The notes below the pieces were generated by a model. It had not been told where the DNA came from, ran no database searches, and saw only the letters and a list, made by a program, of their open reading frames with translations. From Hypomesus transpacificus (taxonomy: Eukaryota > Chordata > Actinopteri > Osmeriformes > Osmeridae), in contig NC_061077.1 of assembly GCF_021917145.1 (NCBI RefSeq), positions 11,749,358 through 11,813,357 on the forward strand: 64,000 nt of DNA, in the 5' to 3' direction. This document shows positions 1-64,000 of the stretch, in pieces. How positions within the stretch are numbered: the stretch's first letter is position 1; each line of letters opens with the position of its first letter. The position numbers were made by a program, and so were the translations under genes.

Positions 1-85
1 GTGGAGGTCAGGGAGAGGGGGTGGGTAGACCAGGGTTGGCTGTGGTCTGAGGCCGGGCCCCATCATCTGACAGTCTGGGACTCAC

Positions 86-3000
86 TTCATGGTGTTGTAC
101 ATCTCCTCCGTCTCCCTCTCCGTCAGGATCTTCTTCAGGGTGCCCAGGTAGAACGGGTTGGGGTGCTTCATCCTGGGGGTCTGAGGAACCAGGAACACCA
201 TCACAACCTGCACTTCAGAGCACCCGTTTACATTAAAGAACCATTAGATCAGATAATTAGAGCGGGAAATGAGGTGGACTTTAGGACCTTGAAGATGCTT
301 CCACTTCCTCCGCTCCCGTCGGAGCCTCCGGACCCCAGAGAGTCTCTCCTGCCCCCGAGCTTCCTGCCTGAATCTGGGGTGGAGTGAGGGCTGAGCCCTG
401 GCCCCGCCCCCCCCTCCGGCTGCCCCCCCTCGCTCCCGCTGTCCGACAGACTCCTCTGGGGGCTGGGCCTACGGGTCCGCTCCCCGAACAGGCTCCTCCC
501 CCTGGCGCCGCCGCTCCCGGACGTCTTGACGGCGCCCGCCAGCTTGCTGAGGACCGGGGACGAGGCGGCTAGGCTGTCGAGGCGCTCCCTGGCGGCGGAG
601 GGCAGGAACCAATCGGAGCAAGAGAGGCAGGGGGCTGGGGGCGTGGCCAGACGCTCCTCCATGCCCGCCTCCAGACCCTCCATCTGTAGCAGCGTGGCCT
701 TGACCTAAGGGTCAAAGGTCACATGACACACACACACAAGTCAGGGACGAGCTACTGGGGCTGGTAGACAGTGTTCTTGGTAGGGAACATTAAGCTTGTG
801 ATGTTAGCTGGTGACGTTCCAGCAGCTGGCTCACCTGGTCGACGTAGACACAGTCAGGACCGGGGGACCCCAAGGCTGGGGAGGCACAGCCCCCCGCCTC
901 CAGCAACACACACTGCATACAGTGTCTCTGGAGCCATCATACACACACACAGCATTATCAAGTGAGTGTCACTCGACATAATGTCCTCACTTAAGGGGGC
1001 AGAAACAGTAAACTATATCAAAAAGGGCAAAAAACGCCTTCACAATAAAAGTCCTCACCAGCCCTACGATGAGCAGGAAGTATCGTCCGTGGGGCTGGAG
1101 GTAGCCCGGCCGGTGGTTCTGGTCCCTGTCCTGGGCCCGGTGGCGAGGGAACACCTCCCTCCAGACCACCAGCTGGCCCACGCGCTGCTCTGCGGCCAGG
1201 GGCAGGAGGCAGTAGTGCTGACAGTACAGACACACGTCCAGCAGGTCCTCTTTGGGGAGGTGGTTGGCTATCAGGTAGCCCTGGAAGAGGACGGACGCAC
1301 ACACACACACAAACAACACAGGCACAAACGCACCCACACACACAACACATGCACACATGATCATATTTAAGTCTTGATTCATATCTATCATATGGTGTCT
1401 GTCTGTGAGGCAGGCTGTTGGCTGTCAAATGTAGTCTGGGTTTTTTGGTGTCTGTAAGGTGTCTGTTTCTCACCTGGAGACCAGAAGTGTGTGTGTGTGT
1501 GGGTGTGTGTAACACTCACCTTAAAGAACAGACACGAGCCAAGAGTCAGGTACAAACGTCTCATGCCATAGAAGTCCTCTGACTGTCAGAGAGAGAGAGA
1601 GAGGTAAAGGGAGAGGGAGCGAGGGGGGATAGGGAGAGAGAGGTAAAGTGAAAGAGAGGGGAGGGAAGAGGGAGTTGCGGTTTTATTTCAAGGGAAGGTC
1701 GGCACATTTGGGACAGCTGCAGAGTCCAATAAAAGAAGGCCAAGGGAATAGGGGATCGAGCCAGCAATGAATCTGTGCTAATCTCCGTAATCAATCTGAG
1801 AACGAAGGTCAGACATGAATTAATAAGGAGTGAATTCACTGTGTGCTGTGACATCCCTGCCATCACATCACCTGACCCCCACCCTTCTCTCGCTCCATTT
1901 CAGTCTTCCTTTCTAGTTCTGTTTCTTTGCAAGTCAGTTATTTTTGTATTTCTCTCTTACTCTCTCTTTCTCCTGCAGCGAAGGTACCTTGTACAGCTTT
2001 TAGAAAGTGTTCTCACGTACCATTTCTCCAAAGTCAGACGATTCAAAGTCTGAGAGGACGCTATCAACCTCCATCTGTTGACACAGAGAGAGAGAGAGAG
2101 AGGTGATTATTTATGCATTAAAACCCAGGAACTTGAGACTTACACCAGACAAAGAACAAAGGTTTGCGACGTTGAAGCAAAAAGAGCCGTTCTTGTGTGA
2201 ATTCACACAGACAGCAGAGGGCAGCAAACACACATCCGAGTCCCGGCAGTTTGAATCATCTCACGCTGAATGAAACGTCCTCACGATCCGACACCAGTAT
2301 CCAAGCGCCTGTTGCCCTCACAGGGGCATTATGACGCGAGTCAAACATGTATTCCTTGGCAGACAGGAACACATCATCTATTATGACGTCATGTCACGTG
2401 ACGGGAGATCCACACCTTGATTTCGGGGGGCAGGGTGAGCCAGCGGACTGCCGGCAGCCCGTTGAGGAAGAGCGTGGCGGACACGTCGGGGGTGGAGGCC
2501 CCGGGGCTGTCGCTCAGCCTGGAGGGCTGGATCAGCTGCTGGAAGAACAGGCAGAAGAAGTGGTCCAGCCTGGGGCCATGGTCGGGCTCACAGAACGCCC
2601 TGCGGAGGGGAGGAGGAGGGGAGAAGAATATGGGAAAGGAGAGAGAATGGGGGGAAGATGGAAGAGGAGGGAAGAGAGGTAAGGGGGCAGCGGAGGAGAA
2701 AAGAAAGAAGGGGGGAAAGGCGGAGAAGGAGGAAAATAAAAAGAAACGTTAGAAAGAATGTTAGAAGAGACAGTTTTAATGCGGTGGTTTGTCCAGTTCT
2801 TAATATAGCAGGGCTGGGAACAGAGAAAACACACCTGTCCAAGGAGCCGTGCATGACTTTGAGAGTTCGCACAACGCCCCCCACCACCGTCTGCAGATAC
2901 AGCAAGGGAACTCTAGAAGACAAGAGGAAAAAAACTGTCATTGCAGAATAAAGTTAGTCTGTCAGAAAACATTCGGATAAAAAACAGGCGGTCACACAAA

Positions 3001-3834
3001 ACAGTCATCCAGCCATAAAAATGTTAGTTGTAGTCCAACAGTTGATGAAAGTCTCGACACCGAGGTAATAAACCAACTACTATGTAAACAGCCAGTAAAC
3101 GGTAAAACCCAGTAAACTACAAGTCCCAGACATGTATAGCTACCTGTCTGCGGGCAGGCCAATGACCAGCAGGTTGTTACTTTCCTTCCAGTAGCCCACA
3201 TGGACCAGGTGCTTTCTCAACAGAAGAGAGGAACTGGGGAGAGAGGGTAGAGAGACAGGGGGGAGGGGTGAAGAGGGTGATGGGGGCAGGGAGAGTGAGG
3301 GAAAGGGAAGGGAGAGAGCAGATGAGGGGAGGAAGAGAGAGGAGGGTATGGCAGGAAGGAGAGGTGGAGAGGGGGAAAGGGAAGGGGGAGAGGTGGAAAG
3401 AGTAAGGGGGAGGTGGAGAGGGTAAGGGGTGGGGGGAGAGGGAAAGGGGATGGGGGGAGGGCAGAGTAGAGGAAGAACAAAGAAGAAAGGGGAGTAGGGG
3501 AACATAAGGGTAAGACAAGGAGAAAGGGAACAGGAGAGTAAGAGATGGAAAAGAGAGAGAGAAGGAAAAGACCGTTAAGACAAGCAAAGCAGTATGCAGC
3601 CTGTCCCAAAACATCAAACATAAACACACACCTTTCATGGGGGCTTTAGATTCAGTGTGTGTGTGTGTCTCACGTGTGTGTGTGTCTCATGTGTGTGTGT
3701 GTGTGTGTGTGTTACCTGACTATCTGGCTCCCAGTGACGTTCTCCAGCATGTCACACAGGGTGAGGAAAATCCCTCTCACCCCCTTCAGCTGGCTGGAGG
3801 CCTCCGATGCTGGGTACTGGTACAGGATCTCCTG

Positions 3835-3878
<44 letters not shown>

Positions 3879-6800
3879 AGGGCATGGTCTCTGTGTTGTC
3901 TGTGACATTAGTATTCCTCACAGGGTGCTGTGGTGTTTGATGGGTGAAGGGCTTTAGACGGAAGCAGAGGGACAACATCTGAATGTAGAGAGAGCTTTTC
4001 TGCCATGGAAACTTGACAGAAGCACGGAAGGCTCGCTGTGGCAGACATTCACATTTGAAAACTCACACACACACACACACACACACAGCTTGGACCACCG
4101 GTGCACATTATAACCCAGTGGTTCCCCAAACTGTGACCACAGCGCCTGCATGGATGTTTAGGATCTGAGACATGTCCTGAACACCCGAAAAAACCCCAGA
4201 CCTGGTTCCAACCTGCTTTCATGCCTAAAGAAAAGTCTCCACCGCTCCCAGTCTACAATCAGTCTTCTGAAATCAAAGCTTCTAAACTGGTCCCCTGGCC
4301 TACGCTCTCATTAGCAGCACCTCCCATTTCACTGGTGTGGCTCAGACACAAACACTCTCTCTCACACACACATACACACACACACAGGAGCGCAGTGAAA
4401 ACATCAACCTCGAATTGGCTGGCCACAGAGGAAGGTATAAGAAGCTGCTGACTGCGTCTGAAATGAGTGGCGCTTCACCACAAAGACCAGGGACAACACA
4501 GGCCTGGATTAGCCCTTCTATCCAATCCAACTGGACTAGGAAGTTCAAACGTCTTCAAGAGGAACGAGGCATTCAAGGGTTACGGTTTTATGGAAGACAA
4601 TGGTACGGTTAAGAGATTTATTTTCTACTGTGGTGTTTCCATTGCAGTTCCTTGGTGCCGCTTGCGCATTGTCCTGTTGTTCCTCTCTCGGGTATGAATA
4701 AAGTTTGTTTAATTGGATCAATAGATCTTTTACAGTCAGGACTTCTTTTCTCTTGTTTCTTTCTCCTAGGCTCTGTTTTCAGTTATAAATATCCACAAGG
4801 CTTTGGAGGCAGACCAGGGCGGTAGTTCTCTCCAGAGACTGCTCTGTATCAAGGAGAGGAGAGGTTGCCAAGCTGTGCTGTAGAGTTGCTGTGCTGGGCT
4901 AAGGGATTTTCCTACTGGCTCCCACTCCTAAAAATGCCATTACTCTAAACACAGGCTCAGAAGTATTTGATCAATTAAATACTAACAGACTGCATGTGAT
5001 TACATGCGGAAAGACTACAATTTGATAAGTAGTGATTGACGGCATTCATGGTGCTGGTTAGCCGGCCTACCATGTCTTAAAGATATTGGTGTTACACAGA
5101 ACGGTTCTCAAGGCAGGAATTCCCTTCCCAGTCATGCAGCTTCCTTTTTTAAACATGTATTTATTTTTTGGCCTTTTGTCATCTTAATTATTATTATTAT
5201 TTATTATTAGTATAAATTATTATTATTACTTATTTATTTTATAGGGCAGTTGGACTTGCAGGAAATGGCCTTGTTCGGATTCAAACCCAGGCCCTCCTCC
5301 ACCCAGCAGCCTCCTTTAAGCCTGTTTGAGTGAACTACCCCTTTAAGCCTACTTACCTCCTCCAGGGGGGAGTCCGAATCCAGTTTGAGTGACAGGTACA
5401 TGACGATGTGAGGGATGTGACCTATGGACATCTGCAGCTCCGTGGCGTCCTCCCCCCAGAGGAGACGCACCAGCTGGCTGACCTGGGGGCCGGGCCTGGA
5501 CCTGGGGGGGGAGGAGGAGCCTGGGGGAGCCCCCTCCGCTGGGATGGACGTCTCCAGGGTCAGCTTCACCTGGAGGGAGGGAGGGAGGGAGGGAGGGAGG
5601 GAGGGAAAGAAAGAGAGAGTGTGAGGGAGGGACAGTGCGAAGGAGGGAGAGTGAGAGAAAAAGAGATATAGAGAAAGACAGATAGAGATAGAATTAAAGA
5701 GAGAGAGAGAGAGAAAGTGAGTGTGTGTGGGTGTAATAGGAGCAAAGCGAGAGAAAAAGTAGTTAGGGGTAGACCAGCGAGAGAGCAGGGGGATAAAGAT
5801 CGAAAGGGGAGGGGGCGGGGGTGAGGAAAAGGAAGGAGACAGAAGGGAAACGTTATCCAACTAGACCCTCATCAACTAGCCATCGCCAGTCTCTCCACTG
5901 CACCACAGTCATGACCACGCCGAGTTCCTGCTCTCAGGCCCTGCGGAGCCACGGCTGTGGGTTTGGCTGTCAGACAGAGTGTGTGTGTGCGTGTGCATGT
6001 GCGTGTGTGTCTACGCGAGGAGGGATAGTGCTGGGCTATGGTCTCCTGTGCTGGGTGGAACAGCGATCATTTGCTTGTGAGCGGCAGCTTAATCCATCGT
6101 CATTACAGCACTAGGGTCTCTCATGTGGCTCTCTTAACTTTTACTAGTTTGGCTGGGTGGTAAAGGAAAAGCCAGAGGGGGTGTGTGTGTTTGTGTGTGT
6201 CTGTTCTCAGTTGGAGAAGAGACTGCATGGCTGAGTATTTGTGAGTCAGTTCTCTAATTTCAGACTCTCTCCATACGGTCTCTCTTCCATTCAAACGGGT
6301 ATGTGGGTAAGGCCAGCTCTCAAGAGGGCCCAGTCAGACATATGGTCAAAGACTCGCGTTTGTGACATCGCGCTTCGGTCTACACACTCCTGACACCAGA
6401 ATTGACACACACACACACGCACCTCAACTCCAACACAGACAAACCTAAACCCCACCACAAACACACCTAACCCCACGCACACTCTCCCTCCCCTGTAGGC
6501 ACACACACATCCAAACCCACACAGCAACACTGACACTGTTCTGGCTCCGGCCAGCAGGCTGTCAACACCAGTGGGGCCTAGCAAGAACTCCTGGTTGATG
6601 GTAATTAGGGGAAATCAAGACCAGAGACAGCAGATGTGGGCCTACAACTCAGCTGTGACAGTTTATACACAGTCCATACCAGTAAGACCAGCAGTGGTGA
6701 CTCTGTATTACAATATCAACATGCACAACACAACTGTACAAAAGCACAATTTGTCCATTTTACGCCAAATAAAACCTGTCTCCTGTTGTTCCTCTTTAAC

Positions 6801-8302
6801 GTCGGGACATTATCAGGAAGTGGGGGAAGGAAAAGGTGAGCCACTTTCTCCGACAGGCCTGTGAAGACAGAACGGACATTCCCCAAGTCTAAGGATCCAT
6901 TAACCTCTCTTTCCCAGTCTTTGCATTCATCCACCACCCTGGACCAGAACCAGAACCAGGATGTCTCTGGGGCCTGTCAGCAACGACCACAAGCCAGCGC
7001 TACCCACGCCACAGCCTCAGGCGCCAGACCTGGGCCGGCAGCCATCTTGGACGCGGAGAAAAGAAGGGATGGAGGGGGGGGGGAACAGTAGTCTGCTATT
7101 ACTGTCGAGGAGAAGAGAGATTAGGAGTGTCTGTAGCCGTAGGTCTTTTCTGTAGTCAGATCTCAGATCACCTTTAATACAGTACATCTGTCAACGCTAT
7201 GGGTACTCTTTGATTTTAGTTAATCTAGTACGGTGGGAAATCAAACGATTATTCGTGTGTGTTTGGTTTTTATCCAGGTTTTAACATCCTACACTGACTG
7301 GCTCTCTTATACTTATGTGAGAGCAAATTGCCTGTTATTCATACAATACTAACTTACACATTACTTCTTTCCAGGGTAAGGGAGATATTTGTTTACAAGT
7401 AAGGACTTCCTGTACATTTTTTTCCTGAAGCCTCCCGCAAACAACCTCAGGTAACACATCCTAAACAACCTTTGCTGGAAACGACTATTTTGCAAAAAAA
7501 ATAAAAATAAAAACTTCATTCCCTCTGTGGGTGCAGCGATCCAGTTCCTACTGCTGTCTCACTAACAGCAGACCTTTCTCTCGTCATAAATAACAGGGAT
7601 GTGGTTAAGGCTGGAGTGTGCTCTCTGTAGAATTCCACTCTGCTGAAGTCAGTGCGGCCAGGCGGAGTGAAAGCGACCGAGTGCTGGAGAAAGAGAGTGA
7701 GAAAGAGAGAGATGAAGAGATGAGCGTTTGAGCGATGAAAGCAAGATAGAGAGAAAGAGAGAGCGAGCGAGAAAGAGCATGTGCTCAAGCGCTGTGCCTG
7801 AAGCACTGTGCCTAATAGGCGTTTGCCCTCAGAGAGCATGGTGGTCTGTCCTAATTACAAACAATCTTTCCTTCCCTTAATTGCTACTGTCTATACTCTA
7901 CCTGGGAGGCCTGAGCTAAAACACACACACACAGAGAGTATTTCAACTCTGAGTGTCTCTTCAGCCTTTGACATAGTATATCATCTGCCTTGTTGGTCAG
8001 CTTGTTTTTCACCCACATCTCTCTCCCTCCCTGTCTTTCCCTTGTCCCTCTCTTCTCCCTGGAGTATCATTTGCTCCCCGGCAGCGTCTTCTAATCATCT
8101 GTTGTCTCCCCGCCGCCACGGCGTAATGGCCGTCTTCCTCTGCTTCCTGGACGCGTCTCGCCGCAGTGCTCGCCGCCCGCAGAACGCCAGTGCTCCCGCC
8201 GACGCTCTGTCATTTACGGATTCCTGATCCCTCTGAGGCTCTGCCCTCCGCACGGAGAGAGGGAAGAGAGAGGGAGGGAGAGAGGGCGGGAGACACAGAG
8301 AC

Positions 8303-8353
<51 letters not shown>

Positions 8354-10326
8354 CAGAGAGAGAGAGAGAGAGAGAGAGGCAGTTGGTGCGTCCCGCCACG
8401 TTCAATAGATTTTCCTTGGAAACTGATCCAGTCCGAGTGAGCACTGAGGTGCTGATTGGTTCCTACTAAATGTGTTTTCTGATTGGTCCTTGATACTTAA
8501 TGTGTTTTCTAGTGCCGAGAGAAACCAACGGTGAAGGAAATTCTCAGGCTGGATGTCTATATTCAGCGAGGAAGACAACGTGTGCTGTAGGCCTACTAGT
8601 AGTCGCAACAAAAGTTGAAATGCGCCAGTGAAACACCCCAAAGTTTATATTTGTGAGTGTGGCTCTCTACCTTTAGATTATGATTGAAAGAAATGGAAAG
8701 GCAGTCGGAACACTGAGTGATGTGGCGTACAGTTACTAGAACATTCTTACCTGTGTGGGTCCGGGAATACAGGAGAGAACCCTCTCTATGTTCTCTGAGG
8801 AGACTTCAACGTCATCCACCGCCACTAGAACATCACCTGGGAAACAGAGAACCGTGGGAACAGGAATGAGTCAGGGAATGCATAGTAATACAATATGATA
8901 TCATGCCAAAATTCAGCAATTATGCATGGGAATCTATGGTACAGAACGTAGTGAATACACATAAAAACGTGATGTCAATTTTGTATTTATTTGTCGAAAA
9001 ACAGGATTTCGCCTGGCTATGTGCAGCCTTGACTTGCCCTATCTCCTCAACCTAGATTTCAACTTGAGTTATTTCAGGTATTTAACAAGCCTAATTGTTT
9101 TAGCATGGCACAGTCAGCCTTGATGAAAGCTACTCTAAACACTAACTCATGTGGATATGCGTTTGTGGTTTAGCTCAGTTAGAATTCCTCGGGTTTGTCT
9201 GGAACACCAGCACAAACCTCAGCCTCAAAACCATTAAGGACTTAGTCTTTGAAACACAGGTCTACGGTTACCCCGAATTTATGCCTTGCATTAGGAAGAC
9301 TGGGCCTTAGTCCTGACCTTCATGACAACAGCAGCCGTAGCTATAATAAGCTTTTAAGTCATAATATTGAGTAATATTAGATCCATTACATGCAGTAAGC
9401 TTGGTAAAGTCTATCGTCCATAAAGAGAAAAAATGACCACTGTATTGTATTTCATTATCAGGCGAACCATATATATATGGTTATATTATGGCTATATATT
9501 TAACAAAGCTAGAATAAAATAGTATGGTAAAGGTTGGGATTCTGTGTCACGGATAAGAATAGCAGTGCCCTACTTGGAAAATAAAAAAAATACCATTGCT
9601 ACATCCCTTCAACATAACCAGCTTCAGCAGAGCAGAGGGTCCTCTCTTACCAATGAGTATCTGTCCGCACCTGACGGCCGGACTGCCGGGGACCAGGCCG
9701 TGCACGCCGATCCTCTCCTCCCCGCGGCCCCGCGCCGCGTCCCCCTGCTCCGCCCCGCCCCAGCCGGGACGGTGCACCACCCCCAGCAGCGCCTCCAGCA
9801 GCCCCCCTCGCTCCGGGGGCGGGGGAGAGGATCCGCCCAGCCGCTTAGGGTTGAGGTAGACGCACACCTCTTTCAGGTGCTGCTGCCGGACCGTGACCCC
9901 TGACCTCTGGCCCGCCTGGTTCTTTAAGATGGACGCCGGGTGCGAGTCTCTCTCGTCGCCGTCTTTCCCCCGGCGCTGGGAGGGCCGCCGGGTGCTCCTC
10001 AGGATCCTGGCCAACCTCTTGAGGCCGGGCTCCCCTTTGGGCCCCGACTCGGGCCGCTTCTTCTTCTTCTTCTTCTTCTCCTCCGTGATGATCTCCGCCT
10101 CCTTTTCGCTGAAGCGCACGTGATTGGTGGAGAGCCCCTGATTGGCGGAGGCCTGGGCCAACGCGGCCTCCTCCTCGCCCTCGCTCAGCTCCAGGTAGAA
10201 GAGCTCCCCGTTCTCCTGGACGTCGTCCAGCCATTCGGGTTCCAGATCGCTGAGATCACCAAAAGGAAGGGGAGCATTAGAACTGAGAGAACGAGGGGGG
10301 GGGGGGGGGGGGGGGGGGTCACTGTG

Positions 10327-10410
<84 letters not shown>

Positions 10411-11098
10411 CCACAATCAAATCTTGGGCAGAGAAAATGCTTTAACACTGCAAAAAGGAGAGTTAAAATTTCAACCAGGCATCTTTTTTTCTCCTCCTTC
10501 ATTTCTCTAATTATGCCATGCCAACCCTGCGGTACACTCTTGGAAACCACATCCATAAATTCACTGAGGATGGTGAACAGCATATAATTATTTATGAAGG
10601 TTTGAGTTTCCAAATTGGAAACAGAAACACATTTACCCCAAACTCGAAAAAAATGAAATATTGTGAATGAAACTATGGCGGTACATTGTTTTCCATTTCA
10701 TTTGGTTATGTTTTTGCTTGTAATCTTTAATTTAACAACAAGGTCAAGTCTCAAACTCCAGTTGTCAAATAGCTACGAATCTGCATCCCCAGGCTACGAA
10801 TCTAGGGATGCATTCTTGCAAATAGATCAACAACATTATCGGATCACATATTGTCTACACCCAGTGTCACAACTAACACCTTATCATAACGAGAGGGGGG
10901 TCCTTTTGGTGGAAATGTTTAAGAGTTGATCAAGAGTTCTTACTTAGAGTAGTCAGAGCCACTGAAACTTGATGATGTGGATTCATTATCGCTCCCGTTG
11001 TCATGCTCACCACCACCCTTCCTGTCCTCGCTCTCCTTTCCCGCGGGCTCGCTAGCCTCAAACGTTCCAACTGATCCGTGAAACTCTACAGAGGCCAT
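86..11098 (-). CDS. intu: INTU (inturned), PDZ-containing planar polarity effector; 14 exons, 3' end beyond window
   Basis: Inturned works with fuzzy and WDPCP in the CPLANE complex to build cilia and set planar polarity. Exons on the minus strand: 10944-11098, 9651-10249, 8751-8836, 5357-5569, 3716-3834, 3144-3233, 2835-2912, 2416-2599, 2021-2074, 1520-1582, 1059-1280, 835-927, 288-704, 86-180. All phases close, giving 822 complete codons; vertebrate INTU is about 940 residues, so roughly the last 120 lie left of the window. Recognisable blocks are the acidic serine-rich N-terminus, [18 protein letters not shown], the PDZ region ([18 protein letters not shown] then [11 protein letters not shown]), [45 protein letters not shown] and [11 protein letters not shown] lysine run sits in exon 2. 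The exon 13 donor (GTCCTA) is weak. Introns carry GA and CA microsatellites. Identification rests on recalled family sequence. Confidence 0.93.
3652..3876 (+). repeat. GT and AC microsatellites flanking INTU exon 5
   Basis: A GT array (about 3652-3712) abuts the donor side of INTU exon 5 and an AC array (about 3838-3876) abuts its acceptor side, so the 119-bp exon is sandwiched between two complementary-type dinucleotide tracts. Confidence 0.9.
8293..8380 (+). repeat. GA microsatellite in INTU intron 3
   Basis: Long AG/GA dinucleotide tract with occasional ACAG interruptions. Confidence 0.9.
10292..10409 (+). repeat. Poly-G run and GA microsatellite beside INTU exon 2 acceptor
   Basis: A run of about 26 G (10293-10318) followed by about 80 bp of GA (10329-10409). 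On the gene strand this is a CT-rich tract plus a C run lying about 45 bp upstream of the exon 2 acceptor, so it may act as an extended polypyrimidine region. Lengths of such runs are error-prone in assemblies. Confidence 0.9.
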
Positions 11099-14000
11099 TA
11101 TTTACTTTGCATAGGAGGTGAGTACATAAATTCTCTACATCATCTGTTTGTCAACTTTTACTTGGATGAGCATTGCCATTCTCTCGCCATATTGTTTCCA
11201 TACGGGTTCCCTTGCTGTGTCATGTGACGCTAAATACCCCTATATGATTGGTCGATCGTTGCGTTGTCCCTGACAACATAGAAGCTTTCCGTCTGTTGGG
11301 GAATCAACAATATAGAGTTGCAACACAATTACCCTATTCTGAACACCTAACGTACATGCAATGAAACAACTGACTTTTCAGTAACTTATTAATGCAACTA
11401 GTACTCAATAAAACTGTGTCCTAATTCGGCCTACTTTTTGCTTCTTTACCACCAGCCGAACAAAACAGGGCACTTTACAGACAAGACGCAACTTTCTCAC
11501 TGTTAGTTTTGTGGCGTCAAAGTACTTTAGCATTATTGCAGATAAATAAAACTAGGTAAATACAGCCAAATGAACATCTTATTTAAGTTTCAGACGATAT
11601 TAATACAGTATTTTCAATCGCGCGTGCTTCTCTGCAAAGATGTGCGCTCGAGCCCTCCCCTCTACTTGCTGAGTGCACGAGGTCTTTAAATCCCCCCTGG
11701 CATTCGGTGCTTGGAAACAAAGTAGTCTGAAAAGAAATGTGATGAATGCTTTCCCAAATGAAACACAATCTTACCAGAGAAAAGTAGCAACATTGTTACA
11801 AGAGTATTCATTTACTGAGTACATTATGTCTGAATATATGGGTACCGACCTGTACAATAGCACACTGCGTATGGAATCAAAGTCGTCCAAATTCTTTGAA
11901 AATGATCCTCCATCTATGGCGATGTTAAACATTATTTATGGCTGATCAGCATTTGTGTTTAGTCAACTCCATAAAGTATTTCTGGACACGGCTCTCAAAC
12001 GGAGGCACATCCATCCCAAACTGCAGTCAACGCGAAGTGATGAGAGACAGTTGGAATCCTTAACGGTCGTATAGGCATAGAGAAAACGGTCAACTCAAGA
12101 GTTCAGTCAGAATGCAATTGCGGCTGGTCTTAGAAGTAGAGAATTTGTTCTCGGGTCAATCACTCACATGGGGCAGGCAGCTCCGCTCCAATATCTTTTG
12201 AAGACGAGAAAAAAAGCGGTCCCAAATTACTTCTCCAGACCACCACAGCACATGCTTGTAGACTAGTCTGAGCCAGAGGCCGGGCAAGTGGGGCAGACTA
12301 ACGCCATCTACTGCTTAAAACTCCGTCCTAAAAGGCAGCACACTATTTAGCATTAGACTGAAGTCACTTTGGTGAAACAACGCTTTCAATAAGACATATC
12401 TGCAAACATTTTTTTAAAGAAGTTATTTAACAAGAATTTAAATATAACTTGAATCAATGTACCTGCACATAGATTAGAAGAAGCACGTTGCTGCATCGGT
12501 TCACATTTGTATATCGCCTATCATTTGTGATATATTGTTGGACCATCTTTAAGCCAATATTATATCTTAATACACATGTATAACGATATCAATTTAGAGA
12601 TGCGTACAATTAGACATTTTATATTTACATTGTAACGAAAACCACTCTGATCGCACAACTTCCCTCCAGATTCCCTATAGGGAATCGAGAACGGTCATCA
12701 AGAGCAGAGAGACTGAGTAAACTCAATCTACTCTACCAGCTTCGCGCTCAGGAAGTTGTACCGCTGCTCATCATCGTGGGTAGCGAGACCAAACATTTTA
12801 GAAACACATTTCACAAGTTGAAAACTATAGAAATGATCCCTGAAAGTATAGTCTTACCAGTTAACTGTTTTTGGATCACTTCTTTTATCGTGACCATGTC
12901 ATTCCCATCCACGGTTACTGAATCTGTATTTGATATACAATGTACATGATATAAAATATAAATAGTAAATTGATCAAAAGGCTATGTCTAACTGTAAAAG
13001 AAACAAAATCCTTTGCTGTCAACACACGTGATTCACATTGGATTAAACGAATATTACAAACATTAATATATTTCCCAATCATCTTTTACATTTATAGCTA
13101 GGTGTTTTCTGTTGATACAACAACATCTTCTCGTTACATTGTTTTACATTTTTTATATCCATAATGCCTCCGAGATCATATATAAAGTTCATTTTTATCA
13201 AATACCCATAATGCCATCTGTCTTATGCTATTAAGCATTGAAGGCTAACTATATGCTTTGGATCTCTGCAATGAAACAAATACATTATTTAACAAATTGA
13301 ATAGAGGAGTTAACACAAATACAATAATTTAATTAGAACGAAATTTGGAGAGGGAGTTACGGTTTTAAGAATATTGAGAGCTACAAACTAGCATTGCTAG
13401 CATGCTCAATCGTGTATCAGTTGTATGCGTCCTACTGCAAACAAGGGAAGTTTACAGAGATCCGTACATTTCCATACTCTTTTGCAGGATGTAAACCTAA
13501 TTTTGGACACACTCATCAATTTCATTGAACATTAAGAGACCAAATAAACAATATTTAGCAGAACTGTGACATTTCAAAATTGAAAGTAGCCTAACTTTCA
13601 TTGCAAACTTTCGTTAGAATCAAATAGCTAAAGAGTGCGTAAAACGAGGACCTGGACGTGACACGTTTTTACACACATTTATACGGACAGTTTTAACTCA
13701 TTAAAAATAGTGTCTGTAATAACCAAAAATAAATGAAGACTAATGCTTTTACTACATCCTCACACATCTCAGAACAGAGAAGTGGCCTGGATGAAGTCGC
13801 TAAGAAACGGTCGCTAGTGCCCTCTCCTGGCATGCAGATGAATGTCAGATCGATGTTTATGTGTCAGACCATATACGTCATATATGTGCGCCGTAGCAAC
13901 AGTATTCATGTCCATATTCCTGAAGAAGAACATTTAAAACAGGTTGGCTGTTTTCAGTCGTTAATTCAAAGTTACGAAAGTAGACATATTGAATTACAAA

Positions 14001-14295
14001 CGTTCACACTGATACATTATTAAAACTATTAATATTACTACGGCTGATGGGGGCACATGATGTAGAGTTTCTGCCAGATAGGACTCAATTAACAAGGAGC
14101 CAGGCTAACCAAGTTAGCCATCGTCACATAGTGGCTGTACAGGGCTTGACATCAAACGAAGGTTGAGAGTCACATCATTAACATTCAAGTATGATTTGAA
14201 AAAGCTAATTTATCATATCATTGTTGTTGCTCGCGTGTATAGATGGCAGTAATTCAACTAGCCTGTGCCAAGGACAGTCACTGGATAAAAGTGAA
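11099..14295. other. Intergenic region between divergent INTU and TRMT10B
   Basis: About 3.2 kb, AT-rich. Short open frames here (for example 13733-14023) lack family features or splice context. The INTU 5' UTR and promoter must lie just right of 11098, where the sequence is locally GC-richer. No repeat family was recognised. Confidence 0.6.
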
Positions 14296-17181
14296 ATGAA
14301 TGCAATACCTCACATACGCCACACAGACAAATTCCACACAGATTCTGTAATCACAGATGAGCTCTGTATGCTTCACATCGACCTAGACACAATCGAAGAA
14401 GACAGGGAGTCTAACAGAGAAAACTCAGAACAATCTGTAAGTTCAGCCAGCAAGCTGATCTTTCCTTCACTGACAAAAAGCTGTTGTCCGTTGTCTGTGT
14501 ACTGGACTGTGTAGTGTACAGTACTCCATCAGGGGTTGTGTCTAAATTTAATCATTTATAAGAGCAGTTACATACGCTATCATCTACATCAACTTTGTAT
14601 TCTTTCCTGAATGACGCATGTACTTTGCTATGATGAAAGTGTATGTGCGACATTAATTCTGGGTGCCTGATCTTAACGTGTCTGTCAGTGTGTCCTGTCT
14701 GTTGACCAGAAAAATGTCCTCAGGAAGCAGCGGCATTGGGAGAGGAGCCTGGCGTCGAAAAGGAGCAAAAGGCGTGATGAGAAGACAAAGAGGAAACAGA
14801 ACCGTGAGCAGGGAGGAGGGAAGAGGAAGGAGGTAGTGGAAGGAGGGAGGAGGGAAGAGGAAGGAGGTAGTGGAAGGAGGGAGGAGGGAAGAGGAAGGAG
14901 GTAGTGGAAGGAGGGAGGAGGGAAGAGGAAGGAGGTAGTGGAAGGAGGGAAGAGGAAGGAGGTAGTGGAAGGAGGGAGGAGGGAAGAGGAAGGAGGTAGT
15001 GGAAGGAGGGAAGAGGAAGGAGGTAGTGGAAGGAGGGAAGAGGAAGGAGGTAGTGGAAGGAGGGAGGAGGGAAGAGGAAGGAGGTAGTGGAAGGAGGGAA
15101 GAGGAAGGAGGTAGTGGAAGGAGGGAGGAGGAAGGAGGTAGTGGAAGGAGGGAGGAGGGAAGAGGAAGGAGGTAGTGGAAGGAGGGAAGAGGAAGGAGGT
15201 AGTGGAAGGAGGGAAGAGGTAGGAGGTAGTGGAAGGAGGTAGTGGAAGGAGGGAAGAGGAAGGAGGTAGTGGAAGGAGGGAGGAGGGAAGAGGAAGGAGG
15301 TAGTGGAAGGAGGGAGGAGGGAAGAGGAAGGAGGTTAGGGTTGCTGGCTGAATGTTCTGTATGGATGAAGCTCTGTGTTGTAGGTTAAGCCATGCGTTGT
15401 TGTTGTTGTTGTTGTTGTGGTTTAATAAACAGGCACTGATGTGGACAACCCCCAGTTTAGCAAACGTGTCACAAAGGCAATCACCAAGGAGCGTTTAGCA
15501 GAGGCACAGACTTCGGGACCCAAACTGTGCTTAGACCTGAGCATGACAGACAACATGTCAGACAAGGTAGGTGAATGATCCACCCGTGAGCAAAGCTGAA
15601 TCAGTAACAGAATCAAATCGGAATCAATCTGACTTCTGATACGTGTTGCTCTTTTCCCAGGAAATAAGCCGTCTCGCTAGTCAGATAAGGAGGCTGTACG
15701 GCTCCAATCGTAAGGCAACTCGGCCCTTCCATCTCTACCTGGCAGCCCTGAGCCAGGACAGCCGATTGTACAGGGAGTGTCTCAGGATGAACGATGGCTT
15801 CCATAGCTACGTGGTGAGTAGCTTATCGGCTCCAACGCCTTTAAGGTCCCGACAGATTTAAGAATTTTTACGAAATACATATATTTCACGCCACCTAAAA
15901 ATTGCGTTTTGTCTCTCAGATGGACGTGACCGAGGTGAGCTGCCTGGATTTGTTTCCTCCTGAGAACGTGACCTACCTCACACCAGATGCTGAAGAAGGT
16001 GGGACTGCAGACTACCATGGCTAGGATGGAGTGTAGAACACTGTGGGAAAGTGAGATCAATGTATCGTGGCATTATGTCATTTGTCAAAACCAGACATAT
16101 ACACACAAGTTCTAGATCTCCGGTTCTGTGGCGGAACACGCCGGGCTGCACCAACGTGGCTTCCCTTCTGTTTCAGCCTTGGAGAGAATAGAACCAGACA
16201 AAGTGTACGTTCTCGGTGGTCTTGTGGATGAAAGTATTCAGAGGGTAAGAACACTCCATGTTTTAGATGTGAAGAATTCCGATTGAGATGCAATTAAATT
16301 GACAATTGTATTGACTAATCCTGTGTTGTTGGTGATGGATTGATCAGATGTTCTTTCTACTGTGTTTTCCCCTTGTAGAAGATCACTTACATGAGGGCCA
16401 AGGAACTGAACGTGCGGACAGCCAGACTGCCCATAGATGAGTACATGGTGAAGAAGGAAAACCCCAAAAACTTTTACTCAAAGATTCTCTCCATTAATCA
16501 AGGTTAGTTCAGTCAAGACACACACGTGATTGATTTCACCATTTATTCATACACATGACAAATGGTTTAACATTGGCGGAATGGATGTACATGGGGAAGC
16601 AACAAGTTAAATCCCCCACGGGGAGAACAGACAGACCACATGGGGGCGAAGGGGATGGAGGTGGGTGGCAGCAGCGCAGAACACCAGGGTAATCGAGGAC
16701 GCGTGTGCGTGCATGTGTGCGACTTTATAGCGCCGCCTATCAAGCTAAGCCTATGGGCTGAGAACACGGCGATGGGTGATATGGTGCACGCTGCCCGAGT
16801 TGCATGCCTGAACTAGCTCCGCTTATTATGTGAAAGTCTGTTCCTCCCCACACGTTTTATGAGCAAAATTATATTCAAGTGCCACCTCCTCAGTTATAAC
16901 AGAAAAAAAGCTGCCTCACCCACATTTGAAAACAAACCTACGCCCCTGGTTAAAGCAGTCATACAGTCAGACAAACTACATTTATGTCTTTGTCGCAATG
17001 AAAAATGCATGCTTGAGGCTGGAGTTTTTGAAATCTCTCCTCTCTCTTCTCCCTGTCTCCAGTGTTGGACATCCTGTTGACATTAAGAGACACTGGCAGC
17101 TGGATCAAAGCTCTTCAGGCTTGGTTTCCTCCAGGGAAGGGCTTTGTTGTTGCTCCTGAGGCTGCTAATCATTCCGTATAA
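14296..17181 (+). CDS. trmt10b: TRMT10B, SPOUT-fold tRNA m1G9/m1A9-type methyltransferase, 8 exons
   Basis: TRM10-family enzymes methylate the purine at tRNA position 9 with S-adenosylmethionine. Exons: 14296-14436, 14710-14803, 15433-15566, 15661-15813, 15920-15998, 16177-16244, 16379-16502, 17063-17181; all phases close and give 303 residues against about 316 in the human protein. Diagnostic pieces are [95 protein letters not shown] and [10 protein letters not shown]. These match the B paralogue and not TRMT10A. The start at 14296 is the first in-frame ATG; an upstream noncoding or short coding exon is possible because a splice-acceptor-like site lies near 14250. Intron 2 holds a long minisatellite. 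INTU is divergently oriented about 3.2 kb to the left. Confidence 0.92.
14812..15333 (+). repeat. Minisatellite, 27/34-bp units, in TRMT10B intron 2
   Basis: About 520 bp of a purine-rich unit (core GGAGGTAGTGGAAGGAGGGA then AGAGGAA). Units of 27 bp alternate with 34-bp units that carry an extra GGAGGGA, plus a few shorter ones. It starts just after the exon 2 donor at 14804 and ends about 100 bp before exon 3. Confidence 0.95.
15401..15417 (+). repeat. GTT trinucleotide microsatellite
   Basis: Short GTT run immediately upstream of the TRMT10B exon 3 acceptor, within its polypyrimidine/branch region. Confidence 0.8.
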
Positions 17182-18438
17182 CGGCAAGACATGAATGTCA
17201 AGGGTACATAAGTTTCAGTATTTTTCATTGTTTTTAGTTATGAACGCAGTACGAAAATACTACTGGTAATGGGTTTTGTAATTGAGGAGTTTTCTCGTAC
17301 GTAGGTATACTTTTGCATGGCTGTGTGCATGCACATACACCTGCACTGTCATTTGCAGCTGGATCACCTGTACTGTTAAAATGCCTGACAGCTAGGATTG
17401 TAGCTTACTTTTTTAAGACCAAATGTACGGACCCCTTTACAAGTGCAGGACAGATTTAATTTAATTTGATTTGTTAGATGCTAATTACAGTTTTTTTTAT
17501 TATTGTGTTCTTGTTATATTCTGTGCATCTATGTTGTTTGAAGGATTTTAAGTCTTTTTAAAAAATCCACTGAATGGAAGCTAAAAATGTTTCGTTCTAT
17601 AAAGTTCTGTTGAAATAATCAATCACTGTGTAACTGGCTGATAGTTGTTGCAAATCTAATCTCATTTAAATGATATTAGTTAGCTCAGTTAGTTTTGTAC
17701 CGGTCATATTGACTTGTGGTAAAGTGAACTGGCAGAGTATTCTGACAGTGCTAAGGAAGACGATCCAGTTTTCAGTTAAGTCTTCAGGAAGGAAAGGCCT
17801 GTATTGTTTCATATAGAGTTGCTGGTAAATCATTGATGACAACAAGCAATTAAGTGACACATCACAGTTTAAAAACGTATAGGGTATAGACACAGCAATA
17901 TACAGTATACACATATACAATTTACATATACAATAAAAAAAGTAATAATGTAATGACAGGGTGTTCCTTGTAATCAGCTCTGTGAAGGGGAACATATCAG
18001 GAACAAATAATAGTTGTGACTTGCTAAAGGATATTGAAGGAAAGGACTAATTCAGAGACAATTAGTGGATGACAGTCACAGCCCTTGACTTTTACCTGAG
18101 TATGGACCTTTGTTTCAGAAATATAAAGGTAAAGTTATGAACATACATAAACAAGTATGTATATTAATAATGTATTTAAGGGCTTTCCTACATATACTAC
18201 TTCAATAAAATAAATGTAGATGCCTGAACAAGCCACATGCCAGATCTGGGTCAATCACTGCAGTAAAACGATTGCATTATGCCCATCAGTGCCAGCTACG
18301 AGTCAAAAGCGTACCTCAAAGTGTTTCATCTCTGTCAATGACCCTTAAACTGGCACATGTGAAATATGAAAGCATGTGTGAGCTACTACCATGTCACGCA
18401 GTGTCAAACATCCCCCTGTGGGGTGGTCCCTAATGTCT
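17182..18438. other. Intergenic, TRMT10B 3' flank to chemokine 3' end
   Basis: AT-rich sequence that should contain the 3' UTRs of two convergent genes (TRMT10B on plus, CXC chemokine on minus). No further gene seen. Confidence 0.5.
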
Positions 18439-19668
18439 TCACCATCCTCTCTTGGCCTGTTTTTCCACCACAAAGCGGGTGAGCCTCTTCACCCAGTGAG
18501 TGTTAGGGTCCAAACAGATTTTTTCTCCCCTTGCAAGACCAGCTCTGAAACACAAACACAAACTGTTTAAGACACCTGTTGCAGTTACAACTTGCAGTAG
18601 AACAGCTGTGTCTCGTAAGAGTGGTGCACATCTGAATGAGCCAAATTATAAATATTATCAGGACTGTTTACATTCATTATCATATGTTGATAACTACTGT
18701 ATGAAAAACATTTACACAATATTTTGACTCTAAAAGTGATATATGGCAGTTGAGGGGCAGTTCTATGGGCATATGTGAAGCCCTCTGTGACATGCTTGCG
18801 TTTAAAAAGGGCTATACAATAAATTTGATTTGATTTGATATGGGGGAAGGTGTAGATTAGTGGTTAGTGCACTTGGTTGCAGGTTCAAATATCCCATGTA
18901 CTCTATGTTACTTTGGATAAAAGTAACATAGAGTAAGTAACATAAGATACAACTTTTAGACTCTGGAGTATCACCATGGTAACCTACATGACTTCTATGT
19001 TTTGGCAGTGAGGGCCACTGGGACGAATCTCAACGCTGCGTAGGCTGTCAGGAGGGATAACTCTGGTCTCCAGCTTCACACAGTGACAGTGCTGATTGTA
19101 GTCTCGGCCGATTGGCGGCATACCTGGGGAATCAAACACTCATATTACGACAGCATTGAGATGCAGTTATGGGACTTGTTCTAAATGGAATCACATGTTT
19201 ATGAAACTCCTAACTCTGTTCCTTTATCATAAAATAAGATAATCCTTTATTTTTCCCACAGTGGGGAAATTGCAGTTTGCAACAGCAGCAGGGTACAGAA
19301 CAGCACTCAGAGTACAATTAAATATAGAAAATATAAAATATACGAGATACAACGAGATCATCATGTTGCAAAACGCTACTGCTTTTGAAAAATACTTCCT
19401 TATACAAAATTTAAAACCAGTTGAGGACATTTTATTCCCAACTGTAAGGAACAGAAACACAGTTTACACTGTAAAACAAAGTATTACAAGGACATTTACA
19501 TGGATGGCCAATAGTAAGCTGAATGAGTGGAAAAAGTACTTTCCTTTTTAAGTTAACAATAAAGTAACAAACTATGGTATAATCTGAAATTGAATTTGTT
19601 GTTAAGGTCTTACTGTTGCCAAGGGTGAAAGAGATGGCCACCAGAGCCAGCAGAAGACAAGTTTTCAT
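18439..19668 (-). CDS. CXC chemokine, 98 residues, 3 exons
   Basis: Secreted chemoattractant of the CXC class. Exons on the minus strand: 19614-19668 (signal peptide MKTCLLLALVAISFTLG), 18988-19123 and 18439-18544; phases 1 and 2 match the usual chemokine introns. The mature part has the CXC pair as CHC (NQHCHCVKLETRVIPP), a third cysteine in GPHCQNIEVI and the fourth in GEKICLDPNTHWVKRLTRF, followed by a basic C-terminal helix ending KRGW. No ELR precedes the CXC pair. The last half resembles CXCL8-type chemokines, but orthology to a mammalian gene cannot be claimed from sequence alone. It ends in exon 3, unlike its neighbour, which has four exons. Confidence 0.85.
18755..18935 (+). mobile_element. 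Retroelement 3' tail and tRNA-like SINE fragment in chemokine intron 2
   Basis: About 18755-18840 ends in the ATTTGATTTGATTTGAT-type tail found on teleost retroelements. It is followed (about 18843-18930) by a tRNA-head-like stretch with an A-box-like TAGATTAGTGG and a B-box-like GGTTCAAAT, then CTTTGGATAAAAG, a common SINE/LINE tail. Both are fragments. Confidence 0.55.
19218..19300 (-). mobile_element. LINE 3'-tail fragment
   Basis: The CCTTTATTTTTCCCACAGTG and GGGGAAATTGCAGTTTGCAA stretch is a recurrent teleost non-LTR retrotransposon end in reverse orientation, lying in intron 1 of the first chemokine gene. Family assignment is uncertain. Confidence 0.45.
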
Positions 19669-19831
19669 GGTGCGTGCGCCGTTCAGCCAAGAAGAAGAGA
19701 ATGAAGGTGGTGATGGTGTTTCTTCAGATTTTACCTTTGCTGTTCTGAAGAGTCACAGGGCCACTTTACTTTATATACAAGTCCTGATCACATGCTCATC
19801 ATAACCGCAGGGATCTCTGCAAAAGTCCCAT

Positions 19832-19868
<37 letters not shown>

Positions 19869-20627
19869 CAGAAGGCAGTCATGAGACAGGGAGTTCAGGG
19901 GCAGAGCAGGGGCCTACCAGGATCCGTCAATCTTTCATGTTATTCCTCTGGACAGAGAAACTATCGTAACTCACACAAACAACATCATCTGTTTGTGACT
20001 TCTTTTGTGTCATAATAACCCAACACAATTTGGCCTAGAGGGAAGCCTTTTACCAGGGGGGTTAATTGTAGACTAGAGTTTTTCGCTGAGTGTGGATGTT
20101 TAATGGTCCTCACTAGTGTTGTTATTATTGTAAAACTGTCATTGACATCGCTGTGACTCCCGCATCTGATGGTGGACGATGAAGTAGTGCAGAAATTGTT
20201 GTAAACAAACGACAGAATGGAACACTCAGTATGACTCAGGCCACACAGCATCAGGAAAGAAGAGGAACCGTGCCTTCTACAAAGTCATGTGACACGTGAC
20301 TGCAATCAAGGCGGTCAGTTCCCAAGAGGGCCAGAAAAGTGATCTTATTATTTCTAAACTATCGTTCAACTCATTACTATAGACTGATAGATGGTTCACT
20401 CAATAAGATGCAGTGATGACTGAATAATTTAGAGTCAAAACATTTATATATCAGAACAAAAACATTTTTTTATGAATAATAATATTGGTGTTGGATTTAG
20501 ACAAATAAAAAATCTGTCCAAAGTGTGCAGGTACAAAATGTAGACGTTTTCACAAGTTTAAAAACATAGAACTTCATTGCCAATATGAGCAGCATCAGTT
20601 TCAGGTAACTTTACAGGCAGCATGTCA

Positions 20628-21721
20628 CTAAAATGATCCTGTGATTTGAGTGTGTTCAGATGTAATAGGAAGGATGGTAGTTATAACTTTCGACTGTCTT
20701 CTCTTTGGATGGCTGTTGGAGAAAATCAAAAGGTCGCTCTCAGTTATTGACTTTAAATTGTTGCTCAAAAGATGCGAAAAAGTATTTGAAAAAGTAATTA
20801 CCTTTTCAATCTCTTGATCAACATTTTGGCAAAATCCCCAGTTGGTTCCAGACACTCTGACTCTCCAGTGCTCAGTTTGACACTGTTTTTCAGTAAATAA
20901 AAAGATTTGTGTTAAGCAACAGAACACGGGGTCGTGTGAAGAAATCTGAGCATTCAGTTGAAAGTTCCAGGGGTGTTGGACAGAAGATGTACTCGACTCT
21001 AAGTATTGGTGAACAGACCACCCTGATAGGAGATATCAGAATCAGAAAGGGGTTTTATAATTGCCCTGAAAGTTCGCACGGACAAGGAGTTTACTTTGGC
21101 AGGAAGGTGAATACATTCAACATAGACAAAACATTGAGCACCGATCGACCGAGGCTGCCATCATCGGCGCCATCTTTCAAAATAAAAGATTATATGATGA
21201 TATGATATGGGCCTGTGTTGTCACGAATACAGTGACAATCTCACCTCAGATCAGGATCTATCTGGAGTGGTATTCACAGAAAGAGTCATTAAAATTGTGT
21301 TGTCTTGTGCTCTTAAACTCACATGACTTCCTCCCTGGGACAGTGGGGTCGAGGTGAGTACTGTCGAATTGCAGTTATCCTTTTGATGTTGAGTGGTGTT
21401 ATGCGGGTGCTAGCACAATGGCAACGGGGTGCCTTCGTTGCCTCTGCTAGAGCAGAGAAGAGGCGAGGAAAAAAGAGGAGAGGAAAGGAAAGAAGAGTAA
21501 GGAATGTAAGGAGTTTGAGGGGGAGACAAAAAGAGAGGAAAGGGGTGAAGAGGAGGATGGAGAAGGGAAAAAGAGAGAGGATAATCAACGAATAATCAAC
21601 AAATTACGAATGGACTCCCTGATGAACCCACATAGAAGCCAGTGTAGAGACACCCGGTACCTTCTGCCATGGAGATGGCCACGCCGACCAGTAGAACAAC
21701 GGACAAGATCACTGCTTTCAT
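20628..21721 (-). CDS. CXC chemokine, 115 residues, 4 exons
   Basis: Second secreted CXC chemokine, same strand as and about 1 kb from the first. Exons: 21661-21721 (signal peptide MKAVILSVVLLVGVAISMAE), 21323-21443, 20802-20882, 20628-20712; phases 1, 2, 2 close. Mature sequence: APRCHCASTRITPLNIKRI, then RPHCPREEVIVKL, then GESECLEPTGDFAKMLIKRL, then a long basic tail with HPKRRQSK. Four conserved cysteines and no ELR, so of the type often associated with lymphocyte attraction. The acceptor of exon 2 could shift by one codon (two adjacent AGs). A retroelement tail lies in intron 2. Paralogy with the neighbouring chemokine is supported by gene structure, but sequence identity is low. Confidence 0.82.
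21019..21200 (+). mobile_element. Retroelement-tail-like repeat in chemokine intron 2
   Basis: The segment with ATCAGAATCAGAAAGGGGTT followed by an ATTGCC motif resembles a widespread teleost retroelement end. It lies between exons 2 and 3 of the second chemokine gene. Remembered similarity only. Confidence 0.4.
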
Positions 21722-22249
21722 GATGGTCTTCACTTGAAACTTGACTTTGAATAAGACGTCCCAGAGCAGATCCTATTTTAGAAATCTGTTAGAATTAGTT
21801 TCTTCTGGTCGGTGGGAGTCGTATGGAAGACAGCCTGGAAGACTTAGAGTCTGGCGTGACAGCAGTTCTGCAGCTGCTCTCCTCTCTTCTTCTCTTCCTG
21901 TCTCCTGGATGTGTGGGTTTGCCTGGAGGAGGTGCATTCTGGGCCACTTATACTCTCTGCTCACTGAGTGTCAGCGAGTTTCAGGGATTCCAGAGAAAAG
22001 TGAATGCGTCATCCATTACCGTTCAACACCCACGTCCCACCCACCCAAAGGTGTCGTCAAATTCTTTAAAAAATTGAGTGTTGTAATGTCATTGTGATAA
22101 AACAGGAGGATTAAGTCTGTAGTTGTATTAAATGTTTCATAGAGTAGAATGGAAGCCTCAGCAATGGAACTGTACCTCGCCACCAGGCTCCTGTTTGGTC
22201 ATTGACATAGTCACTGATCTGCAAATTAGCACTATTGCACTGTACTCCA

Positions 22250-22567
22250 CTTAGGTTAGATTAGGTTAAAGGTTTGAAACAGGTTTTTTGTGCATTAGGG
22301 TTAGTATAGCGTACTATTTATTGTTATCTGTTTTTAGGAAGTTTTAGTGTTAGGGTTAGGATAGTCGTTTATTTATTGCTATCTGTATATTTAGGAAGTT
22401 CACTTATCTAAGCTCAGCATAGATGTAAATTTGTTCCGTGTAATTATATGTTATGTTATGCCAGGTGCTTGCGTTGTCTTGTCTTAAGAATTTCAGTGCC
22501 CAGACTAACCTTGTGTTGTTCTGTGCACCTGACAAATAAAAGACTTGAAACTTGAAACTTGAAACTG
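22250..22567 (+). mobile_element. Non-LTR retroelement 3' end with GAAACTT tail
   Basis: Carries the AAGAATTTCAGTGCCCAGAC and GTGTTGTTCTGTGCACCTGA motifs and a tail of three GAAACTT-type units, typical of a teleost LINE terminus. No coding part is present. Confidence 0.5.
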
Positions 22568-22804
22568 GATCTCTGTGAGAGGAATTACAGGTTTTTCTTT
22601 TTCTTTAGTAAGAACAACACAATGGCGTATGTTTAAAATTACTGGTCACTTTGGAAAGCAAGCGATAATATAAAAAAAAAAGCTATGATAGCTTAAATCT
22701 GTCATTACGACCCTTACAACCCATAATATCCTTCCCAGTACTACTAGTCTTATACAAGTAGCTTTCCTGGCTACTACTGCAGTATTGCACTACAAACTAC
22801 AACC

Positions 22805-23091
22805 TCATTTAAAGGTAATAAGGTATTCGGGGCAGGCCTGGTCGTCGTGAAAGATGACAAACATGGTGGGGCTCTGTATGTTGTCTACCAGGCTGTCGTA
22901 GCGGTCGTTGGGCAGCTGGGTGGAGCGGGACGGGGGGATAATCATGTCTATCTCTCCTTGGGTGTACTGTCCTGTCAGGACCCTGGCCACAAACATCAGC
23001 TGGTTGCTGTCCTGGTCTGGCTGTGAGTAGGTGGGTTGAGTGGAGTAGCTGGCCTTCACAGCAAAGTATGTCCCTTTACCATCAAAAGTGT
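22805..23091 (-). pseudogene. PARP14-like catalytic last-exon copy (orphan)
   Basis: Encodes GKGTYFAVKASYSTQPTYSQ through DDQACPEYLITFK then stop, the C-terminal half of an ADP-ribosyltransferase domain, closely similar to the last exon of the PARP14-like gene at 53826-54127. The upstream exon carrying the catalytic His (LYHGT) is absent nearby. Where the intact gene has a CAG splice acceptor this copy reads CTG, so it should not be spliced in. The downstream flank (about 22695-22804) also matches the 3' flank of the intact gene, so a piece of gene end was duplicated. Confidence 0.8.
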
Positions 23092-23523
23092 CAGAGTGAA
23101 AGGAGAGAGGGTACCAGACGACAGGAATCCAGGGCAAAAACGGTCTGTGAAAGGTCACTTGTTTATTGTGGCGAATCTGGCGATGTTAGTACATTGGCTA
23201 AAAAGCCGCTAGTCTAGTAAAGTTAGCTGGCTAAAGGCCACCCAGAGTCTTCAAATCCCCTAGCAATCATAGCTACCAATAACATTTAGTCATTTAGCAG
23301 ACACCCATATCCAATTACGTTCTACAACTTGCTTCAACAGTTCCATTTTATTCGGAAAACAAATTAAACACGCACACCAGTCAACTATAAATCAGGTTTA
23401 TATTAATATATTTTCTTAAATACATTTGAATAATAAAAAAATAAAAAGGCATTTTGAACAAACTTAGAAATTAAAGGGTTACACAACATTTCACTTAAGT
23501 TATTCAGGTTATTTAACATTAAT

Positions 23524-24725
23524 ATGAGTTCCCCTAGCCCCCAACCCTGGTTAATGAGTGAGGCGTTAATACATGTCGTCCCCTGTAGGCGCTGTGACTG
23601 GCTCGTCTCCACGCGCTCACTGACGTCCAGGTCCACCAGACACATAGATGCTGCATTCAGACACAGTTTACCGGTAGTCTCAGCCTCCAAAATACATCTG
23701 AAAACCATCAAGGCTGGTGTTTTAGGGTGGGAAGAGAGGCAAAGCATACCTCAACCTCAGTGGTGACCTTCCGGTAGCTGAGGTTGGTCACAGTGACCTT
23801 GTTTGTGGCCTTGCGGATCTCATGCTCGGGCCTCTTGTTGGGCTTGCCCGCGTACAAAAGATCGCGCAGTGTCTCGTTATATACCTCCACAAAGCTTGCC
23901 GTAAAAGTGTACTAGGGAGAAACGATTTTTGGTATCTGTTACCTCTACTCTACAGTGAGATCTGTATGGTTCTGAAAATGACCTAATTATTTATATTCAT
24001 CTAAGAACCAACCAACCTCCCAGCCCTGCTGGTGGAGACCCTCGGCAGCAGTGAACACTTGCTGGACCGCCCTGGGGATCACACCCCTGCTGGTCTCAGT
24101 CTGACCCCCCTCCATGGTGTAGGTTTTGCTGCTGCCGGTCTGGCCGTAGGCAAAACAGCAGACACTGCATCCGTCCAGGGCGGACTGGACCAGCACGTGG
24201 ACCTCTTCGAATACCTCCTTTTGGCTGGAGGAGGGTCCAAACACCCGATCAAAGGTACATTTGTACTCTTTTGTTTTGTCTGGACGGCCTGTGTTGGACT
24301 GAGGGAGGATAGCAGGTGGGATAGGGAGCAGAATGACATTATCTTCCATGACCATCATTCATGAAAAATAGTCATGGAAAAAAATGACAATTATAAATAG
24401 TTTCTATCTCTAAAATGAGTGAGCAGGTGTCAGAAAAGCACTGGTTCTCATCTGCTGATGTTTGTTAAAAGTAATGGACCTGTTGTCATTGACTGGGAGG
24501 TTAATGAGGTCCATTTGACCTCCAGTAGTTGGTGGGCACACTCAGCAGAATACCCGGATGTTCCCCTGCACAGACTCCTCTTTATTTGCTACTATATTTT
24601 GCAGTTTCTAATTTCTGCATTTTTTATTATAATCATGTCACCATATTCTCTCTGCCATAACTCATCTGAATACATCTTTTTTTTATTCATATTTTCTCTA
24701 TGAATTTATTCATATCAATGCTAAG
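23524..24725 (-). pseudogene. KIFC1-like C-terminal kinesin fragments (copy A), broken
   Basis: Separate exon-like blocks of a kinesin-14 motor. About 24548-24725 is the stalk-to-motor junction, degenerate. Block 24017-24340 holds [38 protein letters not shown] and [11 protein letters not shown]. Block 23750-23911 holds [20 protein letters not shown] and [17 protein letters not shown] with good splice sites. About 23524-23690 is a decayed switch-II region (VDLDVSERVETSQSQ). The P-loop reads GQTGSSKT where functional kinesins have GQTGSGKT, and no neck or C-terminal exons follow. It is best read as a duplicated relic of KIFC1. The motor exon shares its duplication unit with the GIMAP-PYD gene to its right. 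Confidence 0.75.
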
Positions 24726-24918
24726 GATTGTAACTTTTTTTCAGACCATTTTTCATGTCCAGTAACTCTTTCAACTGCATGTAACATGCACACGTCAAGA
24801 CTTGTGTTGTCAATTTCAGCTATTTTCACTTCTAAAGTCTCAATGTTTTGACACTTGTCAGACAGTGGAAACATGATTAGCTTATAGGTCCATGTATACT
24901 TGAAAAAAAGTGAGGTGA

Positions 24919-25455
24919 TGTCAGAAATATTAATCTTTATCAAATACTACACAGTCAGTCGGTGAAGAAGTTAAAAAAGCTTTATTGCTGGCCCCCGGCC
25001 CACAATGAGTCAAAGACCAAACGCCATGGTGGTCACAAAGTTGTCTGCTAGCATGTTGTGCTAGCTAACCATTTAAACAAAACCGCTCTCCACAATCATT
25101 TGGTAATACACAGGCATGCAACGGTCACATGGCTCTCCTTTCATTGGCTCTCTTGCAAAGACTTTGCGCTCAAGTGTGCGTTCCTTGCAGTGGACATTTA
25201 CAACATCAACCCTACTCCCACTAGGTGACCAGCTAATGGTCACCAGACCTCAGTCTCCCTTCTAGCTCTGTCAAACTGTATCTCCTACTAACCCCCAACT
25301 CTTCTTAGTCTTCAGCCCCAAGATAAGGGTCTTGTATGTTTACCTAAGTCTGAATCTTGCCAACAGTTCATTTGGGGGTGGCCTCTCTAAACACAAGGCT
25401 AAACACAGTATCATTTAAAACACAATAAAAGGTTACATTTTCAACTTTTCTGACA
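24919..25455. mobile_element. MITE-like nonautonomous DNA transposon (copy A)
   Basis: About 537 bp with imperfect inverted ends (TGTCAGAAA at left, TTTTCTGACA at right) and a 5-bp TGTGA-type target duplication (left copy changed to GGTGA). The same element sits at 30163-30696; the paralogous sites near 36240 and 44010 read straight through GTGATAAAA, showing the empty state. No coding capacity. Confidence 0.65.
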
Positions 25456-25698
25456 TGTGAAAAAAAGTATCAATTGTGTACATGGCCACTGTGCAAGCAG
25501 TAACAAGAAGTAGAATGAACACATGAAAAAACAGCAACAAAAAAAAAGTTTGTAATTATTGCTCAATAACATTCTTTAAATGTAATCGTTTGTCATGAAA
25601 TGCCGTATTGAATCTCAGTTGGTATTTATGAAGATAATGCAGTCCATCATACAGTCCTGAGAATGGTTCATTAGAATGACTTTCATTACTTCATTCCA

Positions 25699-27331
25699 TC
25701 ACCATGTTTCTCCGAGTTTGCTCAGAAAGGGCATGACCGACTTCTTCAGGTCGTTGCGGGGTAAGAACTTCAGGGCGTCTCTCGTCTTTGTGACAGAGTC
25801 GTTTGCTCCAAGGTGTTTTAGTAAAAGCTGCACCAGCGTCACCTTGTCAGCTTTTTCAAGTGCTCCAGCAGGGACCCTTTTCTTGTCATTATTTCCCATT
25901 TGTAAATGTAACTTGAATTTTTTGATATCGTCTTCAAGGAGTTCATCCAGGATTTGACAAAGACTGGTGGTCCACTCATTCTCATCAATGTCATGGCCCC
26001 CTGGTGTGATAGAAAGATAGACTTGTTTCAAACATTATTCAAACATTTAAAAGTTTATCTATAAGTTTACTTTATGTAGAAAGTGCAAATTGAGAGCGTC
26101 TGCTAAATGACTAAAATGTAATACAAATATAATATGTATAGAAAACAAACTAGGCAGTACGAAGACATGACATACTTGGTTTTTTTATGCACTTATCCTG
26201 AGTAACTGGGCTTTGGGCTACTGTGAAAACAAATGAAAAAAGTTATTAACTTGTATGTAATATTTGTTTTAATTGATATCGTTTTTTACATTTTGATGTT
26301 CACCTGATGAGAATGTTTAAAAATCAAGGATTTTTTGTCTATATACTTACATTCAGAAACTGTGTTCACTTCAATTAACTGCTGTGTTTCATTTGGTGAG
26401 TCAGTTCCTTGTGTCGGCATTTGCACTGTTGGACATTGGTTTCTTTTTTTTTCCCCATGTATTTTTTTGATCAATGTTTTCCCCTGTTTTTCCCCTGTAA
26501 CCTCTGTTTCCTCTGTATTGTCTTCCTCATCTGCAGGTGTTTTTATCTGTACTTTAGGGAGCGTTTCCTTCAGATACCTTTGATTGTGGTTTTTTGTCTT
26601 CATGCTTTTTACAGCATCTGTTACCATTTTGCCCTGATCGTAATCAGAGGACTCCTCTCCACTCTTGAGAACAACATACCTCCCTCCACATTTCTGAATC
26701 AGCTCATTAAAAGAATCGACATATTCCTTAATTGTACCGCCTGTCTTATCCACTGCCTCCTCATTAGTGAACACCACCACGGTATGATTCCAGACTCTGG
26801 CCGTCAGCAAACTTTCCAGAATTTTCTGCTCACTTCCGTCAAATGGCTTCGACTTCAAGTCTACGACCAGAAGAAAAGCATCCGTTCCATTTTGAAACAA
26901 CGATCCTTTAATCTGATCTTTTGTCTTCTTTTCAATATTTTCAAGGCTGTACCATCCAGGTGTACGGACAATAGTAATCAGACAGTCATTTACATTACGC
27001 AATTTTCTAACACTAGTTCTATGATTGGATTGCCGAGAAGGAAAAGTCTTTCTTCCAAGGATTATGTTTCCAACAGTAGTCTTTCCTGCAGAATGACTTC
27101 CTATGAGCACAATATTCAATTCTGTAGGATCGTTGCTGGCTTTACACGGGAACACAGACAATAAACAACATAAGTGATAGTACAGTAACACAACATTTGC
27201 ATATATTTAGTTTTGTGATGTGCATATCTTATGTATTACATTTTCTGTAGAGTAAAACAGCAGTTTAGTAAATTCTAATACAAGGTAATAAGCAACTTAC
27301 ATGAACGTAGTTTACATACACAGCTCCCCAT
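25699..27331 (-). CDS. GIMAP (AIG1)-pyrin fusion gene A, 388 residues, 4 exons
   Basis: Predicted membrane-tethered innate-immune protein. Exons on the minus strand: 27301-27331, 26351-27139, 26176-26220, 25699-26000; phases close. Exon 1 encodes MGSCVCKLRS, an N-myristoylation plus palmitoylation-like start. Exon 2 is an AIG1 domain with P-loop GSHSAGKT (about residues 24-31), RTPGW at the switch II position where Asp is expected (R69), FTNEEA at the G4 position, and the typical QKCGGRYVVL. A charged linker follows. Exon 4 is a pyrin-type domain: LDELLEDDIKKFKLHLQ, GALEKADKVTLVQLLLKHLG, LKFLPRNDLKKSVMPFL. A 45-bp exon joins the two. GIMAPs are GTPases of lymphocyte survival and innate defence; pyrin domains recruit ASC-type adaptors. 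The fusion's function is inferred. Remnant SINE tail in intron 3. Confidence 0.8.
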
Positions 27332-29186
27332 TTTCTGTATTTTCAAGTTTGTGTCCCGATATTATGAAAATCAATGTCTTCACCTTTTCGAAAATAGTAT
27401 GAATAATAAAGCAAATCTTGTTTAAGTAATTGTAGCAATAGACAGGGCAGCTAGGCAGCGAGGGATGTGTGCGCCTGTTTCTGCAGAAAGTACACGTGTT
27501 TTGACACGTCGTATCATATTTCAAATCATACATGGTGGTTCTGTGCCAGTGCGAGCTGCCATTGGCAGTTAGTTACTAAACCAGGAAGAGGAGCTGAACT
27601 TCCAGTTCTTCAAAAGTCATGTTTCATTCACAACTTGAATACGATACGATACAAAGAACTTTATTGTCCCGCTCAGGGAAATTTGTCTTGGTCTCTGTGG
27701 TGCGTCATCATAAATGCCTTGACAGTTACAGTAACAACAAACAATACATCCTCAGCCAAACATTATCAACAGTTACATAACAGTATTACACATCCCAATA
27801 GAATGTTGGTTTGAAGTCAATTGTAAACACAGACGTTTTTCTTTTTTTTCACAAATAGATAGTATCTCTTTCTAATTTCCAGTTCTTGGGAACTCCAGCT
27901 CATTTCCAGGCTATGGAATGTGGATTAGGCCTACGCTAGACAAGTTGAGACATTTCAAGACTTTCAGGCCAGCAGTTTAAGAGACAAAAAGACACGTAAC
28001 CCAATAAAACACATTACTTGGTTAGTTCCAAATGACTGAAACCGAAAAAATAACTTGGGAGAAGTAACATCACATGTTGCAGCATGGGTCTTGTTAAGGA
28101 ATGTGTAGCTGTGTAGTGGATAATAATACGAAGGCCCTTCGTTGAGAAAGTGGTCGTGACAGAGATCAGAGAGAGTTCTTCCCATACCAAGTTCTGCCTC
28201 CCTGTCCTTGGGGGAGTGTCTTTGATGGGTCATTGGTCAGAAGACCACAGGGTGGGGATGTGATAGTCCAATTAAATGTCAAAGGTGTTGGGGTGGCACA
28301 AGGTGGGCAGTCCAAGGATCTGGTGTTGTTCAGAGAGGGAGGGGAGCGAAGAAGACCCACAGGTCTAAGGCAATCCAAGGGAGGGGGGGGGCTCCAGAGA
28401 AGGGAGTAGATCGCCCCAAGGTCCTGATGGCGTGCAGGGAGATGGGAGCTGCGCCTCCAAGGAAAGGGGGGGGGGGGGGTCGTGTCTCCAGGAGAAGGGG
28501 TGAGGCAGACTAGGCCAGGGTCGATGATGTATGGGGAAAGGTGGGGTAGGGTCTCCAAGGGGAATGCGGGTGGGGCAGTGTCGATGATGCATGGGGGAAG
28601 GTGGGGTAGGGTCTCCAAGGGGAAGGGGGCCTCAGGACAGAATATATCCAAAGGTGGTCAGACCTGCTGGTCTAAGCCGTCCTTAAACAGAGAAGAGTTA
28701 CTGTCCCAACATTACCTTATCTCCCAAGTTGACACTTTGACTCCCAGAGGCTGAGAGACCCTGTTGTGCTCACTGCCGTCCCTGAGCATCACAAACTCGC
28801 CTCCCAAAACAGTTTGCCTGACATCGGCATTCTTGCCCACACACTGAAGTTACAATTTAGCATGATCTTACTTTGGGATGTGAGAAGTTGTGTGTCTCTC
28901 CTGTATTACTGTGCTGGCTAACTCCCATGTTTACCTGTATTTGACATGTTTACCTGTATTTCTTGTATCTCCTTATATATCAGACGAGGGATTACATTTT
29001 AGACATTTGGTTTCAATGAGAGAAGAATGGAATGTTGGACACAGGTCACATGGATGGAATGTACAACATATTTGATTCTGAAATGACATGGTCTGCTGAA
29101 GTGAAGCTTAAGCCTAGTTTATACTTATGTCGCCGTCACTTTTGAAATGGTCGCCGACGGAAAAAAAAGTGTCACTCAGGCTGGTC
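27332..29186. other. Intergenic, duplication-unit A right edge to unit B left edge
   Basis: Unit A stops matching unit B near 27423. A retroelement-tail-like stretch (ACAAAGAACTTTATTGTCCC) lies at about 27648-27690. At 28490-28640 two GC-rich units of about 69 bp are repeated in tandem (shared GGTGGGGTAGGGTCTCCAAG). No gene seen; open frames there are low-complexity. Confidence 0.55.
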
Positions 29187-29800
29187 CAGGGTGGACTGGA
29201 CCAGGACGTGGACCTCTTCGAATACCTCCTTTTGGCTGGAGGAGGGTCCAAACACCCGATCCAAGCTAAATTTGTACTCTTTTGTTTTGTCTGGACGGCC
29301 TGTGTTGGACTGAGGGAGGATAGCAGGTGGGATAGGGAGCAGAATGACATTATCTTCCATGACCATCATTCATGAAAAATGGTCATGGAAAAAAATTACA
29401 ATTATAAATAGTTTCCATCTCTAAAATAAGTGAGCAGGTGTCAGAAAAGCACTGGTTCTCATCTGCTGATGTTTGCTCAAAGTAATGGACCTGTTGTCAT
29501 TGACCGGGAGGTTAATGAGGTCCATTTGACCTCCAGTAGTTGGTGGGCACACTCAGCAGAATACCCGGATGTTCCCCTGCACAGACTCCTCTTTATTTGC
29601 TACTATATTTTGCAGTTTCTTAATTTCTGCATTTTTTATTATAGTCATGTCACCATATTCTCTCTGCCATAACTCATCTGAATGCATCTTTTTTTTATTC
29701 ATATTTTTCTCTATGAAATTATTCATATCAATGCTAAGGATTGTAACTTTTTTCCAGACCATTTTTCATGTCCAGTAACTCTTTCAACTGCATGTAACAT
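29187..29800 (-). pseudogene. KIFC1-like kinesin fragment (copy B), truncated
   Basis: Near-identical to part of copy A. It keeps the first part of the motor exon ([20 protein letters not shown]) up to about 29187, where similarity to copy A ends abruptly, and the stalk-motor junction (LQNIVANKEESVQGNIRVFC followed by a stop). The nucleotide-binding part is missing. This marks the left breakpoint of duplication unit B. Confidence 0.75.
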
Positions 29801-30162
29801 GCACACGTCAAGACTTGTGTTGTCATTTTCAGCTATGTTCACTTCTAAAGTCACAATGTTTTGACTCCTGCTCCGACATGTGTATAGAGGATGAAACCGG
29901 TTTAATAATAATAATAATAATTTAAAAAATAGGTACCCCTGCAGCTTTGCCCCTAATTAAATTAGGTCCATCATTGGATGACAGAAGACAAGTTAAAAAA
30001 AAAAAAATGTTCTAGACTGCCCTCTAGTGTTAAAAACCCTGCATGTCTCTTGTGCTATGTCTGGAGACATCCTGCCCATCAAATTGGAACACTGACACTA
30101 GTCAGACAGTGGAAACATGATAAGCTTATAGGTCCATGTATACTAGAAAAAAAGTGATGTGA

Positions 30163-30696
30163 TGTCAGAAATATTAATCTTTATCAAGTACTACACAGTC
30201 AGTCGGTGAAGAAGTTAAAAAAGCTTTATTGCTGGCCCCCGACCCACACTGAGTCAAAGACCAAACGCCATGGTGGTCACAAAGTTGTCTGCTAGCATGT
30301 TGTGCTAGCTAACCATTTAAACAAAACCGCTCTCCACAATCATTGGGTCATACACAGGCATGCAACGGTCACATGGCTCTCCTTTCATTGGCTCCCTTGC
30401 AAAGACTTTGCGCTCAAGTGTGCATTCCTTGCAGTGGACATTTACAACATCAACCCTACTCCCACTAGGTGACCAGCTAATGGTCACCAGACCTCAGTCT
30501 CCCTTCTAGCTCTGTCAAACTGTATCTCCTACTAACCCCCAACTCTTCTTAGTCTTCAGCCCCAAGATAAGGGTCTTGTATGTTTACCTAAGTCTGAATC
30601 TTGCCAACAGTTCATTTGGGGGTGGCCTCTCTAAACACAAGGCTAAACACAGTATCATTTAATACACAATAAAAGGTTACATCTTCAACTTTTCTG
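30163..30696. mobile_element. MITE-like nonautonomous DNA transposon (copy B)
   Basis: Same element as at 24919-25455, in the same place relative to the flanking gene; left flank TGTGA intact, right end slightly eroded (TCTGACGTGA). It was inserted once before units A and B separated. Confidence 0.65.
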
Positions 30697-30940
30697 ACGT
30701 GAAAAAAAGTATCAATTGTGTTCATGGCCACTGTGCAAGCAGTAACAAGAAGTAGAATGAACACATGAAAAAACAGCAACACAAAAAAAGTTTGTAATGA
30801 TTGCTCAATAACATTCTTTAAATGTAATCGTTTGTCATAAAATACCATATTGAATCTAAGTTGGTATTTATGAAGATAATGCAGTCCATCATACAGTCCT
30901 GAGAATGGTTCATTAGAATGACTTTCATTACTTCAGTCCA

Positions 30941-32748
30941 TCACCATGTTTCTCCGAGTTTGCTCAGAAAGGGCATGATCGACTTCTTCAGGTCGTTGCG
31001 GGGTAAGAACTTCAGGGCGTCTCTCGTCTTTGTGACAGAGTCGTTTGCTCCAAAGTATTTTAGTAATAGCTGCACCAGCGTCACCTTGTCAGCTTTTTCA
31101 AGTGCTCCAGCTGGAACCCTTTTCTTGTCCTTATGTCCAGTTTGTAAATGTAACTTGAATTTTTTGATATCGTCTTCAAGGAGTTCATCTAGGATTTGAC
31201 AAAGACTAGTGGTCCACTCATTCTCATCAATGTCATGGCCCCCTGGTGTGATAGAAAGATAGACTTGTTTCAAACATTATTCAAACATTTAAAAGTTTAT
31301 CAGTATAAAGTGCAAATTGACCACACATTTTCTAGTTTAAACATTATTATTATTATTGTTAGATCATAATAATAATGATTATGGGGTTCAGATGGCTGAG
31401 CGATTAGGGAATCGGACTACCAATCAGAAGGTTGCCGGTTCGATTCCTGGCCGTGCAAATGATGTGTCCCTGGGCAAAGCACTTCACCCTATTTGCCTCG
31501 GGGGGAATGTCCCTGTACTAACTGTAAGTCGTTCTGGATAAGAGTGTCTGCTAAATGACTAAAAATGTAATACAAATATAATATGTATAGAAAACAAACT
31601 AGGCAGTACGAAGACATGACATACTTGGTTTTTTCATGCACTTATCCTGGGTAACTGGGCTTTGGGTTACTGTGAAAAAATGAAAAAAGTTAATAACTTG
31701 TATGTAATATTTGTTTTAATTGATATAGTTTTTAACATTTTGATGTTCACCTGATGAGAATGTTTAAAAATCAAGGATTCTTTGTCTATATACCTACATT
31801 CAGAAACTGAGTTCATTTCAATGAACTGCTGTGTTCCATTTGGTGTGTCAGTTCCTTTTGTTTGTTTTTTCCCAGGTATTTTTCTCTTCAACGTTTCCCC
31901 CTGTTTGTCCCTTGTAACCTCTGTTTCCTCTGTATTGTCTTCCTCATCTGCAGGTGTTTTTATCTGTACTTTGGGGAGAGTTTCCTTCAGATACCTTTGA
32001 TTGTGGTTTTTTTTCTTCATGCTCTTTACAACATCTGTTACCATTTTGCCCTGATCGTAATCAGAGGACTCATCTCCACTCTTGAGAACAACATACCTCC
32101 CTCCACATTTCTGAATCAGCTCATTAAAATAATCTACATATTCCTTAATTGTACGGCCTGTCTTATCCACAGCCTCCTCATTAGTGAACACCACCACGGT
32201 ATGATTCCAGACTCTGGCCGTCAGCAAACTTTCCAGCATTTTCTGCTCACTTCCGTCAAATGGCTTTGACTTCAAGTCTACGACCAGAAGAAAAGCATCC
32301 GTTCCATTTTCAAACAACGATTCTTTAATCTGATCTTTTGTCTTCTTTTCAATATTTTCAAGGCTGTACCATCCAGGTGTACGGACAATAGTAATCAGAC
32401 AGTTATTTACATGACGCACTTTTTTAACACAAGTTCTATGATTGGATTGCCGAGAAGGAAAAGTCTTTCTTCCAAGGATTATGTTTCCAACAGTATTCTT
32501 TCCTGCAGAATGACTTCCTATGAGCACAATATTCAATTCTGTAGGATCGTTGCTGGCTTTACACGGGAACACAGACAATAAACAACATAAGTGATAGTAC
32601 AGTAACACAACATTTGCATATATTTGGTTTCATGATGTACATATCTTATGTATTATATTTCCTGTAGAGTAAAACAGCAGTTTAGTAAATTCTAATACAA
32701 GGTAATAAGCAACTTACATGAACTTTGTTTACATGCACAGCTCCCCAT
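30941..32748 (-). CDS. GIMAP (AIG1)-pyrin fusion gene B, 378 residues, 4 exons
   Basis: Sister copy of gene A. Exons on the minus strand: 32718-32748, 31798-32556, 31625-31669, 30941-31242; phases close. Exon 1 encodes MGSCACKQSS (acylation-like start). The AIG1 domain has GSHSAGKN, so the P-loop Ser/Thr is Asn, and RTPGW at switch II. The linker is shorter than in A by about ten codons. The pyrin-type domain is nearly identical to that of A (LDELLEDDIKKFKLHLQTG, GALEKADKVTLVQLLLKYFG, LKFLPRNDLKKSIMPFL). A whole SINE lies in intron 3. No internal stop was found, so it looks expressible. Same orientation as A and about 5.2-5.4 kb apart. Confidence 0.8.
31382..31572 (+). mobile_element. tRNA-derived SINE in GIMAP-PYD B intron 3
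   Basis: tRNA-like head with A box TGGCTGAGCG and B box GGTTCGATTCC (Leu/Ser-tRNA-like), a body with GGGGGGAATGTCCCTGTACT, and the 3' tail GATAAGAGTGTCTGCTAAAT then GACTAAAAATGTAA. Not a functional tRNA gene. The corresponding intron of gene C is empty and that of gene A keeps only the last 30 or so bases. Confidence 0.85.
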
Positions 32749-33599
32749 TTTCTGTGCAAGTTTGTGTCTCGATATTATGAAAATCAATGTCTTCACCTTT
32801 TCGAAAATAGTATGAATAATAAAGCAAATCTTGTTAAAAGAAAAATGTTTACCACATTATTAAAAGTAACTGACATCTCTATTAATGTTGACAGGAATGC
32901 TTTTGCAGATCTGCACCTACTCAAATGATCAAAGTTAACTGCACCTCTCAGATCTAGATGACTCTCAGTTATACCAGCAAGAGGTTAGAGTTTTGAGCCT
33001 AATCATCTCATCAAGCTCACCACATGCCCACAGTTTGAGCACACTTCCTGTCGATGCCTCTATGAAGCAATTAAATGTTCTGCAACTCCTTTCTCCTCTT
33101 TCCACACCCCACTATACTGGCAGTTTTACATGCACTGTAATCATAATACAATATGCAATGCAATTATACTAGATCTGGTGAAGTTCTTATGGGACTCAAC
33201 TATTATACTAAATCCAGTTCAAGTCCTTAAACAACCTTTACGAAGGCATCCCTTCCATCTGACCTGACCTCCATTGCTTTTATAGGGTGTTCTGGATTAG
33301 AGCGTCTGCTAAATGACTAAATGTGTTGGTCATCCGATGTTATGCAACCTCTAGTTTTCCATTGTACAGATGCATCTGTTGTACAGGGAAAGTTGTGACA
33401 TCACCCACCATTACTAGTTTCCTGAGGGTAAGACCAGCGGAGGAAGTACCTGTGATGCTTTTGAAACGTAACAAGGCAACACACTGACTGACACAATCTC
33501 ACTAATGTAGATCTCTTTATCGTGGAAGATGAAACAACTTTGACATTAATCTGTTCTATTACTGTATTTATCACTTAGACAGTAGACAACTGGGTTAGA

Positions 33600-33765
33600 C
33601 CGGGAGACAGAGAGATAAGAGCAACAATCAAAGAGCGAGAGGGAGACAGATAAACAGAGACAGAGAGATAAGAGTGACAATCAAAGAGAGAGAGAGAGAG
33701 ACAGATAGACAGAGACAGAGAGACAGAGAGATAAGAGTGACAATCAAAGAGAGAGAGAGAATCAG
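33600..33765 (+). repeat. GA-rich tract at right end of unit B
   Basis: Imperfect GAGA/CAGAGACAGAGAGATAAGAG units. The same flank plus GA tract recurs at about 39040-39123, at the corresponding end of unit C. Confidence 0.8.
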
Positions 33766-35762
33766 CATAGAAATACGACACAATATTTTATGTTTCAACT
33801 TTTTAATATTTCTCAATCAACTTTAACGTTGTGTCAGGATGTGATTCTATCTGCAGCTAGAAGAGAATTAAAATTCATATGAACTAATGAAAGTTCTGCT
33901 TTCCAAGAACCTCAAAGGAAGCTGTACTTCTCAGTACACCCTCTCTTTCTCAGCCTTAAGAACAGTTTCAAACCACAACCACTGACCAAGTGCCATTGAA
34001 GAATTCGAGTGGCGCTGTGTAGATCTGAATAGTGAAGGGATATGGTTTTAATACAATTTATTTAGACTATACAATTACATATGATTAAACAAAGCTTTGC
34101 TGATCAGTCTCAACGAAGGAGGTGCCATCCACACAGATTGTTCGTAAGAGTGATAGAGAACTATCACACATGCAATGCCTTATATAAACTTTAGATCAAA
34201 TGGCATTCTATAAGGTCAATCAATTAATGTAGCAAACTCTGTGATTGGCTAACTCAACTTAGTAACAGCTTGAAACAATACATCTCCAGTGTGTCCCAAA
34301 GTTCTTTGATGTCACAGCTCTCTCCAGAGCAGTAGATAATAAAGCCACAGGGGTTGACCAGTCAAATGGTCAACTGTCCTTTATGTGACCATCTTCAAAC
34401 AATACTTTTAATTAACACAAACAATGAAACAGGACACAGTCCTTCTAGCCAAAGTTCAGAGCAACTGTCTCATTGACCCCTTACAGTGACCAGAGGACAG
34501 AAGACCATATAAGATGCTTCACCCATCCCCAAGCTGCCCACAAAGCCATCAGCACCTCACATTCCTTTGAACTCAACTTATATTATATTCCTGTCTCTTA
34601 CCAATGAACATAGAAGATCATAGATTTCATACACATACATTTATGCATATGACCAACATTTCTACCACACCAAGCTGTTTTTAGGGCCCTGCTGGTTACA
34701 TGTGTGATCCTCTTCGTTTGTGTCAGTAGGTTTGTCTCTGTAACAGTCCTCTTTAAGAATCCTAACCCCTTTTATCCCCAGTTAATGCACGTTTTAAAAT
34801 GTATATTGGGTATTGAGTAGTTTTTCTGAAATAAATGAAAGACCAGTTTTCAAACGTTAGTTAACAAAGTCTGTTCATCTGTACAGTATAACTACTGGTT
34901 TTCATAGAAAATGGCTTCATACAAAGTTGTGAATACTGTTTTTTATTTAAAAGTAAACAATCCGAAATTAGAAATGATAAATGTTTGATTTAAAAAAAAA
35001 TTATGTGGAGGAAAATAAACTATATACACACACTTAGGGTGTGTCTTAATCTTGTCAGGTTTATAGTGCAGACACTGAAAAATGTAAGCCAAAGCTCTAG
35101 TTTTCAATGAAAGAAAATACAGTAAAACGTGAATAATAGCAAAATTGAAAAATACTATATTAATACAATGATGGTTTATTTGATGTAGACTGTATAACTA
35201 TGGCATCATTGATTGTAGACTATATCAGCATAGCTATGGGATAAATGATAAAAGTCTATATTACATGTCGTCTAAATCTACTGCATCGGTAACGTGGAGC
35301 GGAAAGCTTCTTGACTTGTGTATGGGCTGAGTCTACACTAAAACCCCAGAGGGACTAAGCACCTAATTGATGCGCTTGTTAGATGTAAAATAACGTTCCA
35401 ACCTTGCATTCTTGGTTAGGCAAACTTTATTTCTCACGGTAAAATCCAATTCATAAACATGTCCTTACATCCAAACTTGCATCTAATTTACATGTAACAT
35501 ACCTTTTGTTATACAAATGAAGCGGTCAAAAAGCTATATGCGCTCTCCCTCCGTCAAGCAACACCTGACGCCTGCGTGAATGTTCACACCTTTATTGTGT
35601 GAGCCCAATTAAGGTGGAGCGCCATCTAGAGTCCCAAACAAGATTAAAACATGAACCGAAATGGCTCCTACACAGATTATTTACTATATATAATATTACC
35701 CGTGGTCAGTTATTTAAAGTGATTTCATGTTTCCTAAGTCATTAGAATGAAGAGTCCCTCAC
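33766..35762. other. Intergenic, no gene seen
   Basis: AT-rich sequence between unit B and the orphan RRM exon. No convincing coding block, repeat family or RNA gene was recognised. Confidence 0.5.
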
Positions 35763-35955
35763 CCTTTTTTCTCCAGGAAGGCAATCCTGTAGGTCTTCTC
35801 TCCCACCTCCTCCACCTCTCCACATTCCCCTCCTACATTTCTCCTGATATTAAAGTATCTCTTGATCCGCTCCTTGTCTGTGTTAGTCAGATGTTTCACC
35901 TCAAAAAACACAGCAAGCTGGAACCTGTAATGTTTTGCAGACAACGCTCTGCCTT
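35763..35955 (-). pseudogene. PARP14-like first (RRM-like) exon, orphan copy
   Basis: Encodes AVFFEVKHLTNTDKERIKRY and GGECGEVEEVGEKTYRIAFL with the conserved donor. The start codon of the intact copies is changed here (ATG to AAG at 35953-35955) and no second exon follows to the left, so it is a relic. Its flank runs continuously into the 3' flank of GIMAP-PYD gene C, as in the unit at 43.5-44.6 kb. Confidence 0.75.
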
Positions 35956-36517
35956 TTCGAATAAGTCTGGTCGTCTGAAACAAGTTTAGGCAATGTTCAC
36001 GTTTTGACTTTCATTTTCACACTTCAGAACAGGAAAGCAGGTGGAGCATCGTCAACACTTTTTTTTCACATGCGTGTGATGATGCAAGTAAAAAAAAGCT
36101 ATATTATAGACTGTCCTCTACTGTTTAAAACCCTGCATGTCTCTTGTGCTGTGCCTGGAGATATCCTGCCCATCATATCAGAACACAGACACTATTCAGA
36201 CAGTGGAAACATAATAAGCTTAAAGGTCCATGTATACTAGAAAAAAAGTAATGTGATAAAAGGTATCAGTTGTTTACATGGTCACTGTGCAAGCAGTAAC
36301 ACAGAAGTAGAATGAACACATGCAAATAATGAAAACAACTTTCTAAAACAGAAACACAAAAAAAACGTTTGTAATGATTGCTCAACAACATTCTTCAAAT
36401 GTAATAATTTGTCATAAAATACGGGATTGAATCTCAGTTGATATTTATGAAGATCACGCAGTCCATCATGCAGTCCTGACAACAGTTCATGAGAATGACT
36501 GTCATTACTTCAGTCCA

Positions 36518-38190
36518 TTACCATATTTGTCCGAGTTTGCTGAGAAAAGGCTTCAGCCACTCCTGCAGGTCTTCACAGGGTATGCTCTTCAGGGCATCCC
36601 TTGTCTTTATGACAGAGCCGTTTACTCCAAAGTGTTTTAGTAATAGATGCACCAGCGTCCCCCTGTCTGCTTTTTCAAGTAGCCCACCTGGGATCCTTTT
36701 CTCGTCTGTATGTCCAGTTTGTAAATGTGACTTGAATTTTTTGATATCGTCTTCAAGGAGTTCATCCAGGATTTTACGAAGACTAGTGGTCCACTCCTTC
36801 TGATCAATGTCATGCCCCCCTGGTGTTTTAGAAAGATAGACTTGTTTTAAACATTATTCAAACATTTCAATGTTTATCAGTATAAAGTCCAAACTAACCA
36901 CACATTTTCTAGTTTAAACATCATTATTATTATATCATAAAAATATAATATGTATAGAAAACAAACTAGGCAGTACGAAGATATGACTTTACTCTTTTTT
37001 TCCATCCTCTTATCCTGAGTAACTGGGCTTTGGGCTACAGTGAGAAAAATAAAGAAAATATATTTAGTTGTATGTAGCATTTGTTTTATTTGATCGAGTA
37101 ACATTTTAATGTTCACCTGATGAGAATGTTGTTTAAAAATCAAGGATTCTTTGCCCATATACTTACATTCAGAGATTGTGTTCATTTCAATGAACTGCTG
37201 TGTTTTACATTCTTTTCTTTTTTCTTTCTGATGAACTCTCTCTGCCTTCAATTTCCTTAATCTCATTTCAGTTTCATCAATCTCTCTGTCCAATAGTTCC
37301 CCCTGTAGCAGGGGAGTTGTATTGTCTTCCTCATCTGAAGGTGTTTTACTTTCCCCATTATTGATCTCCGGTGTCGACAAAAGTCTTGGAGCATTTACCA
37401 TGCGGGTAGGGCTACTCTGCACTTCGGGGAGAGTATCCTTCGGATAACTTTTATACTTGTTTTTCTCCATCCTCTTTACAGCATCTGTTACCCTTTGGCC
37501 CTGAGCGTAGTAAGAGAACCCATGTCCACTGTAAAGAACAACATACCTCCCTCCGCATTTCTGAATCAGCTCAGTAAAATCAGGATCTATGTATTGCTCA
37601 ATTGTAAGGCCTCTATCATTCAGTGTCTCCCCATTAGTGAACACCACCACGGTATGATTCCAGACTCTGGCGGTCAGTAAATCTTCCAGCATTTTCTGCT
37701 CACTTCCGTTAAATGTCTCCGACTTCATGTTTATGACCAGAAGATAAGCATCCGCTCTATTTTCAAATAATGATTCCTTGATCTGATCTTTCGTCTTCCT
37801 TTCACTCTCTTTAAGCTTGTGCCATCCAGGTGTGCGGACAATAGTAATCAGACAGTTATTTACATTATAAACTTTTTTAACACAAGTTCTAGAACAGGAT
37901 TGCCAAAAAGTCTTTCTTCCAAGGATTATGTTTCCAACAGTATTCTTGCCTGCATTATGACTTCCTATGACCACAAGATTCAGTTCTGTAGAATATTTGC
38001 TGGCTGTACATGAGAACACAGAGAATAAACAACATAAGTGATACTACAGTACAGTAACATATATTTGGTTTTGTGATGTGCACATCACATAGTAATACAT
38101 TACCTGTAGAGTAAAACAGCAGTGTAGTACATTCTAATACAAGGTAATAAGCAACTTACATGAACGTAGTTTACATGCACAGCTCCCCAT
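36518..38190 (-). CDS. GIMAP (AIG1)-pyrin fusion gene C, 403 residues, 4 exons
   Basis: Third close paralogue. Exons on the minus strand: 38160-38190, 37167-38003, 36993-37034, 36518-36819; phases close. Exon 1 encodes MGSCACKLRS. The AIG1 domain has GSHNAGKN at the P-loop, RTPGW at switch II and QKCGGRYVVLYSG. The linker is longer (about 25 codons more than B) and rich in charged residues with a short helical stretch (ETEMRLRKLKAERVHQKEK). In exon 3 the ancestral CAG acceptor reads CTG and the next TAG three bases on can serve instead, removing one codon in frame. The pyrin-type exon is intact: LDELLEDDIKKFKSHLQTG, GLLEKADRGTLVHLLLKHFG, LKSIPCEDLQEWLKPFL. It lacks the MITE and SINE of A and B. 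Confidence 0.78.
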
Positions 38191-39243
38191 TTTCTGTACA
38201 AGTTTGTGTCTTGATATTATGAAAATCAATGTCTTCACCTTTTTGAATATAGTATGAATAATACAGAAAATCTTGTTTAAAGAAAGTGTTTTACTACTTT
38301 GTTAAAACTACTGACATCTCTATTAATGTTGACAATGCTTTTGCAGATCTGTACCCACTCAAATGATAAAAGTTACACGTTTCGTCTCAGATCTAGACTA
38401 CTCTCAGTTAAAGCAGCAAGAGGTGAGATGTTTAGGCAGTTGATCAAAACAAATGTTTTGATATCTATTTCCTGTCGTTCTCTTCCAGCTCACCACATGC
38501 CTGAGACAGTTTCAGCTCAGCGACACCAAAACATCAGCACACTTCCGCTCAAAGCTGAGGTACAAGAAGCCTCTATGAAGCAGTTAAATGCACCTTCTTT
38601 ATCCTCTTTCCACACCCCACTATACTGGCAGTTTTACATGCACTGTAATCATAATAAAATATGCAATTATACTAGATCTGGTGAAGTCCTTATGGGACTC
38701 AACTATTATACCTAATCATTTTAAGTCCTTAAACAGCCTTTACCAAGGCATCCTTTCCATCTGACCTGACCTCAATTGCTTTTACGGGTTGTTGGTCATG
38801 TGATCTTATGCTACCTCTAGGTTTCCATTGTACAGATACACCTGTTGTATAGGAACAGCCGTGATATTACCCAGCATTACAAGTTCCTGTGATGCTTTTG
38901 AAATGTAACTAGGCAACACACTGACTGACACAATGTCACTCGTGTAGATCTCTTTATTGTGGAAGATGAAACAACTTTGACATTAATCTGTTTTACTTCT
39001 GTATCTATCACTAGACAGTAGACAACTGGGTTAGATTGTGAGACAGAGAGATAAGAGCGACAATCAAAGAGAAAGAGAGATAATCAGAGAGAGAGAGAGA
39101 GAGTGAGAGAGAGAGAGAGAGAATCTGTGTCTTTGAAGACACTTTCCATTTCCCCAATTCCATTACAGTGTTTTACCGTGTTACATTAATAAACTGTGTG
39201 CCTATATTGTCGACACAACTCCACACCCCTCAGGTGTCAACGT
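38191..39243. other. 5' flank of GIMAP-PYD C and GA tract
   Basis: 38191-39030 matches the right end of unit B (32749-33600), so it is duplicated promoter-side flank. A GA tract follows at about 39040-39123. From about 39123 the sequence matches the segment starting at 61945. Confidence 0.6.
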
Positions 39244-42200
39244 TCAACTCCATATGCTCCCCAGAACAAGTTTCACCATCCAACTCCACAGCGTCTCCGA
39301 GGGTAACAGCTGCTCTGCAGAACGTCTGAATGCCAGGAAAACGTCCATCTTGAAGAGGACGAGGCGAACCAGTTTGAGGTGGTGGAGAGGAGTGGAGGAT
39401 GCCGTTGCCGTGACTCCCTGGAGAATGCTGTCTGCCACCAGCTCAGGGTCCAGCCCCCCCTTACCTACGTGATGACATCATTACAGCACATCATTATATT
39501 ACATCACAGAAAGTGAAGATCCAGTCATTTACAAACAGGGATGTATTTTTACGACTGCCCAATCATTCTCAAACATCCCAACATTTTGGAGATTAATGTT
39601 GTTATTAAGTTTATTGTGTTATATATAATATCTGAGAGTTTAGGTTGGATATCAATATGAATACATGGGCAACAATGATGGTGCCATCTCTGGTGCCTGG
39701 CATCATCTCCAGGCAGCAGGAACACTGACCTGCACTGATAGCAGGGATGGCCACTGACTGGTATCCTTTCTGGTCACATGTCTTCATGATGTCACTGACC
39801 AGGCCTTGGATCACGGTGGTGTTGCTCTGTCCCCACACGTGCAGAAGGGACTTGCAGGGGAATTGACCAGGCTTGGTCTCATACAACCCTCCTCTGGTCA
39901 CATGGGCTAGCGGAGGAACGGATCAGAACAGTCTTAGTTCACTGACCTCAGACCAGCTTGGTGAGAGGTAGGAGGCTGTGAAGGCGGAAAGACGATTTAT
40001 CACCTGATCTCAGTTCAGTTTCCACCTCAGGTCCGGCCACGGTCAGGATATTTTTGCATACAGCTGCAAGGAAGTAAATAAAATAAACACAATTCTGATT
40101 TGTTTACTATTTAAGTTAACAAGAATCAATGAATCTTACTGCTCAGGTTATTACCTGACTGTAGGTCAACAAAGTCAGTCGTGTTGACAATTACGTCTGT
40201 CTTCTCGTTGGTGATGTCACCAAAGACCACCTGCACTTGGACTCCTCCCACTTTCAGCGTGACGTCATCCAGCACAAAGGTCAGTGAGCGGAAGACTTGA
40301 GAAAAAAGAAAAAGTTCTTGTAAATGAAGGAGGGATAAATACACTCAGTTTATGGTACTTGCTGTGTCACGGGGTCACCAGTCTATTAATTTATCAATAA
40401 ATCAAGCTTGCCTTGTCCTCTCACGTTCAGCATTTTGGAGTTGAGGTTCCTGTGCACATCCTGAAAGCTCTGGAATGACAGTAAAGGTATTTAACAGCCA
40501 TACTATCCATTTACTTTACTCGTCATTTCAAATGTCCTATTTGTCTTCAAAACAAATTCATTCAGGGGATTAGCAAGGATTAAGGTCTTTTTTCAAAGGG
40601 AACCCTGCTTACAATGATAACTTGGTAATAAAAAATGATGGATGAAGGTTTATTAAATCTAACAGCTCACCTCATCAGAGTCAGGATACCCAGGCTTGAT
40701 CACGATGCGGATGGTTGAGATTAATCCTGTAGATCCTGACCACCCAAACTTTATAATCTCTTCAGTCACAATACGTATCGCCTCATGCAAAGGGAATTTG
40801 AGAGCTATCCCAGGTCCTATCACGGGCAGAGCCACCGAACTCAGGCCCTGCTGCCTGCACATGTCCAGAACCAGGACGAGTCCAGTACGTAGTGCCTGTA
40901 TGGGGGACAGAGTTTCCATCTGGTAAAGCCACGTTATTGTGCACGGGTTAAATAGGGGACACTCTTCTGACAATGAGTATCTGCAGTTATCAATTTGCTT
41001 CACTTACTATTTCAAATGTCATATATATTATTGAATAAAAAAACTTTACAAAAAACATACCTTCTCACTTTGACCCTGTGCTGCATCCCAGGGCAGGCAC
41101 TCTATAAAGAAGACCTTGCGTTTCCCGAGGAACGAGGACAACTTGACTTCCAGGACCTCCCCTGCAGTACGACACTGCCCCCCTGCTGCTAGGTCAAAGC
41201 TGGCCTTGACTTTGCTTGATTGTCTACTCAAACATTTGCCTATCTTGCTGGAGCACAGTTGTGTTTTCATCATGGGGACCACCAGGGCATCCACCTGTAT
41301 CACAGTAGAGGAGAATACCAGGTCTTCGTTAAAAGTTAAGATTAGTAGGCAGATGAGACTAATGAGTTGAAGAAAGGATTTGCGGTACCTGCTGGTCTTC
41401 CAGACTGCCGAACACAACCTCCAAGCCTGCTTGGCTGAGAGTGTGACTTGTGGGAGCTGGATGAGGACTGCTCCCTCTAGTGGAACTAGCTGTACTTCCA
41501 GCCTGAGTGGCATTTCCTGCTCTGAGAGACTGGGTTCCAGACACGCCAACACCAGGTTCTTGTGATCGAGAGGGTGTAAGTTTCACGGCTGCTTGTGGCT
41601 TCGTACCCGTCAAGCCTTTGTGAGCCTGGTTGAGCTGGTAGTCCACTAGTATCTTCTTGAGCCTCCCCACCTCTTCACTGTAGCCCACCAGTTGCACTCT
41701 GGTCCTGGGGTCTCCACAGGATCCTTGCTGGTATTTGACCACCACCCTGGGTCCTGTGACATTGGCCTCATCCAGGGCTTTTCTTAGGGCTTCCTTCAGC
41801 CTGTCCAGTGCTGGAGATTGGCCCAAAGCTCCCTCTAGTGGCTCAGTGAACAAGCACAAGTCCTTCAGAACCATGGATGCAGCTTCCTCTAGGGCATCTG
41901 ATGACAAGCTGGATAGGATCAGGTCCGATCCAATCTCCAGAGCAACTGGGCAGCACAGGCTTCGCTCAAAGCAGGCCTGGAATCTGGAGACAGAATCACT
42001 GGCCTTCATGAAGTCTAAGTTAATCTTGGGAAGCTGAACCAGTTTTTCCTTTATCATTTTTACAAGCTCTTGTAGTTTTGTCAATCCCAGCTGAACTTCT
42101 TGGTTGGGTCCCTCGAGGATGAGATTGTTGGGTCCATTTTGGGAGATCTTCACTCCGGGGCTGAGGACCCTCAGTTCCTTCTCAAGCTCCTCCTTCACCA

Positions 42201-43707
42201 AGTAGTACTGTCTCTCTGACACTGGCCAATCATTCCTTGTCTGGTTCTTCTCCTCCAGCATCTTCAGCTTCTCCTTCACATCCCCTATTCTCCCCACCAC
42301 CACCACAGCAAAGTCCTCCTCTTCCAAGTACACCTTCACATCCTCAGTCTCCAGGGCAGCCATATTCGACTTTAAGATCTTCATCTTCGTTGGCTCCACC
42401 TCATAGTGGGGACGGTAGAAATTCTGCACACTATTAAAGATCTGCTCCACCTGCAGAACCCATTCAAGTAGCGTTGGCCTGGCAACTGGCCCCGCCCCAG
42501 CAGCCTCACCCTTCACCACAGCCTGCTCTGTCTCTGGGGAGAGCTGGACGGAGGATTTGAGGGCGATGAGCTGTTTGTTCAGAGCCTGGTTTGCCTTGGG
42601 ACAGTCCCTGAGGTACTGGAGGAGGTATTGGTCCATGATGAACACCTTCTCCAGCTCCTTACTGCTAGATGGGGTCTGAGAGAAAAAGGAGGGTCTGAAT
42701 GGGTGTCCTGTTTGTATGTATTATGTGATAACACATTACACGAAAACAGAATGTCTTTGTTAATTGTAACATCTTCGTGTTTTTAATACATAATATGTGG
42801 GTGATATCTATGGGGGAACATTGCTACACACTGAAAAACGGAAGAGTGAACAACCTCAGCAGAATGTGGTTGAGTCTGTGACACGGCAAGGTACTCTCCA
42901 CTCTGCTGGTAAACATCAAAACCGGTTTGCCAACATACTGTACCACCAAGACAATTGTCAAGTGTGGCTTCTGTACATTCCTAAATATTATTTGTTATGA
43001 ACGAAACATTCATTTTATTTGCCTCAATTTCAATATTTATTAAACACACTTGCTTTACGACAGTCCCTTGGTATTGTGACCCACCTGTTGGTCGTCCGAG
43101 GGCAGCTGTGGAGGTTGATGTGGATCTGTGGAGTCAGGAGACCGTCTGTCTCTCACTGAGACACACAGCTCACCACCTGGCAGGGGGATCACATGGTCTC
43201 TTCTCTCCAACACTCTCTCCTGGACTGGGGGTCAAAAATAAGACAGGAAGTGAATTGACCAGTTAAATTCATACATTTGTTAATGACAGATTATTTACTA
43301 TTATTTACGGAGTCAGATGGCTGAGCGGTTAGGGAATCGGGCTAGTAATCAGACGGTTGCTTCGACTCCCGGCCGTGCCAAATTACGTTGTGTCATTGGG
43401 CAAGACACTTCACCATACTTGCCTCAGGGGAATGTCCCTGTACTTACTGTAAGTCGCTCTGGATAAGAGCGTCTGCTAAATGACTACATGTAAAGAAGAG
43501 TCCCTCACCCTTTTTCTCCAGGAAGGCAATCCTGTAGGTCTTCTCTCCCACCTCCTCCACCTCTCCACATTCCCCTCCTCCATTTCTCCTGATATTAAAG
43601 TATCTCTTGATCCGCTCCTTGTCTATGTTAGTGAGATGCTTCACTTCAAAAAACACAGCATGCTGGTACCAATTATCTGTAATGGTTTGCCTACAACGCT
43701 CTGCCAT
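39244..43707 (-). CDS. PARP14-like gene lacking WWE and PARP catalytic domains (RRM-KH-macro-macro), 913 residues, 10 exons
   Basis: Exons on the minus strand: 43509-43707, 43085-43224, 41389-42675, 41061-41294, 40671-40895, 40412-40469, 40155-40295, 40004-40063, 39730-39906, 39244-39464; all phases close. Exon 1 is RRM-like (AVFFEVKHLTNIDKERIKRY). Exon 3 is a long KH-like region (MDQYLLQYLRDCPKANQALN). Exons 4-5 form macro domain 1 and exons 6-10 macro domain 2 (VVFGDITNEKTDVIVNTTDF, SVAIPAISAG). Exon 10 reads past the position where the full-length paralogue splices on and stops 22 codons later (LGSIWS then stop). No WWE or catalytic exon follows before the next gene, so it should bind ADP-ribose without transferring it. 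Exon 3 is 72 codons shorter than in the paralogue, in frame. Intron 6 uses a GC donor. Confidence 0.85.
43310..43493 (+). mobile_element. tRNA-derived SINE, tandem copy 1
   Basis: Same SINE family as at 31382; head GTCAGATGGCTGAGCGGTTA, tail TAAGAGCGTCTGCTAAATGA. It lies in intron 1 of the shorter PARP14-like gene and ends just downstream of the exon 1 donor. Confidence 0.85.
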
Positions 43708-44260
43708 TTCTAACAAGTCTGGTCATCTGAACCAAGTTTAGGCAATGCCCTTCAAGTTTTGACTTTCATTTTCACACTTCAGAACAGGAAAGCAGGTGGA
43801 GCATCGTCGACACAGACTTTTTTTTGTCACACCCGAGTGATGAGACAAGTAAAAAAAAAAAAAGCTATATTATAGACTGCCCTCTAGTGTTTAAACCCTG
43901 CATGTCTCTTGTGTTGTGCCTGGAGACATCCTGTCCATCATACTGGAACACTGACACTATTCAGACAGTGGAAACATGATAAGCTTATAGGTCCATGTAT
44001 ACTAGAAAGTGATGTGATAAAAAGTATCAATTGTGTACATGGCCACTGTGCAAGCAGTAACAAGAAGTAGAATGAACACATGCAAATGATGAAAACAGCA
44101 ACATTACAAAACAACAACACAAAACAATTTTTAATTATTGCTCAATAACATTCTTTAAATGTAATCATTTGTCATAAAATACGGTATTAAATAACAGTCA
44201 GTATTTATGAAGATATTTCCATTGTGCAGTCCTGAGAATGGTTCATTAGAATGACTTTCA

Positions 44261-44559
44261 CTACTTCAGTCCATCCCATGATTCTCCAAGTTTGCTGAGA
44301 AAGGGCTTCAGCAGGTCCTCAAGGTTGTTGCAGGGTACTTTCTTCAAGGCATCCCTAGTCCTTATGACTGAGCCTTTTACTCCAAAATGTTTTGGTAATA
44401 GATCCACCAGCGTCTCCTTGTCAGCTTTTTCAAGTGCTCCTTTTGGGATACCGTCAGAGTTTAAATACATCTTGAATCTTTTCATATCATTTTCATTGAG
44501 TTCATCCAGGATTTCAAGAAGACATCTGGTCCACTTCCTTGGATCAATGTCATGGCTCC
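44261..44559 (-). CDS. Pyrin-type last exon, tandem copy 2 (possible alternative last exon of GIMAP-PYD D)
   Basis: Identical copy of exon 4 of gene D, 1374 bp downstream of it. Encodes LDELNENDMKRFKMYLNS, GALEKADKETLVDLLPKHFG and LKKVPCNNLEDLLKPFL and keeps its splice acceptor and stop. It could be spliced instead of the proximal copy, or it may be an unused orphan. No AIG1 domain of its own is present. Confidence 0.6.
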
Positions 44560-44683
44560 CTAATGTGATAGAAAGATAGACTTGTTTTAAACATTGTTAA
44601 TTCATTTAAACATTAACCTGTTGAAAACTTGAGACACTAACAACATACATTTGTTAATGACAGATTATTTACTATTATTTACG

Positions 44684-44867
44684 GAGTCAGATGGCTGAGC
44701 GGTTAGGGAATCGGGCTAGTAATCAGACGGTTGCTTCGACTCCCGGCCGTGCCAAATTACGTTGTGTCATTGGGCAAGACACTTCACCATACTTGCCTCA
44801 GGGGAATGTCCCTGTACTTACTGTAAGTCGCTCTGGATAAGAGCGTCTGCTAAATGACTACATGTAA
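44684..44867 (+). mobile_element. tRNA-derived SINE, tandem copy 2
   Basis: Identical duplicate of the SINE at 43310-43493, carried by the 1374-bp tandem duplication and not an independent insertion. Confidence 0.85.
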
Positions 44868-44882
44868 AGAAGAGTCCCTCAC

Positions 44883-45081
44883 CCTTTTTCTCCAGGAAGG
44901 CAATCCTGTAGGTCTTCTCTCCCACCTCCTCCACCTCTCCACATTCCCCTCCTCCATTTCTCCTGATATTAAAGTATCTCTTGATCCGCTCCTTGTCTAT
45001 GTTAGTGAGATGCTTCACTTCAAAAAACACAGCATGCTGGTACCAATTATCTGTAATGGTTTGCCTACAACGCTCTGCCAT
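44883..45081 (-). CDS. PARP14-like first (RRM-like) exon, tandem duplicate (possible alternative first exon)
   Basis: Identical to 43509-43707, with start codon and donor intact. It could serve as an alternative first exon for the PARP14-like gene at 39.2-43.7 kb, which would make transcripts overlap the distal pyrin exon, or it may be silent. Confidence 0.55.
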
Positions 45082-45634
45082 TTCTAACAAGTCTGGTCAT
45101 CTGAACCAAGTTTAGGCAATGCCCTTCAAGTTTTGACTTTCATTTTCACACTTCAGAACAGGAAAGCAGGTGGAGCATCGTCGACACAGACTTTTTTTTG
45201 TCACACCCGAGTGATGAGACAAGTAAAAAAAAAAAAAGCTATATTATAGACTGCCCTCTAGTGTTTAAACCCTGCATGTCTCTTGTGTTGTGCCTGGAGA
45301 CATCCTGTCCATCATACTGGAACACTGACACTATTCAGACAGTGGAAACATGATAAGCTTATAGGTCCATGTATACTAGAAAGTGATGTGATAAAAAGTA
45401 TCAATTGTGTACATGGCCACTGTGCAAGCAGTAACAAGAAGTAGAATGAACACATGCAAATGATGAAAACAGCAACATTACAAAACAACAACACAAAACA
45501 ATTTTTAATTATTGCTCAATAACATTCTTTAAATGTAATCATTTGTCATAAAATACGGTATTAAATAACAGTCAGTATTTATGAAGATATTTCCATTGTG
45601 CAGTCCTGAGAATGGTTCATTAGAATGACTTTCA

Positions 45635-47637
45635 CTACTTCAGTCCATCCCATGATTCTCCAAGTTTGCTGAGAAAGGGCTTCAGCAGGTCCTCAAGGTT
45701 GTTGCAGGGTACTTTCTTCAAGGCATCCCTAGTCCTTATGACTGAGCCTTTTACTCCAAAATGTTTTGGTAATAGATCCACCAGCGTCTCCTTGTCAGCT
45801 TTTTCAAGTGCTCCTTTTGGGATACCGTCAGAGTTTAAATACATCTTGAATCTTTTCATATCATTTTCATTGAGTTCATCCAGGATTTCAAGAAGACATC
45901 TGGTCCACTTCCTTGGATCAATGTCATGGCTCCCTAATGTGATAGAAAGATAGACTTGTTTTAAACATTGTTAATTCATTTAAACATTAACCTGTTGAAA
46001 ACTTGAGACACTAACAACAAAAGCTAGCTTGAATGGGTGAATGTACTTATGTTATTTGGAATTACTCATGGCAAAATATTTGTTGCCATTTTTTCACCCT
46101 TCAAAAAGGATTGTCTCTTGGCCTTCTGTATAACTCCCATTTTTATTCTATTGAAATACTTTTTTCTATTCAAACTAAACTCACTTGGTGGAGACGATGC
46201 GGACATCTTAATTTCACGGTGTTCTGTGTTCTTTTTTGGTTTCATGGAAGGGACCACTGGACGTTCTCTGATGGTGGGAGTCACACTCTGCTCTTGAACT
46301 AGTTTTTGTTCTTTTTCCTTCCTCAGGTCTTCAATTTTCTTCGTCAGATCTTCATTTTCTTTCGTCAGGTCTTCATTTTTCTTTCTTAGGATCTTGCAAC
46401 TTGGACAATCACGATTGGTCTGTCCATTTACATGACCCACATGTTCTGTGAGTCTCTGAATCAGTTCATCTTTCTTCTCTATAATGTTTGTCAGTCGCGC
46501 TATCTCAGCATCTTTTAATTTAATTTCTTTTTCGAATTTTTTCTGATTGGATGGATCCTGAGATTCTAGTTTCTTATGGGTAAGGAGGATATTAACATGA
46601 ATTTTTAATAGACTAACTCTTTTACAAAGCTTCAGTTTGATTTTTTTCGCCATTTTTTCTTTTTCTTCTGGGCTTGTTTCATTCTTCAGACAGAAATGTG
46701 TATCTTCATTAGCAGCTATCACCTCCTCTAACTTCTCGATTAGGCTCTCGACCTGATCATTGGAGGACTTACTTTTGGCATGTAATTTAAAATATCTGTT
46801 TTGACATTTGTTTACCAGGTCTTCAAGGTTGTTTGATTCAATGTAAGTGTCAATGGTACATTGTTGCAGCCTCTTTCCGCTGGTGAACAGAATCATTGCA
46901 TGATCCCAAAACCTGGGACCAAAACGCTTGGTCAGAAAGTCTGTTGTTGCACTGAGATGGTTTGAATAACGTGTGCCAACACGAATAACTAGCAGTATTA
47001 TGTGTGGCCCATGGGTATGTGGAGGCTCTATACAACGCACAGTATCAGTTTTTATCTGATTTTCACTATGCAAAAGATGTTTGAAAGAGCCTGCAGTGCG
47101 AACCAAAGTGATTTGTCGATTACAGATTTCCTTTATTATTTTTTTGTGATGTTTTTGAAAAAAGGTTGGGCTAAATTTGAACTTCTTTTCTCCAAGGATG
47201 ATATTTCCAGCTGTATTCTTTCCTTCTCCTCCAATCAGCACAATGCCAATGTTGTGAAATAGAATATTCTCTAGACATCTATTCCTTCCTTGAAGACAAC
47301 AAAATAACATAGTTATGAGATGGCAGTGCAAAGACATGTCCATGTTAGTATTAACCACTGTGTGATGAATAAATGAGTTCCTAGCCAAAACTTACCTAGT
47401 TCATCATTATGAAGAAGTTCCATTTGGTCAGTATCTATTGAAGAGATTTAAAGCATAAAATAAATACATTTTTCCTTCAAATTACACAATGTTGTTACCA
47501 TGAGGAATGATATGTTATTTTTTCAAAAGTACCGTTTTTAAAGTTAACTAATCAACAATGATTAAATTATTGATGAATTCTTGATTTATATGACATGGAC
47601 ATAACTTACCAGCTGGACGGCTTCGTCTGTTACCCAT
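45635..47637 (-). CDS. GIMAP (AIG1)-coiled-coil-pyrin fusion gene D, 489 residues, 4 exons
   Basis: Diverged fourth member. Exons on the minus strand: 47610-47637, 47396-47434, 46185-47288, 45635-45933; phases close. Exon 1 encodes MGNRRSRPA, a myristoylation-type start. The AIG1 domain is degenerate: the P-loop is shortened (GGEGKNTAGN), switch II reads RTAG and G4 reads FTSGKR. A coiled coil follows (RLTNIIEKKDELIQRLTEHV and repeats of NEDLTKENEDLTKK) with a CPSC pair. The GTGAGT donor at 46184 joins in phase to the pyrin-type exon (LDELNENDMKRFKMYLNS, GALEKADKETLVDLLPKHFG). If that donor is skipped the frame reads through to a stop at 46066, giving a 429-residue form without the pyrin domain. 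An identical second pyrin exon lies 1374 bp further on. Confidence 0.75.
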
Positions 47638-49288
47638 GTTTGTTGCCTGGGGTGATTTGTATATACAAATACAATTCAGAGTTCTTGGTATATCCAAAAT
47701 GCTAGCAAAATGTTATGGCTCTGGCTATTTGTTGTACAATTTATGGTTTGGATGATCTCTGTCATTGCTTACAATCCACTGGGCTTTTAAAACATTTGTA
47801 TTCATCCAAACTAATGAATAATGATAATTCATAGTTGATATTTATGATGATGGTACATCAGTGACATTAACACACTACAAAACTTGTATTTCATAAAGTT
47901 AATTCATACAATTAAAAGTATTTATAACTTTTACTACTTACATAAATCAGATTATTTTACTCCAATAGAAACCCGCATTGGTCTCTGACTCCTTTAGAGC
48001 AAGTAGACCGAAATGCAGGGAAAAGCAGGCAGGATCAAAATAAACTCAAAGCATTCCGCCAAAAAAATCTGGAACACAAAGGACTACTCATACAAAGGGT
48101 AACCCAAAAACGAAATTGATAAAGACTGCAGGGGACTCTACAGCAGGGGTGTTCAATCCTGGTCCTTAGGGTCCGCTGTCTTCCAAAGCTTGATAACAAC
48201 CCAATCATCTGAATGAGGTGCAACCAGTTTGACTCTGGTTAAGGATTATGAGAAGTCACGTGACTTACGTGACAAGGACTTTTAGAGAAGTAAGCATACA
48301 AGATATTGTATTTAGATCTACTAATACACCTCTGTTTATGTTGTCTGGAAATATATGGGAAATCTAATGTACCCACTGAAATAATAAAAGATAAAACAAG
48401 CAAAATTTGCTGTACAGATACATTTATTATGTATATAACCGGACCTATCCTTGCATCGGAACAGCATTGTGATGTCAGGCCGGAATGTTTTTGCCATCCG
48501 GACAGTTTTTGGCACAACATCTCTCCTTATTTATGGAAACATTGCAGTCAGCTGAAACATGTCTGCTAGGGGCAGGGCATCAGAAGACTCATTCTAACGG
48601 AGAATGTTGATTACTGAGGGTTAATCTTATCTTTACAGTATGTTGTGTTGTTAGAGAACGCATACAAGACAGACTGCATGAACTATGTTACATTCAGGAA
48701 TGTGCAGGTGTGGCCCTGCATCAGTTCAGGCTTCCAAACATGGACAGATCTGCTACCAGTTTAATGAAGCAATTGTCTTTCCAGAGATAAACTTCATAAG
48801 CCTAACCAGGAACTGGATTTATTTAATATAAATCCATGATATATTATTCCTAAGTGTTGCTAATACTGACACGTGGCACAGCATGTGAACTTGTGTTGCT
48901 TTTTCAAATTTTGAACTACAGATTCAACTGACACAATCACACTCATGTAGATCCCTTTATTGTGGAAGATGAAAAATTGAAAACTCATCTGTAATAAAAA
49001 GTTAAGCTAAAACAAGTGACTTTTATTTTGTTCTACTTGGTTCTGTTTTGATTGGTTTTTATCTACTAATGTAAGGGTGTATCGCTTGTACCTTAGTCAA
49101 CTAGGTCATAGATTGTAACACGGGGAGAGATAAGAGAGACAGAGAGAGAGACAGAGAGATGAGAAAGAATCAGAGAGAGAGACAGAGAGATAAGAGAGAG
49201 AGACAGAGAGATGAGAAAGAATCAGAGAGAGAGAGAGATAGAGAGAGAGAGATCTGAAACGGTAGACATGGTAACAGGTATGTCCTCC
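47638..49288. other. Intergenic, 5' flank of gene D and duplicated blocks
   Basis: 48160-48345 recurs at 49690-49858 (shared CTTGATAACAACCCAATCAT). 48640-49660 resembles 62965-63790. A GA tract at 49130-49250 precedes the transglutaminase-like exon. No gene recognised. Confidence 0.5.
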
Positions 49289-49467
49289 TCAGGGCTGGAT
49301 GGTGAGCTGAGTCTGGCCGTACACCTGTCTGAGAGCAGCACAGTCCAGGCTGGCCGTACACCTGTCTGAGAGCAGCACAGTCCAGGCTGGATATCAGGGT
49401 GGTGGGTCCTGCTCTCCTGGGGGTGAACTGCTCCATCCATGTAATGGACTGGCCTGCTGTGATCAGA
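49289..49467 (-). pseudogene. Transglutaminase-like last exon, copy with internal duplication
   Basis: Encodes LITAGQSITWMEQFTPRRAG and TLISSLDCAALRQVYGQ, like the C-terminal beta-barrel end of vertebrate transglutaminases. A tandem duplication of about 37 bp inside it shifts the frame relative to the copy at 63494-63635, so the C-terminus is disrupted. No upstream transglutaminase exons were found between here and 51 kb. Confidence 0.5.
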
Positions 49468-49571
49468 CTGGAACACACACACAAGCACACACACACACAC
49501 ACACACACAGAACCTGTCCATTTAAGGTCAATAGTAAGAGCAACACGTACAGATAAATAAGGGCTTTGGTT

Positions 49572-49972
49572 ATGTAGACAGGAAGCGCAACAAGCATGCT
49601 GGAAGTTCCCCATGAAGTCTCGACCACACAACTTCACACTCAAGTTTCTCTACGTGCAGTCCTCCGCGTAAACTCAGACCCATCCTGGTCCTCAAGGTCA
49701 GCTTGATAACAACCCAATCATCTGAATGAGGTGCAACCAGTTTGACTCTGGTTAAGGATTATGAGAAGTCACGTGACTTACGTGACAAGGACTTTTAGAT
49801 AAGTAAGCATACAGGATATTGTAATACACCTCTGTTTATGTTGTCTGGAAATATATGGTTATGTAGACAGGAAGCACAACAAGCATGCTGGAAGTTCCCC
49901 ATGAAGTCTCAACCACACAACTTCACACTCAGTTTCTCTACGTGCAGTCCTCCACGCAAACTCAGACCCATC
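49572..49972. repeat. Direct repeats X-Y-X' with Y shared with 48.2 kb
   Basis: The segments at about 49572-49684 and 49860-49972 are near-identical (CAACAAGCATGCTGGAAGTT and on). They flank a block (about 49687-49858) homologous to 48160-48345. A third X-like copy is at about 63716-63780. Confidence 0.75.
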
Positions 49973-50900
49973 CGTAGGCCTACGCACATTTTAGAGACAG
50001 TGGGAATTGGCGACTCAGATGACCGTACTGTAGTCCGACTGCAGAAAGTAAATGTGGGAAGAATGATTACTCGTAATATTTGTATATTTTGTTTTCCTCA
50101 CTCACGTTTTTTTTCACTCCATTTCATCATTATTATGAAGATTAAATCCAGCAGTGTTATTTGCGCTTGCACTGAGTGATAATTGTTCCATAAACACCTT
50201 GTACAATCCAACTCAAATCTGAAATCAAAATTCAGCGCTGTCTCACCATCAGATTGTCCACTACAGGAATGCAGGAGGGGGAGATGCCCCGACTGCCTGG
50301 AATACAGGATAACATCACATATCCTACTTTTAGACAACTGCAGAACACCGGCCACCAAATAATGTGATTTTCAGGCCTCCACCAATAGGCTAACAGCGTC
50401 TGAGAAGTTGCACTTTTTATTTTTTTCCACCAGTCGCCATGATTCACCGTAAAGAACAATCTCATGCCAGGGTCATAAATATACTGGATTAGCATTCCTG
50501 AGGTGCTTTGCATTGACCAATTAAGTAAAATGCTGATTCACGCAAGGCCGTAATCATAATATATAGTGGGGGGAGCCCCCCCCCATATTCAAATCTGGTC
50601 AAAATGTATTGATATAAAAATATAAATGTGCTACGCTACAACAGGCAACCACGCACGCTGTCCGAAATGATCATAAAACATGTAATTCATCCCCCCAAAT
50701 GTTGACTCCATGGCTACGGCCTTGGATTCACGTACGCACACTTGTGGGTAAGCTGTGATTTTTCAAGGGAACATTGCTTACAGGTGTGCGAACGCATGGT
50801 TTTATAAGTCTGAGTAACTGCCAGTGCCATTTTGTGAACACAAGTGAACGTTCAACTACGGAGGGTTCGAAAGGAATAATAGGTTGACTCTGCCTGTCTG
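49973..50900. other. Intergenic, no gene seen
   Basis: The open frames at 50098-50513 show no recognisable domain and no splice context. Nothing else was identified. Confidence 0.45.
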
Positions 50901-51419
50901 AGAAAGGAAGGAGGGCTTGAATGTGTGTCCTATCTATAATCTATGAATGACAGCCGGACAGGATAGCATCATAGCAACTGAACAAGAGGAACATGGGTAA
51001 TATGAAAGACACAACACTATAACACAGAAAAACATAACAGTAAACAATTAAAGCAGAACAGAGGTTGAGAATGAGTTTGTGGTATTTTCCTATCCTTCAG
51101 TAAACAAACAAATACGGCTTGCCATTGTACCACCATGATAATCTGTCAAGCATGGCTTCTGTAGGGTAGCACAAATAGTTTTTGCTATAAATAATACATA
51201 AATTTTATTTGCCTCAATTTCGATATTCATTAAATACACTGGTTTAACGCCTGTCCCTTGGTATTGTGACCCACCTGCTGATCGTCCGAGGGCAGCTGTG
51301 GAGGTTGATGTGGATCTGTGGAGTCAGGAGACCGTCTGTCTCTCACTGAGACACACCACCTGCTCACCACCTGGCAGGGGGATCACATGGTCTCTTCTCT
51401 CCAACACTCTCTCCTGGTT
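50900..51419 (-). pseudogene. PARP14-like intron 2 plus exon 2 relic
   Basis: Matches 60210-60728 of the full-length gene: intron sequence, then exon 2 coding (reverse of 51275-51419; ERVLERRDHVIPLPGG region with a small insertion). Homology breaks off at about 51419 inside the first codons of the exon, so the acceptor and first exon are missing. Confidence 0.75.
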
Positions 51420-51494
51420 CATTTGATTTAATCTACTAATGTAAGGGTGTATCGCTTGTACCACAGTCCACTAGGTCATAGGTTGTGACACGGG

Positions 51495-51560
51495 GAGATA
51501 TAAGAGAGACAGAGAGATGAGAGAGAGAATCTGATAGAGCGAGAATCAGAGATCTGAAAC
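51495..51560 (+). repeat. GA tract and transglutaminase-flank relic
   Basis: 51426-51565 matches 49066-49262 (shared ATGTAAGGGTGTATCGCTTG, the GA tract and GATCTGAAACGGTA) and is cut off by the SINE that follows. Confidence 0.7.
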
Positions 51561-51572
51561 GGTACATTTACA

Positions 51573-51768
51573 ATTGAATTACATTTAGTTATTTAGCAGA
51601 CACTCTTATCCAGAGCGACTTACAGCAAGTACAGGGACATTCCCCAGAGGCAAGTAGGGTGAAGTGCCTTGCCCAAGGACACAACGTCATTTAGCACTGC
51701 CGGAATCGAACCGGCAACCTTCTGATTAATAGCCTGATTCCCTATCTGCTCAGCTATCTGACTTACAC
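51573..51768 (-). mobile_element. tRNA-derived SINE, reverse orientation
   Basis: Reverse complement of the SINE family seen at 31382: tail (ACATTTAGTTATTTAGCAGA) at left, B box (GGAATCGAACCGG) and A box (TGCTCAGCTATCTGACTT) at right. It lies directly against the LINE 3' end. Confidence 0.85.
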
Positions 51769-51769
51769 A

Positions 51770-52884
51770 TTTACATTTATTCATTTAGCAGACACTTTTA
51801 TCCAAAGCGACATTCAAGAGAGAGCTTTACAAAAGTGCACAGGTCACTGATCATAACAACGAGATAGCCCCAAAAACATTGCGGGTAGCCAAAACATGAA
51901 GCATACATTAAGTGCCAATGGGAAGAAACATAAGAGCATGCAGTTAAACAAGTTCCAATTAAACAAAATGAACTTCAAAAAGTGCAAGAGTGTACCTGTA
52001 AAAAGCAAGCAAGAAAAATATAATTCACAGTGAATACAAGAAGTCAAATCAGTTACAACTAACCAACAAGAGCAACAAGTCCCTCAATAAGAGTCATTGT
52101 GTTCCTGGAGGAAACTAACATCAGGTCCAGGAAATCATTCCTAGGTACCGTTGTACTCCTGGAACAAGTGCGTCTTAATCCTTTTCTTGAAGGTGGGGAG
52201 ACAGTCAGTCTCTGATGGAGGTGGGGAGTTGATTCCACCATTGGGGGGGCCAGACAGGAGAAGAGCTTGGGTTGGGAGCGGGTGCTCTTGAGAGGTGGGA
52301 CCACCAGACGGTGGTCAGAAGAAGACCGTAGGTGGCGGGTGGGGATGTAAGGCTGGAGGAGAGACTTGATGTAGTCGGGTGCAATCCCGTTCACCGCTCT
52401 GAAGGTCAGTACCAGGGTCTTGAATCTGATACGGGCCGTGATGGGTAGCCAGTGGAGGGATATGAGGAGTGGGGTAACATGGGAGAGTCTGGGTAGATTG
52501 AAGACCAGGCGGGCTGCTGCATTCTGAATCCTCTGGAGGAGGCAGGTTGCGCATGCTGGGAGACCGGCGAGCAGCGAGATGCAGTAGTCCAACTTGGAGA
52601 GGACAAGTGCTTGGACTAGCAGCTGGGTGGAATGCTCAGACAGGTATCTCCTGATCTTCCGGATGTTGTAGAGGGTGAATCTACACGACCGGGAGACTGC
52701 AGCAATGTGGCCAGTGAGGGAGAGCTCGTCATCCATGGTAACCCCGAGGTTCCTGGCAGAGTATGAAGGGGTCACCGTCGCAGATCCCAGGGTGATTGAG
52801 AGATCGTGGGAGATGGAGGCTTTAGCCAGGATGATGAGAAGTTCTGTTTTGGCGAGGTTCAGCTGGTACGACATGGTGTGTTCT
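51770..52884 (-). mobile_element. L2-type LINE, 5'-truncated 3' part of reverse transcriptase ORF
   Basis: The frame 52059-52874 encodes the thumb and C-terminal portion typical of teleost L2-like LINEs: LNLAKTELLIILAKASISHD, ARNLGVTMDDELSLTGHI, SCRFTLYNIRKIRRYLSEHS, LSKLDYCISLLAGLP, IQNAAARLVFNLPRLSHVTP and LLISLHWLPITARIRFKTL. The reading frame decays near the C-terminus. Endonuclease and catalytic RT motifs are absent (5' truncation). The 3' terminus at about 51770-51830 reads, on the element strand, TTTGGATAAAAGTGTCTGCT then AAATGAATAAATGTAAATG, matching the SINE tails in this window. Confidence 0.85.
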
Positions 52885-53825
52885 CCTCAGGAATCGATGG
52901 TGAGCACGATGATGATGCAACCAACTGTCACCATTGGAGTCTTGTCCTTTCAGAGCTGGCTTGTTAGACCCTGTTCCTATGCTGACATTATCCACATCAA
53001 CAATAGTATGGAAATTATTTATGGGAATTATTCCACTTCACCCCTCCATGCTCCCATTCCCCAGCAGTAACTAAGGCAACAGAACTGTCCTCAGTCCCAG
53101 CCCCCCCCCCCCCCCCCCCCCCCCCCCCAGCAGCTCTCAGCCCTGCACCCTCTTTCTCCTGGTGCAGATCTGCGAAATCCCACCCCTCAGTCACCCATAG
53201 GTGACCCCAACTCACCTAAAGGCAATGACAGCTTGTTTGACTAACATTTTACTTTGTGCAATAACATTTTTGTAATGTACACTGCTTCAAGTTCTCACTT
53301 TGCTTTCTTCACTCCTAGTTCAGTTGTGTTCACTGTTCACTTTCCTGTCTGTAAGTGAATATAAACCAGTACCTTTCATTTGTCCTTGTTTAATTTATAT
53401 TACATTTATGATGATTTTGTCCAAAGTGACTTACACATAGCAAATACAGCGGAAAATCAAGTATCAGAAGTGTGTAGTGCAATTGTTGTCCATTTTGTGT
53501 CTCCATTCAAATACAGGGTCAGACTTTATGTTCATGTTCTGGGTTTGTAAGTGTTAGACATCCAGCTGATTGAAAAGAGAGTAAAGTGCACTAAACAAAA
53601 ATGCTGACCAGTGCAGACACACACTGGCAGGCTACTATCAGACTCTCTCTTTTTTGAGGCATGATGAAGAAGACAGATGTGATTTAATCAGAGCAGAATG
53701 CAACAGTAGTCTATTTTAATAGGCTATAGTAAATCTGTCATTACGACCCTTACAACCCATAATATCCTTCCCAGTACTACTAGTCTTATACAAGTAGCTT
53801 TCCTGGCTACTACTGCAGTATTACA
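52885..53825. other. Intergenic with C homopolymer
   Basis: Poly-C run of about 28 at 53101-53128. From about 53730 the sequence matches the flank of the orphan catalytic exon at 22.7 kb and is the 3' flank of the full-length PARP14-like gene. No gene seen. Confidence 0.5.
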
Positions 53826-56800
53826 CTACAAACTACAACCTTGTTTAAAGGTAATAAGGTATTCGGGGTAGGCCTGGTCGTCGTGAAAGACGATAAACAT
53901 GGTGGGGTTTTGTATGTCGTCTACCAGGCTGTCGTAGCGGTCGTTGGGCAGCTGGGGGGAGCGGGGCGGAGGGATAATCATGTTTGCCTTGCCTTGCGTG
54001 TACTGCCCTGTCAGGACCCTGGCCACAAACATCAGCTGGTTGCCGTCCTGGTCTGGCCGTGAGTAGGTGGGGTTAGCGGACCGGCTAGCATTCACAGCAA
54101 AGTATGTCCCTTTTCCAAAAGAAGTGGCTGAGCGAGAGATGGAGAGTGGTAAATTAATATATATATATTATCTATAAAACATATACATTCAAAACAAGAG
54201 CTTGCACAGTCAACTGTAGGAGGTGTGCGGTTTGAGTGGTTATTGAAGGGTTCAATCTACCCACCGTTCTGACCAGCGAAGCTCCTGTTAAAGCCAGTCT
54301 CCAGGATGGACTGGCTTCCCTCAGGTGTGGTACCGTGGTACAGCAGCTTCTCGCCCGCGCCTCCGCACAGCCTGTTCTTATCCTCCATCTGTTTTTTTTT
54401 CACCTCGTAGGCCTTCCGCAAGTGTACGTTCTGAACGCGTTCAATCTACAAGAGGAAACATGGACATAGGTAAGGTACTATTGAGGAACACTGAGGGCCT
54501 CATTTACCAACAGTAAACGCCCATTTCAGGCATAAAATAGCGGGTAAAGACATAAAACCGTATTTACAAAGGCAGCGCATTTAAGTAAAAACGCAGATTC
54601 TACATTTGTTTTAGGTCCTGTGCTAGAAACTACATGAAAGTAATGAGGTTTTCAGGGTAGGCCTGGATGTCATAAAAGACTACAAACACAGTGGGGCTCT
54701 GATTCTTTGATCCATTGTTGTAAGTAAGATAGCAGGGATCCACCACTGTCCCTTCCAGTGTCAACAACCTCACTATTAGCGGCAGGGCAGGTTTAACCCC
54801 TCCTCACTTTGAGCACAGTCTTGTTGGAGGCGGACCTCCTGAAGTCCTCTGTCACCCTGTGGAACTCTAGAGAGGAGGTGGGCAGCTCTACCAGCTTCAG
54901 GGACTCTCCCAGAGCCATGCTGTCCCACTCCAGAGGGAGCAAGAAATCTGGGAGAGACAGAACCACACAAACCAAAGACCAAGTTTGAAGTTATTAACTG
55001 ACTAGTTAAAGGGGCCAAAAAGTATACACCTGATAAGACATAAACGGGGGGGGGGGGGGGGGGGGGGGGGTTCTGCCGTCTTTGAAACGTCTCAGTCTTG
55101 TTTTGTAGTTACGGTGGTTGGTTATTTTTGTGGCTACTGGTAAATTGCAGTACAAGAGCTTTAGGTGGGCAGAGCAAGCTGTTGTACATGTACTCACTTT
55201 CAAAGTTCTCCAGACGTTTCAGCTTAGTCACCCTGCCTGAACTCTGGGCAGTGGCCTCCATCTTCCTCAAATCCACCACCCAGTTTACCCCCAGCCCATC
55301 CACCACTCCACCCTGCACCTCCTGCTTCTCTAGCTGGAGGTTGGCCTCCTTTGGGACCCTCTCCCAGTCACCACTGGTTCCCATCATGCACCAGGTCACG
55401 CGGGAGTACGCCTCCTCCTGCTCCTTCTGCCTCATCTTCTGGCGCAGACAACTGTGGATATACCCCTGGACCTTCTGGACTGCCTTATTCACTCCATCCT
55501 TTGGCCCACTCAGGGTGAATCCTCCCTGGGTAGACTGACCCTGACCCCCACCCTGGAGCTTCATGGTCAGGTTCAGAGATGACACCTGCCTGCTCAGCTC
55601 GATTAGCTCAGCCTGAGTGAGCCTAGCTAGGTCTTCCCTCGTGAAGCTGTGTTGGCTGCACTGGTCCTGGTAGAGTCTCTTGATCTCTGCACCTGCCTTG
55701 GACACATCCTCGTCACACAGGCCCAGCACAAGGACCTCAGATGGGGAGTCTGGGGAGCTGCTTGTGGGCAGAAGGCTGCTCAGGTCTGGGTCTGTGGAGG
55801 ATGGAGGATTGGGCTGAAGTGATCTTGGGCTATTGGAGGACAGAGACAGGAGAGCTGTAAAAACAATAATAATAATATTAAGTCAAGATAAGAAAATAGT
55901 TATTATTTTCTTATAGAATGTATTATCGTTCTACGGTGTGTTCGAAATCAACATGTCTACATGAGACAATTCCACAACCTTCTTTGAAATGTCACTTTGG
56001 AACTCCACATGTCTTTTTAACTAACCTGTTTTGAGAAACCCTGAGGGAAAGAGCTTCTCAGCGGAACCTTTGAATGCCAGGAAAACGTCCATCTTGATGA
56101 GGACGAGGCGAACCAGTTTGAGGTGGTGGAGAGGAGTGGAGGATGCCGTTGCCTTGACTCCCTGGAGAATGCTGTCTGCCACCAGCTTATGGTCTAGCCC
56201 TGCCTTACCTACATATTTGATGTAGGTAAAATAGGGAGTCAGATGGCTGAGCGGTGAGGGAGTCGGGCTAGTAATCAGAAGGTTGCCGGATCGATTTCCC
56301 GCCGTGCAAAAATGATGTTGTGTCCTTGGGCAAGGCACTTCACCCTACTTGCCTCGGGGGGAATGTCCCTATACTTACTGTAAGTCGCTCTGGATAAGAG
56401 CGTCTGCTAAATGACTAAATGTAAATGTAATACTGTATATTAATTTAGCCCTGATAAGAGCCAAGAGCCGAGGCTCTTATCCAAAGCAATACAGTTTACT
56501 TCAGTGAAAAGTACATTTTCCTAGCGAATGATAACCTTACATTTACATTACATTACATTTAGTCATTTAGCAGACGCTCTTATCCAGAGCGACTTACAGT
56601 AAGTACAGGGACATTCCCCCGAGGAAAGTAGGGTGAAGTGCCTTGCCCAAGGACACAACATCATTTCAGCACTACCAGGAATCGATCCGGCAACCTTCTG
56701 ATTACTAGCCCGATCTGTTTACTAACCTAACCGTCTTTTCCTAACCGCTCGGCCACCTGACTCACCTTAAGGGGCTTGCACACTGCCCAAACAATGCCAA

Positions 56801-59800
56801 ACATCACAACATTCTGTCGTTAGCTGTCGTATGTATAATATTATTTGCAGGTAGAACCATCAGAGGTTTGAGGTTGAATACAGTGTTAATACATGAATAA
56901 CTGTGATGCTGTACATATGGTACATATCCGTGCATGGCATCATCTCCAGGCAGCAGGAACACTGACCTGCACTGATAGCAGGGATGGCCACTGACTGGTA
57001 TCCTTTCTGGTCACATGTCTTCATGATGTCACTGACCAGGCCTTGGATCACGGTGGTGTTGCTCTGTCCCCACACGTGCAGAATGGACTTGCAGGGGAAT
57101 CGACCGTGCTTGGTCTCATACAACCCTCCTCTGTTCACATGGGCTAGTGGAGGAACGGATCAGAACAGTCTTAGTTCACTGACCTAAGATCAGCTTGGTG
57201 AGAGGTAGGAGGTTGGGAAGGAGGAGAGACGATTGATCACCTGATCTCAGTTCAGTCTCCACCTTAGGTCCGGCCACAGTCAGGATGTCCTTGCATACGC
57301 CTGCGAGGTGGTAAACAGTGTAAAGTCAAAACTGATTTATTTGCTCTCTGAGCTTATAAGTCGTCAAACATTTTAACACCACAATAGTCGGTTAAGTACC
57401 TGACTGTAGGTCAACAAAGTTGGTAGAGTTTACAACTACATCTGTTGTCTCTTTGGTGATGTCACCAAATACCAGCTGCACTCGGACACCCGCGACCTCC
57501 AGGGTGATCGTATCCAAGTCAGAGGTCAATGAGCTGAAGACCGCTGAGGATCAAAGGTAGCAATAGTTTTTTCATGGACTAGTAATTGTGTCACAGGGTC
57601 ACTAATCGATCAATATATCAATAAAAAATCTTGCCTTTTCCTCTCCAGTTCACAATTTTGGATGTGAGTCCCGTGTAGACATGCTGAAAGTTCTGGAATC
57701 AAAGTAAGAGTGTATGCCCTAGTGCACACTGCTACCATACTAAAAAAATGTATTAGCATTTTTAACACATTTTGGAAAAAAAATCTGATACCTTACCTCA
57801 TCAGAGTCAGGGTACCCAGGCTTGATCACGATGCGGATGGTTGAGATTAATCCTGTAGATCCTGACCACCCCAACTTTATAATCTCTTCTGTCACAATAC
57901 GTGCTGCCTCACATGAAGGGAACTTGAGAGCTCTCCCAGGTCCGATCACGGGCAGAGCCACAGAACTCAGGCCCTGCTGCCTGCACATATCCAGAACCAG
58001 GGCCAGTCCACTACGCAGTGCCTGTATGGGGGGCAGAGTTTGCATTTGGTAAAGCCACGTTATTGTGTCACTTTTCTGAAAGGACACTTTTCTGAATATT
58101 CAAGAAAATGAGAATCTTCAGTTATTCATTTGCTTTAGTCACATGCACATGCCTTTAGTAAGAACTATAAAACTGCAAAAGTGCATAATTAACAGCTATA
58201 CTATTTCAACAACATTGTAACATCAATTTATGTTCTGTAGTTTTAAGACATTTGGTTTTTAGTTTTGTTCACAGGTTGGAGGAGAATCGTTTATCTCCAG
58301 TTTTCCACGCATCCTCTTCCACGGATCCTCATCAAACCTTGAGCATACCTTCTCGCTCTGCCCCTCTTCTGCGTCCCAGGGCAGGCACTCTATGAAGAAG
58401 ACTGTGCTGCTTTTCAGGGACGAAGACAGCTTCACCTCCAAGACCTCCCCAGGGACAAGGCACCGCCCTGCTGCTGCTCGGTCAAAGTTGGTCAGGAATT
58501 CGCTTGATAGAGAATTCAAACAGATGCCCAACACACAGGATTGCAGTTGTGTGTTGACCATTGGTGCAACCAGACCATCCACCTGTATAGGGCATGCACA
58601 GAGTGTTGTTGTATAATATAACATCAATATAATATTTAATATTGGGTTTCCTAAATGGAAAGTAAAGTAAATGCATGTAAATAACGAGTGCCACAAACTG
58701 TACCTGCTGTTTTTCCAGACTGCCCAACACAACCTCCAAGTCTGCATGGCTGAGAGGGGAACTTGTGGGAGCTTGATCAGGACTGCTCCCCCTAGTGGAA
58801 CTGGCTGCAATTCCAGCCCGACGGATCGCTGCTTCTAACCGACTTCGTCTCTCCTGCTGGGGCCATATGAGGACTTGAAATTCACGCTCCACCTGCTCCA
58901 GGTCCCCCTTCCCCTCCCCAAGGCAATACAGTGAAGCCCCTTGCCCCTCCAGGATCACCTTTTTCCAGGTCATGCAGTCCAGAATGGTTTTGAAGTCTTC
59001 CAAGACTTTCTGAACAAGACACCGGGGTCCAGACAGCTTCACGCAAGGAACCGGGGAGTGAGACAATGTTAGTCGAACACCCGGGTTTAGATTTAGACCC
59101 ATCAGGTCTTTGACTTTATCAAATGAGTCAACCATTTCTAGAAGAGGCAGAGGCATGCTTTCATGGACTTCAGCCTGGTAGTCCACTATTACCTTCTTGA
59201 GCCTCCCCACCTCCTCACTGTAGCCCACCAGCTGCACTCTGGTCCTGGGGTCTCCACAGGATCCTTGCTGGTATTTGACCACCACCCTGGAGCCTGTGAC
59301 ATTGGCCTCACCCTGGACTTTTCTTAGGGCTTCCTTCAGCCAGTCCAGTGCTGGAGGTTGGCCCAAAGGTTCCTCTAGTGGCTCAGTGAACCAGCACAAT
59401 TCCTTAAAAACCATGGTTGCAGCTTCTTCCAGTGCGTCTGTTGACAAGCTGGACAGGATTAGGTCCGACCCAATCTCCAGAGCAACTGGGCAGCACAGGC
59501 TTCGCTCAAAGCGGGCCTGGAATCTGGAGACAGAACCACTGGACACCAGGAAGTCTAACAGAGTGTTGAGAAGCTGAAATCTTTTTTCTTTTATATCTTT
59601 TAACAGCTCTTGTAGTTTTGTCAATCCCAGCTGAACTTCCTGGTTGGGTCCCTCGAGGATGAGATTGTTGGGTCCATTTTGGGAGATTTTCACTCCGGGG
59701 CTGAGGACCCTCAGTTCCTTCTCAAGCTCCTCCTTCACCAAGTAGTACTGTCTCTCTGACACTGGGCAATCCTTCCTTGTTTGGTTCTTCTCCTCCAGCA

Positions 59801-61077
59801 TCTTCAGCTTCTCGTTCACGTTTCTCCCCACCACCACAGCAAAGTCATCTTCTTCCAAATACACCTTCACATCTTCAGTCACCAGGACAGCAATGTTCAA
59901 CTTTAAGATCTTCACTCCAGCTGAGTCCATCTCATAGTGGGGACGATAGACATTCTTCACATTGTCAAAAATCTGCTCCACCTGCAGAACCCATTCAAGT
60001 AGCGTTGGCCTGGCAACTGGCCCCGCCCCAGAAGCCTCAAACTTCACCACAGCCTGCTCTGTCTCGGGGGAGAGCTGGACGGAGGATTTGAGGGCGATGA
60101 GCTGTTTGTTCAGAGCCTGGTTTGCCTTGGGACAGTCCCTGAGGTACTGGAGGAGGTATTGGTCCATGATGAACACCTTCTCTAGCTCCTTACTGCTAGA
60201 TGGGGTCTGAGAGAAAAAGGAGGTTTTAAATAGATATCCTGTCTGTAGTCTATGAATGACAGCCAGACAGGATAGCAGCATAGCAACTGAACAAGAGGAA
60301 CATGGGTGATATCTAGTGGGGAAACACAACACTACAACACAGCAAAACATAACAGTGAACAATTAAAGCAGAACAGGGGTTGAGAAGTTGAGAATCTTCC
60401 AGCAAGCAATTAGAAACCGGCTTGCCAACATACCATACCACTAAGATCATTGCCAAGTGTGACTTCTGTAGGGTAGCACAAACAGTTTTTGCCATGGATA
60501 ATACTTAATACACAATACATTTTATTTGCCTCAATTTCCATATTTATTAAACAGACTTGTTTTACGACCGTCCCTTGGTATTGTGACCCACCTGCTGGTC
60601 GTCCGAGGGCAGCTGTGGAGGTTGATGTGGATCTGTGGAGTCAGGAGACCGTCTGTCTCTCACTGAGACACACAGCTCACCACCTGGCAGGGGGATCACA
60701 TGGTCTCTTCTCTCCAACACTCTCTCCTGGACTGGGGGTCAAAAATAAAACAGGAAATGAAGTGACCAGTTGGATACAAACATTTGTTGATCAAAGATGA
60801 TTTACTTTATATAATATTACCCTTGGTCAGTTATTCAAAGTGATTTCATGTTTCCTAACTCATTAGAATGCCCCTTACCCCTTTTCTCCAGGAAGGCAAT
60901 CCTGTAGGTCTTCTCTCCCACCTCCTCCACATCTCCACATTCTCCTCCCCCATTTCTCTTGATTCTAAAGAAATTCTGTATCTTCTTTTTTTCTTTTTTC
61001 TTCAGATGTTCCGCTTCAAAAAACACGGCATGCTGGTACCCTTCACCTTGTATGTTTTGCCCACAGCCGTCTGCCAT
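53826..61077 (-). CDS. parp14-like: PARP14-like mono-ADP-ribosyltransferase, full length, 1400 residues, 14 exons
   Basis: Exons on the minus strand: 60879-61077, 60592-60731, 58704-60206, 58349-58582, 57797-58021, 57635-57692, 57400-57543, 57241-57300, 56967-57143, 56026-56208, 55198-55854, 54808-54947, 54265-54445, 53826-54127; all phases close with no stop. Domains in order: RRM-like (residues 1-113, AVFFEAEHLKKKEKKKIQNF); long KH-like region (114-614); macro 1 (615-767) and macro 2 (768 to about 970); WWE (about 1100-1200, VTWCMMGTSGDWERVPKEAN); PARP catalytic (about 1200-1400) with His in LLYHGTTPEGSQ and Tyr in GKGTYFAVNAS. The third triad position falls in the hydrophobic YPEYLITF, as in mono-ADP-ribosylating PARPs. 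PARP14-type proteins are interferon-linked regulators of antiviral response. Intron 6 has a GC donor (AG|GCAAG). Confidence 0.9.
55047..55071 (+). repeat. Poly-G run in PARP14-like intron 11
   Basis: About 24 consecutive G between exons 11 and 12. Its length is likely unreliable in assembly. Confidence 0.9.
56229..56432 (+). mobile_element. tRNA-derived SINE in PARP14-like intron 9
   Basis: Complete head (AGTCAGATGGCTGAGCGGTG), B-box region (GGTTGCCGGATCGATTTCC) and tail (TAAGAGCGTCTGCTAAATGA). Confidence 0.88.
56530..56765 (-). mobile_element. tRNA-derived SINE, inverted, in PARP14-like intron 9
   Basis: Reverse-orientation member about 100 bp from the forward SINE: tail (CATTTAGTCATTTAGCAGAC) at left and A-box region (CCGCTCGGCCACCTGACTC) at right, with a short insertion near the head. 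Confidence 0.88.
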
Positions 61078-61227
61078 TTCTAACAACTCTGGGAACTTTT
61101 AAACATGCCCTATACAAGGTTGTAACTGAGACTCAGACTGTACATATGTATAATGTCGACTTACTTTCATTTTTACTACTTTACCACCTTCACCTTTCGA
61201 AGGCAGGTATGACAGTGTTGACAGACT

Positions 61228-61398
61228 TTCCTTCCAGTAACACAGTCTAAAAAAAGGCCATGTAGCGGGGTGTGGTCGTTTAGGATAGATACACTTAATT
61301 TCTAACTTGACACTTTCCTTCCAGTAACAGTCTAAAAAAAGGCCATGTAGCGGGGTGTGGTTGTTTTAGGATAGATACACTTAATTTCTAATAAGGTA
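61228..61398. repeat. Tandem duplication, about 85-bp unit x 2
   Basis: The unit beginning CTTTCCTTCCAGTAAC and containing AAAAAAAGGCCATGTAGCGG occurs twice in tandem upstream of the full-length PARP14-like gene, with minor differences. Confidence 0.85.
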
Positions 61399-61794
61399 AT
61401 GAATGAACTTAAACCACATTGATCTTGGGTTGTAGGTGACCATGGAAATCTATAGTTAATACGTAAAGCAAGGAATTCATTCGTTCTAAGAATGGAGCAG
61501 ATCAGATAACAATAATGCGAGTTAAAAATTATACACAATAATTTATTGAAGGAAATGGAAATACAATTAACAGTACTGGATATGTTATTGGTTTAGTATT
61601 AGAGTTGGATAGGCTAGCAAAATGAACAATGGTAAACAAACAATAGATGAGGTGAAAAGAGGGGAAGAAAGGAAAAGCATCAGTCCTTGTCTGAAGGGTC
61701 TTGTGGTAAACTAACGATTGGTAGTTTTACTTGTAGTCAAATCAAACACACACAATATAAACAGCTTCAAGCCAATGTCACAAGTAACATGTTA

Positions 61795-61947
<153 letters not shown>

Positions 61948-62066
61948 CTGTGTCTTTGAAGACACTTTCCATTTCCCCAATTCCATTACAGTGTTTTACC
62001 GTGTTACATTAATAAACTGTGTGCCTATATTGTCGACACAACTCCACACCCCTCAGGTGTCAACAT

Positions 62067-62886
62067 TCAACTCCATATGCTCCCCAGAACAAGTTTCACC
62101 ATCCAACTCCACAGCGTCTCCGAGGGTAACAGCTGCTCTGCAGAACGTCTGAATGCCAGGAAAACGTCCATCTTGAAGAGGACGAGGCGAACCAGTTTGA
62201 GGTGGTGGAGAGGAGTGGAGGATGCCGTTGCCGTGACTCCCTGGAGAACGCTGTCTGCCACCAGCTCAGGGTCCAGCCCCCCCATACCTACGTGATGACA
62301 TCATTACAGCACATCATTATATTACATCACAGAAAGTGAAGATCCAGTCATTTACAAACAGGGATGTATTTTTACGTCTGCCCAAACATTATCAAACATC
62401 CCAACATTTTGGAGATGAATGTTGTAATTTACTTTATTATGTTATATATAATATCTGAGAGTTTAGGTTGGATATCAATATGAATACATGGGCAACAATG
62501 ATGGTGCCATCTCTGGTGCTTGGTATCATCTCCAGGCAGCAGGAACACTGACCTGCACTGATAGCAGGGATGGCCACTGACTGGTATCCTTTCTGGTCAC
62601 ATGTCTTCATGATGTCACTGACCAGGCCTTGGATCACGGTGGTGTTGCTCTGTCCCCACACGTGCAGAAGGGACTTGCAGGGGAATTGACCAGGCTTGGT
62701 CTCATACAACCCTCCTCTGGTCACATGGGCTAGTGGAGGAACGGATCAGAACAGTCTTAGTTCACTGACCTAAGATCAGCTTGGTGAGAGGTAGGAGGCT
62801 GTGAAGGCGGAAAGACGATTTATCACCTGATCTCAGTTCAGTTTCCACCTCAGGTCCGGCCACGGTCAGGATGTTTTTGCATACAG
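62067..62886 (-). pseudogene. PARP14-like macro-domain exons 8-10, partial third copy
   Basis: Exon copies 62827-62886, 62553-62729 and 62067-62287 are nearly identical to exons 8-10 of the shorter gene (40004-40063, 39730-39906, 39244-39464), including the same terminal LGSIWS and stop. Exons 1-7 are missing. To the right, homology ends at about 62925 and abuts a 26-base scrap resembling the RRM exon (CCACCTCCTCCACCTCTCCA), then transglutaminase-flank sequence. It has no start of its own and is probably a relic, unless transcribed from an unseen promoter. Confidence 0.8.
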
Positions 62887-63394
62887 CTGCAAGGAAGTAA
62901 ACAAAATAAACACAATTCTTATCTGCCACCTCCTCCACCTCTCCACATTCCACAGGCTGTGTTTGTAGAGGTCAAAGAACGCATAGAAGACAGACTGCAT
63001 GAAGTGTGTTGCATTCAGGAATGTGCAGCAATTTTCTTTCCAGAGATAAACTTCATAAGCTTAACCAGGAACTATCCTAAATAATTGAAGACCCATATCT
63101 GTTAGTGACTCATATACTGTCTGGGTGATGGTGTGTGTCTGTGTGTATACGTGCCTGAGTGCATTATTACATTTTCCTAACAAGTGTTGCTAATACTGAC
63201 ACGTGGCACAGCATGTGAACTTGTGTTGCTTTTTCAACATTCTAACAACAGAATCAACTGACACAATCACACTCATGTAGATCCCTTTATTGTGGAAGAT
63301 GAAAAATTTAAAACATGTACATTTTTAGAAAGCTTAGAAAAAACAGGTACATTTGTTCTACATTCTTCTGTTTTGATTGTATTTCATCTACTAG

Positions 63395-63455
63395 ATAGAG
63401 AAAAAGATAGAGAGAGAGAGATAGAGATTGAAATATAGATAGAGATAGAGAAGAA
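63395..63455 (+). repeat. GA/GATA-rich tract
   Basis: Imperfect AGATAGAGA units next to the transglutaminase-like exon, at the position equivalent to the GA tract at 49130-49250. Confidence 0.75.
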
Positions 63456-63493
63456 GATCTGAAACGGTAGACATGGTAACAGGTGTGTCGTCC

Positions 63494-63635
63494 TCAGGGC
63501 TGGATGGTGAGCTGAGTCTGGCCGTACACCTGTCTGAGAGCAGCACAGTCCAGGCTGGCTATCAGGGTGGTGGGTCCTGCTCTCCTGGGGGTGAACCGCT
63601 CCGTCCATGTAATGGACTGGCCTGCTGTGATCAGA
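63494..63635 (-). CDS. Transglutaminase-like last exon (46 residues), rest of gene beyond right edge if intact
   Basis: Acceptor CAG then an open frame LITAGQSITWTERFTPRRAG, PTTLIASLDCAALRQVYGQ, TQLTIQP and stop. This fits the final beta-strands of a transglutaminase C-terminal domain, whose typical pattern is a proline/arginine-rich turn, then LxASxDC, then xxVxG. Upstream exons would lie right of 64000. It is the undamaged counterpart of 49289-49467. Identification is from remembered family pattern and remains tentative. Confidence 0.5.
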
Positions 63636-63796
63636 CTGGAACACACACACACAGTTAGAATCTGTGTCATTAAAGGTCAATAGATTTGAGCAACACGTAC
63701 AGACAAATAAGGGCTTTCGTTATGACAGGAAGCGCAACAAGCATGCTGAAAGTTCCCCATGAAGTCTCGACCACACAACTTACCGCTCCCCAAATG

Positions 63797-64000
63797 TCAG
63801 TTCCCTCTACAGACCAGACCAGTGAGCTAGTCAGCTCCCTCTACAGACCAGACCAGTGAGCTAGTCAGCTCCCTCTACAGACCAGACCAGTGAGCTAGTC
63901 AGCTCCCTCTACAGACTAGACCAGTGAGCTAGTCAGGTCCCTCTACAGACCAGACCAGTGAGCTAGTCAGCTCCCTCTACAGACCAGACCAGTGAGCTAG
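63797..64000 (+). repeat. 34-bp tandem repeat array, cut by window edge
   Basis: Six units of 34 bp (core CTCCCTCTACAGACCAGACC then AGTGAGCTAGTCAG) with spacing of exactly 34 between successive CCCTCTACAG motifs. The array continues beyond the right edge. Confidence 0.97.

Follow-up and report, generated by a model that had tools for sequence, protein, structure and literature searches.

An immune GTPase of fish that ends in a death fold has been described in zebrafish, where Gbp4 carries a C-terminal CARD and needs Asc (PMC4932187). In the sections of that study drawn on here, the GTPase activity of Gbp4 is dispensable for Asc oligomerisation, and its GTPase-deficient KS-to-AA form reaches the speck yet inhibits caspase activation in a dominant-negative manner; the GTPase-deficient mouse protein GBP5(S52N) failed in rescue and showed no dominant-negative effect. 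The AIG1 domain of GIMAPs has also been found joined to death-fold domains, in invertebrates. The snail Biomphalaria glabrata has DD-CARD plus AIG1, DD-Fas plus AIG1 and other AIG1 combinations (PMC7053062), and amphioxus has an N-terminal CARD plus AIG1, in some cases with HINT (PMC12373286), according to the portions of these papers considered.

GIMAPs and pyrin-domain (PYD) proteins are separate genes in the covered portions of five fish papers (PMC6771007, PMC6690157, PMC3472715, PMC10413685, PMC6972705). Within the partial texts at hand, the term 'pyrin' is absent from a review of GIMAPs (PMC8201404), the term 'GIMAP' is absent from a review of teleost inflammasomes (PMC9978379), and a survey of death domains names GIMAP-like GTPases solely within bacterial systems (PMC8195603). 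The parts of the open-licence literature surveyed contain no direct tie between fish GIMAPs and inflammasome parts, and the roles of these proteins are unclear there.

The window analyzed here, a 64-kb stretch of DNA from Hypomesus transpacificus, contains a family of four genes in which an AIG1 head is followed by a C-terminal PYD. The first-pass annotation had proposed this family, with the correct coordinates, strand and number of genes:

27331-25699, minus strand: gene A, with exons 27331-27301 (MGSCVCKLRS), 27139-26351 (AIG1, P-loop GKT), 26220-26176 (linker) and 26000-25699 (PYD, stop)
32748-30941, minus strand: gene B, with exons 32748-32718 (MGSCACK), 32556-31798 (AIG1, P-loop GKN), 31669-31625 and 31242-30941 (PYD)
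38190-36518, minus strand: gene C, with exons 38190-38160 (MGSCACK), 38003-37167 (AIG1, P-loop GKN), 37034-36993 (weak donor) and 36819-36518 (PYD, middling acceptor)
47637-45635, minus strand: gene D, with exons 47637-47610 (MGNRRSRPA), 47434-47396, 47288-46185 (AIG1, shortened P-loop with GKN) and 45933-45635 (PYD)

These genes share with Gbp4, as it is presented in the sections cited above, the plan of an immune fish GTPase with a C-terminal death fold; Gbp4, however, joins a GBP GTPase to a CARD and needs its activity, whereas here AIG1 is joined to a PYD. With the snail and amphioxus proteins, as far as the covered text describes them, they share the joining of AIG1 to a death-fold domain, but the invertebrate proteins have an N-terminal CARD or death domain and the fish genes a C-terminal PYD. 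The architecture had been thought to be uncharacterised. This holds for PYD plus AIG1 in the open-licence literature searched, where no description was found (one may be published elsewhere), but not for AIG1 with a CARD or death domain, which is in print for snail and amphioxus. What is new is consequently a variant, the C-terminal PYD on a fish AIG1 protein, within an already known type of fusion. Models combining AIG1 and PYD are likely already present in public fish annotations.

The domain assignments come from a Pfam scan of nine open frames of the window. PYRIN (PF02758) was found in all five last-exon frames at 47.2, 50.7, 51.2, 52.8 and 52.8 bits, the cut-off being 22.9 bits, and AIG1 (PF04548, cut-off 27 bits) in all four upstream frames at 99.3, 106.4, 83.6 and 99.8 bits. 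The pyrin identity first suggested for the last exon thus stands on profile evidence, and it extends to solved structures: the exon matches the pyrin domains of NLRP, Pyrin, ASC and AIM2 proteins (best E 1.8e-07), and a structure model of it has six helices, albeit with a pLDDT of 64. The best solved relatives of heads B (E 1.6e-12) and D (E 1.2e-16) are GIMAP2 and GIMAP7, whose Ser aligns with the P-loop Asn of the two heads. No GBP GTPase model appeared among the head matches of the Pfam scan at E up to 1, and the heads are AIG1.

Genes A, B and C have a common layout consisting of a 31-base exon 1, the AIG1 exon, a linker exon of 42-45 bases and the PYD exon. In gene D the AIG1 exon is long and follows two short exons, and the PYD exon is again the last; this AIG1 exon contains, after the P-loop part, a long charged heptad-like stretch with weak coiled-coil Pfam matches that fall below cut-off. 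Exon ends and starts were picked by eye, and in the resulting spliced models every intron is GT-AG and of phase 1 and the only stop is terminal, in agreement with the closure in codon phase claimed at first pass. Splice sites were scored with a weight matrix and ranked against all GT or AG dinucleotides in the window. Donors exceeded the 96th percentile in 11 of 12 cases, the exception being the third donor of gene C (76th), and the 12 acceptors spanned percentiles 74 to 99, with values of 95.8 (A), 95.8 (B), 78.7 (C) and 91.7 (D) at the PYD exons.

Profile searches of the whole genome (437 Mb, 376 contigs) listed 23 PYD and 136 AIG1 matches. In four of these 23 PYD matches the start is 800-975 bp away from that of an AIG1 match, and all four are in this window, a comparison made with the AIG1 matches on the contigs concerned, a subset of the 136. 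This pairing is more than chance would give. The models were drawn from sequence, which leaves room for a reading in which AIG1 and PYD exons belong to different, alternating genes; we consider it very improbable, given that order, strand, codon phase and start-to-start distance (0.80-0.98 kb) recur in four of four genes. The AIG1-PYD fused genes are with high probability a real architecture, and would be spliced in vivo as modelled from the genomic sequence.

Other features accompany these genes. Repeated open frames, similar between both stretches, occupy 39611-42720 and 55109-62745 on the minus strand of the window, and three of them contain a macro domain (39614-39922, 56863-57159 and 62440-62745; 24.7-27.9 bits). 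We take these frames, which lie between and beside the GIMAP-PYD genes, to be duplicated PARP-type genes. A kinesin motor fragment at 23987-24358 (minus strand, 94.9 bits) and a shorter second copy recognized by eye at 29172-29369 (minus strand) form an apparent duplication near genes A and B. Elsewhere in the genome, locus L095 (G000:C30, 137-1800) has a strong pyrin exon (82 bits) that closely precedes an open frame of 403 aa, for which no Pfam or NCBIfam match was found at E up to 0.01; a pyrin fusion to an unassigned 403-aa protein is possible at this locus.

The four heads were aligned with 116 other AIG1 stretches of the same genome, which cover 121 of the 132 other AIG1 matches (the 11 left out are mostly short) and include a few rows, such as L035, in broken reading frame. 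At the Ser/Thr position of the P-loop (G1), gene A has Thr and genes B, C and D have Asn; in the 108 other rows readable at this position, one of which reads X, Ser occurs 78 times, Thr 7 times and Asn never. At the Asp position of G3 all four heads have Arg, a residue found in one of the 112 other rows with a letter, 74 of which have Asp and 38 of which do not. Degeneracy of G1 or G3 is therefore not special in itself, because many other AIG1 copies of this genome deviate at one or the other, but the Asn in the P-loop is. The head is probably no longer a normal GTPase, and the sensor suggested at first pass becomes doubtful as a working GTPase because the heads carry changed G1 and G3 residues. 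The Ser/Thr-to-Asn change, confined here to pyrin-bearing genes, is the kind of change introduced in the laboratory into GTPase-deficient GBP5 (S52N; PMC4932187), which, going by the sections cited, would be its closest counterpart.

All four models start with Met-Gly, as MGSCVCK in A, MGSCACK in B and C, and MGNRRS in D. These starts fit the N-myristoylation pattern and are presumably possible sites, and we take the Cys beside Met-Gly in A to C to be possible palmitoylation sites. The membrane tether envisaged earlier would accordingly be plausible through a lipidation motif rather than through a helix. The C-terminal PYD, the G1 and G3 changes and the Met-Gly motif distinguish the fish genes from human GIMAP2 and GIMAP7, with which they share the AIG1 domain.

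The genome also contains an ASC-type gene, L106, in which frames for PYD (70.1 bits) and CARD (68.5 bits) are neighbours, 0.6 kb apart on the same strand, a layout from which we would name it ASC. Its exons, together with the P-loop Thr kept in gene A, are in keeping with a protein that senses infection or membrane damage, clusters and nucleates ASC specks, in effect a new GIMAP inflammasome. Gbp4 lends this idea a precedent, since in the covered text the same layout drives Asc-dependent caspase activation and Asc oligomerises without GTPase activity. The same text, however, has caspase activation by Gbp4 requiring that activity (PMC4932187), and the Asp-to-Arg change at G3 in four of four heads and the Ser/Thr-to-Asn change in three of four argue against such a sensor, which we regard as unlikely.

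The number of pyrin copies exceeds the number of genes. The count of four genes was right, but it needs to be supplemented with a fifth PYD exon, identical to that of D, and a sixth, diverged copy on contig C20. The relevant features of the window, including the cassette discussed below, are:

43270-46019: exact tandem duplication, 43270-44645 being identical to 44644-46019 (1376 bases each, 1.4 kb)
44559-44261, minus strand: extra PYD exon, identical to the last exon of D, PYRIN above cut-off
44866-45984, minus strand: PYD cassette, the similarity of D to A, B and C setting in at 45984, which is 51 bases upstream of the exon

The extra exon, 2.3 kb from the AIG1 match of D, owes its existence to the tandem duplication. 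The copy on C20 (L009) is preceded by an AG acceptor and its frame is open; the 3.3 kb upstream revealed no AIG1 frame, and the nearest AIG1 matches are about 36 kb upstream and about 5 kb downstream.

An identical duplicate behind D and a C20 copy with no AIG1 detected in the 3.3 kb before it speak for PYD exons that are copied and decaying and rarely or never spliced, the genes yielding plain GIMAPs that end in or just past the AIG1 exon. Read-through of the AIG1 exon donor points the same way. It meets a stop within about 300 bases in each gene (26286-26350, 31667-31797, 36877-37166 and 46066-46184, minus strand), and pyrin-less isoforms are therefore possible in each. For the PYD exon, dN/dS amounts to 0.31 in the pair A-B and to 0.63-0.85 in the other five of six pairs; the latter values, and those of 0.85-1.13 for the AIG1 exon among A to C, indicate that purifying selection is weak. 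Against decay, the five distinct PYD exon sequences are all open, an outcome with a chance of 0.4% in a substitution-only star-tree simulation, which overstates its strength because A and B share history. Furthermore, an internal length change of 15 bases in D is in frame, and genes A, B and D have strong donors ahead of the PYD exon. On this evidence we hold exons in decay to be an improbable account of the family.

Comparison of the PYD exon with its 3' flank gave an unexpected pattern. Differences between A and D numbered 70/282 in the exon versus 18/198 in the flank, and those between B and D 68/282 versus 18/197 (P < 2e-05), an excess of about 24% over 9% that includes synonymous sites. 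No excess was seen between C and D (61/282 versus 43/203), and the relation was reversed between A and C (48/297 versus 54/220, P 0.02). Conversion of the flank, an older exchange of the exon and diversifying selection could each account for some of these differences.

Head and tail of gene D have different histories. Relative to A, B and C, its dS is 2.2-2.5 in the head, which is saturated, and 0.30-0.37 in the tail. The cassette extends in one piece to about 45385 when compared with A and B (0.6 kb, 78%) and to 44866 when compared with C (1.1 kb, 83%), and upstream of it DNA similarity is limited to a 41-base stretch at the P-loop. Such a low tail dS beside a saturated head, with a sharp edge of similarity, indicates that copying or conversion passed the tail from an A/B/C-type gene to D, or in the reverse direction. 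The tail of D is far younger than the divergence of its head, and the tail thus spreads as a cassette.

Gene D may have captured the cassette from an A/B/C-type gene separately, in which case the architecture arose twice at this locus, or a single fusion may have been followed by gene conversion of the tail; both histories are compatible with the readings of function. The contrast in dS and the edge 51 bases before the exon, leaving aside the 41-base stretch, argue for separate capture. So would the best other heads for D, which are ordinary GIMAPs (36-38% identity) that outscore A, B and C. However, D shares GKN with B and C and the G3 Arg with A, B and C, and this sharing of Asn and Arg would favour a single old fusion with later conversion. 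The head tree, for which 84 of 91 rows were used, also has a branch that sets the four heads apart, at a support of 39/76 and with a long-branch warning. We give separate capture slightly less than an even chance.

In the tree of PYD sequences the tail joins first the pyrin exon of a FIIND gene, L011 (99/96), and next the PYD of ASC (91/87). By profile score the kinship with FIIND fares less well, an NLR-type PYD (L104, in a gene that carries the fish-specific NACHT-associated domain FISNA and NACHT) scoring 51.8 bits, slightly more than the 49.4 bits of the FIIND gene. The locus of the latter (L011, G000:C176, 1525-4954) consists of FIIND frames followed by a pyrin exon on the same strand, at 43.5 bits, and order and strand suggest one FIIND-PYD gene. 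Like the genes of the window, to which its PYD is closest by tree, it has the PYD behind the rest of the gene; unlike them, it has FIIND in place of AIG1. In known fish NLRP1, according to the partial text of the teleost review, a CARD would be expected where L011 carries a PYD (PMC9978379).

No clear interferon-type promoter sites were found. Our preferred proposal, to which we give an even chance, is that the family encodes lipid-anchored GIMAPs with a degenerate GTPase that dock ASC-type pyrin domains and tune speck formation. The GIMAP-like protein would probably be anchored through its N-terminus, and on membranes its head would most likely form pairs, either with a second copy of itself or with an ordinary GIMAP, which would determine how densely pyrin tails are packed locally. 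Docking of the tail to a PYD, that of ASC or that of an NLR with a pyrin domain, would then tune the formation of specks. This effect may be of either sign; we lean to restraint because the head is degenerate. By analogy with the GBP mutants, a GIMAP whose P-loop has Asn and whose G3 has Arg might dock ASC through its pyrin tail without completing a GTP-driven step, and we favour a modulating or decoy role more than that of a classical sensor. GBP5(S52N) lacks a dominant-negative effect in the cited sections (PMC4932187), which is evidence against a simple dominant negative; the dispensability of GTPase activity for Asc oligomerisation in the same study likewise counts against restraint.

A broader and rather doubtful scenario would see here a pseudo-GTPase branch of the GIMAPs, in which the loss of the P-loop Ser/Thr and of the G3 Asp went hand in hand with the acquisition of a portable C-terminal pyrin exon copied from a FIIND-type gene; its members would be platforms for ASC, anchored by lipid, that set a threshold or act as natural dominant negatives. 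A pyrin domain carried by a GIMAP itself would link fish GIMAPs to the inflammasome in a single molecule, and would make the question of such a link testable.
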